Below are positions 1 through 64,000 of a DNA stretch of 64,000 nt, one piece after another; the stretch's first letter is position 1; every line of letters begins with the position of its first letter. The notes beneath the pieces are model-generated. The model ran no database searches. It was given only the letters and a program-made list of their open reading frames with translations, and was not told where the DNA came from. This DNA is from Gemmatimonadaceae bacterium (GTDB lineage: Bacteria; Gemmatimonadota; Gemmatimonadetes; Gemmatimonadales; Gemmatimonadaceae): contig JADZCT010000025.1 of the NCBI GenBank assembly GCA_020851455.1, forward strand, positions 1 through 64,000, read 5' to 3'. Made by a program: the position numbers and the translations under genes.

Positions 1-1182
1 CGTGCGGGCGAGCGGCCATTCCTGCTCGTCGCGCCACTTGTTCTCGCCCATCACGAAGATCGTCACCGGCGGATCCCTGTCCACTCCGTTGGCAATCCCC
101 TTGAGGTAGTAGTCGTGCCACCTCAGATAGATGAACTGCGGATCGAGCTCGGCGTCGGGGCCGAAGTCAATTCCGCGGTCGGTGGCGGTCGGGCGATTCA
201 CGAAGCGCACGCCTGTGCTGTGCGACCACGGTCCGAGTATGAGGCGCTTGCCCTTGCGCGCGGCCTCCGTCTTGCCGTTCGCGCGGATCTTGATGTGGTC
301 GCCGATCGCGCCGCGCAGGAAGAGGTCGTACCATCCGTCAACGGTGAGGTACGGGATGGCTATCTCCTGTACGCGGTCTTCGTAGCTGATCTCCTTCCAG
401 TACGGATCGGTACGCAGCGGATGCTTGAGCCAGTCGCGGTAGGGCTGGTTCACGTGACCCGCGGCGGAATCCGAAGTGCTGATGGGCAGGTTCCAGTACG
501 CCTTGGGCCAGTCGTCGCGATTGTTCGACTGCCCCACATGGCCGTCCATGGAGACGCCGCCCCACGGGAATGCAAATCCGTAGAAGAACGCGCCGTCTAT
601 GTAGGCCCAGTTGTTGTAGATGTCGGATGTTGTAACGGATGCGCTCATCGCCGCGAGATACTTGCTGCCGCGGATTGCCTGCGTGATCTCGGTGTATCCG
701 AGGTAAGATCCACCCATGAGGCCGATCTTGCCGTTGCTCCATGGCTGCTTGCCGATCCATTCGTCGGTGTCGTAGCCGTCGTTGGCTTCGTAGAGGTAGG
801 TGTAGGGCTCCCCGTCGGAATCGTACTTGCCGCGCACGTCGGCCTTGACCACCACGTATCCGCGCGCCGCGTACCACTTGCCCTGTTCGACCTCGCCCGC
901 CGAGTTGTTGCTGTACGGAGTGCGCCAGAGCAGGGCGGGGTACTTGCCGGGGGCGTCCGGGTAGAAGAGGTCAACGGAGAGTCTGGCGCCGTCGCGCATC
1001 GGGATGCGGACGTTGAATTCGGTGCGCACGCCGTACGTGGGCTGCGACAGCTTCGACGCGTCCCAGAAGCGCGTTGACTCGACGGGCCACTTGGGCGCCT
1101 GGGCGCTGGCCTGGGTTCCGAAGAGAGCAGCGGCTGCCGTGCCGCGGAGCACCGCACATGCCAGGAACGCACGCCAGTTCAT
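1..1182 (-). CDS. CocE/NonD family hydrolase (X-Pro dipeptidyl-peptidase type), 3' end outside window
   Basis: Only the first 394 codons are present; the frame runs off the left edge. The ATG at 1182 is preceded on the minus strand by AGGAG seven bases away. A hydrophobic N-terminus ending AQA (about residues 5-27) suggests export. The alpha/beta-hydrolase nucleophile elbow is GGSYLGY with Ser158, preceded by the D-V-R-G-K-Y-D-S-D-G block near 114-123 that is typical of CocE/NonD proteins. Members hydrolyse acyl esters or cleave X-Pro dipeptides; the substrate cannot be told here. The catalytic Asp and His and the C-terminal jelly-roll domain would lie outside the window. The family call is secure, the substrate is not. 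Confidence 0.9.
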   Translation of the reverse strand, partial: MNWRAFLACAVLRGTAAAALFGTQASAQAPKWPVESTRFWDASKLSQPTYGVRTEFNVRIPMRDGARLSVDLFYPDAPGKYPALLWRTPYSNNSAGEVEQGKWYAARGYVVVKADVRGKYDSDGEPYTYLYEANDGYDTDEWIGKQPWSNGKIGLMGGSYLGYTEITQAIRGSKYLAAMSASVTTSDIYNNWAYIDGAFFYGFAFPWGGVSMDGHVGQSNNRDDWPKAYWNLPISTSDSAAGHVNQPYRDWLKHPLRTDPYWKEISYEDRVQEIAIPYLTVDGWYDLFLRGAIGDHIKIRANGKTEAARKGKRLILGPWSHSTGVRFVNRPTATDRGIDFGPDAELDPQFIYLRWHDYYLKGIANGVDRDPPVTIFVMGENKWRDEQEWPLART

Positions 1183-1236
1183 CGGACTTCTCCTGTAGGG
1201 GCGCTGGAATGTAGTTGTGCCCGGCCCGGGCCGATA

Positions 1237-1253
1237 GCCAGCTTGAAGCTGGC
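1237..1253. promoter_or_regulatory. Perfect 17-bp palindrome between divergent genes
   Basis: GCCAGCTTGAAGCTGGC is an 8+1+8 perfect inverted repeat in the 111-bp gap between the CocE-type gene and the Fur-containing operon. It could be an operator, possibly for the Fur-like protein two genes downstream, or a small hairpin. No T-tract follows, so a terminator role is less likely. Confidence 0.4.
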
Positions 1254-1281
1254 GGAACGCTCGCGCTGAGCCGTTGCCGAT

Positions 1282-1287
1282 TATCTT
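1282..1287 (+). promoter_or_regulatory. Candidate -10 element (TATCTT), near-leaderless
   Basis: TATCTT fits the TAnnnT pattern of a -10 box and ends six bases before the GTG at 1294. Transcription would then begin at or next to the start codon. It resembles the GTAACTT motif found elsewhere in the window. No convincing -35 was seen. Confidence 0.35.
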
Positions 1288-1293
1288 GATCGC

Positions 1294-1722
1294 GTGATCA
1301 GCGAGACCCGCGAACGCTTCATCCGGTCAATTGCAGAGCGCATCGCGCCGGAACGGATCCTGGAGGCGCACTTCTTCCCTTCCATCCGGCAGGGGCAGGT
1401 GGAGACTGGCGTGGCGGTGATCGCAGCCGCGGTGGAGCCGGCGCCGCCCGACGAGGGTCAGTTGCCGCTGCACACGGTAGACACAGCAGCGCCCGTCGGA
1501 CGGGCCGCCGCGCGCGCCGAGGTGTTTACCGCGACCTACCACTGGACGCGAAAGGGCCCCGACCGCGGACGCTGGCTCGTGGAGGTGGTGGCCGAAGCGC
1601 ACGCCCCGATCGTGACGGTGGAGGTGGTGGTGCGCGGCGTGCAGGAACGCGCGGGAGAGGCGCTCGACGCCCACCGCATGGCGGGTGACGAAGTGCGCAC
1701 CGCAATCGCCGCGCTGCTGTGA
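1294..1722 (+). CDS. Unknown protein, first gene of the Fur-like/CcdA operon
   Basis: The protein has 142 residues with a GTG start. I do not recognise a family. It has no signal peptide or membrane segment, and looks like a compact alternating alpha/beta soluble protein: helical at residues 1-25, then strand-like valine-rich stretches near 36-48, 72-85 and 90-112, and a C-terminal helix. Its stop overlaps the next start (GTGA), so it is probably translated together with the Fur-family protein. Arg-, Glu- and Ala-rich composition matches the surrounding coding sequence, and the overlap supports it as a real gene. Function unknown. Confidence 0.6.
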   Translation: MISETRERFIRSIAERIAPERILEAHFFPSIRQGQVETGVAVIAAAVEPAPPDEGQLPLHTVDTAAPVGRAAARAEVFTATYHWTRKGPDRGRWLVEVVAEAHAPIVTVEVVVRGVQERAGEALDAHRMAGDEVRTAIAALL

Positions 1723-2228
1723 TCACGCCGCTCGACGTCGCCCGTGACGCCGCGCTGGAGCGGTTTCGCGCATGGCTCGACTCCCGCGGCCAGTCGGCGA
1801 CGCCGCAGCGGATGGCGGTCGCGCGCGCGGTGCTTGGCGCGCCAAGCCCGGTGTCGGCAGAGGATGTCGTTGAGTGCCTTCGGGCGCAGGGGCCTGCCCC
1901 GGGCGTGGCTACCGTGTACCGTGCACTGGACGCGCTGGTGTCGTGCGGCCTCGCGCAGGAGGAGAACCGCCATGAGGGATTTCGCAGGTTCCGCGCGGTA
2001 CGCGACGATGAGCCATCGGAAGAACTGCTCTGCACCAGGTGCGGGCGTTTGACGGTAATTGCCGGCGGTGTGGCGGCCGGCGGTCTCGCCAGCGCCGTGC
2101 GTGCCGCCGGGTTCATCCCGGTAAGGCACCGGCTCACCGTGTACGGGCTCTGTGGCGACTGCGCGCTGGTTCGCGAGCGCGGCGGCGCGACGGCTCAGGC
2201 GCGATCAACCAAGGCAGGAGCGAACTGA
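1719..2228 (+). CDS. Fur-family transcriptional regulator lacking the sensory histidines
   Basis: The 169-residue protein has the Fur winged-helix core (SATPQRMAVARAVL near 26-39, VSAEDV near 45, GVATVYRALDAL near 62-73) and the dimerisation domain. The structural zinc motifs are intact: C105-x-x-C108 and C145-x-x-C148. The histidine cluster (HHxH) that normally sits just before the first CxxC and binds the regulatory metal is replaced by acidic residues in RDDEPSEELLC. One His remains at about 137. It may therefore sense something other than Fe, Zn or Mn, or use a carboxylate site. The GTG start overlaps the upstream stop, and ccdA begins three bases after its own stop, so it lies inside an operon. 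Confidence 0.85.
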   Translation: MITPLDVARDAALERFRAWLDSRGQSATPQRMAVARAVLGAPSPVSAEDVVECLRAQGPAPGVATVYRALDALVSCGLAQEENRHEGFRRFRAVRDDEPSEELLCTRCGRLTVIAGGVAAGGLASAVRAAGFIPVRHRLTVYGLCGDCALVRERGGATAQARSTKAGAN

Positions 2229-2231
2229 CGG

Positions 2232-2960
2232 ATGCAAGCTACCGGCTCGATTGGCATCGCGATCGCGTTCGCGGCGGGGCTACTCTCGTTTCTCTCGCCA
2301 TGCGTGCTCCCCCTGGTGCCGAGCTACGTCACGTTCATCACCGGCCTTTCGCTCGAGGACGTGACCAAGGCGCGTCGCGCCGCGCTCATACACGCGTTGC
2401 TGTTCATCTGCGGGTTCACGATCATCTTCATGATGCTTGGCGCGGGTGCTACGACGATCGGCTACGTCGTGAAGTCGCAGCGCGTGTGGATGGCGCGGAT
2501 CGGCGGTATCCTCATTATCATCTTCGGTCTCTATCTGCTTGGCGTGCTCAACATCGGCGCGTTCGCGCGAGAGCGGCGGATGCACCTCGCGGACAAGCCG
2601 GTAGGGTACCTCGGCTCCGTGCTGGTGGGGATCGCGTTTGGCGCCGGCTGGAGCCCATGCATCGGCCCGATCCTCGGGGCGATCCTGACGTACACGGCCA
2701 GCGAAGCCGACCTCCAGCGCGGCATGGTCCTGCTGCTGTCGTACTCGATGGGGCTGGCGGTGCCGTTCATCGCCGCGGCGCTCGCGGTGGACTGGTTCCT
2801 CACCGCGTTCGCAAGGTTCCGCAAGTACCTCGGCTACGTGCAGAAGGTTGCCGGCGTGCTGCTGATCGCGGTGGGAATCCTGATGGTGACGAACTACTTC
2901 ACCATCCTCGCGACGATGCTGCAGGCGTTCACGCCTGAGTTCCTGCGCTCGCGCATCTGA
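2232..2960 (+). CDS. ccdA: CcdA-type thiol-disulfide transmembrane transporter
   Basis: The 242-residue protein has six predicted membrane helices and matches the CcdA/DsbD transmembrane family. The paired motifs that carry the two reactive cysteines are clear: SPCVLPLVPSY (Cys24) in helix 1 and GWSPCIGPILG (Cys143) in helix 4. CcdA passes electrons from cytoplasmic thioredoxin across the inner membrane to periplasmic thiol proteins, for cytochrome c maturation and disulfide repair. The haem protein at 51276 would be a possible client. It is the last gene of the operon with the Fur-like regulator, which suggests redox- or metal-linked control. The stop codon lies inside a 14-bp direct repeat. 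Confidence 0.92.
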   Translation: MQATGSIGIAIAFAAGLLSFLSPCVLPLVPSYVTFITGLSLEDVTKARRAALIHALLFICGFTIIFMMLGAGATTIGYVVKSQRVWMARIGGILIIIFGLYLLGVLNIGAFARERRMHLADKPVGYLGSVLVGIAFGAGWSPCIGPILGAILTYTASEADLQRGMVLLLSYSMGLAVPFIAAALAVDWFLTAFARFRKYLGYVQKVAGVLLIAVGILMVTNYFTILATMLQAFTPEFLRSRI

Positions 2961-2982
2961 CCTCTGCCCGCGCATCTGACCT
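2950..2982. repeat. 14-bp direct repeat spanning the ccdA stop codon
   Basis: CGCGCATCTGACCT occurs at 2950-2963 and again at 2969-2982 (19-bp period). The first copy contains the ccdA stop codon. It is one of five such repeats at gene ends in this window. Confidence 0.85.
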
Positions 2983-3018
2983 GCGCGCGCGGACAAGGGC
3001 GCAGCAAGCAAATGGGTG

Positions 3019-3564
3019 TCAGAACCGGATGCCCATCCGAAGCGGGAACCACGACCTGTTGTCGGACCCGTCGAACACGGTAGTGGCGGCAAACTCGAGG
3101 AATGTCTTCGTGTTGCCCCACATGTAGTTCACGCCCACGCCCGCCGAGAGCCCGAAGTCCTGGTTGGCGCGCTGGCCGGAGATCCCGGGAATCTTGTCGC
3201 GCGGGTCGAAGGAGTACTTGGTGTTGTACATACCCAGCCCGCCGAACTGGTAGAACGTCTCGTCCGTGCGGTGGACCATGTCGAAGGTGGTCTCGATGAA
3301 CTGGACGTTGTCGAACGGGCGCCGGCCGCGGAAATATGTGAAGCCGAACGTTCCCCGTGCCGACCACGGTGCCGTCCGGTCGCCAAATGCATGGCGGAGA
3401 GCGACTCCCATCCCTGTCTTTGCTATGTCGTCGAAGCTGCCGAGCGGGAGCCCGATGGTCACCGCCGCGGACGTGCCCGAGGTGCCACCCGACTGCGGGT
3501 GGGCCGGCGAAGCGAGAAGCGCCGTCAGCACGGCGGCTATGGCAAAGGGTGTGCGGTTGCTCAT
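3019..3564 (-). CDS. Small outer-membrane beta-barrel protein, unknown role
   Basis: The 181-residue protein begins with a Sec signal peptide (about residues 1-23, ending SPAHPQ). It then shows alternating amphipathic strands rich in Gly, Phe and Tyr, and ends in FPLRMGIRF, whose terminal Phe is a typical BAM recognition signal. The size and pattern suit an 8- to 10-stranded barrel of the OmpA/OmpW type. No enzymatic residues were recognised. It is transcribed divergently from the lipoprotein at 3689. The fold and location are likely; the function is unknown. Confidence 0.75.
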   Translation of the reverse strand: MSNRTPFAIAAVLTALLASPAHPQSGGTSGTSAAVTIGLPLGSFDDIAKTGMGVALRHAFGDRTAPWSARGTFGFTYFRGRRPFDNVQFIETTFDMVHRTDETFYQFGGLGMYNTKYSFDPRDKIPGISGQRANQDFGLSAGVGVNYMWGNTKTFLEFAATTVFDGSDNRSWFPLRMGIRF

Positions 3565-3637
3565 GGATTGTGCGTCGTGACGTAGTGGATTCGGCCTGCA
3601 TCAGTTACCGGGAACATCGGCCGCGTGTTCCGGTTAC

Positions 3638-3643
3638 GATAAT
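3638..3643 (+). promoter_or_regulatory. Candidate -10 element (GATAAT)
   Basis: GATAAT matches five of six positions of the TATAAT consensus and lies 46 bases before the lipoprotein ATG at 3689. No good -35 hexamer is visible at 16-18 bp. The assignment rests on the hexamer and its intergenic position only. Confidence 0.35.
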
Positions 3644-3688
3644 AAGCGGTCGCACGTGCGCGGCCGCTCGTTGCACGGAGAATGCACA

Positions 3689-4558
3689 ATGCCGGGCGCC
3701 GCCCGCTCTTACCGGATCGTCAGCGTTGCAGTCGCAACGCTCCTCGTGTCTGCCGCCTGTGGTCGCAGGGATATGCCACCAGCCGATACGCGGCAGATCA
3801 CTCTCGCGCCCCAGGCGGCCGCAGAGCCGCAGCTTGCCGACCGTCCGCTTCCCGCTCCCGAGCCCGAAAAGCGGCCCGAAGCAAGGGAGCGCCAACGGCG
3901 CGAACCCACAGCGACGAAGCTGGAGCCGGTGGTCGAGCCAATGGTTGCGGCGCCGGCTCCGGCGGCGGCGCCAGCCCCGCTGCCGGTTCCGACGGAGACT
4001 CCCGCACCCGAACCCGCGATGGGGATGGTGGAGTCGGGCACGGCCTTCACGGTGAGGCCCGAAACGCGCATCTGCACGAACACGCACAAGCCGGGTGACC
4101 GGTTCACCGCGACGCTGGCAGAGCCGGTCCACGGCTCGAATGGCGTGACGATCCCGGCGGGAGCCACGGCAATCCTCCGTGTGGTGGAGCCGCGCGGAAA
4201 GGCCTCCTCGCAGGGAGAGGCCTCCCTGGCGTTCGACATAGTCTCAATCCGGTACGACAATCAGACGTACGAGGTTGCAGCGCACGTCACGCACACGGCG
4301 GCGGTGGAGCGGATCAACAGCCAGGGCAACGGCGACAAGGCCAAGAAGGTCGGCGCGGGCGCGGCAATTGGCGCAATCGCGGGCCGCATCCTCGGCGGCA
4401 ACACCAGGTCAACGGTCGTCGGTGGCGTGGTGGGGGCTGCCGCCGGCGCGGCGGTGGCAGCGAGCGACAACCACTACGAGACCTGCCTGAGCGGCGACGG
4501 AGCCATCACGCTGGCGTTCGACCGCCCGCTGGTACTGCGGCTTCCGCAGAGGCCCTGA
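3689..4558 (+). CDS. Glycine-zipper lipoprotein, Pro/Ala-rich
   Basis: The ATG at 3689 was chosen because GGAG lies eight bases upstream and the protein then starts directly with a signal sequence. The h-region ends in VSAAC, a weak lipobox with the Cys near residue 19. A Pro/Ala/Glu-rich linker (about 30-120) leads to a globular part containing NTHKPGDRFTATL. A glycine-zipper segment follows near 225-255 (VGAGAAIGAIAGRILGG, then VVGGVVGAAAGAAVAA), like those in outer-membrane lipoproteins of the SlyB/RcpE type. The protein is about 289 residues. It probably sits at the cell envelope; no enzymatic function is suggested. It converges on the gamma-glutamyltransferase gene. Confidence 0.7.
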   Translation: MPGAARSYRIVSVAVATLLVSAACGRRDMPPADTRQITLAPQAAAEPQLADRPLPAPEPEKRPEARERQRREPTATKLEPVVEPMVAAPAPAAAPAPLPVPTETPAPEPAMGMVESGTAFTVRPETRICTNTHKPGDRFTATLAEPVHGSNGVTIPAGATAILRVVEPRGKASSQGEASLAFDIVSIRYDNQTYEVAAHVTHTAAVERINSQGNGDKAKKVGAGAAIGAIAGRILGGNTRSTVVGGVVGAAAGAAVAASDNHYETCLSGDGAITLAFDRPLVLRLPQRP

Positions 4559-4586
4559 CCCGCGCGCGCCGGTTGCATCCGACACA

Positions 4587-4618
4587 GTCAGTATCCGACG
4601 GCGTCAGTATCCGACGGC
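4587..4618. repeat. 16-bp tandem duplication at the ggt stop codon
   Basis: GTCAGTATCCGACGGC occurs twice head to tail (4587-4602 and 4603-4618) with no mismatch. The copy at 4603 holds the last codons and stop of ggt on the minus strand; the other copy lies just downstream of that stop. Exact identity points to recent slippage. Confidence 0.9.
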
Positions 4619-6481
4619 GGTTGCGCCCGCTGACCGGGGCTCCGGTACGCCCTGCCACCCGCCCTTCACGCGCATGATGGCGTTGACCGTGGCGAGCGAG
4701 CCGCGCGTGCCGAGCGTGTGCCCCATCGCCTTGAGCGAATCCACGACGGCGCCGGCAAGCCCCCGCTGCTCGTAGTCGAGCTGGTCGGGCAGCGCCTGGT
4801 GGTGCAGGCGCGGCGCTCGCATCGCGTCGGAGAGGGTCATGCCCTGCTCGATGACGTTGAGGATCACCTCCATCGTGGAGGTGATGATCGTAGGGCCACC
4901 CGCCGCGCCGATTACCATGAGCAGTCTGCCCTGCGGGTCGAGCACGATGGTGGGCGACATCGCCGAGAGCATTCGCTTGCCCGGCTGGATGGCGTTCGCC
5001 TCGCCCTGCACGAGGCCGAACATGTTGGGCTGGCCCGGCGCGGCGGCGAAGTCGTCCATCTCGTTGTTCATGAAGAACCCAGCGCCGCGCACCCACACGC
5101 CCGACCCGTAGCCGCCGTTCAGCGTGGTAGTGGTGGCCACCGCGTTGCCCATGGCGTCAACCACGGAGTAGTGGGTCGTGTGCTCCGGCTCCGTGCCGGG
5201 ATTGAACTTGGGGGTCCGGGAGGCATGGTTGCGGTCAATCTGGTTGGCGAGCGTCTTGGCGTACGCCTTGTCCACGAGTTGCGCCATGGGCACCTTCACG
5301 AACGCGGGGTCGCCCAGCTTCTCGTTCCTGTCGGTGAACGAGCGCCGCAGCGACTCGGCGATGAGGTGGGCGTACTCCGTGCTCCCGGCCGGCGGGAGCG
5401 GAGCGAAGTCCTCGAGGATGTTGAGCGTTTCGACCATCGTCGTGCCGCCCGACGACGCTGGCGGCATGGAGATGATCGTGTAGTCGCGGTAACTGCCCGT
5501 GACGGGCGTGCGCCAGACGGGCCTGTAGTTCCTGAGGTCGGCTTTGGTGATGATCCCGCCGCCGCGCTTCATCTCGGCGACGAGCGAGTCGGCGATCGAG
5601 CCTTCGTAGAAGGCGCGAGGCCCGCCGTCAGCAATGAGCTGAAGCGTACGGGCGAGGTCCGGCTGGATGAACCGCGCGCCGAGCGATACGGCGTTGCCGC
5701 CGGGGCAGAACAGATCCTTGCCGCCGAACTGGGCGATCAGGGGGCTGCACTGGCCGCCGCGGGTGAAGTTGCTGTCGGCGATGAAGCCTTCGCGCGCGAG
5801 GCGGATCGCGGGCGCCATCACCTTCGCGAGCGGCAACGTCCCGTACTTCGCCAGCGCCTCCGCGAGCCCAGCCACCGACCCGGGCACGCCTGAAGCCAGG
5901 TACCCGACCGTGCTCTTGTCGGTGAGCTTGCCGTTTGCGTCGAGGTACATGTCGCGGGTTGCGGCTGCGGGGGCCACTTCCCGGTAGTCGAGCGTCATCG
6001 AGCGGCCGTCAGCGAGGCGGATCGTCATGAACCCTCCGCCGCCCAGGTTGCCGTTGCTCGGCGAGGCAACCGCGAGCGCGAATCCGGTCGCTACGGCAGC
6101 ATCAACCGCGTTGCCGCCTGCCTTGAGGATCTCCACACCGGCCTCGCTCGCGTAGCGCGATACGCTCACCACCATCGCGTGCTCCGCGAAGGTGGCGGGG
6201 GCGCCCGGCGTGAACCGCCAGCCCGCGGGAAAGGCGCGGCGTGCGGCCTCGGCAGCACGCGCCGGGTTTGCGTCGGCGGGCGCCATTGCCGCGACAACGG
6301 CTGACACGTCGGCTGCGGCGCGCACGCCTGCCGGTGCCGCCGGAGTGGGCGCAGGCGCGGGGTTCGGCGCTGCCGCCGGGGTGGGGCCGGCGGTACCCTG
6401 CGGCGTACGCGCGCAGGAAGCGAGCAGCGCGGCGCTTAGTGCCGCAACGACCGATCGGGAAACGGGCCTGGTGGTGCGCAA
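4604..6481 (-). CDS. ggt: Gamma-glutamyltransferase (glutathione hydrolase), lipoprotein form
   Basis: The 625-residue precursor belongs to the Ntn-hydrolase GGT family. It cleaves the gamma-glutamyl bond of glutathione and similar peptides in the periplasm. The autoprocessing site is EPEHTTHYSVVD, with Thr435 expected to become the N-terminal nucleophile of the small subunit; the large-subunit block SPSNGNLGGGGFM is at 140-152. The start carries a signal sequence with the lipobox LLASC (Cys23), followed by a Pro/Ala linker to about residue 55, so it is probably lipid-anchored, which differs from soluble enteric GGT. All family motifs looked for are present. It faces away from the murQ operon, sharing a short divergent promoter region. 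Confidence 0.95.
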   Translation of the reverse strand: MRTTRPVSRSVVAALSAALLASCARTPQGTAGPTPAAAPNPAPAPTPAAPAGVRAAADVSAVVAAMAPADANPARAAEAARRAFPAGWRFTPGAPATFAEHAMVVSVSRYASEAGVEILKAGGNAVDAAVATGFALAVASPSNGNLGGGGFMTIRLADGRSMTLDYREVAPAAATRDMYLDANGKLTDKSTVGYLASGVPGSVAGLAEALAKYGTLPLAKVMAPAIRLAREGFIADSNFTRGGQCSPLIAQFGGKDLFCPGGNAVSLGARFIQPDLARTLQLIADGGPRAFYEGSIADSLVAEMKRGGGIITKADLRNYRPVWRTPVTGSYRDYTIISMPPASSGGTTMVETLNILEDFAPLPPAGSTEYAHLIAESLRRSFTDRNEKLGDPAFVKVPMAQLVDKAYAKTLANQIDRNHASRTPKFNPGTEPEHTTHYSVVDAMGNAVATTTTLNGGYGSGVWVRGAGFFMNNEMDDFAAAPGQPNMFGLVQGEANAIQPGKRMLSAMSPTIVLDPQGRLLMVIGAAGGPTIITSTMEVILNVIEQGMTLSDAMRAPRLHHQALPDQLDYEQRGLAGAVVDSLKAMGHTLGTRGSLATVNAIMRVKGGWQGVPEPRSAGATAVGY

Positions 6482-6516
6482 GAGAGTCCTCCTGACGTGG
6501 ACGCGTGGCGCGGTGG

Positions 6517-6545
6517 CTGACCCCGGCGCGCACGGAACGTAACTT
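6517..6545 (+). promoter_or_regulatory. Promoter of murQ: CTGACC - 17 bp - TAACTT, near-leaderless
   Basis: TAACTT (6540-6545) ends seven bases before the GTG at 6553, so the transcript would start at or beside the start codon. CTGACC at 6517-6522 matches four of six -35 consensus positions with a 17-bp spacer. This placement favours 6553 over an upstream in-frame GTG at 6505. Confidence 0.5.
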
Positions 6546-6552
6546 AGCTCCC

Positions 6553-7524
6553 GTGGACCTACGCGTAACAGAGCAGCGGAACCCGCGCACGGCGCGGGTG
6601 GACCTCGCGTCTCCCGTCGAGATCGTGGATCTCATCAACGCCGAGGACCGGCTCGTCGCCGACGCCGTGGCGTCGCAGCGGACGCAACTTGCGACGGCGA
6701 TCGAATGGGCCGAGGCCGTTTTCCGCGCTGGCGGCCGGCGGTTCTATGTGGGCGCGGGCACGAGCGGCCGCCTGGGCGTGCTCGACGCGAGCGAGATCCC
6801 GCCCACGTTCGGCGCTCCACCCGGCCTGGTGCGTGGCATTATCGCGGGCGGCCATGCCGCGCTGACGCGGGCGCAGGAAGGGGCCGAAGACCGACCGGGC
6901 GCCGCCCGCGCTGACCTGGACGCGGAAGGCGTCCGGGGAGGCGACTTCGTCATCGGGATCGCTGCCAGTGGTACCACGCCCTACGTGCGCGCCGCGCTCG
7001 AGCGCGCGCGGGAGCTGGGCGCCCGCACCGCGATCGTCGCCTGCTCGCTCCCGCCAGCCGCGATCCTTGCCGCGGCTGACCTCGCAATCGTGCCGGTCAC
7101 GGGGCCCGAGGTCGTGACCGGCTCGACACGCATGAAAGCCGGCACCGCCACCAAGCTCGTCCTCAATACGATCACGACGGGCGCGATGATCCGGCTCGGC
7201 AAGACCTGGGGCAACCTCATGGTTGACCTGCAGGCGACTAACGCCAAGCTTCGCGATCGCGCGGCGCGCATCGTGTGCGAGGTGTGCGGCATGGCCCGTG
7301 ACGACGCCGTTGCACTCCTCGCTCGCGCGGGCGGCTCGGTGAAGACCGCGATCGTGATGCAGAAGTGCGGCGTGGACCGCGAGGCGGCGCTCGCGCTGAT
7401 CGAGGGCGCGGGAGGGAGCATCCGCGCGGTCGTGCGGGAGGCGCCGCCGCCGGTGAACGGCGCAGAGCTCGTGGCGTCGGGCGACGAGCCGGTACGGGCG
7501 GTGCGGCCCCCTCCGGATCGCTGA
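6553..7524 (+). CDS. murQ: N-acetylmuramic acid 6-phosphate etherase
   Basis: MurQ removes D-lactate from MurNAc-6-phosphate to give GlcNAc-6-phosphate in peptidoglycan recycling. The protein (323 residues) has the SIS fold with VGAGTSGRLGVLDASEIPPTFG at about 66-87 and EGAEDRPGA near 109-117. Glu81 and Glu112 correspond to the catalytic pair Glu83/Glu114 of the E. coli enzyme. The GTG at 6553 gives an N-terminus (DLRVTEQRNP) like that of known MurQ proteins; an in-frame GTG at 6505 would add 16 residues. It is followed by anmK after three bases, so the order etherase-kinase is a recycling operon. Confidence 0.95.
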   Translation: MDLRVTEQRNPRTARVDLASPVEIVDLINAEDRLVADAVASQRTQLATAIEWAEAVFRAGGRRFYVGAGTSGRLGVLDASEIPPTFGAPPGLVRGIIAGGHAALTRAQEGAEDRPGAARADLDAEGVRGGDFVIGIAASGTTPYVRAALERARELGARTAIVACSLPPAAILAAADLAIVPVTGPEVVTGSTRMKAGTATKLVLNTITTGAMIRLGKTWGNLMVDLQATNAKLRDRAARIVCEVCGMARDDAVALLARAGGSVKTAIVMQKCGVDREAALALIEGAGGSIRAVVREAPPPVNGAELVASGDEPVRAVRPPPDR

Positions 7525-7527
7525 ACG

Positions 7528-8727
7528 ATGGCGCTCATCTGGCCCGGAACCGCACGTCCGGACTCTGACGTCCTCGTCGGACTGATGTCCGGCACTTCGC
7601 TCGACGGTGTGAGCGCGGCGGTCGTGCGCTTCCGTGAAGACGCGACGGGTCGCATCGCGCCGGACCTGCTTGCCTTCACCGAGATCGCTTATGACGGGGC
7701 AATGCGCGGCCGCCTGGCGGCGGCGCTCAACGGGGCGAAGCCGGCGGAATATGCGCGGCTCGACTTCGATCTGGGCGGCTGGCTCGCGCGGGCCGCGATC
7801 GAGGCGATCGCCGAGGCGGGTGTCGCGCGCTCCGACATCGCGGCAATTGCGTCGCACGGGCACACGGTGTGGCACGATCCGCCTCATGCCACGTGGCAGT
7901 TCGGCCAGGCCGCGGTGATAGCCGAGCGGCTTGGCCTCCCGGTCGTCTCCGACTTCCGCGTGCGCGATGTTGCGGCAGGCGGGCAGGGCGCCCCGCTCGT
8001 GCCCATTGCCGACGCGCTCCTCTTCGCGGCGCCGGGCCACTGGCGCGCGCTGCAGAACCTGGGTGGCATCGGCAACGTGACCATCGTGCCGCCGGCGGAT
8101 GCGGCACGGTCGCTTGCCGGCGTGCGCGCGTTCGATACGGGCCCGGGCGTATGTGTGATTGACGGAGTCACGCAGCTCGTTCGCCCGGGCCTGGCATACG
8201 ACCACGGCGGCGCGCTTGCGCGTTCGGGCTCGGCGATCGAGGCCGTCGTGGACGCACTCCTCGCCGAGCCATTCTTCGCCGCCGAGCCGCCCAGAAGCAC
8301 GGGACGCGAACTGTTCACGGAGCGCTACATCGAGGACTTTTTCGCGCGGTGCCGCTCGGCGAGGCACGGGTGCAGCGACGCTGACGTCGTGGCGACGGCA
8401 GTGCGGTTCACTGCCCGGAGCATCGCGCTGGCGTTCGAGCGCTTCATCCCCGAGCCGGTCGCGGAACTCGTGCTTTCCGGGGGAGGCGCGCGGAATCCGG
8501 CGTTGTTCGATGCAATCGAGGCAGCGCTCGATCCCGTTCCGACACATGCAGCGTTCTCGCGGCGCGCAGTACGGCGGTTCGACGACGCATGGTTTGATGG
8601 GTCTGCCAAGGAGGCGGTCGCATTTGCCTTCCTTGGGTGGCTGCACCTGAAGGGCCGCCCGGGCAACGTACGCGCAGCAACCGGCGCGCGCGGCCCGCGG
8701 GTGCTTGGCACCTACACGCCAGCGTGA
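7528..8727 (+). CDS. anmK: Anhydro-N-acetylmuramic acid kinase
   Basis: AnmK opens the 1,6-anhydro ring of anhydroMurNAc and phosphorylates it, making the MurQ substrate. The 399-residue protein shows the family's GLMSGTSLDGVSAA motif at 18-31, the ATPase-fold motif FDTGPG near 202-207 with the expected catalytic Asp, and a second nucleotide-binding block LSGGGARNP near 315. The length is slightly above the usual 370-390. The start is an ATG three bases after murQ. With MurQ it makes the cytoplasmic half of the anhydromuropeptide pathway. No importer (AmpG) was seen in the window. Confidence 0.96.
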   Translation: MALIWPGTARPDSDVLVGLMSGTSLDGVSAAVVRFREDATGRIAPDLLAFTEIAYDGAMRGRLAAALNGAKPAEYARLDFDLGGWLARAAIEAIAEAGVARSDIAAIASHGHTVWHDPPHATWQFGQAAVIAERLGLPVVSDFRVRDVAAGGQGAPLVPIADALLFAAPGHWRALQNLGGIGNVTIVPPADAARSLAGVRAFDTGPGVCVIDGVTQLVRPGLAYDHGGALARSGSAIEAVVDALLAEPFFAAEPPRSTGRELFTERYIEDFFARCRSARHGCSDADVVATAVRFTARSIALAFERFIPEPVAELVLSGGGARNPALFDAIEAALDPVPTHAAFSRRAVRRFDDAWFDGSAKEAVAFAFLGWLHLKGRPGNVRAATGARGPRVLGTYTPA

Positions 8728-8766
8728 TGCGCGGCGTACGCACGACGACTCCCGGCAGGGCGTGAC

Positions 8767-10248
8767 GTGAAGGAGCTGGCACGGCTCGTCGTGCCTGCGC
8801 TGCGATGGGACGCGGCGCACGGGTTCGGCTACCTTGACGGGTTGATCGAGGATGCGCTGGAGCTTGGTGTCGGCGGGTTCGTGCTCGACGGGGCCCCTCC
8901 GCGCGATGAGGCAGCGCGGCTCGCTGCGCGGCTGCACGCCGAATCTGTGCACCCCATCCTCGTAGCCGCGAAGGCAGAGCGCGGGGCCGGGGAGACGATC
9001 GAGGGGCTGACCCAGCTTCCACCGCTGGGCGCGGTAAGTGCCGCCGCGCTCGTGCATGGAGAAGCAGGCACCCTCCCGTCGCTCGAAATGGGTGCGATCA
9101 GGCGGGCGGCGCGCATTACCGCGCGGGAGCTCCGCAGCGTGGGCGTCAACTGGGCGCTGGCTCCGGCATGCGACCTCGATGTTCCACACGGCTTCGAGAG
9201 GGTGGGGGTGCGAGGGGCAAGCGACGATCCCGCCGTGGCCGCGGCGGTCGTGAGCGAATGGGTGGACGCATGCCACGCCGAGTCCACGGTTGCCTGCGCG
9301 ATGCATTTTCCCGGGATTGGCAACGCGCGCATCGAAGGCGGCGTGCCCGTCGTTGCCCGTTCGGAGTTCGACCTGCGGCATGCGGACATCGTGCCGTTTG
9401 CGGCTGCCGTTGACGCCGGCGTTGCGAGCGTCATGATCGCGGCGGCCATCGTGCCCGCACTTGGCGCGCGCGATGGCGTAACGCGCTCGGCGGACGCGAT
9501 CTCGCGGCTCCTCAGGGCGGAGCTTGGGTTCGACGGTATTGCCGCCACGGCTCCGCTCGATGACGAGCCCGGGATCGCGCCAACGCAGGAGGCCGCCCAT
9601 GCGGTTGGCGCCGTTGCGGCTGGCTGCGACGTGGTGCTGGCACCCGGCGACCTCGACGGCACGGTGCTCGCGCTGGAGCGCGCCGCGCTCGACGGCGTGG
9701 TTGCCCCAGGTCGCGCGCGTAAGGCGCTCGACCGCGTTGCGCGCTGGGCCGGATGGGCACGGCCGGCAGACGGGGCCGGCGGCACGCAGGGGTCGGCGGG
9801 GGCTGCTGTCTCCCTCGACGACATGATGTGGAGCCGCCAGATCGCAGACCGTGCCTGCCAGTGGCTGAGTGGCGGGAGGCCTCGCATCGGCGCGGCCGTG
9901 GAGGTGCTCACGCTCGGCGCGCCGATGCCACACGTAACGCAAACGCTGCGCGCGCTGCACGTCGAGCTTACGGAGTCAAACGCGGTCATGGCCGGAATGC
10001 GCGCGCCGCTGGTGGTGTGCTTCGCTCCACCAGCCGGGCCTGGTGATGACGTGGCGCGCGGAGCGCTCGACGAAACGCGCAGCGCGGCGCGAGTTGCGAT
10101 CGCCGCCGGCAGGGACGTTGCCGTCATCGCCGCATGCCACCCGCGAGCGGCCGGGGGCGTGGGAAGCGACGTGCCGGTCGTGTGCATCTGGGAGCCGACG
10201 CGCGCGATGCAGGAGGCCGGGGCGCGAGCGCTGTTTACGCAGCGCTGA
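8767..10248 (+). CDS. NagZ-like glycoside hydrolase family 3 protein lacking catalytic residues
   Basis: The 493-residue cytoplasmic protein has a GH3 N-terminal barrel: WALAPACDLD at 129-138 (family FAPVLDID-type), HFPGIG at 180-185, and GFDGIAA at 254-260. Two essential features of NagZ are changed. The nucleophile motif SDDL is TAPL (Ala262 where Asp is expected), and the D-x-H acid/base loop after HFPG is replaced by NARIEGG. A nearby DD pair (265-266) might substitute, but this is unproven. It follows anmK by 39 bp in the recycling operon, where a beta-N-acetylglucosaminidase would be expected. It may be a binding or regulatory pseudoenzyme. The C-terminal 150 residues resemble the extra GH3 domain. 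Confidence 0.75.
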   Translation: MKELARLVVPALRWDAAHGFGYLDGLIEDALELGVGGFVLDGAPPRDEAARLAARLHAESVHPILVAAKAERGAGETIEGLTQLPPLGAVSAAALVHGEAGTLPSLEMGAIRRAARITARELRSVGVNWALAPACDLDVPHGFERVGVRGASDDPAVAAAVVSEWVDACHAESTVACAMHFPGIGNARIEGGVPVVARSEFDLRHADIVPFAAAVDAGVASVMIAAAIVPALGARDGVTRSADAISRLLRAELGFDGIAATAPLDDEPGIAPTQEAAHAVGAVAAGCDVVLAPGDLDGTVLALERAALDGVVAPGRARKALDRVARWAGWARPADGAGGTQGSAGAAVSLDDMMWSRQIADRACQWLSGGRPRIGAAVEVLTLGAPMPHVTQTLRALHVELTESNAVMAGMRAPLVVCFAPPAGPGDDVARGALDETRSAARVAIAAGRDVAVIAACHPRAAGGVGSDVPVVCIWEPTRAMQEAGARALFTQR

Positions 10249-10283
10249 AGATCCGGAACGGCGCGCCGGCGCGTTGCACTACG

Positions 10284-11651
10284 TCAGCGGACTATCGCGG
10301 CTCCGTCGGAAGGCATCTGCGCCGCAAGTTTCGAGCTTGGCACGGCGTAGATTATTCGCCCGCCGCTCTCGGTAGGCGAGCCGAACAGCACGCCAACCAC
10401 CATCCCCTGGGCGTTGAACACGGGACTCCCGCTCGATCCCTGCGCCGCGTAAACGTCGAGTTGCAGGGTATCGCCAAGCACCTTGCTCGCCGTGCCCACG
10501 GTGAGGCTGCTCACGGGGCGCAGTCGGTTGACGTCGCCGTCCATTCCCGCTGTGCCAGTGCCGAGCGGGTAGCCAAGAAGCGCGACCGCGGCGCCCACGC
10601 GCGTTCCGGGCGAGCGTGCCACGCCCTGGACCGTGGGGTACGGCCCGCCGCCGTCGAGCTTGAGCCACGCGAGTTCGTCCGTTTCGCTCACCTTCACCAC
10701 GCGCACGAGCTTGAACCTGGAGTCCGCCGGGGCCTGGTCGAACTTGACGACCACTGTCCTGGCTGGCCGGCCGCGCTCGTCGCGTACCACGTGCCGGTTG
10801 GTCACGATGAGCCCCGACGGGCTCACGTTGAACCCGGTACCGCTCGAGTTCGAGCCGTCCTCCGACTGGACGACGATGAACACCATCGCAGGCGAGTTGC
10901 GCGCGCTCACCGCCTCCCAGTCAACCTGTGCCGCTCCGACGAGCGCCCGCTGGCGCTCGTTCGACGCATGGAGGTCGGATGAGAGCGACGCGATCTCCGA
11001 CGCGCTCCCGCCGCGCGCGGCGGCTGCGAGTCGGCGGCGGAGGCTGTCGGCGTCGCGTTGCGACGCGACGAGCGCAGAGTCCATGCCTGCGTTGCGCCCG
11101 CGCAACTGCGTCACCGTGCGGTCAATGATCTGCGCGAGCGAATCGTTGCGCTGCAGCAGCCCTGCGATCTTGTCGCGCGCTTCCGCCGATCCGCGGTTGC
11201 CAGCCCAGTATGCAAACGCGCCGCCGGCCACGACGAGCACGGCGAGGCCCGCCACCATCTTGCGAAGCGTACCCGTCTGCTTCTCGACCGCCTCCGCGAT
11301 CCGGACGGTGGTGTCGCGCCGCGGAGGGCCCGCGTTCGCGCCGGCCGCGTTCCGGAACTCCACCTGCGGGCCGCTCGCGCCAAATGCGATTACGTCGCCG
11401 TCTGCAAGAACGCGCCCGCCTTCGACGCGCTCGCCATTGACGAACGTACCGTTCGTGCTGGCAAGGTCGTGAAGCACCACAGTGCCGCCCGCGACGCGGA
11501 TCTCCGCGTGCCGCGACGAGACGTCGGCGTCCCTCTCCAGGTCGAAGCGGAGGTCGCACGACGGATGGCGCCCTATCGAGATTGTGTCTTTGTCGAATGC
11601 CTGGCGCTGTCCCGCGCGCGCGCCACTCCGGATGCGGAACTCGATCGGCAT
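10284..11651 (-). CDS. FHA-domain membrane protein with periplasmic trypsin-like protease
   Basis: The 455-residue protein is organised as follows: FHA domain (about 1-100) with the phosphothreonine-binding residues Arg28 (GRHPS), Ser46/His48 (SSRH) and Asn67 (STNG); one membrane helix at about 132-150; a heptad-rich coiled coil at 155-240; and a chymotrypsin-fold protease with His287 (TNRHVV), Asp325 (TDELAWLKL) and Ser407 (GSSGSP). The topology should put FHA in the cytoplasm and the protease in the periplasm, so phospho-binding inside could control proteolysis outside. RDTTVRI at 112-118 may be a phosphorylation site. Its start shares one base with the phosphatase stop (TGATG), so the two are coupled. 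This is the last gene of the operon. Confidence 0.88.
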   Translation of the reverse strand: MPIEFRIRSGARAGQRQAFDKDTISIGRHPSCDLRFDLERDADVSSRHAEIRVAGGTVVLHDLASTNGTFVNGERVEGGRVLADGDVIAFGASGPQVEFRNAAGANAGPPRRDTTVRIAEAVEKQTGTLRKMVAGLAVLVVAGGAFAYWAGNRGSAEARDKIAGLLQRNDSLAQIIDRTVTQLRGRNAGMDSALVASQRDADSLRRRLAAAARGGSASEIASLSSDLHASNERQRALVGAAQVDWEAVSARNSPAMVFIVVQSEDGSNSSGTGFNVSPSGLIVTNRHVVRDERGRPARTVVVKFDQAPADSRFKLVRVVKVSETDELAWLKLDGGGPYPTVQGVARSPGTRVGAAVALLGYPLGTGTAGMDGDVNRLRPVSSLTVGTASKVLGDTLQLDVYAAQGSSGSPVFNAQGMVVGVLFGSPTESGGRIIYAVPSSKLAAQMPSDGAAIVR

Positions 11652-12865
11652 CAGCCCTTCCGAAACAGCGGCAGGATCCAGTAGTAGAGGGCGAAGAGGG
11701 CCGCGAGCGAGATGAAGATGAAGCGCAGCACGTTCGTGGGGACGCGCGCGGGCTGGGCCGGCGTCGCATCCGCGCCGGACGTGCCCGCTGCCGGGCGGGG
11801 CGCCATCGCGGGCGTCGCGGGCCGCGGCGCGCCTGGCCCTGACGGCTCCGGCGCTGCCGCCGCGGGTGCCGCGGCCGCCACCTTGGCCGTGACTGCATCC
11901 GGCGCCGCCTCCTGGCGGGTATCGGGCGCGAACTCCTCGATCGTGGCAGCGTTCACCGGGACAGTCGTTCGACGAGCGCTCTCACCAGCGTAGGCCTGAT
12001 GGGCCGGCTCCTCGTCGCTGGCAGGCGGCGCCAGCCCGCTCCCTTCGAACCGCGCGGCGACGACCGTGATGTTGTCTGGCCCGCCGTTCTCGTTCGCGAG
12101 GTCAATCAGCTTCCTGCACGCCTCCACCAGGTCCGGATTCTCCGTGACGATGCGCCCGATGTCCGCCGCGCGCACCTGCCCGCTGAGCCCGTCGCTGCAG
12201 AGAACCAGTGTGTCGCCGCGCCGAACCTGCTGGGTCGTGAGGTCAACCTTCACGATGGGTTCCGGTCCAAGCGCCTGCAGAATGATGTTGCGCCGCTCGC
12301 TCACCTCGGCTTCCTCGGCGGTCAGCTCGCCCGCCTCGATGAGCTTCTGCATCAGCGACTGGTCCTTGGTGATCTGCCGGGCGACGCCGCCACGCACCAT
12401 GTAGCCGCGGCTGTCGCCCACCTGAGCCAGGTACAGCGTATCGCCCAGGATCCCGGCGATGGTTGCGGTGGTGCCCATCCCCCGGTTCTCAGGGTGTTCC
12501 AGCGCGTACTTGTGGATCTTGGCGTTCGCTGCCTCGGTGGCTGCCTTGATGGCGCGCGCGAACGTCTCGGCGTCAGCGCTCGACGATCGCCGCCAGCGGT
12601 GCTCCAGTTCCTCGATCACCACCTCGGTGGCCATCGCGCTGGCAATCTCACCAGCCGCCGCCCCGCCCATCCCGTCGGCAACCATGAAGAGGGATCCGCG
12701 GTGGCCGGGCTCGTGTATCCGCACGTCGGCCTGCAGCGTGGCGTTCATCGTCGTGAGGTCGGCGACGATGAATGAATCCTCATTGTGCTCGCGCGTGCGC
12801 CCCACGTCCGTGCGTCCGAAGACATGCACGACGATCTCGTCATTGCGGGCCGCGCGGTCAGTCAC
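11651..12865 (-). CDS. PP2C-family Ser/Thr phosphatase with C-terminal membrane anchor
   Basis: The 404-residue protein has a PP2C catalytic domain in residues 8-265 with the metal-binding motifs HNEDSF (near 27), VADGMGG (near 63), CSDGLSG (near 219) and GGPDNITVV (near 250). A long Ala/Pro-rich linker (about 280-375) leads to one hydrophobic helix at about 380-398 (FIFISLAALFALYYWI) and a short basic tail. It would be held at the inner membrane with the active site in the cytoplasm. It should reverse phosphorylation by the kinase encoded just upstream. It is directly coupled to the FHA-protease gene. A CRP-like palindrome lies 132 bp upstream. Confidence 0.93.
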   Translation of the reverse strand: MTDRAARNDEIVVHVFGRTDVGRTREHNEDSFIVADLTTMNATLQADVRIHEPGHRGSLFMVADGMGGAAAGEIASAMATEVVIEELEHRWRRSSSADAETFARAIKAATEAANAKIHKYALEHPENRGMGTTATIAGILGDTLYLAQVGDSRGYMVRGGVARQITKDQSLMQKLIEAGELTAEEAEVSERRNIILQALGPEPIVKVDLTTQQVRRGDTLVLCSDGLSGQVRAADIGRIVTENPDLVEACRKLIDLANENGGPDNITVVAARFEGSGLAPPASDEEPAHQAYAGESARRTTVPVNAATIEEFAPDTRQEAAPDAVTAKVAAAAPAAAAPEPSGPGAPRPATPAMAPRPAAGTSGADATPAQPARVPTNVLRFIFISLAALFALYYWILPLFRKG

Positions 12866-12996
12866 GACGGTATTTCGGGTTGGGATCTGGCCAGTTGGTG
12901 GACAGGGTGCCGAAATATGACGGCAGCGCCCGCCTTGGGCGAGTGGGCTGCGCAGGCGCGGCGTGGGGTCCTCACGCCGACCCCGCGACCCGGGAA

Positions 12997-13010
12997 GTGA
13001 CGCACGTCAC
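12997..13010. promoter_or_regulatory. GTGA-N6-TCAC palindrome upstream of the phosphatase gene
   Basis: GTGACGCACGTCAC is a perfect 6+2+6 inverted repeat. The outer bases match the core of a CRP/FNR-family site. It overlaps the kinase stop codon and sits in the 141-bp gap before the PP2C gene, where an internal promoter could lie. The rest of that gap holds GC-rich sequence without a clear terminator. No CRP-type regulator is in the window, so this stays tentative. Confidence 0.3.
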
Positions 13011-14734
13011 GGACAGCTCAGAGCCTGCCTGAGACTCGCGACTCCCTTCTTTCGGGCTTCGTCGCCCGCAATGGATTTGAGGACCGGGCACGCGCGGCCG
13101 CCGTCGCCATCTATGACAGCGTACGCCTCGGCTCTGTGGTACAGCGCCTCGACGGAGTCGGCGCGGTTGGTGAGTGCGGGCAGGAGCGTCGAAATCGCGC
13201 CAAGCGCGGTATTCGCCTCTCCGGCATCCATCCCCTTCACGAGGTCAGCGATGCGCTGGAGCTCATTGGTAGCATTCACGCGCGGGGATGGAGTGTTGCC
13301 TCCTCCTCCCGGCGCTGGCGCCGTTGGCTGCTTCGTGGATGGCGCGGGGCGCGTCGCGCTTCCCGCGCCACTCTCAGCCGCGTTGCCCGTGTTGGCAGCA
13401 GGGTTGCCGGCCTGCTGCCCTCCTGCGTCCGCGCTGGTGTTGGCCGCGGCGGACTGAACCGGGTCAGTGGCCACCGAGAGCGAGTCTTTCCTGGCCCCGC
13501 CCAGCATCCCGGTCTTCACTGCGAGCAACCCGCCGCCGCCGACGATCACTGCGGCGGCGACGATCGCGACGACTGGCATTGCGCGCCGAGCGGATGGCGC
13601 CGCAGCCACGGACGCCGCGGGGGCAGGCGGAGCGGCCGTGCGGCCGCGCTCGGCGGGGCCTGCAACGCGCGTTTTCGGGACCGCGGGTGCCGCCGCCGCT
13701 GCGGTCCGCGTCCCTGCCGCTGCCGCTACTGCGCCAGCGCCGATGACCTGAGTGCCAGCTTCGGCAACGAGCGTCTGCGGCAGGTTCTCGACCGCGTGTG
13801 AGATGTCGCGCCCGAACTCGGCAGCGCTCTGGTAGCGGTCGGCGGCGTCACGCGCGAGCGCGCGATCCATCACCCCCTGGAGCTCGTCGGACCAGGTGAC
13901 CTCGGGCCGCATCTCGGCCAGCGTCTTTGGCTGGTCGGTGAGCCGCATGATCATTGCTTCCTGCGCGCTGTTGCTCGGGAACGGCAGTTTGCCTGTGAGG
14001 CAGTTGAATGCGACGAGGCCGAGCGAGTAGATGTCGCTGCGGCCGTCGAGTTTGTCGCCCGCGAGCTGCTCGGGGCTCATGTACTCCGGCGTCCCGACGA
14101 CGAGCCCGGTCTTCGTGACCTTCTGCGCGTCGCTCGAGCTCGCCTTCGCGATGCCGAAGTCCACCACCTTCGCCACGTCGGATCCATCGCGGGCCCTGGC
14201 GATCATGATGTTGTCGGGCTTCAGGTCGCGATGGACGATCCCGTAGTCGTGCGCGACCTGGAGGGCGTCGGCCGCCTGGTGGATGATGCTTGCCGCGCGG
14301 GGGGGCGTGAGCCCGTCCGACTTCTCGATTACGCTCGTGAGGCTCGACCCCTCGATGAACTCCATCGCGAGGTAGATCAAGCCGTCGGGCGTCTCGCCGA
14401 AGTCGTAGATAGCGCAGATATTCGGATGGTTGAGCTGGCTGGCGTTCTTGGCCTCGCGGTTGAACCGGGCGATGGCGTCTGGATCCTGGTGCATCCCGGG
14501 ATTCATCACCTTGAGCGCCACTTTCCGTCCCATCTTCACGTGCTCGGCGAGGTACACAGAGCCCATCCCGCCTTCGCCGAGCTTCTTGATGACGTGGAAC
14601 TTCTCGTGGACGACCGACCCTACGAGGTCGCCCTGCGGGTTCGAGTTGCGCAGCGCGGTGCCGTCGCGCGGGCAGAACCGCTCCGACAGGGGGTACTCGG
14701 TTCCGCAGGTGGGGCAGATCTTCGCTTCGCTCAT
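13007..14734 (-). CDS. Zinc-ribbon Ser/Thr protein kinase with transmembrane segment
   Basis: The 575-residue protein starts with a zinc ribbon (CPTCG at 7-11, CPRDG near 21). A complete Hanks-type kinase domain follows at about 43-310: GEGGMGSVY loop, catalytic Lys in VALKVM, HRDLKPDN, DFG in VVDFGIA, and GTPEYMSPEQ. An Ala/Pro linker precedes one membrane helix near 385-405, and about 165 residues lie outside, without PASTA repeats, ending in a region with CP pairs. It should phosphorylate Ser/Thr in the cytoplasm under control of the outer domain. The gene is second in the operon, eight bases after the FHA protein whose domains would bind its products. Confidence 0.95.
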   Translation of the reverse strand: MSEAKICPTCGTEYPLSERFCPRDGTALRNSNPQGDLVGSVVHEKFHVIKKLGEGGMGSVYLAEHVKMGRKVALKVMNPGMHQDPDAIARFNREAKNASQLNHPNICAIYDFGETPDGLIYLAMEFIEGSSLTSVIEKSDGLTPPRAASIIHQAADALQVAHDYGIVHRDLKPDNIMIARARDGSDVAKVVDFGIAKASSSDAQKVTKTGLVVGTPEYMSPEQLAGDKLDGRSDIYSLGLVAFNCLTGKLPFPSNSAQEAMIMRLTDQPKTLAEMRPEVTWSDELQGVMDRALARDAADRYQSAAEFGRDISHAVENLPQTLVAEAGTQVIGAGAVAAAAGTRTAAAAAPAVPKTRVAGPAERGRTAAPPAPAASVAAAPSARRAMPVVAIVAAAVIVGGGGLLAVKTGMLGGARKDSLSVATDPVQSAAANTSADAGGQQAGNPAANTGNAAESGAGSATRPAPSTKQPTAPAPGGGGNTPSPRVNATNELQRIADLVKGMDAGEANTALGAISTLLPALTNRADSVEALYHRAEAYAVIDGDGGRACPVLKSIAGDEARKKGVASLRQALSCP

Positions 14735-14742
14735 AGGGTTTC

Positions 14743-15840
14743 TCAGGCGTTCTCGACGCGCATGGTCTGGTCGCCCATCAGGAGTTTCTGGCCAGGCGCC
14801 AGCGGGCGCTCGCCCCGCACGCTCACCGCCACGCCGTTCCGGCTGCCGTCGTCAACGATGATGAAATCGAGGTCCTCGCCCCGCACCTCTGCGTGCCTGC
14901 CGCTCATCGTCTGGTCGAACGGGAAGACCCAGTCGCCCTCTTCGCGGCCAATCCTGATCGTGCGGCCGGGTGAGAGGTGGCAGGTATCGCGCGCCGACCC
15001 GTCGGCGCGGAGCTGCGCCAGCATCGCGACGTCCGCGCTCGGCGTCAGCGACCCCAGCCGGCGGGTCTGGTCGGCTTCGGGTGGATGCGGGCCAGGGTAG
15101 CCGAGCCGCCGGAACCGTACGACCTGCGATCCGATCAGGACGGTGTCGCCGTCCTGCAGCCGGTACGGAGCGGTGATGTACACCCAGGTGCCGTTTCGCG
15201 AGCCGAGGTCGCGCACGTAGAGCTGGTTCTCGCGGCAGGAGAACTGGGCGTGTATCGGCGACAGGTACGGGTCCGACGGGAACCGGAAGTCACCGTCAAT
15301 GCGCCCGACCGTCATGTCGTCGCGGTCCATGGTGAAGGTCTGCCGGACGTTCCCGGCGTCGTCAATCACGGCGATCTTCGGCATCGCTGCACCGGTCTCG
15401 CGCGCCGAGAACAGGGCTGTGCCCTTCGGCTTCGGCGGGGCGTCGGCTGCGGTTGCAACGCGCGCGCCGCACTTGGCGCAGAAGATGTCCACGCCCGGGT
15501 GGACCGCGTGCCCGCAACTTAGGCACTTCGAGTCGGGCGCCGCGCCCTGCACGGGGAGCACGCGCGTGCCGCATCTCGGGCAGAAGGGCAGCGCCGGGTC
15601 AATCATCGTGCTGCAGCCCGGGCATGCCCGGAGCACGCCCTTGGCGGAGTTCACCGGGTCGCGGCCGCTGCCCCGCGGCACCGACGCGCGTCCCGGCGCC
15701 AACGGCTCCTGCGAGCCGTGCGCGCGCGCGCCGGGGACGGCGATGATACGCGCCCCGCCAGCCACCACCGGCTTGCCGCAGTCAATGCAGAACCTGGATT
15801 GGTCATCGTTCTCGCGGCCGCAAAACCCGCAGGGAATCAT
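14743..15840 (-). CDS. Triple zinc-ribbon, double FHA-domain protein
   Basis: The 365-residue cytoplasmic protein has three CxxC...CxxC zinc ribbons: CGFCG/CIDCG at 4-22, CPGC/CPRCG near 75-95, and CLSCG/CAKCG near 108-127. Two FHA domains follow, at about 165-245 (TVGR, SPIHAQF, GSRNGTWV) and 285-365 (RIGR, MSGRHAEV, GSRNGVAV). FHA domains bind phosphothreonine peptides, and the first ribbon resembles the one on the kinase, so this is probably the adaptor of the pathway. It is the first gene of the operon, directly upstream of the kinase. No membrane segment was seen. Confidence 0.93.
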   Translation of the reverse strand: MIPCGFCGRENDDQSRFCIDCGKPVVAGGARIIAVPGARAHGSQEPLAPGRASVPRGSGRDPVNSAKGVLRACPGCSTMIDPALPFCPRCGTRVLPVQGAAPDSKCLSCGHAVHPGVDIFCAKCGARVATAADAPPKPKGTALFSARETGAAMPKIAVIDDAGNVRQTFTMDRDDMTVGRIDGDFRFPSDPYLSPIHAQFSCRENQLYVRDLGSRNGTWVYITAPYRLQDGDTVLIGSQVVRFRRLGYPGPHPPEADQTRRLGSLTPSADVAMLAQLRADGSARDTCHLSPGRTIRIGREEGDWVFPFDQTMSGRHAEVRGEDLDFIIVDDGSRNGVAVSVRGERPLAPGQKLLMGDQTMRVENA

Positions 15841-15889
15841 GCGGTACTCCGTCCGGCGGGATCAGTGATTGGCGATGGCAACAGCAGCT

Positions 15890-15898
15890 TAGTATAGA
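15890..15898 (+). promoter_or_regulatory. Candidate -10 region (TAGTAT/TATAGA) in divergent gap
   Basis: The only AT-rich patch in the 107-bp gap between the FHA operon and the amidase contains TAGTAT overlapping TATAGA, 50-58 bases before the amidase ATG. It could serve the amidase. No -35 was identified. Confidence 0.3.
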
Positions 15899-15947
15899 TG
15901 CCCGGATGGGTGGCGGCCAGTCAAATCTCGGCCTATCCTTCGCCGAA

Positions 15948-18047
15948 ATGCACTGGCTGCAACGCCTTCCATCGTGTGGCCTCGTGATGATGGTCGCTGC
16001 CTGCGCGACCGGGCCGTCGCGGCCCCCCGGCGCGACGCCTGAGGCCGCGCGGCCCGCGTCCGGGCGGAGCATGCAGCCCCCGCCTCCCTCCGACGCGGGG
16101 CAGGCCGACTCCGCCCAGGCGGGATCCGTCGCATCCGCCCCGAGGCCGGGCGCGCCGCCGCGCGCTGAACTCGTGCCTCCTGTGGCCGCCGGTAGGGAGC
16201 AGCAGCCAACGAGGCTTGCCTCCGACGGGCGCGCCATCCGGCCGGCCGTGCCTGGCGCGCCGCTCGCGTTCCCGTCGGTGGACGGGCCGCTCTCCGTGAG
16301 GGTCGTCTATCCCCAGCCCGGGCAGGTGATCGGGGCTCGCGACTCGACGTTCATCCTCGGGTCGCTGGGAACCGGACGCGCGTCGCTCACGATCAACGGC
16401 GCAAGCGTTTCAGTGAACCCGAACGGGTCGTTCCTTGCATGGCTCCCATTTCCGCCCGGGCCGAAGCCCGCTTACGAGCTTGTCGCCACCAGGCCACCGG
16501 CGGACGCGGGCCAGTCGGGCGGAGCCGGTGCACAGGCCGGTGCGCAGCCCGGTGGCGGAGGTGCGGGAGCGGCGGCAACGGCGCGCATGACGCTCACGGT
16601 ATCCCGGCCACCCGTACCAGCGCCGCTCCCGGAGTCTGGGCCGCTCGTGGTTGACCGCTCCTCCCTTGTGCCCGCTGCCGGGTCCCGGTTGCGCGGCGAC
16701 GAGCCAGTGCAGGTGGGCGTTCGGGCGCCCTCGAACGCGAAGGTTACGCTCCGCCTCGCGGACGGCTCAACGCGCGCGCTTTCGGCGAGAGGCGAGGCAT
16801 TCCGTATTGACCTGCCCGCGCGGCTCCTCGCCAAGGCGGCGCGGATGGTTGTGTCGAGGAACGACGAATCGGCAACGATTTCGGTGCCAACCGTGGAAGT
16901 TGTGGATCCCGACGCCCCGAAGTTCGTGGTTCTGAAGGGGTCCAACGCGGAAGTGAAGGGCGATACGGACGCGGTCACGATTGTGCGGCCCACGCCTGGG
17001 GGCACCTACAAGTGGTTTCTCTTCCCGGGCACGGTGCTCGAGACGACAGCCACGCGCGGCGCGTGGACGCGCGTGCGGCTGGATGACGTCCTCGAGGCAT
17101 GGGTCGAGACCAAGGACACGGAGCCGTCGGCGCGCACCGCCCCGGTTCGCCGCGTGGCCGTGAACGGTCGCGTGACGTCGGGCGCCACGCGCTGGAGCGA
17201 CGTCCGCATCCCCGTTGGCGAACGCCCCGCGTTCGCCGTGGACGAGTCGGCCCGCGCGCTCCGCCTCACGCTCCACGGCGTTACTTCCAACATTGACATC
17301 ATTAACTTCGCGACGAACGACCCGGTGATTCGCGACGTGACCTGGGCGCAGGTGGCGTCGGACCGCGTCGAGATCAACGTGCACCTGCGGGCCGACCTGT
17401 ACGGATACCTCGCGTTCTGGGACGCGGGCACGTTCGTGCTTCGCGTGCGCCGGGCGCCGGAAGTTGACCCGGCGCGTCCGCTCGCCGGCCGGGTGATTGC
17501 GGTTGACGCCGGCCATCCCCCAATCGGCTCTACCGGGCCGACGGGCCTCTACGAAGGTGACGCGGTGCTCGCGGTGGCGGAGGCGCTCAGGCCGATGCTC
17601 GAGCGCGAGGGCGCGACCGTGGTCATGACGCGTACGGCTCCGGGGCCAGTGGCGCTTGGCGCGCGGCCGGTCGCGTCGCGCCGCGCCGACGCCGACGCCT
17701 TCGTGAGCATTCACCTCAACGCGCACCCCGACGGCGTGAATCCGTACCGCACGAACGGCAGCGGCACGTATTACTTTCACGCCCACTCCGCCGACCTTGC
17801 GCGCGACGTGCAGCGCGGCCTCGTGAAGTGGATGGGCCTTCGCGACCTCGGCGTGAACTACGACAACCTCGCTGTGGTTCGCCAGACCTGGGTGCCCGCG
17901 ATCCTCTGCGAAGGCGCCTTCGTAATTCTTCCCGACCAGGAAGCTGCGCTCCGGACGCCGGAGTTCCAGTCGCGCTACGCGATCGGGATCCTCGAGGGAC
18001 TGGAAGACTGGTTCCGCTCGCTGGCGCCGGCACGGGCAGGGCGGTGA
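15948..18047 (+). CDS. N-acetylmuramoyl-L-alanine amidase (Amidase_3), lipoprotein
   Basis: The 699-residue protein cleaves the amide between MurNAc and the stem peptide in the periplasm. The ATG at 15948 was chosen because it begins a lipoprotein signal ending MVAAC (Cys near 19); an upstream in-frame start at 15906 would add 14 residues. A Pro/Ala-rich stretch and an Ig-like region precede an SH3-like segment near 320-380. The catalytic domain occupies about 513-697. The zinc and catalytic residues are visible: His in VDAGHPP, Glu in YEGDAV, His in SIHLNA and Glu in CEGAFV. Large insertions before the domain may target the enzyme to division sites. It is coupled to the next gene by a GTGA overlap. 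Confidence 0.92.
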   Translation: MHWLQRLPSCGLVMMVAACATGPSRPPGATPEAARPASGRSMQPPPPSDAGQADSAQAGSVASAPRPGAPPRAELVPPVAAGREQQPTRLASDGRAIRPAVPGAPLAFPSVDGPLSVRVVYPQPGQVIGARDSTFILGSLGTGRASLTINGASVSVNPNGSFLAWLPFPPGPKPAYELVATRPPADAGQSGGAGAQAGAQPGGGGAGAAATARMTLTVSRPPVPAPLPESGPLVVDRSSLVPAAGSRLRGDEPVQVGVRAPSNAKVTLRLADGSTRALSARGEAFRIDLPARLLAKAARMVVSRNDESATISVPTVEVVDPDAPKFVVLKGSNAEVKGDTDAVTIVRPTPGGTYKWFLFPGTVLETTATRGAWTRVRLDDVLEAWVETKDTEPSARTAPVRRVAVNGRVTSGATRWSDVRIPVGERPAFAVDESARALRLTLHGVTSNIDIINFATNDPVIRDVTWAQVASDRVEINVHLRADLYGYLAFWDAGTFVLRVRRAPEVDPARPLAGRVIAVDAGHPPIGSTGPTGLYEGDAVLAVAEALRPMLEREGATVVMTRTAPGPVALGARPVASRRADADAFVSIHLNAHPDGVNPYRTNGSGTYYFHAHSADLARDVQRGLVKWMGLRDLGVNYDNLAVVRQTWVPAILCEGAFVILPDQEAALRTPEFQSRYAIGILEGLEDWFRSLAPARAGR

Positions 18048-21004
18048 AGCCACGCCAAGGCGGCGCGCGATGCGGGATCGGTGCCGGTGTCGCGCGCACG
18101 GCCGCGCTCGTCCTTGCCCTGTTCGCTGGTTCGCGCGCTTCGCGCGCCCAGACGGCGCCGGACCTCCATTACCGGGCCATCAGAACGCAGCACTTCGACG
18201 TGGTCTTTTCGCCTGGCCTCGAAGACGTGGCCCGCAGGGCCGCCGGGTCGGGCGAGCGCGCATGGGCCGGCCTCGCCCGTGAACTGCACGCGCCACGGGG
18301 CCGCGTGAGCGTGGTCGTCGCCGACAACTACGACATCTCCAACGGCTACGCGTCCACCTTTCCGACGAACCGCATCGTCATCTACGCGCGGCCCATGGTG
18401 GACGCCATCACGCTGCGGTTCATTGACGACTGGGTGGACCTCGTGATGACGCACGAGCTCACCCACATCTTCCATCTCGATCGCGCGCGAGGCGTCTGGC
18501 AGCTCGGTCAGTGGGTGCTGGGGCGCAACCCGTTCCTCTTCCCCAACGGGTACTCGCCGAACTGGCTGACCGAGGGGCTTGCGGTGTACTACGAATCGCG
18601 GCTCACGGGCGCGGGACGGAACATCGGGACCGACTTTGCCGCGATCGCGCGCGCGCAGCAGCTGACCGGTCGCGCGCCCGGCCCGCACGACCTCTCGTCA
18701 GCATCGCCGCTGTATCCGCTCGGCAACCTTCCGTACGTGTACGGCGCCCCGCTGGTCGCGCGCGTCGCGGCCGCGAAGCCCGATGCAATGAGACGGTTCG
18801 TTGACGTGAGCGCGGCTCGCGTCATTCCGTTCATGCCCAACATGAACGCCAGGGCCGCGTTTGGCGTGAGCTTCGACTCCACTTTCCGTGCGTGGAGTGA
18901 TTCCATGCGGCATGCGGCGGAATCGCTTACCGACAGTGTGGGCCGGCCAGCGCCGCGCGTGCGCGCAGGATGGTCGTCGGGCTGGCCACGCTGGTCGGGC
19001 GACACTGCAATCGTGTGGCCGATGTCGAGCCCGGGCGCGTTGCCGTCGCTCCGCAGCGTGAACGTGGCTACGGGCCGTGTGACCATGCTCGACGAGCTGA
19101 ACTCCACGGATGCGATGACGCTGCTGCCCGGTGGCGTGCGCGTCTTCGCGCAGCAGGAGTTCACGGATCCGTACACGATGCGAACCGACCTGTACCTCGC
19201 CGAGGGCGGCGACACGCGCCGCCTCACAACCGGCGAGCGGCTCACGCATCCCGACGCGAGGCGCTGCGGCGCGGCGCTCTGCGTCGTTGCGGTGCAGCTC
19301 GAACCCGGCGCCGCGCGCCTCGTGATGGTGACGGTCGAAGGCGGGGCCGTAACGGTCAAGCCGCTTACGGAGGCCTCGGCGACGAGCGTCTGGAGCGAGC
19401 CGCGGTGGTCGCGCGCCGGCGACCGCATTGCCGCGGCGCACTGGATGTACGGAGGCACGAGCGAAATCGGGATCTTCGACCGCAACGGCGCGCTGCTCAC
19501 CACGCTTGGCAGGTCGCGCGCGGTGAATGGAGCGCCCGCGTGGGGCGCCGGCGATTCAGCCGTATTCTTCACCAGCGACCGTTCGGGGAGGTCGGCCCTG
19601 TACAGTGCCGACGTGCGCAGCGGAGCGCTGACGCTCGTCGCCGATTCCCCCACCGCCTTTTATGACGCCGACATCTCTCCCGATGGACGGCGCGCCGCGA
19701 CGCTGCTGCTCGCGGGCGACGGACTTGGCGTTACGGTGGTTGAGGCGACCACGCCCGGTGCGCCCGCCGACTCTACCAGCGTGCTCCCTCCCTCCCGGGG
19801 CGCCCCCGTCGCCACGACCGACGCGCCCGTTACGACGTACTGGGCGTTGCCAAGCACCCTGCCGCGCTACTGGACGCCCCTCGTCTCGGAGGGCTACGCC
19901 GACGCGTATCGCGTGGGCGTGTTCTCGAACGGCTATGACCTCGTTGGGCGGCATGCGTGGCAGGCCAGCATCACGCAGGACACGAAGCGCAACGAACCAG
20001 AGTACGACGTTGGCTACTCCTTCGCGGGGCTCGGCGTGCCGGTGGCTGGCATCGGCACTTCGCAGGCGTGGGATCATCCCGGGGTGCCGGATTCCGCGCG
20101 CGTGACGTTGCTACCGGTCGAGCGCAGGAGGCGCTTCGTGACCGCGGACCTCGGGTTCATGCGACGGCGCTTCCGCTCGGCGGTGTCGCTCTCTGTCGGA
20201 GGTCGTTACGAGTGGCGTGATTTCCGGACGATGCCCGAAGCGCCCGAAGCCAGGTTCGCGCCCGCGGATCGGGCAGTGCTCGCGCGAACGTTCACGTATC
20301 CTTCGGTGTTCATTGGCGCCGGGTTGAGCACCGCGCGGCAGCCGGCGCTTTCGCTCGGCCCGGAGAACGGATTCTCGCTCGCGGCATCGGTGACTCGGCG
20401 GTGGCGCAGCGATGCGCCCGACGCCACGCGCGCCACCGGCGCGATTGGGGCGCTCGTCGCGTACCGCGCGTTCGATGCCGGATCGCTCGTCCACCACCTG
20501 CTCGCAGTGCGCGTCGCAGCGGCCGGCCAGGACATCACTTCGGCCACCGAGTACCAGGCGGGGGGCAACAGCGGCACGGCAGTGGAGGTGGTGCCCGGTG
20601 TGGTGTTCGGCGACGGGCGGCGGACCTTCCTTGCCCGCGGGTTCGAGCCCGGGACGCTCACCGGCAACCGCGCGCTCGGCGCGAACGCGGAGTACCGCTT
20701 CCCGCTTGGGCTGCCCGGCCGCGGCGTCGGCGCCACTCCCCTCTTCCTGCAGAGGGTGTCGGGCGCGGTGTTCGCGGACGCCGCCACCGCGTGGTGTTCG
20801 AGCGGATCCGGCGCGTCACCCATCTGCCCGGCGGCAACCGCGCGCAAGTGGCTGGCGAGCGTGGGCGCCGAGCTTCACCTCGACGCCGCGCTGCAGTACG
20901 ATGCGCCTTACCGGCTGCGCCTTGGCGTCGCGATGCCAACCGCGTCACCAGGGCTGGTGCGCCGGACGCTGCAGTCGTATGTAACGCTTGGCCTACCATT
21001 CTGA
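18044..21004 (+). CDS. Gluzincin metallopeptidase / beta-propeller / outer-membrane barrel fusion protein
   Basis: The GTG at 18044 overlaps the amidase stop and begins a signal peptide ending SRAQ (about residue 36); the product is 986 residues. A zinc-peptidase domain contains HELTH at 137-141 and a third ligand Glu178 in WLTEGLA, the gluzincin arrangement. TolB/PD40-like propeller repeats follow at about 330-600 (for example EPRWSRAGDRIAAAHW and YDADISPDGRRAATL). The C-terminal third looks like an Omp85/BamA-type beta-barrel ending SYVTLGLPF with a terminal Phe. The protease would thus be tethered to the outer membrane. The substrate is unknown, but coupling to a cell-wall amidase suggests envelope remodelling. 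Confidence 0.82.
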   Translation: MKPRQGGARCGIGAGVARTAALVLALFAGSRASRAQTAPDLHYRAIRTQHFDVVFSPGLEDVARRAAGSGERAWAGLARELHAPRGRVSVVVADNYDISNGYASTFPTNRIVIYARPMVDAITLRFIDDWVDLVMTHELTHIFHLDRARGVWQLGQWVLGRNPFLFPNGYSPNWLTEGLAVYYESRLTGAGRNIGTDFAAIARAQQLTGRAPGPHDLSSASPLYPLGNLPYVYGAPLVARVAAAKPDAMRRFVDVSAARVIPFMPNMNARAAFGVSFDSTFRAWSDSMRHAAESLTDSVGRPAPRVRAGWSSGWPRWSGDTAIVWPMSSPGALPSLRSVNVATGRVTMLDELNSTDAMTLLPGGVRVFAQQEFTDPYTMRTDLYLAEGGDTRRLTTGERLTHPDARRCGAALCVVAVQLEPGAARLVMVTVEGGAVTVKPLTEASATSVWSEPRWSRAGDRIAAAHWMYGGTSEIGIFDRNGALLTTLGRSRAVNGAPAWGAGDSAVFFTSDRSGRSALYSADVRSGALTLVADSPTAFYDADISPDGRRAATLLLAGDGLGVTVVEATTPGAPADSTSVLPPSRGAPVATTDAPVTTYWALPSTLPRYWTPLVSEGYADAYRVGVFSNGYDLVGRHAWQASITQDTKRNEPEYDVGYSFAGLGVPVAGIGTSQAWDHPGVPDSARVTLLPVERRRRFVTADLGFMRRRFRSAVSLSVGGRYEWRDFRTMPEAPEARFAPADRAVLARTFTYPSVFIGAGLSTARQPALSLGPENGFSLAASVTRRWRSDAPDATRATGAIGALVAYRAFDAGSLVHHLLAVRVAAAGQDITSATEYQAGGNSGTAVEVVPGVVFGDGRRTFLARGFEPGTLTGNRALGANAEYRFPLGLPGRGVGATPLFLQRVSGAVFADAATAWCSSGSGASPICPAATARKWLASVGAELHLDAALQYDAPYRLRLGVAMPTASPGLVRRTLQSYVTLGLPF

Positions 21005-21044
21005 GCGGCCATCACCTGACGATCACCGTGGGAGCGGCACAGGC

Positions 21045-21596
21045 GTGATTCATCCAACTGCCTTCATCCATCAGGGCGCGACCGTCGTTGGCGACGTGAC
21101 CCTCGGCGCGAGCGCCAGCGTCTGGCCCGGCGCCGTGATCCGTGCCGATACCGACCGCATCGTCGTTGGCGACGAGTCGAACGTGCAGGACTGCGCCGTG
21201 CTCCATTGCGACGATGGCATTCCCTGCATCGTTGGCAAGCGCGTGACCATCGGGCACGGTGCCGTGGTGCACGGGGCCATCGTGGAGGACGGCGCCCTGA
21301 TCGGGATCGGCGCCATGGTGCTGAACGGGGCGCGAATCGGCGCAGGGTCGCTGATCGGCGCGGGCGCCGTGGTTGCCGAGGGGACGGTGATACCGCCCCA
21401 TTCGCTGGTGCTTGGCGTTCCCGGGCGTGTGCGCGGCGAGTTGAGCGAAGAGCAGCGGGCGCGGGTAGCGCATAGCTGGTCGGCGTACGTCGCGCTCGCT
21501 GCGCGCCATCGCGCGGGGTACGTGGCGAGGCACGGCGGGATCGAATCCACCGGTCGCCACGATTCAGTTACCCGGGGCGTGCATCGCCCGTCGTGA
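21045..21596 (+). CDS. Gamma-class carbonic anhydrase / hexapeptide-repeat protein
   Basis: The 183-residue protein is a left-handed beta-helix of hexapeptide repeats. Zinc ligands match gamma-carbonic anhydrase: His54 (VLHCDD), His71 and His76 (IGHGAVVHG). Arg33, Asp35, Gln48 and Asp49 fall at the equivalents of Arg59, Asp61, Gln75 and Asp76 in Cam. The GTG at 21045 gives the standard N-terminus MIHPTAFIHQGA. It would interconvert CO2 and bicarbonate in the cytoplasm, although many YrdA/CaiE-like members have no proven activity. The C-terminal 50 residues extend beyond the helix and are less conserved. Confidence 0.9.
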   Translation: MIHPTAFIHQGATVVGDVTLGASASVWPGAVIRADTDRIVVGDESNVQDCAVLHCDDGIPCIVGKRVTIGHGAVVHGAIVEDGALIGIGAMVLNGARIGAGSLIGAGAVVAEGTVIPPHSLVLGVPGRVRGELSEEQRARVAHSWSAYVALAARHRAGYVARHGGIESTGRHDSVTRGVHRPS

Positions 21597-21643
21597 AACG
21601 GAGCAACTGGCGTGGCAGCCGGTTCCGTCGCTAGGTTCCGGGT

Positions 21644-21687
21644 ATCCGCCCGCCGGTCGGGTCGTTGCCGGAAACCGACGGGCGGAT
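21644..21687 (+). promoter_or_regulatory. Strong stem-loop after the carbonic anhydrase gene
   Basis: ATCCGCCCG (21644-21652) pairs perfectly with CGGGCGGAT (21679-21687), and TCGG/CCGA extends the stem inside a bulge. It lies 48 bases after the carbonic anhydrase stop and 337 before nrdJ. There is no T-run, so it may be a poor terminator, or part of a leader RNA structure. Confidence 0.55.
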
Positions 21688-21854
21688 CGTCGTGTCCGTG
21701 GGCATGTAAGTCGTTGCGGGGAAACGGGTTATTGGGCAGAAGTCATGTTCCGGATCGCCATTACTGGCTTGCATTGCACGTCACCGCAGGGACGGTATCC
21801 GACGTATTGTGTAAACCGCGACACTGTTTCGTATCTGTGACTTTGTTGTAGAAA

Positions 21855-21873
21855 GTGATTGCGACGCAATGAC
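21855..21873. promoter_or_regulatory. 19-bp operator-like inverted repeat upstream of nrdJ
   Basis: GTGATTGCGACGCAATGAC reads as two 9-bp arms around one base with a single mismatch; the inner ATTGCG/CGCAAT arms are perfect. It lies in the AT-richer patch and could be a repressor site. It does not match the NrdR box pattern as I know it. Confidence 0.4.
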
Positions 21874-21900
21874 TTGCCGCGCTGTGGCGCGGGAACACAT

Positions 21901-21923
21901 ACGGGCGTAGCTTCACCGCCCGT
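21901..21923 (+). promoter_or_regulatory. Hairpin ACGGGCG-N9-CGCCCGT in nrdJ leader
   Basis: A perfect 7-bp stem with a 9-base loop is followed by TTTGC, 100 bases before the nrdJ start. It may be an attenuator or a structural element of the leader. Confidence 0.4.
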
Positions 21924-22023
21924 TTGCATCGCCACACTGGAAATGATCGGCTCGGGCCTGCGCAGCAACATTGGGAGCGCACCCCTGCTTTCTTCATAGA
22001 ACTCCCCACCTCACGGTCGAGAA

Positions 22024-24540
22024 ATGTCGCAAGCCAAGTCCGTTCCGCCCGCCAACGCCGCCTCACTCTCGGCGAACGCCCGCATTGTGCTCGAGAAGCG
22101 CTATCTGGTGCGCGATAAGAGCGGCAAACCGGTGGAGTCGGTCGAGGAGATGTTCTGGCGGGTGGCGACCACCATCGCCGACGCAGAGCGTCGCTATGGC
22201 AAGACGGACAGCGAGATCCACGAGACTGCCGTCGCATTCTACGGCCTGATGACGCAGCGCCGGTTCGAACCGAACTCTCCGACCCTCATGAACGCAGGGC
22301 GCCCGCTTGGCCAGCTCTCGGCGTGCTTCGTGCTGCCAGTGGAAGACGCGCTCTCGAACGGCGCCAATGGCATTTACGACACGCTTCGCTCGATGGCGCT
22401 CATCCACCAGAGCGGGGGCGGCACCGGGTTCTCGTTCTCGCGCCTCCGCCCGCGCGGCTCGATGGTTCGCTCGACGACCGGGGTGGCGTCGGGTCCGGTG
22501 AGCTTCATGAAGCTCTACGACGCCTCTACCGACGCGGTGAAGCAGGGCGGCACGCGCCGCGGCGCCAACATGGGCATCCTGCGCGTTGACCATCCCGACA
22601 TCATCGAGTTTGTCACCTGCAAGGAAGACCTCACGCAGGTCGTGAACTTCAACATCTCCGTGGCCGTCACCGACGCATTCATGCGGGCCGTCGAGGGCGA
22701 CACCGACTATGACCTCGTTGACCCGGTCACGAAGAAGGTCACCGGGCAGCTGCGCGCGCGCGAAGTGTGGGACAAGATGATCGAGGGCGCCTGGCGGACG
22801 GGTGAGCCGGGGGTGTTCTTCATTGACGAAGCCAACCGCTACAACCCGGTTCCGCAACTTGGCTCGTACGAGGCGACGAACCCCTGCGGCGAGCAGCCGC
22901 TCCTCCCGTACGACGTCTGCAACCTCGGCTCCATCAACGTCGGGTATTACGTGAACGGCGGGAAGATGGACTGGGATGCCTTTGCGAAGGACATCCACCT
23001 CTCCACGCGGTTCCTCGACAACGTCATTGACGCAAACAAGTTTCCGCTGCCCGAGATTGACGCGCTGTCCAAGCGTATCAGGCGCATTGGCCTTGGCCTG
23101 ATGGGCTTCGCCGACGCGCTGATCCGCCTGGGAATCGCGTACGACACCACCGAAGGCGTCGAGTTCGGGCGCAAGGTGATGGAATTCGTTGACACGGAAG
23201 CCAAGAAGGAAAGCGGGCGGCTCGCCTTCGAGCGTGGCGCCTTCCCCGAGTGGGCTGCGAGCATCTGGGGCCCGGACGACTCGGCCGCGCGCGACGCATC
23301 GGGCAATCGCATCCGGCCGTCGCAGAAGCTCCGCAACTGCAATGTCACTACGATCGCGCCCACCGGTACGATCTCGATCATCGCGGGGTGTTCGTCGGGC
23401 CTCGAGCCGCTCTTTGCCGTTGCCTTCATGCGCAACCAGGCAGGCGTGATGATGCCCGACGTGAACGAGGACTTCGTCGCGATCGCGAAGGCGGAGGGCT
23501 GGTACTCCGAAGCGCTGATGGAGCGCATCGCCACGACCGGCAGCGTCAAGCACCCCGAAGTGCCGGAGAAGTGGCAGAGGGTGTTCGTCACTGCGAACCA
23601 CATCGCGCCGGAGTGGCATATCTGGATGCAGGCGGCGTTCCAGGAGAGCTGCGACTCGGCGATCAGCAAGACCACGAACTTCGCGCACAGCGCCACCCGG
23701 GCCGACGTGCGCCGCATTTACGAGCTCGCGTACAAGACGCACTGCAAGGGCGTCACCGTGTACCGCGACGGCTCGCGCGACAACCAGGTACTCTCGACCG
23801 GCGCTACCGAGAAGGCAGCCGAGCTGCGCAAGACCGGCGACGCGCGCGTCGAGACCGCCGACCTGCACGAGACAATCACCAACCTCGGCGCCGAGAACGA
23901 GTACCTCAAGAAGCTGCTCTTCGACGCGGAAGCCGAGAACCTCCAGCGGCGTCAGAAGCGCGCGCGCCCCGAGGTGCTGCGGTCCACTTCGATCCGCAAG
24001 GAGACGCCGCTCGGCGTGATGTTCGTCCACCTCACAGAGGACGACAAGGGCCAGCCGTTCGAGGTCTTCATCAACCTTGGCAAGGCGGGGGGGCCCGCAA
24101 TGGCCGACGCCGAGGCAATCGGCCGACTCATCTCGCTCGCGCTGCGCTCGGGGATCCCACTCAAGGAAGTGCATCGCCAGCTCCGCGGCATCTCGTCAGA
24201 CCGCGCGGTCGGGCTCGGCCCGAACAAGGTCATGTCGCTACCCGACGCAGTCGGCCTCGCGCTCGAGGAGTGGATGCGCATGAAGCAGGGTATCCAGCAG
24301 GATCTGCTCTCGGCGCCGGTCGTCGCTCCAGCCGCCCCCACGGCAGGCGCTGCGAAGGCGCCGGCAGCGGCGCCGGTGGTGCTCGGGCAGGCCACGGATG
24401 GCTCCGCGATCCTCTTCGGCGCGGCCTCCGACGGCGGTAGCGAGGCGTTCATCGGCACCTGCCCGGACTGCGGGTCGCAGCTCGAGTTCGCCGAAGGATG
24501 CGTGAAGTGCCACGTCTGTGGCTACAGCGAGTGCGGCTGA
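22024..24540 (+). CDS. nrdJ: Adenosylcobalamin-dependent (class II) ribonucleoside-diphosphate reductase
   Basis: The 838-residue enzyme reduces ribonucleotides to deoxyribonucleotides using a B12-derived radical. Active-site residues are in place: Cys101 (LSACFVLP) and Cys299 form the redox pair, Cys288 in NPCGEQPLL is the expected thiyl site, with Asn286 and Glu290 beside it. The 11-residue spacing between Cys288 and Cys299 matches Thermotoga Nrd[12 protein letters not shown] (174-184) and [14 protein letters not shown]-type phosphate loops are present. The C-terminal TSCPD-like part ends in a cysteine-rich zinc ribbon ([15 protein letters not shown]). It converges on a BtuB-like receptor gene, which may supply the cofactor. 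The 5' leader is long and structured. Confidence 0.97.
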
Positions 24541-24541
24541 G

Positions 24542-24724
24542 TCAGTTCCACGATTGAAGCTCGATGATGTTGCCTTCCGGGCCTCGCGCGTAGCACCATG
24601 TGACGCGAGACCCGTCGCCAGGCTCCGCAACCGAGACCGCCCCAACTGCGGACCCGCCGGCGGCAAGCACTTCCCGCAGCGCCGCGCCAACATCCGCGTC
24701 GTTATCCCGCTGGCCGTTTGTTAC
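24542..24724 (-). pseudogene. C-terminal remnant of a VOC/glyoxalase-fold protein
   Basis: About 60 codons end in YARGPEGNIIELQSW, the hallmark last strand and metal-ligand Glu of VOC (glyoxalase/bleomycin-resistance) domains, preceded by a helix DADVGAALREVLAAGG. A complete VOC domain needs about 115-130 residues. Upstream of 24724 the frame runs into the TonB receptor gene's coding sequence, so the N-terminal half is missing. The fragment abuts the receptor stop codon. It could be a decayed gene whose 5' half was removed when the neighbouring gene was rearranged. Confidence 0.6.
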
Positions 24725-26577
24725 CGGGCTCCCTTTGCGTGCGCCGTCCAGCTCAGCCCGAGCATTGCCGCCGTTCCCGGCGCCGGCATTCCCGTGACGT
24801 CCAGCCACCGGGCGCGCCCAAGGTTGGTGCCATCGAGCGTGACACGCCATTCGCCGCCGGTCGCCCACTCCAGACGTGCGTCGGCGGTGGTGTAGCCGTC
24901 TTCGCCTGCGCGGCGCGAGTGCGCGACGTCAACCGTGGCCGTGACGCCTGCGCCGAACGAACGCATTGCCGTGATCCCTGCCGATCGCGTAACCGGCCGG
25001 AGGGCATACTTGCCGACGAATCCGCCGGGCAGCGACGTGGTGAAGCGCGTGCCCTGCAGGCGCAGGTGCCAGTCAATGCCGATCAATTCCCTGTACTCAG
25101 CGGCAAGCTCGATGCCGTGCAGTGTGGCATCCGAGATGTTGCTTGCCACCCACGGGATGTTCTGCGGGCGCATGCTCACCGGTCGGATCCAGTCTATGAG
25201 GTCATGCGAGCTCCGCACGAATGCTGTCAGTTCCGCCGAGCCGCGGCTGAACTCGCGACCGATGGCGGCGTCGCCGGTCCAGAATGTCTCGACGCCGAGC
25301 GTCGGTGTGCCCTCGTTGGCCGGATCCTTGTAGTATCGCTCGGTCCACGAAGGCGCGCGGATCCCGCGCGCGACCGCGAGCCGTGCGCCGTAGTGAGTGG
25401 CGAGCGGAAGCCGCAACGTGAGCGACGGTGAGAACGCGCTCCCTGTGACCGACGAATGATCGAGGCGTGCGGCCGTGGTGATCGTAGCGCTCCGCAGCCC
25501 GTGGGCATCCTCGACGAACACCGCAATCCGGTTCTCGGAGCGCTTGCCCAGAGTAGCCGATGCGAGGCTCATCTGGGCTGCTTCGCCGCCCAGTGTCACT
25601 GCGCCGCCGCCAACGAGCTGGCGTACGGACAACTCTTCGAGGAGCGAGGCGTTGGTGTGCAGGTTGCGGTATGCGGCTGGATTCTCGCGCCTGAGGATGA
25701 AGTCGTCGTCGTGCCTGCGCCAGCTTGCGGCGAAGCGCAGTTCGCGCCGGTCGTCGAGGGCGCGCGCGGCGCGCAGTGCGAGGGTGCCAGTGTTGGTTGT
25801 CTCGTATGAGTTGTACGGGCCATAGAACGCGTTCGCGCCGAAGGCGCGCCGCGCCCATCCGCCGTCCAGTCCAAGCTGCGTGGCGCCGATCCGGCGCTCG
25901 CCGCCGAGTTGCGCCTGGCGGATTTCGTAGTCCGTGCCTGGTCGCGAGCCGTCGGACGTGGAATACTCGGCGGCTGCGCGCACGGCGCTGCCCGCGGCGC
26001 CCATACCTCCCGCCGCCGCGATGCGCGCGGTGCCGAAGCTGCCGCCTTCGGCGTGAAGCGTCCTCGATGTTCCGTGCTTCCTGACGATGTTGATTACACC
26101 GCCCGCAGCGTCCGGCCCGTAGAGCGCAGACGCGCCGCCGCGGAGAACTTCGATCCGCTCGATCTCGTCGAGAGGGACCGGGAGGTCAAGCGCGAAGTGC
26201 GCGGTCTGGGCGTCGTTGACGCGCACTCCGTCGAGGAGCACCAGCACCTGCTGGTAAGACCCTCCTCGCACCGATACATCGGCCGAAGCCGGCGAGCGCG
26301 CCTGCACGTCCACGCCGAGTGCGCGGGCGAGCACCTGCGGCAGCGCCGAGCCCGGGAGCCGATCCAGCGCGGTGCGATCGAGGACTTCGAGCGTGAAGCC
26401 GCTGCGGTCGGTGACGCGCGTGCTGACGCGCACCGTATCGAGGCGACGGCGCGCTGCGGCCGCGCTGTCATCGGTTCGGTGCTGAGGTGTGGTGCCGCCG
26501 GATCGCTGTGCCGCCGCTGCCTCTGAGCCGACGGCCATGACCAGCGCGGCGGCAGCAAGTATCCCGGGAAAGTGCAT
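24721..26577 (-). CDS. BtuB-like TonB-dependent outer-membrane receptor
   Basis: The 618-residue receptor has a signal peptide (about 1-23) and a plug domain at about 45-165 with SVRGGSYQQVLVLLDGVRVND and IERIEVLRGGASALYGPDAAGGVINI blocks, followed by a 22-strand type barrel. Length and layout match BtuB (614 residues). The B12-dependent reductase next door makes a cobamide a reasonable substrate, but this is inference. The last barrel strand MLGLSWT is followed by seven extra residues (AHAKGAR) rather than ending in an aromatic residue. The gene lies 87 bp downstream of the DUF5916 gene on the same strand; that gap is too short for a riboswitch. Confidence 0.88.
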   Translation of the reverse strand: MHFPGILAAAALVMAVGSEAAAAQRSGGTTPQHRTDDSAAAARRRLDTVRVSTRVTDRSGFTLEVLDRTALDRLPGSALPQVLARALGVDVQARSPASADVSVRGGSYQQVLVLLDGVRVNDAQTAHFALDLPVPLDEIERIEVLRGGASALYGPDAAGGVINIVRKHGTSRTLHAEGGSFGTARIAAAGGMGAAGSAVRAAAEYSTSDGSRPGTDYEIRQAQLGGERRIGATQLGLDGGWARRAFGANAFYGPYNSYETTNTGTLALRAARALDDRRELRFAASWRRHDDDFILRRENPAAYRNLHTNASLLEELSVRQLVGGGAVTLGGEAAQMSLASATLGKRSENRIAVFVEDAHGLRSATITTAARLDHSSVTGSAFSPSLTLRLPLATHYGARLAVARGIRAPSWTERYYKDPANEGTPTLGVETFWTGDAAIGREFSRGSAELTAFVRSSHDLIDWIRPVSMRPQNIPWVASNISDATLHGIELAAEYRELIGIDWHLRLQGTRFTTSLPGGFVGKYALRPVTRSAGITAMRSFGAGVTATVDVAHSRRAGEDGYTTADARLEWATGGEWRVTLDGTNLGRARWLDVTGMPAPGTAAMLGLSWTAHAKGAR

Positions 26578-26664
26578 CCACGGATGTTATCGGAATGGCG
26601 CAACCGATGCACCCCGCTGGCCGTGTGCCGCGAGTACCCCCGCGGCGTACGGCCTCGTGCCCGC

Positions 26665-29238
26665 TCAGCGGTTGAACCAGTACGACACCTTCATCGCGAA
26701 CGTATTCACCGGGTGGAGGCGGAAAAGATCGTTGACATCGCCGCCGTACCCGGCGGCGCCTTCTTCGCCTGTCATCCCCTGGCGGCCCTCATTCCAGACA
26801 AGGAACAACGTCGAGCCAGGCATGTATTCCCAGCGGAACACGAGGTTGGACGCGAACTGCTTGTAGTTGAACCCGCCGGGGTCGCTTGCGTCCGCGGAAC
26901 CAGTGTACGGCGCGTACCGGTCGTTGTAGTGCGCCGCGCGCGGATCAGCCGAAAGTTGCCGAAGGTTGCTGTACGTGCCCTTCGAGACGAATGGCTGCAC
27001 GTAGGCCTGCAGCGACACGTTCGGCGTGAAGGTGTAGTTGGCGCGCAGCGTTGCCGCGGCGGTGACCTGGTCGAGGTGGGCATGCAGCCAGTGCAGGCCG
27101 GTTCCGTCGCTGACGTTGCCGTACCACTGGTTGTCGGCGATGGTGCGTGTCCACTGTAACCCGGCTGTAGCGCTGAACCTTCCGGCCGCCTTGAAGGCCG
27201 CGCTGGGGATGACACTCAACCGCGAGTTCCGCCCGCCGGCTCCGACGTAGTAGGTGAGGTTGATTCCCGGCACGACGGCGCGCCGGTCATCGCCGTAGAC
27301 GTTCAGGTATGGCGCAACGTACGGGTCATTCCGGACGGCTGGCCCCCCGTGCGCCAGGCGGTCGTCATACGTGGCGCCGAGCTGGCCGAACGTTGAGCCG
27401 CCTAGCAGCGACCAGTTGTTGCGGGTGGTCACCCGCAGATTCGTGTTGAACGCGGCGTCCAGCGCGAGCCCCGTGGTGGTCCAGTGCTGTGTCCAGTTGT
27501 TGTTCCACTGGAGATTGTTCCAGTACTTGCGCTGACGCAGGTCGAACAGCCCGATCCATGTGTTCCACGACTGCTGGTCGGCGCGACGGAGGTAGCCGAG
27601 GTCGTTGATCTCGAATCCCGCCGAGCGCCGCTGGTATGAGGTCTGGTACTGAAACCGTTGCCCGGCGACCTTGCCAAAGCGCAGTTCCTCTGCGTCGCCC
27701 GTGAGACTGGTAGCCTCAGGGTCGAGCCGCAACCCGGAACCGGGCATGCCGAAATAGTGCACGGGGTTCGATTGCAGAGCGGCGATTGCGGCACTGGTGC
27801 CGCGGACGTCGCTGCCATCCAGGGAGCCGGAGACTTCGTATGTGTCGTGCAGAAAGCGATGGCGGAAGTCCAGCCCGGCGGTGTATGCCCCGGATGCGAG
27901 GTACGGCGCGGACCACTGGTCGTTGCTCCGGTTCACTGCCGTCGCAATGGCGCCGATGGTGCTCCGGCCGCCGCGGAAGTCCGCGGTTGCGCGCGCCACT
28001 GTGTAGTTGGCCGATGGCTCGAATGTCTTGCCGAGAGGACCCTCGGCGCGTTGCGTGACCGCGTCGAGCACGCTGAGCGTGATGCCGTTCGAGAAGCGGC
28101 CCTGAAGCTTCGCAGCGCCCAGTATTGTGGTTGGGACCTGCGGGACCGTGTCGCCGTAGGCCGAGGCGAGGCGCGGCGCCCGCCCGATCCGGCGGCTGTA
28201 GTAGAGTCCTTCGTTGCTGCAAGTGACTACGTTGCAGTTGACGTCGAACCTGAGCAGCCCACGCCCCGCGACGAAAAATGGGCGCTGTTCCGGGAAGAAC
28301 GACTCGTATGTAGTGAGGTTGAGCACAGCCGGGTCGGCTTCGACCTCGCCGAAGTCGGGGTTGATGGTGGCCGCGAGCGTAAGGTTGGACGTCATTCGAT
28401 ACTTGACGTCACCGCCCGCGGTCGCGCTCGACCGGGTTTCGTACCGGCTGCCGGCGATCCGCGCGCCGCTCTTCGTGACCATGTAGGGGACCGCTTCGAG
28501 AGGGCGTGGAGCAGCGAGCCCGTCGAGCCCGGTGAGCGTTCCGAACTGCGATACCATGCCTGGCTTGGACTGGTCGAACATCGGCCAGCTGATTCGCTCG
28601 TTGTAGCGGTAAAGCTCGCGGTCTATCGCGAGCCCGAACGTATTGCTCGCGGCCGCGGCGTAGCGGAGCTGCGAGAGGGGAATGCGAAACTCGGCCGTCC
28701 ACCCGGCCGAGTCCACGGACGTGGCCACGTCCCAGATGCCGTCCCACGCGGAGTCTTCGCTGTTGTCGTTGTAAACGGCCTGGTCGGCCTTCACGCCAGC
28801 CGCGTTCACGCCGAACTCATATCCCGTTCGGCGGTCGTGCTGCGAGTCAATGAGTATCCACACCATGTCGGAGGGAGTGGACGTGTCGCGCCGCTCCAGC
28901 AGCCGGATGACCTTGCCCGGCTCAGGGTCGCAGGCGCGGACGAATACGTAGAGGTTCGCGGCATCGTATGCGACCTTGGCGTACGTCGGGAACCGGGGCT
29001 CCTGTCGTGGCTTCGGCGCCCACTCCCGGAACTGAGTGATCGGCGGGACGGTGCTCCAGACGGAGTCGTCGTCGCGTCCGTCAATGGCGGGCGGGGAAGA
29101 GATCCGCGTTGCGACCGCTGTGTTCGCGGTGGGCAACGGGGTAGCGTGCGCGCCGCCTCCATTGGCCGACAGCGGGCCCGATTGCGGCTGGCATGGCGCA
29201 GTGAGCGCTGTCACGAGTGCTGCTGCTGTGATTGACAA
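26665..29238 (-). CDS. CBM9-like / DUF5916 outer-membrane protein
   Basis: The 857-residue protein has a short signal peptide and a family 9-type carbohydrate-binding fold at about 45-235 (starting ISSPPAIDGRDDDSVW, a typical opening). DUF5916 follows, with the diagnostic INPDFGEVEADPAVLNLTTYE-type stretch near 310 and FFPEQRPFF, and then a long barrel-like region to a terminal SYWFNR. The start is TTG with GGGAGG just upstream. DUF5916 proteins are common in Bacteroidetes and Gemmatimonadota and are thought to be outer-membrane proteins of unknown function. Co-orientation with the TonB receptor suggests joint expression. Confidence 0.88.
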   Translation of the reverse strand: MSITAAALVTALTAPCQPQSGPLSANGGGAHATPLPTANTAVATRISSPPAIDGRDDDSVWSTVPPITQFREWAPKPRQEPRFPTYAKVAYDAANLYVFVRACDPEPGKVIRLLERRDTSTPSDMVWILIDSQHDRRTGYEFGVNAAGVKADQAVYNDNSEDSAWDGIWDVATSVDSAGWTAEFRIPLSQLRYAAAASNTFGLAIDRELYRYNERISWPMFDQSKPGMVSQFGTLTGLDGLAAPRPLEAVPYMVTKSGARIAGSRYETRSSATAGGDVKYRMTSNLTLAATINPDFGEVEADPAVLNLTTYESFFPEQRPFFVAGRGLLRFDVNCNVVTCSNEGLYYSRRIGRAPRLASAYGDTVPQVPTTILGAAKLQGRFSNGITLSVLDAVTQRAEGPLGKTFEPSANYTVARATADFRGGRSTIGAIATAVNRSNDQWSAPYLASGAYTAGLDFRHRFLHDTYEVSGSLDGSDVRGTSAAIAALQSNPVHYFGMPGSGLRLDPEATSLTGDAEELRFGKVAGQRFQYQTSYQRRSAGFEINDLGYLRRADQQSWNTWIGLFDLRQRKYWNNLQWNNNWTQHWTTTGLALDAAFNTNLRVTTRNNWSLLGGSTFGQLGATYDDRLAHGGPAVRNDPYVAPYLNVYGDDRRAVVPGINLTYYVGAGGRNSRLSVIPSAAFKAAGRFSATAGLQWTRTIADNQWYGNVSDGTGLHWLHAHLDQVTAAATLRANYTFTPNVSLQAYVQPFVSKGTYSNLRQLSADPRAAHYNDRYAPYTGSADASDPGGFNYKQFASNLVFRWEYMPGSTLFLVWNEGRQGMTGEEGAAGYGGDVNDLFRLHPVNTFAMKVSYWFNR

Positions 29239-29460
29239 CTGTCCTCCCTTGAAGCTGAGGGGTCGCGTGAAGCCCGGGTTGTGCGCTATCCGTCGTTAGA
29301 CAGTGACAAGGGCGTCGGCGGCGGCCCACAGACTGGGACGCCCCGCGGTCACGCAGCGCCCGCGCGAGGATGCGCTGCAGTTGCAGATCCGTACGGGAGC
29401 GGCGGGCCGCCGGTTTCAGCGCGGTCGGCACGAGCGGAGCATCGCGCCACGTGCGATCGC

Positions 29461-29467
29461 GTAAATT
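29461..29467 (+). promoter_or_regulatory. Candidate -10 element (GTAAATT)
   Basis: GTAAATT differs by one base from the recurrent GTAACTT motif and lies in the 268-bp divergent gap, 40 bases before the GTG at 29507. The rest of the gap shows nothing else recognisable. Confidence 0.4.
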
Positions 29468-29506
29468 TGCGGATCCTTTGTGGTCGTCCCCGTCCAGGAG
29501 GCGTTC

Positions 29507-30352
29507 GTGCAATACCAACTGCCGATCGGACCCGCCGCCCCTCCCGGGGGCGCCGAGTTGCCTGAGCTTGCCGGAGCGCCGTCGCGCGATGCCGGACGGA
29601 TCGAACGCGCCGGGGCACCGCCGCGCGATGCCGGCCCGCGGCTCGTGCTCTCGCGCTCGGCGCTGGAACGCTTCATCCGATGCGCGCGCTGCTTCTGGCT
29701 CGAGAAGCGGCGCGACGTGCGTCCTCCGGCGATGGTTCCGATGACGCTTGCCGTGGCGACCGACGCCCTCCTCAAGAACGAGTTCGACCAGGTGCGTGCG
29801 AGCGGCGCGCGCCACCCGCTGTGGGAACGCGAACATCTGCGCGTAGCCGCGTTCGCGCACCCGAACCTGGACGACTGGCGGAACAACCGACGTGGAATCC
29901 GCGCGCTTCACGCCGCGAGCGATACGGAGGTGTACGGCTCGGTGGACGACCTCTGGCGCAACCTCGACGACGACAGTCTCCACATAGTTGACTACAAGTC
30001 AACGTCAAAGCAGGGCGAACCCAGCCTCAACGGCGGCTGGGGCGAGCAGTACAAGCGGCAGATCGAGATCTACCAGTGGCTGTTCGAGCAGAACGGGTTC
30101 CCGGTGAACCACGCGGCGTATTTTCTATACGTGAACGCCAGCAAGTCCGGAACGTTCTTCGATCCTTCGCTCACGGGTAGAATGTCGTTCGTGGCGACGC
30201 TGCACGTGCATGCGGGAAGCACGGGCTGGGTGGCCGACGCCATTGCAGCCGCGGCGGCCTGCGCGCGCGGCGACGACCTGCCGGCGAGCGGCGCGGACTG
30301 CGACAACTGCCGGTACTACGAACAGCGCGAGGGCGCGCTGCGCCAGGCGTGA
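29507..30352 (+). CDS. PD-(D/E)XK nuclease-family protein with four cysteines
   Basis: The GTG at 29507 is preceded by a perfect AGGAGG five bases away. The 281-residue protein has a short N-terminal internal repeat (GAPSRDAG, GAPPRDAG) and then LSRSALERFIRCARCFWLEKR, with C59-x-x-C62. The nuclease core shows Asp147/148 in GSVDDLW and Asp162-Tyr-Lys164, the D...D-x-K signature. C-D-N-C near 268-271 pairs with the N-terminal cysteines, as in Cas4/AddB-like nucleases that hold an Fe-S or zinc centre. I know similar stand-alone proteins from other phyla, of unknown role. It is not next to CRISPR or RecBCD genes. Its stop overlaps the potassium channel start (GTGA). Confidence 0.75.
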   Translation: MQYQLPIGPAAPPGGAELPELAGAPSRDAGRIERAGAPPRDAGPRLVLSRSALERFIRCARCFWLEKRRDVRPPAMVPMTLAVATDALLKNEFDQVRASGARHPLWEREHLRVAAFAHPNLDDWRNNRRGIRALHAASDTEVYGSVDDLWRNLDDDSLHIVDYKSTSKQGEPSLNGGWGEQYKRQIEIYQWLFEQNGFPVNHAAYFLYVNASKSGTFFDPSLTGRMSFVATLHVHAGSTGWVADAIAAAAACARGDDLPASGADCDNCRYYEQREGALRQA

Positions 30353-31557
30353 CCACGCGAAGCGACGTTCCGGGTCTGGTCGGGCGCATGCGGAGCCGGC
30401 GCTGGTTCCCGCAGGTTCCGCTCGCGGCTCTGTTGTGCGCCGGTGGCGTATGGCTCCTGCAGGTGGAGTTCGGGCGCCAGTGGCCGGAGATCGTGGAGCA
30501 GCTCGTGCATGGCACCCGCACGCTCTCTCCGGGGCTCCTGCCACCGCTCGTAGCAGGCGCGGGCATGGTGATAGTGGCATTCGGGCTGCTGCTCAGGTCG
30601 CGCATGGCCTGGGCGATGGCGATCCTGCTGTCGGCGATAGCCGCCGCAAGCATGCCGTTCGGCGAGCACCGCCACGCGTACCTGCTGCTCGCGTACTTCG
30701 TGGTGATGCTCGCGCTGCTCGCGTCGGAGTGGCGGGCATTCGACCGCAGCAGCATAGCGGCCGGCACCGTGTTTGCGCTTGCCTCGATGACGATGCTCGG
30801 GCTGTACGCAACGCTCGGGGCGTTCTATCTTGGCGCGGACTTCGACCCGCCGATTGGCAGTCTGACCACGGCGCTCTACTACGCCGTCGTCACCATGAGC
30901 ACCGTGGGCTATGGCGACATCACCCCGCAGACGTCGGGCGCCAGGATGTTCACCGTGTCGCTCATCCTTCTCGGCGTGGCGGTGTTCGCTACGTCGCTGA
31001 CGGCGGTGATCGGGCCGGTGATTACCCGCAGCGTGCAGCACTTCGCAAACCGCAGGGGCATACGCATGAAACGCGAGAACCACTTCATCGTCATCGGTAA
31101 CACGCCGCTGGCCGTCAACACGTGGCGCGAACTTGTCCGTCGTGGGCATCCGGTGACGCGCCTCCTGCAGCACGAACCCGAAACGGGCCTGCCGGCGCAC
31201 GTGGACGCCGTCGTTGGCGACCCGGGAGATGGTGACGTGCTGCGCAGCGCCGGCGCCGACAAGGCCCGGGCTGTGCTCGCGATGCTCGACGACGACTCCG
31301 AGAATGCATTCGTGGTGCTCGCCGTGCGCGAACTCGCCGGAAAGGCCCGCACGGTGGCGGCGGTTAACGACGCGCATCACCTCAGGCGGGTGAAGCTGGT
31401 TCAGCCGGATATCGTCATTGCGCCGCAGATCCTGGGCGGCGAGCTCACGGCGATGCTGCTTAGCGGCGAGAAAGTGACGGCCGATTTCGTGATGAACAGG
31501 GTGTTCGAGCAAGGTGGCCACGGCGGCGTCGCGGCGCCGGGTGCTGCTTCAACCTGA
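30349..31557 (+). CDS. kch: Kch-type voltage-gated potassium channel with RCK domain
   Basis: The 402-residue inner-membrane protein has six predicted helices. The pore selectivity filter TVGYGD is at 185-190. A cytoplasmic RCK/TrkA-N domain runs from about 245 to 370, whose first loop reads VIGNTPLAVNTW instead of GxGxxG, just as in E. coli Kch (VCGHSILAINT). This suggests no ordinary NAD binding. It would conduct K+ in response to voltage or ligands. The GTG start overlaps the nuclease stop by four bases, so the two proteins are made from one message, an unusual pairing. Confidence 0.9.
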   Translation: MTTRSDVPGLVGRMRSRRWFPQVPLAALLCAGGVWLLQVEFGRQWPEIVEQLVHGTRTLSPGLLPPLVAGAGMVIVAFGLLLRSRMAWAMAILLSAIAAASMPFGEHRHAYLLLAYFVVMLALLASEWRAFDRSSIAAGTVFALASMTMLGLYATLGAFYLGADFDPPIGSLTTALYYAVVTMSTVGYGDITPQTSGARMFTVSLILLGVAVFATSLTAVIGPVITRSVQHFANRRGIRMKRENHFIVIGNTPLAVNTWRELVRRGHPVTRLLQHEPETGLPAHVDAVVGDPGDGDVLRSAGADKARAVLAMLDDDSENAFVVLAVRELAGKARTVAAVNDAHHLRRVKLVQPDIVIAPQILGGELTAMLLSGEKVTADFVMNRVFEQGGHGGVAAPGAAST

Positions 31558-31567
31558 GGGAGGAGTC

Positions 31568-34500
31568 ATGCTGCGTCGTTGCATTGCGATCGTCACTTGC
31601 GCCGCGTCGGTCGCCGGGGCGCAATCGCCCGCCCAGGGCGCGCTCGGCTTCTACCGCTTCCCCACCATCAGCGGCCAGACGATCGTCTTCGCCGCCGAGG
31701 GCGACCTCTGGTCGGTGCCCGTCACGGGCGGGCTCGCGCGCAGGATCACCACGCATCCGGCGGAAGAGACGGACCCCGTCATCTCGCGTGACGGCAAGAC
31801 CCTCGCGTTCACCGCGCGCTACGAAGGTCCTGCGGCGCTCTACACAATGCCGATCACCGGCGGCTTGCCAACGCGCTGGACGTACGACGGCGACGCGGCG
31901 ACCGCCACCTCGTGGACGCCGGACGGGAAGCTCGTTTACAAGACGCTTCAGTACACGACGATCCCCAAGTACGGGATGGTTCAACTGGACCTCGCCAGCG
32001 GCAATCGCGTGCTCGTCCCGCTTGCCGGCGCCACGGAGGGCTCGTACGACGCCAGCGGCCGGACGATCTACTTCTCGCGCCCGGGCTTCCACAACAACGT
32101 TACCAAGCGCTACACCGGCGGCACCGCGCGGCAGGTCTGGAAGTACACCACCGGAGCTGCGGAGGCGGTCCAGCTCACGGGCAAGGAGTACAATGGCGAG
32201 AGCCACTCGCCCATGTGGTACAACGGCCGCGTGTACTTCGTGAGCGACCGGGACGGCCAGATGAACATCTGGTCAATGAAGGAGGACGGCAGCGACAAGA
32301 TCCAGGTGACGAAACACGTCGGCTGGGACGTGAGGGCGCCCAAGATGTCGCCCGACGGAAAGATCGTGTACCAGTGGCAGGCCGATCTCTGGGTGCTCGA
32401 CGCGGCCACGGGACAGACGAAGATCGTCCCGATCGCCCTCTCGAGCGACCTCGACCAGATGCGCGACCGCTGGGTGGCGGATCCGATGCGGTACCTCTCG
32501 TCGGCTCATATATCGCCTGACGGCGACCGCGTGGCGCTCACGTCGCGCGGGCGCGTGTTCGTCGCGCCGGTGAAGCAGGGGCGGTTCGTGCGGGCATCAA
32601 CCAAGGACAGCGCGCGGTTTCGCGAGGCAACGTTCACACCCGACGGCAAGTCGCTGCTCGCGCTGAGCGATGAGACGGGCGAGTTCGAGTGGGTGCGCAT
32701 CCCCGCGAACGGAGTGGGGCCCGACGAAGCCCTCACGAAGGGCGGCGACATCCTCCGCTTCCAGGGCTTCCCCTCGCCCGATGGCAAGTGGCTCGCATGG
32801 ACGGATAACAACCGCGACCTCTGGGTGATGAACGTCGCGTCGAAGGAGACGAGACGCGTCTCGGAGAACCGGCAGGGAGTGGGCGCCGCCGCGTGGTCGC
32901 CCGACAGTCGCTGGCTCGCGTTCGAGATGACCGCGTTGAACTCGTTCTCGCAGGTGAAGATCTACGACGTGCAGGCGAACCGCACCACCGCGCTCACCAG
33001 CGACCGCACCAACAGCGTGGCGCCAGCGTGGGATCCGAAGGGCGAGTTCATCTACTTCCTCTCGGACCGGAATCTGAAGACGCTCGTTGGCGCGCCGTGG
33101 GGGAACCGGCGTCCGGAGCCGTACTTCGACAAGGAGGTCGAGATCTACCAGGTCGCGCTCAGGTCGGGGCTGCGCTCTCCTTTCCAGCAGGATGACGAAC
33201 TGACGCCACGCGCGGGTGCAGCGCCGAAGCCCGACACGGCTGCGCGAGGGGTGCAGATTGACCTCCTTGGCCTCGCGAACAGGATCCGCCGCGTACCCGT
33301 GCCGAGCGGCAACTACGACTGGCTGGCTGCAAACGGCGATGCGCTCTTCTACAGGTCGCGCGGTTCCGGCGCCGACGCGAAGGCCGACCTCGTCGCCCTC
33401 AAGATCGGCAACGAGAAGCCGGAGCCCGTCGTCGTGGTTGACGCAATCGGTTCGGCGGAACTCTCGGCCAACGGCAAGAAGGTGCTCGTGCGAAAGGACA
33501 ATGCGCTTTACGTTGTTGACGCGAAGCCCGTGAAGGTCGGCAATCTCGCCGACAGCCGCGTGGACCTCACGAGCTGGAAGTTCAGCATCAATACGCGCGA
33601 CGATTTCCGCCAGATCTTCGTGGACGCGTGGCGCATGGAGCGCGACTGGTTCTACTACCCGAAGATGCACGGCGTGGACTACAAGGCCACCCTCGCGAAG
33701 TACGGCGCGCTGCTGCCGCGCATCACCACACGTGACGAACTGAGCGACCTCATCGGCTGGGTGGTAGGCGAACTCTCGGCGCTGCACACGTCCGTTGGCG
33801 GCGGCGACCTGCGGCGAGGCGAGGACAACGTTGCCGTTGCATCGCTTGGCGCGCGGCTCTTTCGCGACGCCGCCAAGGGCGGGTACCGGATTGATTACAT
33901 TTACCAGACCGACCCGGAGTATCCCGCGGAGCGCTCGCCGCTCGCCGACCCGGATCTGAACGTCAAGGCCGGCGACGTCATCACGGCGGTGAACGGCACG
34001 AAGACGCTGGATGCTCGCGATATTGGCGAACTGCTGGCCAACCAGGTGGGTAAGCAGGTGCTGCTCACGATCGGCAGCGGCGCGGCCGTGCGCGATATCG
34101 TCGTGCAGACCGTCGGCAACGAGCAGAACCTGCGCTACACCGACTGGGAGTACGCGCGCCGTCTCGCTACCGAGGAGAAGAGCGACGGCAAGATCGGGTA
34201 CGTGCATCTCCGCGCCATGGGCGGCGGCGACATTGACCAGTTCTACCGCCAGTTCACGCCCGTGTTCGACAAGCAGGGGCTCGTGCTCGACATGCGGCAG
34301 AACCGCGGCGGTAACATTGACTCGTGGGTGCTCGAGATGCTGTCGCGGAAGGTCTGGATGTACTGGCAGGATCGTGTCGGCAACCCGTACTGGAACATGC
34401 AGGGCGCGTTCCGCGGGCACATCGTGATGCTGGTTGACCAGGAGACGGCATCGGACGGCGAGGCGGTGGCGGAGGGGTTCCGGCGCCTCGGGCTTGGCAC

Positions 34501-34807
34501 GATCATTGGCGCCCGAACGTGGGGCGGCGAGATCTGGCTGAGCGGGGTGAATACCCTTACCGACGCCGGGGTCGCGCGCGCGCCGATGAGCGGGGTTTAC
34601 GGCGCGGAAGGCAAGTGGCTCATCGAGCAGGACGGTGTGCATCCCGACATCGTGGTCGAGAACCTTCCGCACGAGACCTTCCTCGGCAAGGATGCGCAGC
34701 TCGACGCTGCAATCGAGTTCCTGAAGAGGAAGATCGCGGAGGACCCGAGGCCGGTTCCGCAGCCGCCTCCGCATCCGGTCAAGCGGCCGCCGGACGGGCC
34801 CGAGTAG
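31568..34807 (+). CDS. Tricorn-like protease (propeller-PDZ-S41)
   Basis: The ATG at 31568 has GGGAGGAG just upstream and starts a signal peptide ending AGAQ; the product is about 1079 residues. Tricorn architecture is present: two propellers made of PD40 repeats (about 30-560), a core helix region with HTSVGGGD near 740, a PDZ domain near 800-870 (KAGDVITAVNG), and the S41 serine-protease core. The serine is Ser962 in QETASDGE. The C-terminal GKWLIEQDGVHPDI motif carries the expected Glu. The signal peptide indicates periplasmic peptide degradation, unlike archaeal cytoplasmic tricorn. Other peptidases in the window (M28) could finish its products. Confidence 0.93.
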   Translation: MLRRCIAIVTCAASVAGAQSPAQGALGFYRFPTISGQTIVFAAEGDLWSVPVTGGLARRITTHPAEETDPVISRDGKTLAFTARYEGPAALYTMPITGGLPTRWTYDGDAATATSWTPDGKLVYKTLQYTTIPKYGMVQLDLASGNRVLVPLAGATEGSYDASGRTIYFSRPGFHNNVTKRYTGGTARQVWKYTTGAAEAVQLTGKEYNGESHSPMWYNGRVYFVSDRDGQMNIWSMKEDGSDKIQVTKHVGWDVRAPKMSPDGKIVYQWQADLWVLDAATGQTKIVPIALSSDLDQMRDRWVADPMRYLSSAHISPDGDRVALTSRGRVFVAPVKQGRFVRASTKDSARFREATFTPDGKSLLALSDETGEFEWVRIPANGVGPDEALTKGGDILRFQGFPSPDGKWLAWTDNNRDLWVMNVASKETRRVSENRQGVGAAAWSPDSRWLAFEMTALNSFSQVKIYDVQANRTTALTSDRTNSVAPAWDPKGEFIYFLSDRNLKTLVGAPWGNRRPEPYFDKEVEIYQVALRSGLRSPFQQDDELTPRAGAAPKPDTAARGVQIDLLGLANRIRRVPVPSGNYDWLAANGDALFYRSRGSGADAKADLVALKIGNEKPEPVVVVDAIGSAELSANGKKVLVRKDNALYVVDAKPVKVGNLADSRVDLTSWKFSINTRDDFRQIFVDAWRMERDWFYYPKMHGVDYKATLAKYGALLPRITTRDELSDLIGWVVGELSALHTSVGGGDLRRGEDNVAVASLGARLFRDAAKGGYRIDYIYQTDPEYPAERSPLADPDLNVKAGDVITAVNGTKTLDARDIGELLANQVGKQVLLTIGSGAAVRDIVVQTVGNEQNLRYTDWEYARRLATEEKSDGKIGYVHLRAMGGGDIDQFYRQFTPVFDKQGLVLDMRQNRGGNIDSWVLEMLSRKVWMYWQDRVGNPYWNMQGAFRGHIVMLVDQETASDGEAVAEGFRRLGLGTIIGARTWGGEIWLSGVNTLTDAGVARAPMSGVYGAEGKWLIEQDGVHPDIVVENLPHETFLGKDAQLDAAIEFLKRKIAEDPRPVPQPPPHPVKRPPDGPE

Positions 34808-34852
34808 GTCGAGCCCAACACATCGGCGCGGTCGCGCGCCTCGCCCTCGGCC

Positions 34853-37800
34853 CTAGCGACCGGCGGGGCGCATCCAGTCGCGCACGTGGTTTCGCGCGAG
34901 CGATGGCGCGCCGCTGAGCGAGATGATCCAGCGGTCCGGCAAGCCACTGCTCCGCATCACCGTGCGGCCGATGTCGAGCCGCAGGGGGGCCTGCCACGGA
35001 TTGCTCGACATCTGGCGCAGGCCGATGCCGACCATGGTGGCGTGCACGCGCCGCTCGGCGCGGCCGGCTGCTTCGGGCGTCCGCACGCGCTCCGACCAGG
35101 CTGCGAACAGCGCGCCCTCGATCGCCCAGCGCCCTTCCCGGGCGTAGAGAGCCGCGCTCCGCTCGACCCGCGCCGAGAGGGCCTGCTCGGCCAGGCGCGA
35201 GGAGGGCCGCAGCGTCCTGAGCATCGGGTCGGAGGTTGCCAGCGCGAAGACATCCGGATCCGGGTTCCACACGCGTTCGGCCGAGAACGCAGCCGTCCAG
35301 AGGCCACCGGGGGCGCGCGCCACCAGCGTGGCGTTTGCCCGCACCGACGCGTTCGACACCGTGTCGCGCGTGCGATACCCTGAACTCCACACGTCCGCCG
35401 TCAATACCGAGGCTGGCGTGGGCATCGCGGTGACGCCGGCCCATCCGTCCCAGTGCGCGATCGTGCCGCCGGTGCGCAGGTCGCGCCCCATACCCGTCAC
35501 CATCTCGCCTTCGACTCCAACGGGGAGCTCCGAGCTGCGCTGGCCGGGTACGAGCCAGTCAATCGAGCGAAACCGGGTAATGCGCCGCGAGACACCCACG
35601 AGCGGTGCGGTGAAGGAACGGTGAGCGTGGTCGCCGGCGACGGCCAGTCCCGGCTTGGTGACGTCGAGGTCGGCCTGTTCCTGCTCGATCCCGGCCGTGA
35701 CGCCCCACACGCCTGCGCCGTCCGACGCCAGGCGCCGATTCACCACGAGCGCGTTGGTGCGCCTCGTGATGTCAATGATCTTGCCCGTGGAAGGGTCGCT
35801 TGCGAGCCGGCGTTCCTGCGCGCTGGTGAGCGCGGCGCGCCACGGGTCCAGCGGCGACTGCTCGCGCGAGCGCAGGTTCCAGTACCAGCCGCGGCCTTCC
35901 GCGTACGCGCGCATGAGGGCGCTCGCCCGGACGGGCGCGCCGAGGAAGTACGGGTCGGCAACGCCAACGGCGAGCGCCTGGCGGGTGTTTGTCTCCTCGG
36001 TCGTCACCGAGAGTGAGCGGCCCGTGCCGAGCAGGTTGCGGTCCTCGAACGACGCATGGCCGATGGTGTGGCTTCCCAGCTGGATGGAGCCGCGCGTAGT
36101 CCAGGCGTCGCGGGTGCGCACGGTGAAGTCCGTCTGCGCGGCGGCGTCGCAGTGGCGTCCCTCGAGGGTGACGTCGGCGAAGAGCGACGACTTGCGCAGT
36201 CGGCGCACGGATTCCTCGATTGCCCCGGGGCTGGCGTTGTCGCCCGTGCGGAAACCGAGTTCCTGTTCGACGACGCTCGTGCGCGTGGGCACGCGGAGGC
36301 GCCGCGCGATGGAGGAGAGCCGCGCGCTCGGCAGCTCAACGCCGCCGGTCTCGATGGTCAGCCGGCCGACGCGCGTGCCGAGCCAGGATGCCGGGAAGGT
36401 TGCGCCGAGGGTATCAACCTCGCACCGGGTGAAGGCTGGCGCCTCGACTCGCTGGCGCGGTGGCACGGGCGGAGCCGGCGGAGCGCTGGCCGTCGAGCCC
36501 ATGAGGACGACCGCGGGGCGATCGGCGGGTGTCGCTCCAGGGCCGGTCGCTTCGGGAATCGCAGCCGCGAGCGTCGAGGTTGCGTTGCGCACGGGAAGGC
36601 CGCGTCCGTTGCGCGCGAGCACGTCGGCCGAACGCTCCCGCACGCGGCTCCGGGCGGCGACGCGGTGCGGTGCCCGTGTTGCGCGTGCGCCGGCTGGCTG
36701 CTCGCCGGCGGTATCTGCCTGCGCCGTTGCCAGTGCCGGCCCTGTGGCGCCCGGTGCGTCGGGCCAGGGAGTGAGCGCGGCCATCGCGATCGCCGCGGCC
36801 ATGAGACCGAATGCCGCCCGGCTGGCGAGCGGGGCCGCCGAGCGCGGCAGGCGTTCGCGCGCCCAGCGAACGAGGCGGGCGCCGTCGAGCAGGTCGTACT
36901 GCAGCCAGAGCCACACCAGGGCGTACGGAACGGCTTCCAGCCCGGCCACGCACGCCAGCATGAGGATCGCGCGGGCGGGCGTCGCGGGGGAGGCCGTGAA
37001 CCAGACCGCGAGGCCAACGGCCGCGATGATGTACGACGCGTTCTCGGACTGGTGGTTGAATATGACGACGTAAATGAGCAGCGATGCCAGGTACCGCCGG
37101 CGGTAGGCCGCGTCGGCCCACGCGGCGCGGCGCAGTACGCCGGGTGCGACGACGATGGCCGTGGCGAGGGCCTGGAGGGGCCAGTTCGGGATCGCGATGC
37201 CGGTCCACTGGCGGATCACCACCATGATGCTGCGGGCGAACGTCAGGTCGCGTCCGTCGGCGGAGAGGATCGCGATCCACGAGCGATACTGCTCGAGCAG
37301 CAGTCGCGGCGTCGTGACCAGCAGCGGCCCCGCGAGGAACGCGATTGCCACGAGGGAGACGATTGCAACCGCGCGCCATCGGCGCGAGCGCGTGAGGGCG
37401 AACGGCATGATCGCGGCCGGGAACAGCTTCATTAGTGTGCCCGCCGCGATCGCGGCGCCGGCCCGCGCCGCGCGGCCGTCCTCGATGGCGAGGAAGCTTG
37501 CCACCATGAGAGCCGCGATGAGCGCGTTGCTCGATGTGCTCTGTACCGCGCCGACCAGCGCGGGCAGGACGATGAGCAGGGCGACGGTACCGGCGCGTCC
37601 AGGCAGCAGCCGGTCCACCGCCGCGTAGAGCGAGAGCGCGTTCAGCGTCGTCCATGCCAGCAGCCCGAGGAGGAACGGCGTGTACGCGAACGGCGCGAAG
37701 AAGAGCGCGGCAGTGGGGTTGTACTTGAACCGGTCGCGGTCTTCCGTCCCTTGCTCTGCGGGGTAGCGGGCGTACAGATCGCGCCCTTCGCTCAGATGGA

Positions 37801-38002
37801 CGAACGACTGCCGGAAGATCGGGTAGGTCGCATGGCCCTGGGTAAGCACGCCGCGTTGAACCGTCGCGACGCCCGCGAGCGCGAGGAAGGTGGCGAGGAT
37901 GCAGAGCCGTATGCGCGCGTCCACCCTACGCCTCGGGTGGTGGGTGAGCTGCCCGGCCGCGTGAGCGCGGCGGATGTCGGCAGGAGGCGGCTCGGGATGC
38001 AT
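34853..38002 (-). CDS. Fusion of GT87 membrane glycosyltransferase with POTRA/Omp85-like outer-membrane domain
   Basis: One unbroken frame of 1049 codons encodes two unlike parts. Residues 25-411 match polyprenol-phosphate-mannose dependent GT87 (DUF2029) enzymes: several membrane helices, GRDLYARYP near 73, and RFKYNPTAALFFAPFAY at 91-107. A Pro/Ala/Arg-rich linker (412-525) leads to a POTRA-like module (about 545-620; LRKSSLFADVTLEG) and then Omp85-type barrel strands (EDRNLLGTGRSLSV near 653, DPYFLGAPVRAS near 683) to the end. The C-terminus (DWMRPAGR) lacks a classical aromatic end. No ATG, GTG or TTG with a proper signal peptide was found before the POTRA part, arguing against two genes. 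Either a real chimera or a sequencing merge. Confidence 0.8.
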   Translation of the reverse strand: MHPEPPPADIRRAHAAGQLTHHPRRRVDARIRLCILATFLALAGVATVQRGVLTQGHATYPIFRQSFVHLSEGRDLYARYPAEQGTEDRDRFKYNPTAALFFAPFAYTPFLLGLLAWTTLNALSLYAAVDRLLPGRAGTVALLIVLPALVGAVQSTSSNALIAALMVASFLAIEDGRAARAGAAIAAGTLMKLFPAAIMPFALTRSRRWRAVAIVSLVAIAFLAGPLLVTTPRLLLEQYRSWIAILSADGRDLTFARSIMVVIRQWTGIAIPNWPLQALATAIVVAPGVLRRAAWADAAYRRRYLASLLIYVVIFNHQSENASYIIAAVGLAVWFTASPATPARAILMLACVAGLEAVPYALVWLWLQYDLLDGARLVRWARERLPRSAAPLASRAAFGLMAAAIAMAALTPWPDAPGATGPALATAQADTAGEQPAGARATRAPHRVAARSRVRERSADVLARNGRGLPVRNATSTLAAAIPEATGPGATPADRPAVVLMGSTASAPPAPPVPPRQRVEAPAFTRCEVDTLGATFPASWLGTRVGRLTIETGGVELPSARLSSIARRLRVPTRTSVVEQELGFRTGDNASPGAIEESVRRLRKSSLFADVTLEGRHCDAAAQTDFTVRTRDAWTTRGSIQLGSHTIGHASFEDRNLLGTGRSLSVTTEETNTRQALAVGVADPYFLGAPVRASALMRAYAEGRGWYWNLRSREQSPLDPWRAALTSAQERRLASDPSTGKIIDITRRTNALVVNRRLASDGAGVWGVTAGIEQEQADLDVTKPGLAVAGDHAHRSFTAPLVGVSRRITRFRSIDWLVPGQRSSELPVGVEGEMVTGMGRDLRTGGTIAHWDGWAGVTAMPTPASVLTADVWSSGYRTRDTVSNASVRANATLVARAPGGLWTAAFSAERVWNPDPDVFALATSDPMLRTLRPSSRLAEQALSARVERSAALYAREGRWAIEGALFAAWSERVRTPEAAGRAERRVHATMVGIGLRQMSSNPWQAPLRLDIGRTVMRSSGLPDRWIISLSGAPSLARNHVRDWMRPAGR

Positions 38003-38028
38003 TTCGGATTGGGGGTACGACCGGGTTA

Positions 38029-38057
38029 ATCATATGTGAGCCGGACTTGCGGCTCAA
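38029..38057 (-). promoter_or_regulatory. Promoter of the GT87 fusion gene: TTGAGC - 17 bp - TATGAT
   Basis: On the minus strand TTGAGC (38057-38052) and TATGAT (38034-38029) are separated by 17 bp. They match four and five of six consensus positions. The start codon at 38002 would follow a leader of about 20 bases. Confidence 0.55.
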
Positions 38058-38349
38058 TGGAGCGATGCCGGGCTCTTTGATCTGCGATGGGCCGTGGGGC
38101 ACAAGTACACGAAGGGATTCGCGGGTATCTGGCCCACTCCGTGGGTGGCGCTTTCGATGCTCCCGAGCGTTTGGCTGCCGGATGTCGGAAGTGGCCCAGC
38201 GGGGGGATCCGCATGTGCATCGGCCGGGTGTCGCTCAATGCGGCGCGGCGCGCAACCGTGCGGCGGATGCGCGCCCCTCGCATTGGGTCGCTGCCGGCGC
38301 TAGCGCTCGACGTCCGCAGTATGGACTGTCGCGTCGTTGGCCGAAAGGC

Positions 38350-38356
38350 GTAACTT
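38350..38356 (+). promoter_or_regulatory. GTAACTT promoter motif upstream of CPBP gene
   Basis: GTAACTT ends 41 bases before the ATG at 38398. It is one of five identical intergenic copies in this window. Confidence 0.45.
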
Positions 38357-38397
38357 CGCACCACCGTGCCAACGCCGACAGTGCACCCATCGCCCCG

Positions 38398-41300
38398 ATG
38401 ACGCCTCACGCGCGAGCCACGCTTGCGGTCGCCACGATCGGCGCGTGTGCCGCCGCTATCGCGGCGATCCTGTTCCCGCGCGCCTTCCCGGCAATCGCGC
38501 TCGACAACCGCCTCACGCAGGCCACGGCCCTCGCGCGCGCCGACTCGTTTTTCTCCGCGCATGCCCTCGCGCCCGATGCCACCAGGCGCGCTGTCCTCTT
38601 CGCCGCTGACGACTCCGTCGTTACCTACGTTGACATCGCCGCTGGCGGAGCCGACTCTGTCAACGCGCTCGTGAGAGGGAAAGACGCAGCGCTCTTCTCC
38701 TGGGCGGTGCGCGCCTTCGAGCCGGGCGACGCACGCGAGGCAACGGTCGAACTCGCGACGGACGGCCGCGTCATTGGCTTCCGCCGCAAGCTCGCCAATA
38801 CGGACACGCTCCCCGACATCGGCGCAGATTCGGCGTCGGCGCTTGCCTACGCCGTGCTCACGGAATGGATCGGCCAGCCGCACAGCCTCTGGCAGATCCA
38901 GACGACGAGCTACGAAACGAGGAAGGAAAGCGGCCGCGTGGACCGAACGGTCACCTTCGAGCGCACCGACCGGACGATCGGCGACGCGCCGATCCGGCTG
39001 GATGTCGTCGTGGCGGGCAACACGCCGGTCGAAGCGCGGCCGTACATCTACATCCCCGAGTCGTTCAGCCGCCGGTACGCGGAGATGCGCTCGGCGAACG
39101 ACCTCCTCGCTGCCCTCGCGACCGTCGGAATCCTTGGGTTGGCGCTCCTGGGCGTGTTGTCGCTGAGAAGATTCTCGCGTGACGGCGGGCTCCGCTGGAA
39201 GCCGGCGCTGCTGGTCGGCGGCGTCATCGGCGCCGGGATCGCGGGCGCAGGGATCAACGGGCTTGGCGCGGCGTGGTTCTCGTACGACACGGCGACGCCA
39301 GCCGCGCTCCATCAGGCAATCGCGCTCGCGGCCGCGCTGGCGGGCGGAGTGGCGATGGGCGGAGTCGTCACGCTCACCCTCGTGGCCGCAGAGGCGGCCG
39401 CGCGACATGCATTCCCGCACAAGCTCGACTGGTGGGCGCTCTGGCGCGCGCGCGGCACGCGCGAGGCAGCGGCGCAGGTGGGCGGCGGTTACGTCGTGGC
39501 CGCGATCGGGTTCGCCTATGTTGCCGCGTTCTATCTCGTCACCCGCCATACGCTCGGCTGGTGGGTGCCAAGCGAACTGCTCGACGACCCGAACCAGGTC
39601 GCCACGCCCGCGCCATGGCTCACGGGCATCGCAATGTCGCTGCAGGCCGGGGTCTGGGAGGAGGCACTCTTCCGCGCGCTGCCGCTCTCGATGCTCGCGC
39701 TCTGGACGATGAACCGTCCGAACCGCGAATGGTGGATGCGCATGGGCATCGTGGGCACGGCCCTGATTTTCGGCTTCGCGCACTCGAACTACCCGTCGTG
39801 GCCGCCGTACTCCCGCGGCTTCGAACTCCTGCTGGAGGCGTCGTTCTGGGGCGTGGTGTTCCTGAGGGCAGGGCTGCTCGTCACGGTGACCAGTCACTTC
39901 GTGTACGACCTCGTCCTCTTCTCGCTCTTCACGGCGACCGGGAGCGCGCCGGCGTACCGCATCTCGGCGGCAATTGCCCTCCTCGCCCTGCTTGCGCCGG
40001 CGCTCGTGGTTGGCTGGCGGTTGCTGCGCCAGCGGGGGTTCGCGCCGCTGCCGGCCGGAGCGCGGTTTGGCGAGTGGCGTCAGCCGCCGGGCTCGGTCCC
40101 GCCCGCAGCGCCCGAAGCGATCGAGCAGCCGAGGGCGCTCTCTGCGCAGGGCCGCAGCGTCGCGTTGGTTGCATTCGCGGCGGCGCTGGTCGCGGCCGCC
40201 GCCTTGCCCGCAGCGCGCGTTCGCGGCCCGGCATTCACGGCTACCCGCGAGCGCGCGATGACTGTTGCCGACTCCATGCTGGCTGCTTCCGGCAGCGCCG
40301 CCGCCGACAGCGCGCTCGCGGCGGTGCGCGACCCGGCGAGCGGCTGGCGACGCCTTGCAACGGCCGCGGCCGACACGCTCGCTTCATGGCCGCGACTCCT
40401 CCACGAGCACGGGATGGACTACATGGTCGCGCCGCTCGCGTTCACGTACTCGCCCCCGGCGTGGTGGACGGTGCGGTACGTGCGCACGACAGGATCGGCA
40501 TCCGACCGCGCCGACGAGTGGCGCATCCGGGTAACGCCCGACGGTCGCCCGCTCGACGCCCGCCACATCGTTGCCGACAGCGCGCCCGGCGGTTCACCGC
40601 CTGCCGATTCGCTGCGGCGCGCGGCGCGCCGTGCGCTTGCGCGCGCAGGCGTAGACACCACGCCGCTCGTCGAGTCCGACTTTCAGGAAACGGAGCGTCC
40701 GAGGCGGCGCGACGCAACCGTTACCTACGTGGACACGTCACTCCACCTGCCTGAGGGCGCCAGCGCGCGCGCGTGGGTGAGCTTCGCCGGTAGTGAGCCG
40801 CTGGTTTCGCGGCGCGGAATCGAACTGCCGGAATCGTTCCGACGCGCCGAGCGTGAACGAGGCACCCGGGTGCTCGCGTTCACGGGCCTGCTGGCAGCGC
40901 TCGCGCTGGGGGTGATCGGGGGCGGGGCGATCGTCATCGCGAAGAGGCGCAGACCACTCGTGAACGATGCGGTGTTCGACCGGCGAACAGCATTGCGCCT
41001 GCTCGGCCTGCTGGCGCTGCTGTCGTGCCTTGTGACGCTCAACAACTGGCCCGCCGCCGTCTTTGCTTACGACACGGCCGCCACGTGGAGCAGCCACCTT
41101 GCGACCTTCGCCATTGCCGTCGTCGTGGCGCCCATCGGGGTGCTCGTCATTGCTGGAGTGTGGCAGGTGATGGAAGTGCTGCGGCGCCGCGCGGGAATTG
41201 CCGCCTGGCCGACGGGCGGCCGCGACGCGGTGCGAAGCGCGACAATCGCGGGGATGGGGATCGGCGCGGTCGCAGTGCTTGGCGAGTTGGTGTCGCAGGC

Positions 41301-41844
41301 GATGCGCGCTGGTGAGGCGGGGCTCGTTCCCGTCACGGGACTATCCATGGCTGTTCCCGCCGTCGCCGCGGCGCTCGCGATGCCGGCGGCGATTGGCGCG
41401 GTTGCGGCTGCCAGTGCAGTCCCGCCGCTGCTTCTCATGGCAACCACGCGTAGCGCGCGGGTACGGTGGCTCGTCTTCCTGCTGGCCATCGTAGTTGCGG
41501 GCGCGGTGCTCGCGCCCATCGCCGACAGCGTGGCGTCGGAACTGCCGTCCGTCGGAGAGGCACTGGCTGGACTCTGCGCCGCCGTTGCCCTCGTTGCCGC
41601 GATCGTTGTCTGGGGGCGCCGGGGGCCGCTCACGTGGCTGGTTGCCGCGGCAACGTTCGCGGGGCTGAGCTTGTTTCGCGATGGCGTGGATGCGCACACG
41701 GGCCAGGAGCGGATCGCGGCCGCGTTGGGCGTGCTCGCGTGCGTAGCTTGCGCGCTGTGGCTTGCGCGACGTGCAGCGGCCCGGCAGGGGACGGTGGTTG
41801 ACGCAGGCGACGCAACCGGCGCGCCGGATCAGCCCATGAAGTAG
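38398..41844 (+). CDS. CPBP-family intramembrane metalloprotease with degenerate internal duplication
   Basis: The ATG at 38398 starts directly with a membrane helix and follows a promoter motif; 1148 residues. The CPBP (Rce1/Abi) motifs are EE421-422xxxR426 (WEEALFR), His462 (FGFAHS) and His500...Asp504 (SHFVYD), in the first half. The second half repeats the design: extracytoplasmic domain and helices with parallel landmarks (YIYIPESFSRR near 217 versus GIELPESFRRA near 807; WFSYDTAT near 293 versus VFAYDTAA near 889). No EExxxR or matching histidines occur there. The family cleaves membrane substrates such as prenylated or signal peptides. The second copy may be structural or regulatory. 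About 1.1 kb of added sequence makes it far longer than usual CPBP proteins. Confidence 0.88.
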   Translation: MTPHARATLAVATIGACAAAIAAILFPRAFPAIALDNRLTQATALARADSFFSAHALAPDATRRAVLFAADDSVVTYVDIAAGGADSVNALVRGKDAALFSWAVRAFEPGDAREATVELATDGRVIGFRRKLANTDTLPDIGADSASALAYAVLTEWIGQPHSLWQIQTTSYETRKESGRVDRTVTFERTDRTIGDAPIRLDVVVAGNTPVEARPYIYIPESFSRRYAEMRSANDLLAALATVGILGLALLGVLSLRRFSRDGGLRWKPALLVGGVIGAGIAGAGINGLGAAWFSYDTATPAALHQAIALAAALAGGVAMGGVVTLTLVAAEAAARHAFPHKLDWWALWRARGTREAAAQVGGGYVVAAIGFAYVAAFYLVTRHTLGWWVPSELLDDPNQVATPAPWLTGIAMSLQAGVWEEALFRALPLSMLALWTMNRPNREWWMRMGIVGTALIFGFAHSNYPSWPPYSRGFELLLEASFWGVVFLRAGLLVTVTSHFVYDLVLFSLFTATGSAPAYRISAAIALLALLAPALVVGWRLLRQRGFAPLPAGARFGEWRQPPGSVPPAAPEAIEQPRALSAQGRSVALVAFAAALVAAAALPAARVRGPAFTATRERAMTVADSMLAASGSAAADSALAAVRDPASGWRRLATAAADTLASWPRLLHEHGMDYMVAPLAFTYSPPAWWTVRYVRTTGSASDRADEWRIRVTPDGRPLDARHIVADSAPGGSPPADSLRRAARRALARAGVDTTPLVESDFQETERPRRRDATVTYVDTSLHLPEGASARAWVSFAGSEPLVSRRGIELPESFRRAERERGTRVLAFTGLLAALALGVIGGGAIVIAKRRRPLVNDAVFDRRTALRLLGLLALLSCLVTLNNWPAAVFAYDTAATWSSHLATFAIAVVVAPIGVLVIAGVWQVMEVLRRRAGIAAWPTGGRDAVRSATIAGMGIGAVAVLGELVSQAMRAGEAGLVPVTGLSMAVPAVAAALAMPAAIGAVAAASAVPPLLLMATTRSARVRWLVFLLAIVVAGAVLAPIADSVASELPSVGEALAGLCAAVALVAAIVVWGRRGPLTWLVAAATFAGLSLFRDGVDAHTGQERIAAALGVLACVACALWLARRAAARQGTVVDAGDATGAPDQPMK

Positions 41845-41985
41845 AGTCCGAATGCGCACCTCGAACTGCGACATGCGCACCTCGAACTCCGCAAAACGCT
41901 GGTCGAGCTTCGCGTCGAATCGCGCGAAGATCAGCCGCGCCGTTACCGGCATTCGCGCCTCCAGTCGAGCTACGCGAACGTTGCA
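41833..41985 (-). pseudogene. Relic of a small coiled-coil protein gene
   Basis: The minus-strand frame reads VARLEARMPV, then ARFDAKLDQRFAEFEVRMSQ, then FEVRIRTLLHG. This resembles small bacterial coiled-coil membrane proteins that place such a repeat before a short FWIG-type membrane helix. That helix is missing, and a stop lies just upstream (41986-41988). The DNA shows the matching 21-bp tandem repeat (ATGCGCACCTCGAACT, twice), one heptad per unit. The frame continues open to 41341 antisense to the CPBP gene, without meaning. Remnant status is inferred. Confidence 0.4.
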
Positions 41986-42066
41986 TCACACGCTCGGCGG
42001 ATACGTTACCGAAAGGCTGCGCGCCGGCGCATTTTTCCCGCCATCGAACACCGGGGATCACAACAT

Positions 42067-43455
42067 ATGCCTTCGACCCGCAAGATCATCGCCATTGCCG
42101 TCCTTGTCGCCGCCCCCGCGGCCCTCGTCGCCGGAGCGACCGCGGCCGCGCAGGCGCAGTCCATCGCCGACCAATACCGTGCCACCACCCAGCGCATCGT
42201 CGAGGCTGCGCTCTCCGACTCGGCAGCGTGGAACCGCATCGCGGAACTCACCGAGAAGTTCGGCAGCCGGTTCAGCGGGTCGGAGGGCCTCGAGCAGGCG
42301 ATTGACTGGATCGTCGCGCAGATGAAGGCCGACGGCCTCGTGAACGTGCGGGGGGAGCCGGTGATGGTGCCGCGCTGGGTGCGCGGAGAGGAGTCGGCCG
42401 AACTGCTGGCGCCGCGCGTGGCGAACTTGCCGATGCTCGGGCTCGGCGGAAGCATCGGGACATCCCCGGGCGGCATCGTCGCCGACGTGATGGTCGTGGC
42501 CTCCTACGACGAGCTCACGCGGCGCGCTGCCGAGGCGAAGGGCAGGATCGTGCTTTTCAACGTCCCGTTCACCAACTACGGCGAAACGGTGCGCTACCGT
42601 ACCGGCGGCGCGGTTGCCGCGGCCAGGGTGGGCGCAGTGGCCTCGATGATCCGCTCGGTGACGCCGTACTCGATGCGCACGCTGCACACGGGCAACATGT
42701 CGTACGACTCGACGGTCACGAAGATTCCCCACTTCGCGATCACGACGGAGGACGCCGACATGATCGCGCGGCTCATCGCGCGGGGCGAGCGCGTGCGCGT
42801 GCGCGTGAAGATGTCGGCGCGCTTTCTGCCCGACGCGCCGTCGCGGAACGTGATGGGTGAACTCCGCGGCCGCGAGTTTCCTGACGAAGTCGTCGCGCTT
42901 GGCGGGCACATTGACTCGTGGGACGTGGGCCGCGGCGCGATGGACGACGCCGGCGGCGTGGTTGCGGCGTGGCAGGCGCTGCTCATCCTCAGGAAGCTCG
43001 GGCTCCAGCCCCGCCGGACGATCCGCGTGGTGGGATGGGTCAACGAGGAGAACGGTACGCGCGGCGGCAACGCCTACCGCGACCAGCATAGCGCCGAGGC
43101 CGCGAAGCACTCGCTCGTGATCGAGTCCGACGGCGGCGTCTTCCGGCCGCTCGGCTTCGGCTTCACTGGGAGCGACTCGGCGTTCGCCATCATGCAGCAG
43201 ATCGGGTCGCTGCTCGATGCAGCCGGCCTCGGAAAGGTTACGCGGGGCGGTGGCGGGGCCGACATCGGCCCCATCATGGGGCTTGGCGTGCCCGGCGCCG
43301 GACTCAACGTGGACGACACGCGATATTTCTGGTTCCACCACAGTGAAGCCGACACCGTGGACAAGCTCGACCCGCGCGAGGTGGCGCAGAGCGCCGCGGC
43401 GATGGCGATCCTGGCGTACGTGGCGGCCGACCTTCCCCGGTTGCTGCCGCGCTGA
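42067..43455 (+). CDS. M28 family zinc peptidase with PA domain (PGCP-like)
   Basis: The 462-residue exported protein (signal peptide about 1-30, ending AQAQ) belongs to M28 and resembles plasma glutamate carboxypeptidase. A protease-associated insert covers about 110-255. Co-catalytic zinc residues are visible: His281 (GGHIDSWD), Asp293 (GAMDDAGG), Glu327/328 (NEENG), Asp355 (IESDGG) and His in WFHHSEADT. It should remove amino acids from short peptides in the periplasm. Upstream, TTGCAT and TACGTT with 15 bp between them may form a weak promoter. The stop codon begins a tandem repeat. Confidence 0.93.
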   Translation: MPSTRKIIAIAVLVAAPAALVAGATAAAQAQSIADQYRATTQRIVEAALSDSAAWNRIAELTEKFGSRFSGSEGLEQAIDWIVAQMKADGLVNVRGEPVMVPRWVRGEESAELLAPRVANLPMLGLGGSIGTSPGGIVADVMVVASYDELTRRAAEAKGRIVLFNVPFTNYGETVRYRTGGAVAAARVGAVASMIRSVTPYSMRTLHTGNMSYDSTVTKIPHFAITTEDADMIARLIARGERVRVRVKMSARFLPDAPSRNVMGELRGREFPDEVVALGGHIDSWDVGRGAMDDAGGVVAAWQALLILRKLGLQPRRTIRVVGWVNEENGTRGGNAYRDQHSAEAAKHSLVIESDGGVFRPLGFGFTGSDSAFAIMQQIGSLLDAAGLGKVTRGGGGADIGPIMGLGVPGAGLNVDDTRYFWFHHSEADTVDKLDPREVAQSAAAMAILAYVAADLPRLLPR

Positions 43456-43497
43456 CGAGCCCCGCGCGGACGAGCCCCGCGCGGACGAGCCGCGCCG
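43454..43497. repeat. 15-bp tandem repeat at the M28 stop codon, about three copies
   Basis: GACGAGCCCCGCGCG is present twice exactly (43454-43468, 43469-43483), with a partial variant third copy. The first base pair is part of the TGA stop. Confidence 0.9.
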
Positions 43498-43558
43498 CCG
43501 ACCGGCCGCAGTGACCCGCCGTCGCGGCCCCCGGCCGCCACCGGCGGGAATCAGGCGT

Positions 43559-43565
43559 GTAACTT
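43559..43565 (+). promoter_or_regulatory. GTAACTT promoter motif upstream of second M28 gene
   Basis: This identical copy of the recurrent motif lies 106 bases before the GTG at 43672, in a 216-bp gap that otherwise holds the tandem repeat and GC-rich sequence. Confidence 0.4.
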
Positions 43566-43671
43566 CCAGCGGGTTCAGGCGGTAGGAATGCGGGGCCGCG
43601 CGCGAAAACGCGCCCGCGGCGAAGCCAGGGTATCGGCGGAGCCGCACACATACCGAGAACGGAGACGATAA

Positions 43672-45417
43672 GTGAACAACCGCACGTTGCGGCTTGCCCT
43701 CGGGCTCGCCGCCATCGTTCCTGCGGCCGCGGCGCATGCGCAGGCATCGCCCGACTGGTCGCTGCTGGAACGCTCGCGCACCAACACTCCCAAGCCGACC
43801 AGCACCGCAATTACGGTTGAGGACCTCAAGACGCGGCTCTTCCTGTTTGCCGACGACTCGATGCGCGGCCGGATGCTGGGCGACCGGGGCAACGTCATGG
43901 GCACCAGTTACATCGCGGCGGAGCTCAAACGGCTCGGTATCGAGCCCGCCGGCGACAACGGCACGTACTTCCAGCTCGTACCGGTCGTGGATCGCGCACT
44001 GGATGAGAGCAAGCCCATCTCGCTTGGCGGCCAGACGTTCGTGCCGTGGAAGGATTACCTGCCGCGCGACAACGGGGCCGGCGAGCGCTCGACTGACGGC
44101 GTTTCCGTGGTTTACGGCGGCATCTGGGGCGATGCGGCAACGATGCTTCCCCGCGGCCAGGCCGACGGCAAGGTCGTGATCCTCACGACCACGCCCGACG
44201 AAACCGGCGCGGGCCTGCCTGGCCTGCCCAACCGCCAGTTGGCGACGGCGTACTTCCACGGGTCGAACGGTATCCTCATCGTGGGGATGGCGAACGTCCC
44301 GAAGGAAGCAATTGAAGTCTACCGCCAGCCGACCGGCGGGATGAAGGACGAGAGTCCGCCTGCCATGCCGGCATACATCTACATCAGCGACGCCATGGCG
44401 CGCGCATCGCTCGGCGCCGACCCCGCGACGCTCTCGCCGGGCGCTGTGGGCAAGCCGTTCGCCGGGCGCGCGGTGTGGAAGGAGACTCCCATCGCGAACC
44501 CCGCGCGCAACGTGATAGGGATCATCCGGGGGTCGGATCCGGTGCTGAAGAACGAGTACGTGGCCATCGGCGCCCACAACGACCACGTGGGCATTGATCC
44601 GACGCCCTTGCCGCACGATTCGGTCTACGTGGTCAACCACCTGTACCGCGTGCAGGGCGCGGACGACGCGCCGCCGCGCCTGAACACGGCCGATGCCGAG
44701 CGCGTGAATACTCTGCTGGCCGAGATTCGCAAGAAGACGAATGGCGCGTCGGCGCGGATGGATTCCGTGTACAACGGGGCGGACGACGACGGCTCGGGCT
44801 CGATGGGCGTACTCGAGATGGCCGAGTACTTCGCTGGCCAGCGCACGCGCCCCAAGCGCTCGCTCCTGTTTGTGTGGCACGTGGGCGAGGAAGAAGGGCT
44901 CTATGGCTCACAGTGGTTCACCGACCACCCCACAGTGCCGCGCGACGCCATCGTGACGCAGCTCAACATGGACATGATCGGGCGGGGCGACGCCTCCGAC
45001 GTCACGGGCGTGACCAAGGACGGCGCGAAGATCCATGGCAGCCCGAACTACCTGCAGCTCATTGGCTCCCGCCGACTCTCGACCGAGCTTGGCGACCTCG
45101 TCGAGAAGGTGAACAAGGACAAGAGCCACAACATGACCCTCGACTATTCGCTCGACGCCAACGGACACCCGCAGAACATCTACTGCCGCAGCGACCACTA
45201 CGAATACGCGCGCTACGGGATCCCCGTGACCTTCTTCACGACCGGCGGCCACGCCGACTACCACCAGCTTACCGACGAGCCGCAGTACATAGACTATCCG
45301 CACATGCTGCGCGTCGTGAGCTTCATCAAGGATGTGGCAGCGGCCGTCGCCGACCTGCCCAGGCGGCCCGTGGTTGACAAGCCGAAGCCGGACCCCAAGG
45401 GCGCCTGCCAGCAGTAG
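43672..45417 (+). CDS. M28 family zinc aminopeptidase
   Basis: The 581-residue protein has a signal peptide ending AHAQ. GAHNDHVG, NGADDDGSG, GEEEGLYGS, MDMIG and GGHADYHQLTDEP supply the zinc ligands and catalytic Glu of M28. A PA-like insert lies in the middle. It is paralogous to the peptidase at 53345: same length, same LKTRLFLFADDSM and EPAGDNGTYFQ segments, and the same C-terminal HQLTDEPQYIDYPH block. Start GTG. It would trim extracellular peptides. The LpxR-type gene starts 20 bases after it. Confidence 0.95.
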   Translation: MNNRTLRLALGLAAIVPAAAAHAQASPDWSLLERSRTNTPKPTSTAITVEDLKTRLFLFADDSMRGRMLGDRGNVMGTSYIAAELKRLGIEPAGDNGTYFQLVPVVDRALDESKPISLGGQTFVPWKDYLPRDNGAGERSTDGVSVVYGGIWGDAATMLPRGQADGKVVILTTTPDETGAGLPGLPNRQLATAYFHGSNGILIVGMANVPKEAIEVYRQPTGGMKDESPPAMPAYIYISDAMARASLGADPATLSPGAVGKPFAGRAVWKETPIANPARNVIGIIRGSDPVLKNEYVAIGAHNDHVGIDPTPLPHDSVYVVNHLYRVQGADDAPPRLNTADAERVNTLLAEIRKKTNGASARMDSVYNGADDDGSGSMGVLEMAEYFAGQRTRPKRSLLFVWHVGEEEGLYGSQWFTDHPTVPRDAIVTQLNMDMIGRGDASDVTGVTKDGAKIHGSPNYLQLIGSRRLSTELGDLVEKVNKDKSHNMTLDYSLDANGHPQNIYCRSDHYEYARYGIPVTFFTTGGHADYHQLTDEPQYIDYPHMLRVVSFIKDVAAAVADLPRRPVVDKPKPDPKGACQQ

Positions 45418-45437
45418 CGCTGGCCGTTGCCGCTCCT

Positions 45438-46427
45438 GTGAACGTTTGCGGATGTGACGCGTGGCGCCGGGCGGCGATGGTTGCCGCCGGCGCCTTCGTC
45501 GTGGCTGGCAGCGCAGTCGCCCAGCGTCCGACCGCGGTGCGCATCACGACCGATAACGACGCATACCTCTTCTGGCTCCCCCCGTGGGACCGCACCGACC
45601 ACGAGTACACGAGCGGGGTGCGCGGAACCATCGAGTACGACGGTCGCGCCCGGCTGCTTCCCCTTGGTCTCTTGCGCCCCGCATGCGCGGGTGCCGCGAA
45701 GTGCGCAACGCACTCCTATTCACTCGGTCAGGAACTGTACACCGGCGATCCTCCGCCGTCGCCGGGCGTGTCTCCGCCGCGGTATCCTTCGCGCCGCACC
45801 AACGCGGGCTGGCTGTACGTCGAGGCCGCCGAGCGTGACTCCGCGCCCCGGGCAGTGATTGACCTGAGCGTGCGTGTGGGCGTGGTTGGGCCGCCGGCGC
45901 TTGGCAGGCCGATGCAGGAGTTCTTCCATCTGATCGGGCCCAAGTACCCTCTGCCCGCGGACTGGAGCAACCAGCTTCCCTTCGAGCCCGGGTTCATCGC
46001 GACGGTGGCCCGCCGGCGCGTCGTTGCCTCGGCCGGGACACCCGGCGAGGCCGGCGTGTCGCTGACGATGCGGGAGAGCGCGTCACTGGGGACGATCCTC
46101 ACGGGCGCTTCAGCTGGCTTCGTTGCTTCGGGTACCGTACCGCTGGGCAGCGAACGTGCGAGCCGGCGACTGCCGCGGCTCGCGCTCTCGGCGGACGCGA
46201 CCGGCTCGGGCGTGCTTCGCGACGAGTTTCTCGACGGGACGTTCTTCAGGGCGAGTCCGCGTCTGGACAAAGAGCCGTTCTACGCCGAGGGAGGTGCGTC
46301 AATCGAGCTGCGGTGGCCAAAGGTACGCGTTGGCTACCGCGCCGCGCGCACCGGCCGCCGTTACCGGCTGCAGGGCGCGCCGTTCTCGTATGGCACGCTC
46401 ACGGCGGAATGGCGTCCCGGGCGCTGA
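45438..46427 (+). CDS. LpxR-family lipid A deacylase
   Basis: The 329-residue outer-membrane protein (DUF2219/LpxR) has a signal peptide ending AVAQ. Family signatures are TDNDAYLF with Asn40-Asp41, HEYTSGVRG near 55-63, LGQELYTGD near 96 and GVVGPPALGRPMQEFFHLIG with His163, which lines up with the catalytic His122 of Salmonella LpxR. LpxR removes the 3'-acyloxyacyl chains of lipid A, so this supports an LPS-bearing outer membrane. The GTG start could instead be the ATG at codon 14. No accessory genes for lipid A lie nearby. Confidence 0.85.
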   Translation: MNVCGCDAWRRAAMVAAGAFVVAGSAVAQRPTAVRITTDNDAYLFWLPPWDRTDHEYTSGVRGTIEYDGRARLLPLGLLRPACAGAAKCATHSYSLGQELYTGDPPPSPGVSPPRYPSRRTNAGWLYVEAAERDSAPRAVIDLSVRVGVVGPPALGRPMQEFFHLIGPKYPLPADWSNQLPFEPGFIATVARRRVVASAGTPGEAGVSLTMRESASLGTILTGASAGFVASGTVPLGSERASRRLPRLALSADATGSGVLRDEFLDGTFFRASPRLDKEPFYAEGGASIELRWPKVRVGYRAARTGRRYRLQGAPFSYGTLTAEWRPGR

Positions 46428-46433
46428 GCCGAC

Positions 46434-46455
46434 ACCCGGGGCTCTGACCCGGGGC
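46434..46455. repeat. 9-bp direct repeat just after the LpxR stop
   Basis: ACCCGGGGC occurs at 46434-46442 and 46447-46455 (13-bp period), beginning six bases after the TGA. Confidence 0.7.
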
Positions 46456-46590
46456 CCTCGCGGTGCCGAACGCGCGGCCGCGGTCGGCCCGCAAGCCCTG
46501 ACAGCGTTGCGCGGGATTGCCCGACGCCGCGTAGCCGCGGCCGGTGCAGAATTTTCGCGTGGCATTCCCCCAAACGTGGAGAAAATCGAG

Positions 46591-47130
46591 ATGCGATATT
46601 CGGGCATGACGGTGATGGCCGTGGGCGCGCTGCTGGTGGCGTGCGGCGGAAAAGGCGAGGGAGTGGAGCAGCAGCCGGCAGCCACTGGCGGCCAGGCGTC
46701 GGTGGTGGACAACGAATCGCAGCAGGACATAGCGCGCATAGCGGCGGGCTCGAAAGACCATACGACGCTCGTCGCGGCGCTCAAGGCGGCGGACCTGGTC
46801 AACTCGCTGGCCAACGCGGGGCCATTCACTGTTTTCGCGCCGACGAACGACGCGTTCAAGAAGCTCCCCGCGGGCACCGTTGATGATCTGCTCAAGCCGG
46901 CGAACAAGTCGCAGCTGTCAACCGTCCTCATGCATCATGTGACGACGTCGGCCTTTGCGGTGAGCGACTTCAGCGACGGCCAGGCGGTTGGCATGGCCGA
47001 CGGCTCGACGGAGACCATCTCGAAGAAGGGCCCGGACACGTTCATCGGCGGCGCCAAGGTGATTGGCTCGGTACGCGGGTCCAATGGCTGGGTACACGTG
47101 GTGGATGCGGTGCTGGTGCCGAAGAAGTAG
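46591..47130 (+). CDS. Fasciclin-domain lipoprotein
   Basis: The ATG at 46591 follows GGAG nine bases upstream and begins a lipoprotein signal with LLVAC (Cys18). The 179-residue protein carries one FAS1 domain (about 50-178): TTLVAALKAADLV, FTVFAPTNDAFKKLP (H1 box) and WVHVVDAVLVP (H2 box). FAS1 proteins mediate adhesion or bind small ligands at the cell surface. A possible -10 (GAATTT near 46549) lies upstream. Longer upstream open frame was rejected since it runs into the LpxR gene. Confidence 0.93.
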   Translation: MRYSGMTVMAVGALLVACGGKGEGVEQQPAATGGQASVVDNESQQDIARIAAGSKDHTTLVAALKAADLVNSLANAGPFTVFAPTNDAFKKLPAGTVDDLLKPANKSQLSTVLMHHVTTSAFAVSDFSDGQAVGMADGSTETISKKGPDTFIGGAKVIGSVRGSNGWVHVVDAVLVPKK

Positions 47131-47172
47131 CTCCGCTTGGGGGAGCGCCGCTGCGTGTCGGGGCGGGGGATG

Positions 47173-47179
47173 GTAACTT
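47173..47179 (+). promoter_or_regulatory. GTAACTT promoter motif upstream of DinB-like gene
   Basis: This identical copy of the recurrent motif ends 34 bases before the ATG at 47214. Confidence 0.5.
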
Positions 47180-47213
47180 TCTCCACCTCCCGCTCATCAC
47201 AACCGGAGCAACA

Positions 47214-47864
47214 ATGGCAGCGAAGAAGAAGGCCAGGGTGAAGGCGGCACGCTCAGGGAAAAAGTCCGCGGCAAGCAAGGCAAAGGGGAAGGTCGCGAGG
47301 AAGGCCGGAAGCAGCCAGCGCGGCAAGGCAGCGCCGAAGAAGCCAGCAGGCCGCCGGGCCGTTCGGGCCGCGCAGGTGCCAAATCCGTGGAACGCCTGGG
47401 CGGACCGTTTCGAGCGCGAAGCCGCAACGACGCTCAGGGTGATGCGCGGGTTCCCGTCCGACCAGGGCGCGTTCCAGCCGCACCCGCGATCCAGCAGCGC
47501 CCACCGGCTTATCGCGACGTTCGTCGGCGAGCAGGGGATCCTGCTTGGCGCGATCCGCGGCACGCTGCAGATGCCGCTGAGCTTTCCTCCGCCGCCGGCC
47601 ACCATTGACGAGTGCATCGCCGCATTCGAAGGCGCGGTGAAGGAAGTCCTCGCGGAAGCGCGGAGCGCGCGGCCGGAGAGCCACTCGAGGACGGTGCCGT
47701 TCTTTGGCGGTCCCCAGCGGGTGGCGCGTATCCCGGCGGGCACGCTCGCGAACATCCTCCTGGCGGACCAGATACACCATCGCGGCCAGCTCTCCGTGTA
47801 CAACCGGATGGCCGGCGGCACGGTGCCGTCCATCTACGGACCGTCGGCCGACGAGCCTTGGTAG
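47214..47864 (+). CDS. DinB-family protein with lysine/alanine-rich N-terminal tail
   Basis: The 216-residue protein has a four-helix DinB/YfiT-like domain from about 55 to 205. It has His97 (SSAHRL) and His188/189 (DQIHHRGQLSVY) as metal-ligand candidates; one of the three usual histidines seems to be replaced. Residues 1-52 form a basic tail rich in Lys, Ala and Arg (MAAKKKARVKAARSGKK...), like histone H1-type tails in some bacterial DNA-binding proteins. DinB proteins often act as thiol-dependent transferases. The tail suggests DNA or RNA association, which is inference. Confidence 0.85.
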   Translation: MAAKKKARVKAARSGKKSAASKAKGKVARKAGSSQRGKAAPKKPAGRRAVRAAQVPNPWNAWADRFEREAATTLRVMRGFPSDQGAFQPHPRSSSAHRLIATFVGEQGILLGAIRGTLQMPLSFPPPPATIDECIAAFEGAVKEVLAEARSARPESHSRTVPFFGGPQRVARIPAGTLANILLADQIHHRGQLSVYNRMAGGTVPSIYGPSADEPW

Positions 47865-47901
47865 GAAAGCCGCGCCGGGCAGCGGAACGGCGCGCCTTCC
47901 C

Positions 47902-47908
47902 GTAACTT
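47902..47908 (+). promoter_or_regulatory. GTAACTT promoter motif upstream of BNR-repeat gene
   Basis: This identical copy of the recurrent motif lies 84 bases before the ATG at 47993, in the gap after the DinB-like gene. Confidence 0.45.
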
Positions 47909-47992
47909 CCGTAGGAACAGCTTCTGGCGAGTCGCCCGGTGCCCCGTGCGCTGGGGCGATTCGCGCGTACCTACCCTCTTCGCATTGGTACC

Positions 47993-50900
47993 ATGACCCG
48001 TATTGCCCGCTGTCTCTCCCTCGCAAGCGCCGCGGTCGCCGCGGCGGCCGCTTTTTCCGGCGCGCAGACGCTCGATTCCGCGGCGGTCGCCGGGCTGCCA
48101 TGGCGCAACGTCGGCAACGCCAACTTCATGGGGCGCATCTCCGACGTCGTCGGCATTCCAGGCCCTTCGAAGACACTCTTCGTGGCTGCGGCGGGGGGCG
48201 GCATCTGGAAGAGCATGAACAACGGCAACACATGGCGCCCCGTGTTCGACGACAAGCGCGTCATCTCGATGGGGATGCTGGCGATCGCCCCGAGCGACAC
48301 GATGCAGGTGTGGGCCGGCACCGGCGAGCCGAACGCCCGCAACTCGATCGAACCGGGCGGCGGAATCTACAAGTCAACCGACGGCGGCATCACCTGGAAG
48401 CTGATGGGGCTTGAGAAGACGCAGCACATCGGCGGGATCGTGGTGAATCCAACCAACCCCAACATCGTGTACGTCGCAGCGCTGGGTGCGGTATGGGGCA
48501 CGAACCCCGAGCGCGGCATCTACAAGACGGAGGATGGCGGCAACACGTGGAAGCTCGTGAAGTTCATCAACGATAAGACGGGCTTCGTGGACGTAAAGCT
48601 CGACCCACGCAACCCGAACGTCGTGTGGGCGGCATCGTGGCAGATGTACCGGACGCCGTACTCGCTCAAGTCGGGCGGGCCGGGCTCTGACCTCTGGAAG
48701 TCCACCGACGCTGGGGCCACGTGGACCGCAGTGCGGGGCAACGGGTTCCCGGCGGGCACGAAGGGCCGCATCCGGATCGCGATTTCGCAGTCCGACCCCG
48801 ACGTGATGTACACGATGGTCGAGGCGGCCGACCCGTCTGCCGACGGCAGCTACGTGCCGTCGAACTCGCCCAAGGCCAACGGCCTCTACCGTTCGGCTGA
48901 CGGCGGCAAGACGTGGACCCAGCAGAACAACATCAACACGCGCCCGTTCTACTACTCGAATGTGGCCGTTGACCCGCGGGATCCGAACCGGGTGTACTTC
49001 TCCAGCACGCAGCTCCAGGTGTCGGACGACGGTGGCAAGACGTCGCGCGGCGCGGCGCAGCAGGTGCACGTGGACGACCACGCCATCTGGATTGACCCGC
49101 ACGACCCGGAGCGGATCGCCCTCGCGCACGACGGCGGCATCGCGCTCACGATGGACAAGGGCGGCAACTGGTTTCAGCCGCAGAATCTGCCCATCGCCCA
49201 GTTCTACGAAGTGAGCTACGACATGCAAGTGCCGTACTACATCTGCGGCGGAGCTCAGGACAACGGCGGGTGGTGCGGCCCGAGCAAGCGGAAGTCCGCG
49301 GTCGGCAACGCGTACTGGTTCACCGTGTCCGGCGGCGACGGCTTCTACACGGCGCAGGATCAGATGGACCCCAGCATCGTGTACTCCGAGTCGCAGGGCG
49401 GCAGCGCATCGCGGGTGAACATCAAGACGGGCGAGCGGAAGTCGTTCCAGAAGCCGCAGTGGCAGCCTCAGTACAAGCTGTGGGACGATTCGATCGCGGT
49501 GGTCGCGGGCGACCCGACGAAGCCGATGTCGAAGGAAACGAAGGCGCTCGTGGACAAGCTCCGCGCGCAGCAGAAGCAGGACTCGGTTGACCTCAACATG
49601 CGCTACAACTGGAACTCGCCGCTCATCCTCTCGCCGCACAACTCGAAGGTGGTGTACTTCGCGGGCAACCGCGTGCTCAAGAGCAGCGACCAGGCGGAGA
49701 GTTTCCACCTCATCTCGCCGGACCTGTCGAAGAAGCTGAAGGAGAAGATTGACACCTCCACCATCTGGACGGGCGGCATCACGCTGGACGCGACGGGCGC
49801 CGAGACCTACGGCACGATCGTGGCGCTGGCGGAGTCGTACGTGAAGCCGGGGCTGCTGTACGCCGGCACCGACGACGGCAACGTGTGGAAGTCTCTGAAC
49901 GACGGTGGCGCGTGGGAGAACCTCTCGGGGCGCTTCCCGGGGCTTCCGGCCGAGCTGTACGTGTCGCGCATCGAGCCCTCGCACTTCGACACGCTCACGT
50001 TCTACGTCACGTTCGACAACCACCGCTACAACGACTTCAAGCCGTACGTCTACGCCACGACCGACGGCGGCAGGACGTTCCATTCGCTGGCGGCGGGCCT
50101 TCCGAACGACAGCCCGGCTGACTACCTGCACGTGATCCGCGAGGACGTGAAGAACCCGAACCTGCTCTTCGTGGGCAGCTCGCTCAGCGTGTACGCCTCC
50201 CTTGACCGCGGCGCGCACTGGACCAGGTTCGCGGCCAATCTGCCGAGCGTTCCGGTATACGACCTGAAGATCCACCCGCGCGACGGCGAGCTGATTGCGG
50301 CCACGCACGGCCGTGGCTTCTGGATCGCGGACATAGCGCCGCTCCAGCAGCTCACGACTAAGACGATTGCGTCGGCCGCGTACCTCTTCGAGCCCAAGAC
50401 CGGGTTCCAGTGGGGCGAGGGACCGACGCTGGCCGCAAGTGGGAATGGCAACGCGCAACTCTTCTTTTCGACTCCAAGCCCGGCGTACGGCGCGGCGATT
50501 TCGTACCGCGTGACCTCGGGATCGGGCGCGGCCCGCCTGTACATCACCGACGTTGCCGGCGATACGATCGCGAACATGACCGGACCGGGAACGCCGGGGC
50601 TGCACACGGTGACCTGGAACTTCAGCGGAACGCGCCCGGTCCAGGCGGCGCCAGCGGTGCAGTCTGCTTCGGAACGGCGCGACAGCATCCTTCGCGTGGT
50701 GCGCGCGCCGGCGGTGATTGACTCGCTGCGCAGGGCGAAGTACGACACGACCGCGCTTGCCCGCGTCCAGGAGTTGCTTGCGCCACCGGCGGCTCCGGCA
50801 GCGCCTGCGGGCGGACGCGGCGGGCGTGGGGGTGCTGGCGGTGGCGGCCGCGGCGGGGCTGCCTGCCACATGCCGCTCACGCAGTGGGAGCCGTTCTGCG

Positions 50901-51268
50901 CCCGGCCTGGAGAAGCCGCTGGCGGCCGCGGGGGCGCGGCGGCGGAGTTTGGCGGCGGTGGCCGCGGCGGGCCGGTGGGTCCTGAGAGCGACAAGGTGCG
51001 CCGCGTGTTCGAGATCATCGGGCTGCGCGTTCCCGGCGGCGGCGGCCGCGGTGGACGCGGCGGGTTCGGGGGCTTCGGCGGCGCGGGTGGAAGCTTTACC
51101 GCCAGCACTGGCGACTACCTCGTCACCCTCGTAGTGAATGGCCAGACGTTCAAGCAGACGCTTCGGGTGGAGCGCACGAGCGGCGGCGGCGATGCCAACC
51201 CGTTTGGCTTCAACGACGAAGGTGAGCGCGACGGCGCGGCACGCGAGCGTGGCACGCCGAGGAAGTAG
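47993..51268 (+). CDS. Exported BNR/sortilin-like beta-propeller protein with Gly-rich C-terminus
   Basis: The ATG at 47993 begins a clean signal peptide ending SGAQ; an in-frame start at 47939 would add 18 residues before it. The 1091-residue protein has many Asp-box repeats (IWKSMNNGNTW, IYKSTDGGITW, IYKTEDGGNTW, LWKSTDAGATW, LYRSADGGKTW) that build ten-bladed VPS10/sortilin or sialidase-like propellers. A C-terminal Ig-like part (about 830-890) is followed by very glycine-rich stretches (GGRGGRGG repeats at about 940-1055). No catalytic residues were recognised. Such proteins are abundant in Gemmatimonadota and are usually annotated as glycosyl hydrolases without proof. Confidence 0.9.
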   Translation: MTRIARCLSLASAAVAAAAAFSGAQTLDSAAVAGLPWRNVGNANFMGRISDVVGIPGPSKTLFVAAAGGGIWKSMNNGNTWRPVFDDKRVISMGMLAIAPSDTMQVWAGTGEPNARNSIEPGGGIYKSTDGGITWKLMGLEKTQHIGGIVVNPTNPNIVYVAALGAVWGTNPERGIYKTEDGGNTWKLVKFINDKTGFVDVKLDPRNPNVVWAASWQMYRTPYSLKSGGPGSDLWKSTDAGATWTAVRGNGFPAGTKGRIRIAISQSDPDVMYTMVEAADPSADGSYVPSNSPKANGLYRSADGGKTWTQQNNINTRPFYYSNVAVDPRDPNRVYFSSTQLQVSDDGGKTSRGAAQQVHVDDHAIWIDPHDPERIALAHDGGIALTMDKGGNWFQPQNLPIAQFYEVSYDMQVPYYICGGAQDNGGWCGPSKRKSAVGNAYWFTVSGGDGFYTAQDQMDPSIVYSESQGGSASRVNIKTGERKSFQKPQWQPQYKLWDDSIAVVAGDPTKPMSKETKALVDKLRAQQKQDSVDLNMRYNWNSPLILSPHNSKVVYFAGNRVLKSSDQAESFHLISPDLSKKLKEKIDTSTIWTGGITLDATGAETYGTIVALAESYVKPGLLYAGTDDGNVWKSLNDGGAWENLSGRFPGLPAELYVSRIEPSHFDTLTFYVTFDNHRYNDFKPYVYATTDGGRTFHSLAAGLPNDSPADYLHVIREDVKNPNLLFVGSSLSVYASLDRGAHWTRFAANLPSVPVYDLKIHPRDGELIAATHGRGFWIADIAPLQQLTTKTIASAAYLFEPKTGFQWGEGPTLAASGNGNAQLFFSTPSPAYGAAISYRVTSGSGAARLYITDVAGDTIANMTGPGTPGLHTVTWNFSGTRPVQAAPAVQSASERRDSILRVVRAPAVIDSLRRAKYDTTALARVQELLAPPAAPAAPAGGRGGRGGAGGGGRGGAACHMPLTQWEPFCARPGEAAGGRGGAAAEFGGGGRGGPVGPESDKVRRVFEIIGLRVPGGGGRGGRGGFGGFGGAGGSFTASTGDYLVTLVVNGQTFKQTLRVERTSGGGDANPFGFNDEGERDGAARERGTPRK

Positions 51269-51275
51269 GAATACG

Positions 51276-51797
51276 ATGCGGCGGCCGGGGCTGCTCGCCC
51301 TGGTTGCGGGGCTCGTGGTACCCGCCTGCGCCATCGCGCAGGCGGGCGCCACGCCACCGCCCGTGCCGGTGGCGGCAAGCGTCACACCACCCCCTCCCGC
51401 CACGGGCCCGGCTTTCTCGACAGCGACTGGTGCGTACAGCGCCGCGCAGGCGGCGCGCGGCGAGGCGCTGTTCGGGAAGGTGTGCGAATCGTGCCATGTC
51501 GCCGCGGACTTCGAGGGAGACGCGTTCGTGTCGAAGTTCGTCGGCGGGACGGCGTTCGACATGTTCGAGACGATTCGCACCGAGATGCCGCAGGACAACC
51601 CCGCCAGCCTTCCGCGCACGCAATACGCCGAGGTGGTTGCGTACATCTTTCGCCTCAACGGCCTGCCCGCCCGTGCAGCGGACCTACCTGTTGCAACGGA
51701 CTCCCTCAAGGCCATAATGGTGGAAGCGGCAAAGCCCCCTCCTGGCTCGATCCACCACCAGTCACGCCTGCGGCATGGACCGACGCACCTTCGCTAA
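51276..51797 (+). CDS. Class I cytochrome c
   Basis: The 173-residue protein has a signal peptide ending AIAQ, a Pro-rich linker, and a cytochrome c domain at about 55-135. Cys70-x-x-Cys73-His74 attaches haem, and Met104 (TEMPQDNP) is the likely sixth ligand. The gene starts eight bases after the BNR gene, with AGGA nearby, and overlaps the flavoenzyme gene by 23 bp. It is probably the electron acceptor for that enzyme in the periplasm. Confidence 0.9.
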   Translation: MRRPGLLALVAGLVVPACAIAQAGATPPPVPVAASVTPPPPATGPAFSTATGAYSAAQAARGEALFGKVCESCHVAADFEGDAFVSKFVGGTAFDMFETIRTEMPQDNPASLPRTQYAEVVAYIFRLNGLPARAADLPVATDSLKAIMVEAAKPPPGSIHHQSRLRHGPTHLR

Positions 51798-53289
51798 GAC
51801 AGCTGGCGCTGGGGCCGGACTCGCCGCAGCGGTGGGCCGCCGCGCACTGGCGTTCGGCAGCGCCGACCGCTCGGGACAGGCGCCGGCGCAATCGAAGGGC
51901 ATTCCGGACGTGATCGTGGTGGGCGCGGGCGCCTTCGGCGGCTGGACGGCGCTCAACCTGCAGCGCCAAGGGGTGAAGGTTCGTCTCGTTGACGCGTGGG
52001 GGCCCGGGAACTCGCGCTCCACTTCGGGCGACGAGACGCGCGGGGTGCGCTCGAGCTACGGCGACCGGGCCGGCGCCCAGGCGGCGCAGTGGGGCGCATG
52101 GGCAAAGCGCGCCATGCAGAAATGGAGCGACTGGGACGCCACGTGGGGCCGCGAAATGAAGCTCCAGCTTTTCTACACGACCGGCGATCTCATCATCCGC
52201 GCAACCACGACGGACGCGTTCATCCGCAACAACAAGACGATGTGGGATAAGATCGGCGCGAAGTACGATGTTCTCACGCGCGACGAAGTACAGTACCGGT
52301 ATCCGCAGTATCAGGTTGACGACATGGAAGGCTTCCTGTTCGAGCCCGAGGCGGGGTTCGTGCGCGCGCGGCGCGCCTGCGAGGCCGTTGCGGGCGTCTT
52401 CCAGCAGTTCGGCGGCGATCTCGTCACCAGCCGGGCGTGGCCTACAACGCAGATGAACGGCAGGATGCCGGGCCTTCAGACATCGAGCGGCGATCTCATG
52501 CAGGCGGGCACCTATCTCTTTGCCTGCGGCCCATGGCTGGGGAAGGTCTTCCCGGTGCTGCTCGGGAACCGGATGCGCACGCCGATGGGCAGCGTAGTGT
52601 ACATCGGATCGCCGCCGGGCGAGTACCGGATGCAGTATCCGAACATCCCCACGTTCAACTATCCCGGCGCCACGGGATGGCCGTCAGCCCCGAGCGACAA
52701 CCTCGGCTTCCGCGTGCGCGCCGGCGGCGGGGCGCAGGGCACGGATCCCGACAGGAGCGAGCGCATCTTCGACCGGGCCGCGGCGCAGCGTACCGTCGAG
52801 TTCGTCAACCAGCGGTTCCCGCTGCTCCGCGGCCAGCCGATTCTCAAGGAACACTCGTGCCACTACGAAAGCGGCTCGGGCGGCAACTTCATCGTTGACA
52901 AGCATCCCGACATGAGCAACGTGTGGATCATGGGCTCGGGAATGGCTGAGGGGTTCAAGTTCGGGCCGGTAATTGGCGAGTACGCGGCGAACCGGATCCT
53001 TTGCCAGGACAAGGAGCCGGAGCTCGCCGACGGGTTCTGCATTCCGCTGCAGGAGTACGCCGCGAGCGACCAGACCGGGTTCGGCGCGCCCGGGGGTGGC
53101 GGACGCGCCTCTGGCAGCGCTCAGGGCGGCCGCGGGTCGGCTGCGGCATCACCCGGCCGCGGCGGCACCGGGGCGGGCGCGGCCGCCGGCAATTCACCAC
53201 GGAGCGGCGGGGCGGGCGCGGAACCGGCTGCCCGCAAGCCGTACTCGTCGGCGGAAGTGTCGGGCACGTTCGGCAGGAAGTCCTGCTAG
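51775..53289 (+). CDS. Tat-exported FAD-dependent oxidoreductase (DAO family)
   Basis: The 504-residue protein begins with a twin-arginine signal (DRRTFAK, then a Gly/Ala h-region). VIVVGAGAFGG at 47-57 is the FAD dinucleotide-binding loop, and the remainder resembles the sarcosine/N-methyl amino acid oxidase (DAO) family. The C-terminal 70 residues are a low-complexity Gly/Ser/Ala stretch. Tat export fits a folded flavoprotein. Overlap with the cytochrome c gene suggests it passes electrons to that protein instead of oxygen. The substrate is unknown. Confidence 0.9.
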   Translation: MDRRTFAKTAGAGAGLAAAVGRRALAFGSADRSGQAPAQSKGIPDVIVVGAGAFGGWTALNLQRQGVKVRLVDAWGPGNSRSTSGDETRGVRSSYGDRAGAQAAQWGAWAKRAMQKWSDWDATWGREMKLQLFYTTGDLIIRATTTDAFIRNNKTMWDKIGAKYDVLTRDEVQYRYPQYQVDDMEGFLFEPEAGFVRARRACEAVAGVFQQFGGDLVTSRAWPTTQMNGRMPGLQTSSGDLMQAGTYLFACGPWLGKVFPVLLGNRMRTPMGSVVYIGSPPGEYRMQYPNIPTFNYPGATGWPSAPSDNLGFRVRAGGGAQGTDPDRSERIFDRAAAQRTVEFVNQRFPLLRGQPILKEHSCHYESGSGGNFIVDKHPDMSNVWIMGSGMAEGFKFGPVIGEYAANRILCQDKEPELADGFCIPLQEYAASDQTGFGAPGGGGRASGSAQGGRGSAAASPGRGGTGAGAAAGNSPRSGGAGAEPAARKPYSSAEVSGTFGRKSC

Positions 53290-53344
53290 CGCTCGGGCTC
53301 GCGACGCCGGGCGCGCTGGACACCAACCGCGGGCGGGAACAGCA

Positions 53345-55090
53345 ATGACGTCTACGCACTCGAGCCGCAGGGCAAGATCGGTCGCACTCCTTGGCGTTGC
53401 CGCTGGCGCCGCGGCGTGCGCAGGCGCGCCCGTCGTGCTCAACCAGTTTGGCAACCCGCTCCGGCACTCGCCCGCTCCAACGGCCCCGGAGATCAGCGTT
53501 GCCGACCTGAAGACACGGCTCTACCTCTTTGCCGACGACTCGATGCAGGGTCGGCAGTATGGTCGCCTCGGCAACATGAAGGGCACAGAGTACATCGCGC
53601 GCGAGCTTCAGCGGCTTGGTGTGGAGCCGGCCGGGGAGAACGGCACCTATTTCCAGGAGATGCCGGTTGTGCAGAGACGCTTTGCGGCCACGTCGGCTCT
53701 CTCGGCGGACGGCCGCGCGTTGCGCTGGGTGGACGACTGGATCGCGACGCCCGGGCCGAAGCCGCGCGACATCAACGGCGTGGCGATCGTGTTTGGCGGC
53801 ACCACGGGCGACACCGCGAACATGATCTCCGCGGCTGACGCTGCCGGGAAGCTCGTGGTGATGCTGCCGCCGGCCGCCGGCGGAGGCGCCGGTGGGTTCG
53901 GCGCGATCGCAGCCACGAACCAGCGGCTCGCCGGCGCGGCGGGCGTCGCCACGGTGAACCTGGATGGCGTGACGCGCACAGCGCGCGCATTCGTCAACGA
54001 CGATCCATCGGGCGTGCTCGTTGCTTCGGCCAGTGAGCTGAGCCCGGGCGCTACGGAAGCGCAGCTCGCGGCCGAGCGTGCCGGCCCGCCGCCCGCGCAG
54101 CTTCGCCTCACGCGCGCTGGCGCGGAAGCGCTCCTCGGCGCCGGGCTGGACGGGCTTCGGCCCGGCGCCAGCGGCCCGACCGCGTCGGCGCACCTCGACC
54201 ACATCGAGACGCCAGTGAGGAAGTACGCGCGCAACGTCGTCGGGATCATCCGCGGGAGCGACCCGAAACTCGCCGGGACGTACGTCGCGCTGGGCGCGCA
54301 CCCGGATCATGTGGGCTACACCCGGTCGCCCGCAGACCACGATTCGCTCAAGCTGTACAACGACGCGCGGCTCGCCGTCCAGATGAAGGGCGGCGACCTG
54401 CACGCCGCCACGGCCGAGGAACTCGCTGCAATTCGGATTAACCTCGACAGCGTTCGGAAGCTGAGGCCGCCGCGGCCCGACTCGATCCGCAACGGGGCGG
54501 ATGACGACGGCTCCGGCTCCATGGCGCTCCTCGAGATCGCAGAAGCCGTGAGCGCCATGAAGGTGAAGCCAAGACGCTCGCTCCTCTTCGCGTGGAACAA
54601 CGGCGAGGAGGCCGGCCTGCTTGGCTCTGCCTGGTACACGATGCATCCCACCGTGCCCCGCGACTCGATCGTCGCACAGATCAACATTGACATGATCGGC
54701 CGCGGCCGGAAGGACGACCTCCCGGGCGGCGGCGATGACTATCTTGCTGTGGTGGGGTCGAACCGGCTTTCGTCGGAGCTCGGGCGCGAAGTCGTGGCGG
54801 TGAACCTCAGGCAACCCGCCCCGTTCCGGCTCGACTACCGGTTCGACACCACGACGGCGTGGCCGGGGTACAACAATATCTACGGGCGCAGCGACCACGC
54901 CAACTACGCCCGGTTCGGCATACCGATCGTCTTCTTCTTCACGGGCCTGCACGGCGACTACCATCAGCTGACCGATGAGCCGCAGTACATTGACTACCCC
55001 CATTATGCGCGGATCACGCAATACATCGCGGATCTCGTCGTGGATCTGGCGAACCGTGAAAGGCGTCCTGCGCTCGACCGCCGCCCCTAG
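53345..55090 (+). CDS. M28 family zinc aminopeptidase, lipoprotein, paralogue of the 43672 gene
   Basis: The ATG at 53345 gives a signal sequence ending AAACAG (Cys near 25), a probable lipoprotein. The 581-residue protein has M28 residues in GAHPDHVG, NGADDDGSG, NGEEAGLLGS, IDMIG and GLHGDYHQLTDEP. The PA-like insert around 120-300 differs from its paralogue. The periplasmic role would be peptide trimming. Its 3' end overlaps the start of the next gene by 35 bp. Confidence 0.94.
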   Translation: MTSTHSSRRARSVALLGVAAGAAACAGAPVVLNQFGNPLRHSPAPTAPEISVADLKTRLYLFADDSMQGRQYGRLGNMKGTEYIARELQRLGVEPAGENGTYFQEMPVVQRRFAATSALSADGRALRWVDDWIATPGPKPRDINGVAIVFGGTTGDTANMISAADAAGKLVVMLPPAAGGGAGGFGAIAATNQRLAGAAGVATVNLDGVTRTARAFVNDDPSGVLVASASELSPGATEAQLAAERAGPPPAQLRLTRAGAEALLGAGLDGLRPGASGPTASAHLDHIETPVRKYARNVVGIIRGSDPKLAGTYVALGAHPDHVGYTRSPADHDSLKLYNDARLAVQMKGGDLHAATAEELAAIRINLDSVRKLRPPRPDSIRNGADDDGSGSMALLEIAEAVSAMKVKPRRSLLFAWNNGEEAGLLGSAWYTMHPTVPRDSIVAQINIDMIGRGRKDDLPGGGDDYLAVVGSNRLSSELGREVVAVNLRQPAPFRLDYRFDTTTAWPGYNNIYGRSDHANYARFGIPIVFFFTGLHGDYHQLTDEPQYIDYPHYARITQYIADLVVDLANRERRPALDRRP

Positions 55091-56516
55091 TTGTTTCTCG
55101 CCGCGCGCCTGGTTGGCGCCCGCGGCTGGCGCGCTGCTGGCGTCGGTTCTCGGGGCAGGCGCCTTGCGCGCCCAACAGGCGCCTGCCCGGCAGGGTGTCC
55201 GCGCAGCGCCCGCGCCGGGGTTTGCGGCGGTGGCCGGGATCGTGGACGATTCGCTCCGCGGCGGAAGGCCACTCGCGGGGGCGACGGTGATCGTGCTCGG
55301 CACCCAGCGCGCCGGCGTGACCGATGCCAGCGGCATCTTCCGGATTGACAGCATCCCGCCGGGCGAGGTCCAGTTGCTCCTGCGGCATCCTTCGCTGGAC
55401 TCGCTGCTCGTCTCGGTGTCTTCGAACAGGTTCACGCTCACGGCCGACCGGCTCGACGAGGTGGCGATCAGCACGCCGAGCGTGGCGCGCTTCCGCGCCC
55501 AGTCGTGCGGGCGCGGCGGCGCGCAGCTAGGGCCGGCGATCGTTGCAGGGCGGGTGGACGAAGCCGACACCGGCGAGCCGCTGGCCAACGCGCTGGTCTC
55601 GTTCGTGTACACGGTTGGCGGCGTGTCGAGCTCCTCGCGGCTGCGCACGACGCGCACCAACGAGAACGGGTTCTACGCGATCTGCGGGCTCCCGGAGGGC
55701 GTGGAGGGCACGGTGCAGGCGGCCGTCGGCGCCCACGCGAGCAGCGAGGTCGCGGTTGACACCAAGTCCGGCGTGCTGACCACCGCTGGCTTCCTGGTCT
55801 CGACGCAGGGCGACTCGCTGCGCGGCGGGCTCGCGGTGCTCAATGGAAAGGTCGTGGACGTCGCCGGCCGTCCTGTGGCAGACGCGCAGGTTGCCGTCGA
55901 AGGAGGCCGCGCCATCGTCCGTACGGGCGAGGATGGTTCGTTCACCCTCACCGGGCTGCCGTCCGGCACCACGAACGCGTCGGTTCGCAAGATCGGGTTC
56001 GCGCCTGCCCTCCGGCCGGTAAGCCTGCGGAAGGCCGAGCCGCAGACGCTCAACGTGGTTCTCGCCGCGGGCACGCGCGTGCTGGCGCCGGTTACCGTCA
56101 TGGCGACCGCCGACAAGGCGCTCGACAAGCTCGGCTTCAACGACCGCCTCAAGATGGGCTCGCCCGCGAACTTCCTGACACCGGACCAGATAGCCAAGCG
56201 GGAGAACGTGGCTGGTGTAACCGATCTCTTTCGCATGATCCCCGGGTTCATCGTTCAACGCGCCGGCGACGGGAAGTCGGTGCTCGGGTCGTCGCGCTCG
56301 GTGAACGGCGGCCAGCAGGGTTGCGTGAACATCTTCGTGGACCGTATGCCGTTTCAGCAGTTGTCGGCTGGCGACCTCGACCAGAGCTTCCCGCTGAACA
56401 CGATCGGCGCGATCGAATCGTACCCGTCGGCCGTGGACACACCGGTGGAGTTCCGCATGAGCGGCCAGAACTGTGCAACCGTGGTGATGTGGACCAAGAT
56501 GAGGCTGAACCGGTAA
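55056..56516 (+). CDS. Carboxypeptidase-regulatory-like domains with a TonB plug domain but no barrel
   Basis: The GTG at 55056 lies inside the end of the M28 gene and starts a signal peptide ending ALRAQQ; the product is 486 residues. Three Ig-like regulatory domains are visible by their GxxxxxDxxGxFxIxxxPxG pattern (VTDASGIFRIDSIPPG, TNENGFYAICGLPEG, TGEDGSFTLTGLPSG). The last 110 residues form a TonB-receptor plug (VTDLFRMIPGFIV, then CVNIFVDRMPF). There is no 22-strand barrel after it. Its role could be in binding or regulation at the outer membrane. The family call is firm, the function is not. Confidence 0.82.
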   Translation: MKGVLRSTAAPSCFSPRAWLAPAAGALLASVLGAGALRAQQAPARQGVRAAPAPGFAAVAGIVDDSLRGGRPLAGATVIVLGTQRAGVTDASGIFRIDSIPPGEVQLLLRHPSLDSLLVSVSSNRFTLTADRLDEVAISTPSVARFRAQSCGRGGAQLGPAIVAGRVDEADTGEPLANALVSFVYTVGGVSSSSRLRTTRTNENGFYAICGLPEGVEGTVQAAVGAHASSEVAVDTKSGVLTTAGFLVSTQGDSLRGGLAVLNGKVVDVAGRPVADAQVAVEGGRAIVRTGEDGSFTLTGLPSGTTNASVRKIGFAPALRPVSLRKAEPQTLNVVLAAGTRVLAPVTVMATADKALDKLGFNDRLKMGSPANFLTPDQIAKRENVAGVTDLFRMIPGFIVQRAGDGKSVLGSSRSVNGGQQGCVNIFVDRMPFQQLSAGDLDQSFPLNTIGAIESYPSAVDTPVEFRMSGQNCATVVMWTKMRLNR

Positions 56517-56554
56517 CGCCCGTCAACGAAGCACGGGACGAGCGTGTACTCTTC

Positions 56555-56560
56555 TATAGT
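56555..56560 (+). promoter_or_regulatory. Candidate -10 element (TATAGT)
   Basis: TATAGT matches five of six consensus positions and lies 94 bases before the VWA gene at 56654. It would serve the operon running to MoxR. The matching -35 is unclear. Confidence 0.4.
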
Positions 56561-56653
56561 GAAGTAGCTGGCGCGCCCGCGCGGGACCGTACCTGAACGC
56601 GGAGCCCTGTCCGTCGTCTCACTCCGCACACAGGGGCCGGAACCAGTCACGCA

Positions 56654-58969
56654 ATGGGCGCGATCTTCGAGCTACTCTTCAAGTACCGCCCTGCGGTGTT
56701 CGAGCAGGGGGAGTTCGCGTTTGGCGCCCCGGTCCCGGTGATGATCGTCGTGGTGCTGGCCGCTGCGGTCGCCGTGCCCGCGCTGGTCACCTACTTCCGC
56801 GTGCGGGGCAAGAGCGGGCCGCGCGACCGGGCTATCCTCACGGCGTTGCGCGTCGCTGCGCTCCTCGTGCTCGTGGCCTGCCTCTTCAGGCCGATGCTGC
56901 TCCTCTCGGAAGCCGTGCCGCGGCGGAACTTCATCGGCGTGCTCCTCGACGATTCCCGAAGCATGAGGATTGCCGACCGGAACGGCCGCAGCCGGGCGGA
57001 TTTCGTCCGCGACACGCTGGGAGCGGAATCGAAGCTGCTCGCGCGGCTGCGCGAGCGTTTCCAGGTGCGGATTTTCCGCTTTGGCGCGTCGTCGGCGAGG
57101 GCCGACAGCGCCGGCGCGCTTGCCTTCGAGCAACGGGATACGCGGCTGGTTGACGCCGTGGATGGAGCGCGGCAGGACCTCGAGGCGGTCCCGCTCTCGG
57201 GCATCGTTGTCGTGACGGACGGCGCCGACAACTCGATGACGCCGGTGAACGACGCCCTCCTCGCCTTGCGCGCCCGAGGAGTACCCGTCTTCACGGTAGG
57301 CGTGGGAAGCGAACGGTTCTCGCGCGACATCGAAGTGCAGCGGGTGGAGGCCCCGCGCCGCCTGCTCAAGGGCGGCACGCTCGTCGCCGACGTCATCGTC
57401 CGCCAGAGCGGCTTCGACGGCGCGACCGTGCCGCTCATCGTCGAGGACAACGGCCAGATCGTAGCGCGTTCCGACATCACGCTGCAGAAGGGGTCCGACG
57501 CCTCGCCGGTGCGCGTGACGGCGCGGCTGTCGCAGCCGGGGCCGCGGCTCCTAACGTTCCGGATCCCGCTTCAGGAACGCGAGCAGGTCACCGAGAACAA
57601 CGCGCAGCAGGTGCTGGTCGAGGTGCGCAACGACCGCGCCAAGATCCTCTACATCGAGGGTGAACCCCGCTACGAGGTGCGGTTCCTGCGCGCGGCGGTG
57701 CAGGCCGACTCGAACCTCCAGGTGGTGCTACTCCAGCGGACGGCCGACGGGAAGTTCCTCCGGTTGAACGTGGACTCGGGCGATGAGCTCGCCAGCGGGT
57801 TCCCCACGACGCGCACCGAGCTCTACCGCTACCGCGGCGTCATCCTCGGGAACATCGAGGCGGCCTTCTTCACGCACGATCAGCTCGCGATGCTGGCCGA
57901 CTTCGTAAGCGTGCGCGGTGGTGGACTCGTCCAGCTTGGCGGACGGCGCGCATTCTCGGAGGGCGGATACGCTGGTACGCCGCTCGCCGACGCGATGCCA
58001 GTGGTGGTGGAGGGCCCCGCGGTGCCCGACAGTCTCACGTTCTTCGCCGACATGAAGCCCGCGCTCACGCCCGCGGGGTTGGGCCACGCCGTGACGCAGA
58101 TCGGCGCGGGGAAGGTGACGGCTGCCGAGAAGTGGGCGGCGCTTCCGCCGGTGACGTCCGTCAACAGGATCAAGCGAATCAAGCCGGGCGCCGTGGTGCT
58201 TGTCGCCGGCAGCGTTCCCTCCGGCGGGAGGGCGGGATCGCCGGGCGAGAACATGTTCCGCTACGAGCAACCCGTGGTCGTGTATCAGCGTTACGGCCGT
58301 GGCCTCGCGGTGGCCGTGCCGGTGCAGGACGACTGGCAGTGGAAGATGGGAGCCGAGGTGGCCGAGGATGACGCCTCGTTCGACACCTTCTGGCGCCAGA
58401 TGCTGCGATGGGTAACGAGCGACACGCCCACCCGCGTTGAAGCACGGGCGATGCCGGACCAGGTGAATCCGCGCACGCCGATCCAGTTGCGGGCCGAAGT
58501 CTCGGACAGCGCCTTCGAGCCGGTGAACAGCGCGAAGGTCTCGGCGGTGGCGATTGCGCCATCCGGGGCCCGGCAGGACGTGGCGCTCGATTGGTCGGTG
58601 GATCAGGACGGCGAGTACGGCGGAACCTTCACGCCGTCGGAAGAGGGCGTCTATCGCGTGCGGGTCACGGCGGCGACGGCGTCGGGCGAGGTCGCCGACA
58701 CGACCTTCGTGCGTGCGGCGCCCCTCGACGCCGAGTACACGATGGCCGAGATGCGCCGCCCCTTCCTGCAGCGCGTGGCCGACGAAACGGGCGGGCGGTT
58801 CTATACACCCGCAACCGTGGGTACGCTGCCCGAGGACATCGCGATGACCAAGCGCGGGGTCACTGTCGTGAGCCAGAAAGACCTCTGGGACATGCCGGTG
58901 ATCTTCCTCGCTCTGGTCGGGCTCATCTCCGCCGAGTGGGGATACCGCAAGATGCGGGGGCTGGCGTGA
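56654..58969 (+). CDS. Membrane protein with VWA domain and GATase-like domain
   Basis: The 771-residue protein has N-terminal membrane helices near 28-48 and 63-80 and one at the C-terminus (VIFLALVGLISAEWGY). A VWA-type domain follows the second helix with the MIDAS motif Asp99-x-Ser101-x-Ser103 and VVTDGADN near 186. A class-I glutamine-amidotransferase-like region occurs near 390-480 (YRGVILGNIEAAFFTHDQL, RGGGLVQLGGRRAF), without catalytic Cys. Such proteins sit beside MoxR ATPases, where VWA domains work with AAA+ partners. It is the first gene of the coupled operon. Confidence 0.85.
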   Translation: MGAIFELLFKYRPAVFEQGEFAFGAPVPVMIVVVLAAAVAVPALVTYFRVRGKSGPRDRAILTALRVAALLVLVACLFRPMLLLSEAVPRRNFIGVLLDDSRSMRIADRNGRSRADFVRDTLGAESKLLARLRERFQVRIFRFGASSARADSAGALAFEQRDTRLVDAVDGARQDLEAVPLSGIVVVTDGADNSMTPVNDALLALRARGVPVFTVGVGSERFSRDIEVQRVEAPRRLLKGGTLVADVIVRQSGFDGATVPLIVEDNGQIVARSDITLQKGSDASPVRVTARLSQPGPRLLTFRIPLQEREQVTENNAQQVLVEVRNDRAKILYIEGEPRYEVRFLRAAVQADSNLQVVLLQRTADGKFLRLNVDSGDELASGFPTTRTELYRYRGVILGNIEAAFFTHDQLAMLADFVSVRGGGLVQLGGRRAFSEGGYAGTPLADAMPVVVEGPAVPDSLTFFADMKPALTPAGLGHAVTQIGAGKVTAAEKWAALPPVTSVNRIKRIKPGAVVLVAGSVPSGGRAGSPGENMFRYEQPVVVYQRYGRGLAVAVPVQDDWQWKMGAEVAEDDASFDTFWRQMLRWVTSDTPTRVEARAMPDQVNPRTPIQLRAEVSDSAFEPVNSAKVSAVAIAPSGARQDVALDWSVDQDGEYGGTFTPSEEGVYRVRVTAATASGEVADTTFVRAAPLDAEYTMAEMRRPFLQRVADETGGRFYTPATVGTLPEDIAMTKRGVTVVSQKDLWDMPVIFLALVGLISAEWGYRKMRGLA

Positions 58970-60027
58970 GCGCGCCCGAGCGCACGGGCACCTGGATGCC
59001 GGTGGCGGCGTTGCCACGGATCGCCGCGGCCCGGCTCGTGCGCGCGGCCTGCGTCGTGGCGCTTGCCATGGCGGTGGTGGCGTTGCCGGCGGCGGCCGGC
59101 GCGCAGTCGCGCGCTCTCATCATCTCAGGGCTGGGGGGCGAGCCGCGGTTTGCCGAGCGCTTCCGGAATCTCGCGCAGTCGCTGGCCACCGCGCTGCACG
59201 CGCGCTTTGGCGTGTCGGACGCGAACATCGCGTGGCTCGGCGAGGACGAGTCGTTCAAGGATGCGCACTACAAGGGGCAGTCCACCAAGGTTGCGATCGA
59301 GCGCGAGGTGAAGGCAATCCAGGCGAGCGCCAGGCCGGGCGATCCGGTGGCGATTTTCCTGATTGGGCACGGCGCGGGCAACGAGGCCGAGTCGCGTATC
59401 AGCCTTCCCGGCCCGGACCTCACCGTGACCGACCTGCAGCGCCTTCTCGACGGCCTTTCCGCCCAGCGCGTGGCGCTGGTGAATCTGACGAGCGCGAGCG
59501 GCGACATGCTTCCGCTCCTCGCGGCGCCCGGGCGCGTGGTGATCACGGCCACGAAAACGTCGTACGAGCGCAACGAGTCGCACTTCGCCGAGCACTTCGT
59601 GGCGGCGTTTGCAGGCGACGTCGCCGACACGGACAAGGACGGCCGGGTGTCGCTCCTCGAGGCTTACCGGTACGCGGTACGCGAGACCAAGCGCGGCTAC
59701 GACGACGCAGGCAAGATCCAGACGGAGCACTCGCAACTGTCCGATAACGGGTCGAAGCAGGGAGCGGCGGATCCCACGGGGCGTGACGGCACGGGGGTTC
59801 TTGCGCGCCGATGGTTCTTCGATTCGCGCGCGCCCGGTGGGGCGTCGGCCGACGCGCGCGTTGCGGGGCTTTACAGCGAGAAGTTCGCGCTCGAGGACCA
59901 GGTTGACTCGCTGCGGATGAAGAAGGCGGCCATGGACGCGGCTACGTACGAGGCGGAACTCGAGCGCGTGCTGGTTGCGCTGTCGAGGAAGGCACGGGAG
60001 ATCAGGCAGGCGGAGGGGCGGCCATGA
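58966..60027 (+). CDS. Caspase-like (C13-type) protein without catalytic cysteine, with EF-hand loop
   Basis: The GTG at 58966 overlaps the upstream stop by four bases; 353 residues. A signal peptide or N-terminal anchor (about 20-46, ending AGAQ) leads to a caspase/legumain-like fold. The His of the dyad is His135 (IGHGAGNE). The strand that should end in Cys reads VALVNLTSASGD (Thr175/Ser176), so the nucleophile is missing. A perfect EF-hand loop, DTDKDGRVSLLE at 221-232, follows. The C-terminus is a coiled coil (about 290-350). I know related proteins with the same TSASG motif, so the loss seems to be family-wide. It may bind Ca2+ and act non-catalytically. Confidence 0.78.
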   Translation: MSAPERTGTWMPVAALPRIAAARLVRAACVVALAMAVVALPAAAGAQSRALIISGLGGEPRFAERFRNLAQSLATALHARFGVSDANIAWLGEDESFKDAHYKGQSTKVAIEREVKAIQASARPGDPVAIFLIGHGAGNEAESRISLPGPDLTVTDLQRLLDGLSAQRVALVNLTSASGDMLPLLAAPGRVVITATKTSYERNESHFAEHFVAAFAGDVADTDKDGRVSLLEAYRYAVRETKRGYDDAGKIQTEHSQLSDNGSKQGAADPTGRDGTGVLARRWFFDSRAPGGASADARVAGLYSEKFALEDQVDSLRMKKAAMDAATYEAELERVLVALSRKAREIRQAEGRP

Positions 60028-62729
60028 GCCGGATTGCCGCGTTCGAGCGTGCCGCGACGCGTGCCGCGGTTGCCATGGCCGGGGCTCTTGCGGCGCTCGC
60101 AATGACAGTCGCCGCTGCCCCAGCCGCGGCGGCTGCGCAGGGCTTCCCGCGGCCCGAAGCGCCGCAGTCGTATGCAGACGCCCGGCTCGCCATCGCGACC
60201 GGGCGCTACCCCGAGGCGATCGCATTCCTCGAGAAGATGCCGCGCAACGACACGTCGTGGTTCGCGGCGCAGGCGGACCTCGCTCGCGCCCTCGCGTTGG
60301 TGAGCCGCTACGACGACGCGGAGCGCGTTGCGCGGGCCGCGGCGGGGATGCCCGGCGGGCGCGAGGCGTTGACGGCGCTCGGCGAGGTCCTGCGGACTCG
60401 CGGCAGGCTCGACTCCGCCGACTCCGCCTTCGCCCGCGCGGTGCGCGAGCGCGCATCCGACAGTTTGATGGCGCGCGTCAACCTCGCGCTCCTCGATCAG
60501 AGGCGCGGCCGGCGGGCGCGCGCAGACTCCGCATTCGACAGGTTCATTGACGTCTACAACGCCAACGCCGCCGCCCTGAGCAGCCGCGAGATGATGGCCG
60601 TCGCGATTGCAGTGCGCGAGCTCGGCGCCGGCAACCCCGACCTCTTCCGCGACGCCCTGCGCGCCTTCGACCGCGCCGTCGCGATTGACCCGGCCAACGT
60701 TGACGCCCGGATCGCCATCGGCGAACTGTTCCTTGCGAAGTACAACGCGAGCGAGGCGCAGAAGACGCTCGACGAAGTCCTTGGCGTGAACCCGTCGCAC
60801 CCGGAAGCGCTGGTCGCCGCTGCGAGGCGGGCCGCATTCGACGGCCAGCCCGGCGCCGACTCCTCGCTCGCGCAGGCCCTGACGGTGAGCCCCGAGTACG
60901 TGCCCGCGCGGGTCATGGTTGCGCAGCGCCTGGTTGACGTCGAGCGCTACGACGACGCGGCCCGGGAGGCGGAACGCGCCCTCAAGGTGGATCCATCGAG
61001 CGCTGAGGCGCTCGCGGTCCTTGCTACGGCGCGCTTCGTTGCCGGCGATGAGCGGGGCTTCAACGCCGCCCGTGAGCGCGCGCTTGCCATCAACCCCAGG
61101 GACGCGGGCTTCTACGTGACGCTGGCTGAGGGCGCCGGGCGCGTCCGACGCTACGCCGTGGCGGCCGACTTCGCACGGCAGGCCGTGGCCGCGGACTCAA
61201 CGAACTGGAAGGCGCGCTCGGTGCTGGGCATGAACCTCCTCCGGCTCGGACGCATCGCCGAGGGGAAGGCGGCGCTGGACGCCTCGTTCAAGGGCGACCC
61301 GTACGACGTGTGGGTCAAGAACACGCTCGACCTGCTCGACACGTTCAAGAACTACGACGAGACGCGCACGCCGCACGCGCTCCTGATGATCGAGAAGACG
61401 GAGTCGCCCGTGCTCTCGATCTACCTGTCCGACCTGGCGGAGCGGGCCTACACGACGTTCGCGCAGCGCTACAGGTACGAGCCGCCGCCCCCGATCCGGA
61501 TCGAGGTTTACCGCAGCCACGCCGACTTCTCCGTGCGCACCGTGGGCCTCGCCGGGCTTGGCGCGCTCGGAGTGAGTTTCGGCACGACGCTTGCCTTCGA
61601 CTCGCCCGCCGCGCGCGACGCGGGGCCGTTCAACTGGGCGTCAACGGTGTGGCACGAACTGGCGCATACCTTCACGCTCGGCGCGACCGACCATCGCGTG
61701 CCCCGCTGGCTCTCGGAAGGACTCTCTGTCTGGGAGGAGCACCGCGCGCGGCCCGGCTGGGGCCAGTCGGTGTCGCCGGAGTTTCTCGGCGCGTTCCAGC
61801 AGGGGAGACTCGTGCCCGTGAGCCGGATGAACGACGGCTTCATGCGGCCGGCGTTCCCGGAACAGGTCATCCTGTCGTACTACCAGGCATCGCTGATCTG
61901 CGACCTCATAGCGCGCGACTTTGGCGAGCAGGCGATCGTTGCGCTCCTCGGCGAGTACAAGGCCGGCCGCACCACCGACGAGGCCTTCCGCGCCGTGCTG
62001 AAGGAGAGTCCGGCCGCGTTCGACAAGCGCTTCGACGCCTACGTGAAGAGCCGGTTCGCGCGGGCGCTGGCAGCACTGGTCTCCGATGGACCCGAGTATC
62101 CGGCCGGCATGCTCCCAGATGAACTCGCGGCCCGGGCCGACTCGATGCCAGGTAGTTGGCGCACGCAGATGCTCGCCGCCGAGGCGCTGACGCGCGCGCG
62201 GCGCCCCGCCGACGCAATCCGGGCGCTCGAGCGTGCGCATGCGCTCTTCCCGGAGTACGGCGGCGCCGGCTCGCCGGCCGCCGCTCTATCGGGCCTCTAC
62301 CTCCAGCGCGGCGACACCGCGAAGGCAATGGCGATGCTCGGCGTCGTCGCCCAGTCGGACGAATCGGCGTTCGAGGCCAACATGATGCTGGGCCGGCTCG
62401 CGCTCGCACGGCGCGACACCGCGGCTGCCGTGGATGCGTTCGAGCGCGCGGTCTGGATCAATCCGTTCCCGGCTGATCTGCACTCTACGCTCGCGACGAT
62501 CGCCGCCGCGCGGAAGGATCATGCCCGCGCAATCCGCGAGCGGCGCGCGCTCGTGGCCCTCGACCCCGTGGACAAGGCCGAGGCGCTGTACCAGCTCGCG
62601 GTTGCCTATCGTGACGGCGGCGATGCGACGGCCGCCAAGCGCGCCGTGCTGGGCGCGCTCGAAGAAGCGCCCAATTTCGGGAAGGCGCAGGACCTGTTGC
62701 TTGCCATCGTGGAAGGGGGGTCGCCTTGA
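60024..62729 (+). CDS. TPR-repeat protein with gluzincin (peptidase MA-like) domain
   Basis: The ATG overlaps the previous stop (ATGA). The 901-residue protein has a signal peptide ending AAAQ, then about eight TPR-like units (residues 45-430), a zinc-peptidase domain with His544-Glu545-x-x-His548 and Glu565 (WLSEGLS), and further TPRs to the end. The order HExxH...E is that of gluzincins. It is exported and may cleave or hold envelope proteins, with TPRs as the binding platform. The operon places it with a VWA protein, a caspase-like protein and DUF4159, so a shared complex is plausible. Confidence 0.87.
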   Translation: MSRIAAFERAATRAAVAMAGALAALAMTVAAAPAAAAAQGFPRPEAPQSYADARLAIATGRYPEAIAFLEKMPRNDTSWFAAQADLARALALVSRYDDAERVARAAAGMPGGREALTALGEVLRTRGRLDSADSAFARAVRERASDSLMARVNLALLDQRRGRRARADSAFDRFIDVYNANAAALSSREMMAVAIAVRELGAGNPDLFRDALRAFDRAVAIDPANVDARIAIGELFLAKYNASEAQKTLDEVLGVNPSHPEALVAAARRAAFDGQPGADSSLAQALTVSPEYVPARVMVAQRLVDVERYDDAAREAERALKVDPSSAEALAVLATARFVAGDERGFNAARERALAINPRDAGFYVTLAEGAGRVRRYAVAADFARQAVAADSTNWKARSVLGMNLLRLGRIAEGKAALDASFKGDPYDVWVKNTLDLLDTFKNYDETRTPHALLMIEKTESPVLSIYLSDLAERAYTTFAQRYRYEPPPPIRIEVYRSHADFSVRTVGLAGLGALGVSFGTTLAFDSPAARDAGPFNWASTVWHELAHTFTLGATDHRVPRWLSEGLSVWEEHRARPGWGQSVSPEFLGAFQQGRLVPVSRMNDGFMRPAFPEQVILSYYQASLICDLIARDFGEQAIVALLGEYKAGRTTDEAFRAVLKESPAAFDKRFDAYVKSRFARALAALVSDGPEYPAGMLPDELAARADSMPGSWRTQMLAAEALTRARRPADAIRALERAHALFPEYGGAGSPAAALSGLYLQRGDTAKAMAMLGVVAQSDESAFEANMMLGRLALARRDTAAAVDAFERAVWINPFPADLHSTLATIAAARKDHARAIRERRALVALDPVDKAEALYQLAVAYRDGGDATAAKRAVLGALEEAPNFGKAQDLLLAIVEGGSP

Positions 62730-63595
62730 TCGCCGAAGCACGCTCATTGCAAGCCAGCACGCGGGCGCGCCGCGCGCACATACGGCTCGCCGGTCTCGCT
62801 GCCGCCGCTTTGGCCGCGGCGCTCGCGGCGCCGTGCGTCGCGCAGGCGCAGAGAGGCGGACGGTTTCCGGGCGGCGCCATGCGCTCGCTTGGCGACCCCA
62901 ACTCGTTCTACACGCCGCCCGACTTTCACGGCAACCCGCCGTACGACGGCCGCTTCACGTTCGCCCGCATCAAGTACCGCGGCTTCGGCCGCTGGTCCGG
63001 GCGCGAAGGGCCGGGCTGGGCGCACGATTACCCCGACGCCGACGTGCACTTCATGAAGATCGTGCGCGAGGTCACCGCGATGCGGCCGTTCGTCGCCGCG
63101 GGACCGATCGTCGGAGGCGCGATCGTCGCCCTCGACGACCCGGAACTGTTCAAGTACCCCGTGGCGTACCTCTCGGAGCCCGGCGGGTGGTTCCCGAACG
63201 CAACCGAGGCCTCGGCACTTGCGAGGTACCTCCGCAAGGGCGGCTTCCTCATCATTGACGATTTTCCTGCATTCGACTGGAACACGATGGAGGCGGCGAT
63301 GACGCGCGTGCTCCCCGACCTGCGCCCCGTCCGCATGACCGGCAAGGAGCCGATCTTCGACTCGTTCTACAAGGCCGACATCAATCGCGTGTCGAGCGAG
63401 TACGGCATGAACCAGGGATTCTACGCGTGGTACGAGAACAATGATCCGACGAAGCGGCTTTACGCCGTGGCCTGCTACAACAACGACATCGGCGAGGCAT
63501 GGCAGTGGTCGGGCCGCGGCTTCGTCTCGGTGGACGTCTCGAACGAGGCGTTCAAGCTCGGAATCAACTTTCTGGTGTACGCACTGACGCACTGA
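62726..63595 (+). CDS. DUF4159-domain exported protein
   Basis: The TTG start at 62726 overlaps the preceding stop (TTGA) and is preceded by GGAAGGGGGG. The 289-residue protein has a signal peptide ending AQAQ and then DUF4159: FTFARIKYRGFGRW near 74 and FLIIDDFPAFDW near 178-189. DUF4159 proteins are commonly next to MoxR and VWA genes and have no known function. The last residues (NFLVYALTH) include a short repeat at the stop. Confidence 0.92.
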   Translation: MIAEARSLQASTRARRAHIRLAGLAAAALAAALAAPCVAQAQRGGRFPGGAMRSLGDPNSFYTPPDFHGNPPYDGRFTFARIKYRGFGRWSGREGPGWAHDYPDADVHFMKIVREVTAMRPFVAAGPIVGGAIVALDDPELFKYPVAYLSEPGGWFPNATEASALARYLRKGGFLIIDDFPAFDWNTMEAAMTRVLPDLRPVRMTGKEPIFDSFYKADINRVSSEYGMNQGFYAWYENNDPTKRLYAVACYNNDIGEAWQWSGRGFVSVDVSNEAFKLGINFLVYALTH

Positions 63596-63634
63596 CAAGC
63601 GAACGGCCGGCAGCTCGCGCGAGCGGCCGGCAGC
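63581..63634. repeat. Two short tandem duplications at the DUF4159 stop
   Basis: GCACTGAC is doubled at 63581-63596 across the stop codon. A 20-bp imperfect repeat with the shared core CGGCCGGCAGC (63604-63614, 63624-63634) follows immediately. Confidence 0.8.
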
Positions 63635-63662
63635 CCTTCGACGCCTCTCACACCCCACCTCC

Positions 63663-64000
63663 GTGACTTCGACCGAAACAGCGCCCGCCCTCGAATCCGC
63701 CGACGATCTCGCCCTCGCCGATCGCCTGAAGGCCGGGGTTGACCAGGTGAATACCGAGCTGCACAAGCTCATCGTCGGACAGGAAGTCGTGATCGAGCAG
63801 GTGCTGCTGTCGCTCTTTGCCGGCGGCAACAGCCTGATCGTCGGCGTGCCAGGGCTAGCCAAGACGCTGCTCATCAACACGATCGCCCAGGTGCTCGACC
63901 TCAAGTTCTCGCGCATTCAGTTCACGCCCGACCTGATGCCGAGCGACATCACGGGAACCGACATCATCCAGGAAGACCCCGAGACCGGCAGGCGCAAGCT
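63663..64000 (+). CDS. MoxR-family AAA+ ATPase, 5' part only
   Basis: About 112 codons are present from a GTG at 63663 to the right edge. The Walker A motif GVPGLAKT is at 61-68, and FTPDLMPSDITGTD near 87-100 is the MoxR signature. MoxR ATPases act as chaperones that insert cofactors or assemble complexes, typically with VWA partners. The VWA protein seven kilobases upstream in the same operon fits. The rest of the gene, including Walker B and sensors, is outside the window. Confidence 0.95.
   Translation, partial: MTSTETAPALESADDLALADRLKAGVDQVNTELHKLIVGQEVVIEQVLLSLFAGGNSLIVGVPGLAKTLLINTIAQVLDLKFSRIQFTPDLMPSDITGTDIIQEDPETGRRK

Follow-up and report, generated by a model that had tools for sequence, protein, structure and literature searches.

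A glycosyltransferase and an outer-membrane protein in one reading frame

We analyzed a window of 64,000 nucleotides from an uncultured Gemmatimonadaceae bacterium (positions below refer to this window). On the minus strand, positions 34853-38002 form a single frame of 1049 codons that runs from an ATG to a stop codon (34853-34855) without any internal stop and encodes 1049 amino acids. From the N terminus, the predicted protein contains a GT87 glycosyltransferase (residues 24-391; 36830-37933), a segment that resembles a signal peptide (residues 396-429; 36716-36817), a linker that is rich in alanine, proline, and arginine (residues 430-524; 36431-36715), a POTRA domain (approximately residues 544-633; 36104-36373), and an Omp85-type barrel (approximately residues 634-1030; 34913-36103). 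All of these are on the minus strand. A preliminary description of this locus, which did not give the strand, had proposed that an unbroken frame joins a GT87 enzyme to POTRA and barrel features from about residue 545, and our analysis agrees with it on each of these points. Both halves are conserved across their full length in free (unfused) homologues, so these are real domains and not chance reading frames.

The Pfam family for GT87 (PF09594) matches residues 92-309 with 70.9 bits, versus a cut-off of 25, and free GT87 homologues align over residues 24-391. The nearest of these, from genome G014 (L042), is 64% identical to the fused half. There is also a profile match to PimE (PDB 9dm5; E = 1.1e-5). 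Separately, we noticed that the position of PimE's catalytic aspartate (D58, at the tip of JM1) is apparently threonine or asparagine across this group of GT87 proteins. This was judged by eye, from the T or N that precedes [FYW]PIF (T59 in the fusion, within residues 53-62 or window 37817-37846); the alignment to the PimE structure starts downstream of it. If a structural alignment agrees, then the substitution would bear on activity.

For the second half, ten free outer-membrane proteins align over residues 526-1049. The NCBIfam model for BamA (TIGR03303) matches residues 573-694 (E = 1.7e-11), and Pfam has a sub-threshold Omp85 match at residues 656-695. We used AlphaFold2 to model residues 396-1049 (mean pLDDT 67.8, pTM 0.67) and the whole protein (mean pLDDT 75.2, pTM 0.54). 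In the predictions, residues up to 384 form a helical bundle, and a helix of low confidence follows at 390-410. Disorder is predicted at 398-507 (in both models), then one POTRA from about residue 544, and a barrel to about residue 1030. The best structural match to the second half is BamA (Z = 17.2, rmsd 5.5, 365 residues; Foldseek and VIA-align), and TamA (Z = 16.2), FhaC (Z = 14.3), and CdiB are also matched. Omp85 proteins have a POTRA followed by a 16-strand barrel, and both the POTRA and the barrel fold were matched by the model.

Although the second half shares this architecture with BamA, TamA, and other Omp85 barrels, it has one POTRA instead of several, and it scores just 43.3 bits against BamA's equivalog cut-off of 297.15, so it does not qualify as BamA. 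Based on the predicted structure, we assign it to the Omp85 superfamily, with a single POTRA. The earlier label of "Omp85-like" can thus be narrowed to a BamA/TamA-like protein, and not BamA itself.

The two halves are separate genes in related bacteria

We searched for similar fusions in 149 relatives and in 159 genomes from the same class. (These sets overlap and include about 244 distinct genomes, of which 17 are other members of the same genus.) We did not find a second fusion of GT87 to Omp85 in any of them. Two matches appeared to span both halves, but we rejected both: the one in G187 is a barrel that stands free and has a signal peptide of its own, and the one in G078 is a free barrel gene within a long open frame. 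A pattern scan across 84,980 species genomes is sensitive to close relatives only, and it recovered nothing but the free GT87 gene of G014, which is recorded as uncultured Gemmatimonadetes bacterium Umea3_bin-3837.

Within the genus, ten genomes carry the barrel as a free gene. GT87 proteins from the same clade as the fused one are present in five (G012-G016), and a sixth, G017, has a fragment at a contig edge. Where a genome has both free genes, they are at unrelated places. In the genome with the fusion, the barrel and the clade's type of GT87 were found only inside the fused gene. The preliminary description had named two separate genes in all related genomes as an observation that would refute it, and this is what we see. 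Because the halves are separate in every relative that we sampled, the fusion is private to one genome.

The junction contains a candidate signal peptide

The nearest free GT87 ends with PESAAPAGELNEA, which lines up with about residue 398 in the fusion. The fusion itself goes on from a basic tail (RLVRWARERLPRSAAPLASR) through a hydrophobic core (AAFGLMAAAIAMAAL) to AxA motifs at residues 423-425 and 427-429. The hydrophobic segment (396-429) is absent from the nearest free GT87. Judging from hydropathy, charge, and the AxA rule, it resembles a signal peptide, with candidate sites for signal peptidase I after ALA425 and AQA429. The Kyte-Doolittle peak of its core (residues 396-412, 11-residue windows) is 2.43, as compared to 2.06-3.31 for the signal peptides of four free barrel relatives. 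The distance from the core to AQA429 is long, at about 17 residues. In PimE, a GT87 enzyme with a solved structure, the N and C termini are both cytoplasmic (PMC12041525). If the fused GT87 has the same topology, then residues 396-429 are placed where an internal, cleavable signal peptide would be.

The preliminary description had stated that the linker offers no start codon followed by a proper signal peptide. We concur that there is no convincing start codon, but a signal-peptide-like segment is present. Within this segment, the only in-frame starts are ATG401 and ATG407, and both would omit the basic n-region and lack an evident Shine-Dalgarno sequence. Later in-frame starts (residues 454-513) do not precede any hydrophobic core beyond a short AVVLMG at residue 497. 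None of the three frames has a better signal peptide ahead of the barrel. Given the poor starts and the lack of an alternative signal peptide, the export of the barrel seems to depend on the tail of the GT87.

The linker itself has a weaker codon-position signal than the domains do. Its GC3 drops to about 0.77 (0.76-0.82), as compared to about 0.90 in either domain. Also, given 77% GC, we estimate from composition that a stretch of 131 codons would be free of stops about half the time, so the open linker is by itself weak evidence.

Genomic location

The window has a lineage-specific block of about 13.5 kb (24721-38002), and the fused gene sits at its edge as the final gene. The block also contains genes for a TonB receptor, a DUF5916/CBM9 protein, a PD-(D/E)XK protein, a K+ channel/TrkA protein, and a Tricorn-like S41 protein. 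In two genomes from the same genus (G001 and G010), the genes on either side of the block are adjacent: the ribonucleotide reductase gene (22024-24540 in our window) is directly followed by a large CPBP/Rce1-like gene (38047-41844). The block is a possible genomic island. For the CPBP/Rce1-like gene, the mechanically chosen start is probably too early, as its homologues begin near 38416.

The free genes are elsewhere. In G014, G009, and G002, the barrel gene lies between two genes that are similar to glutamine synthetase, and in the fusion genome, those two genes adjoin without the barrel. Similarly, the free GT87 gene of G014 is flanked by an AarF-type gene on one side and by a pilin/gcvT pair on the other, and the fusion genome has the same site without the GT87. 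In midpoint-rooted trees of neighboring genes, the fusion genome branches outside of the others, so the direction of movement is uncertain.

Other GT87 genes run on into exported proteins

We compared 57 GT87 homologues with a full core, and all but two of them stop at a normal distance past the core. The other two are from G016 and G013. In G016 (L043:5939-7882), a GT87 of the fused clade reads straight on, in frame and with no intervening stop, into a secreted PepSY-like protein, which has a signal peptide of its own and a clear AGGAG-GTG start. In G013 (L047:3278-6040), a GT87 of the clade likewise continues in frame, here into a serine hydrolase. This protein, too, has its own start and signal peptide, with a weaker Shine-Dalgarno sequence than in G016. 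(Both downstream domains were named by eye.)

Including the fusion in our window, the three run-ons all fall within one well-supported clade of seven members. By simple counting, the chance that all three would lie within 7 of the 57 rows of the tree is about 0.001, but this comparison was made post hoc. G013's sister (G015) has a normal stop and is followed by different DNA, and the window's sister (G014) also has a normal stop, so the three run-ons look like independent events. A fourth member of the clade with a co-directional gene downstream (the second copy in G016, L044) keeps its stop codon. These comparisons suggest that loss of the stop codon is tolerated where the in-frame gene downstream begins with a signal peptide. 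As the three run-ons are apparently independent and lie in one clade of GT87 proteins, the idea can be tested by comparative genomics.

How might the fused gene work?

We favor the explanation that the gene encodes one precursor, which is cut by signal peptidase into a GT87 enzyme and a POTRA-barrel protein. We give this about an even chance of being correct. A rearrangement would have brought a GT87 gene, whose stop codon had been lost, into frame with a one-POTRA Omp85 gene directly downstream of it. If the whole frame is translated, and if the topology is like PimE's, then the single product would enter the membrane during translation as a GT-C enzyme, with its C-terminal tail in the cytoplasm. 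This tail would act as the n-region of the internal signal peptide at residues 396-429, which would re-engage the Sec translocon. Signal peptidase I would probably cut near residues 425-430. The glycosyltransferase would then stay in the inner membrane, while the POTRA-barrel would be released to the BAM pathway. This model starts from the intact frame, the two domains, the lack of another fusion in the genomes that we searched, a location unlike that of the relatives' genes, and the hydrophobic segment with its AxA motifs.

Alternatively, there might be two products, with the GT87 reading on through the linker and the barrel made mainly from an internal start. The fusion would then be a harmless read-on. 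The run-on partners in G016 and G013 do have their own starts and signal peptides (with a clear AGGAG in G016), an open linker is about a coin flip given its composition, and the drop in GC3 resembles non-coding DNA. We still consider two products unlikely, because no in-frame start in the fused gene would give a normal signal peptide: ATG401 and ATG407 come too late for the n-region, and the starts at 454-513 have only AVVLMG after them. A different concern is that a wrong base masks a stop codon, or that a misjoin connects two separate genes. The genome is a single, MAG-like draft (139 contigs), and the halves are at unrelated loci in all of the relatives. On the other hand, the flanks of the block follow the conserved gene order, and the linker is single-copy in this genome, so there is no repeat to drive a misassembly, and we rejected that scenario. 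We also rejected a frameshift: the stops in the other frames are at residues 529 and 548, so a single indel would end the GT87 only inside the barrel gene and would not yield a natural pair of genes. Overall, we think that an artefact is quite unlikely.

It is improbable, too, that the fusion is dead or decaying, with a barrel that is no longer exported and is being lost. In the barrel half, 28 of the 129 positions that are invariant in the ten free relatives have changed, but this is partly because the fusion genome is an outgroup to those relatives. The segment that aligns with the relatives' signal peptides (RPAVVLMGSTASA) does look like a remnant. Yet the barrel half has an intact frame of 524 codons and high GC3, its fold is predicted in full, and its branch is no longer than expected for an outgroup genome. 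Specifically, the barrel's branch length is 0.93, versus 0.39-0.5 for a neighboring enzyme from the same genome, which is about twofold; for the stems of the free relatives, it is about fourfold. Since there is no acceleration relative to neighboring genes, we rejected relaxed constraint on the barrel. Finally, the protein might remain uncut and span the envelope, from a GT-C glycosyltransferase in the inner membrane through a disordered periplasmic tether to an Omp85 barrel in the outer membrane. Such a chain would physically couple lipid-linked sugar transfer to the outer membrane. There is one frame, and a linker with over 100 residues of predicted disorder could in principle cross the periplasm. 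However, no such chain was found in any other of the roughly 244 genomes, the AxA sites come shortly after the hydrophobic segment, and the Omp85 proteins that are known cross the periplasm as free intermediates on their way to BAM. We view an uncut chain as highly improbable.

The preliminary description had left the choice between a trans-envelope polypeptide and a cleaved precursor. Nothing that we found supports the former, while the core at 396-412, the AxA motifs, the basic tail, and the predicted disorder at 398-507 favor the latter. As assembled, the frame is real and unusual, but the fusion is private to one genome, and it most probably yields two ordinary envelope proteins by way of a single precursor, and not a new machine that spans the envelope.

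Comparison with known systems

The fused GT87 resembles PimE-type polyprenyl-phosphate-mannose transferases (GT-C) in its PF09594 match, its profile match to PimE, and its predicted polytopic helices. However, PimE stops after its last transmembrane helix, while the fused frame runs about 650 residues further. The barrel half differs from its free relatives, which have their own N-terminal signal peptides. As in the run-ons of G016 and G013, a GT87 frame without its own stop is followed by a signal peptide (here, a candidate) and then by an exported domain, but those partners have their own start codons and are unrelated.

A precedent for a cleaved precursor is fbcH from Bradyrhizobium. It encodes a precursor of cytochromes b and c1, in which a polytopic inner-membrane protein is joined to an exported protein by an internal signal peptide, and the precursor is cut into two working proteins. 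If our precursor is made and cut, then the tail of a polytopic inner-membrane enzyme would lead, via an internal signal peptide, to the export of an outer-membrane barrel. This would suggest how the loss of a stop codon can be tolerated if an exported protein is encoded downstream. The two cases also differ: fbcH encodes parts of a conserved respiratory complex whose halves cooperate, while our fusion has an outer-membrane barrel as the partner and is private to one genome.
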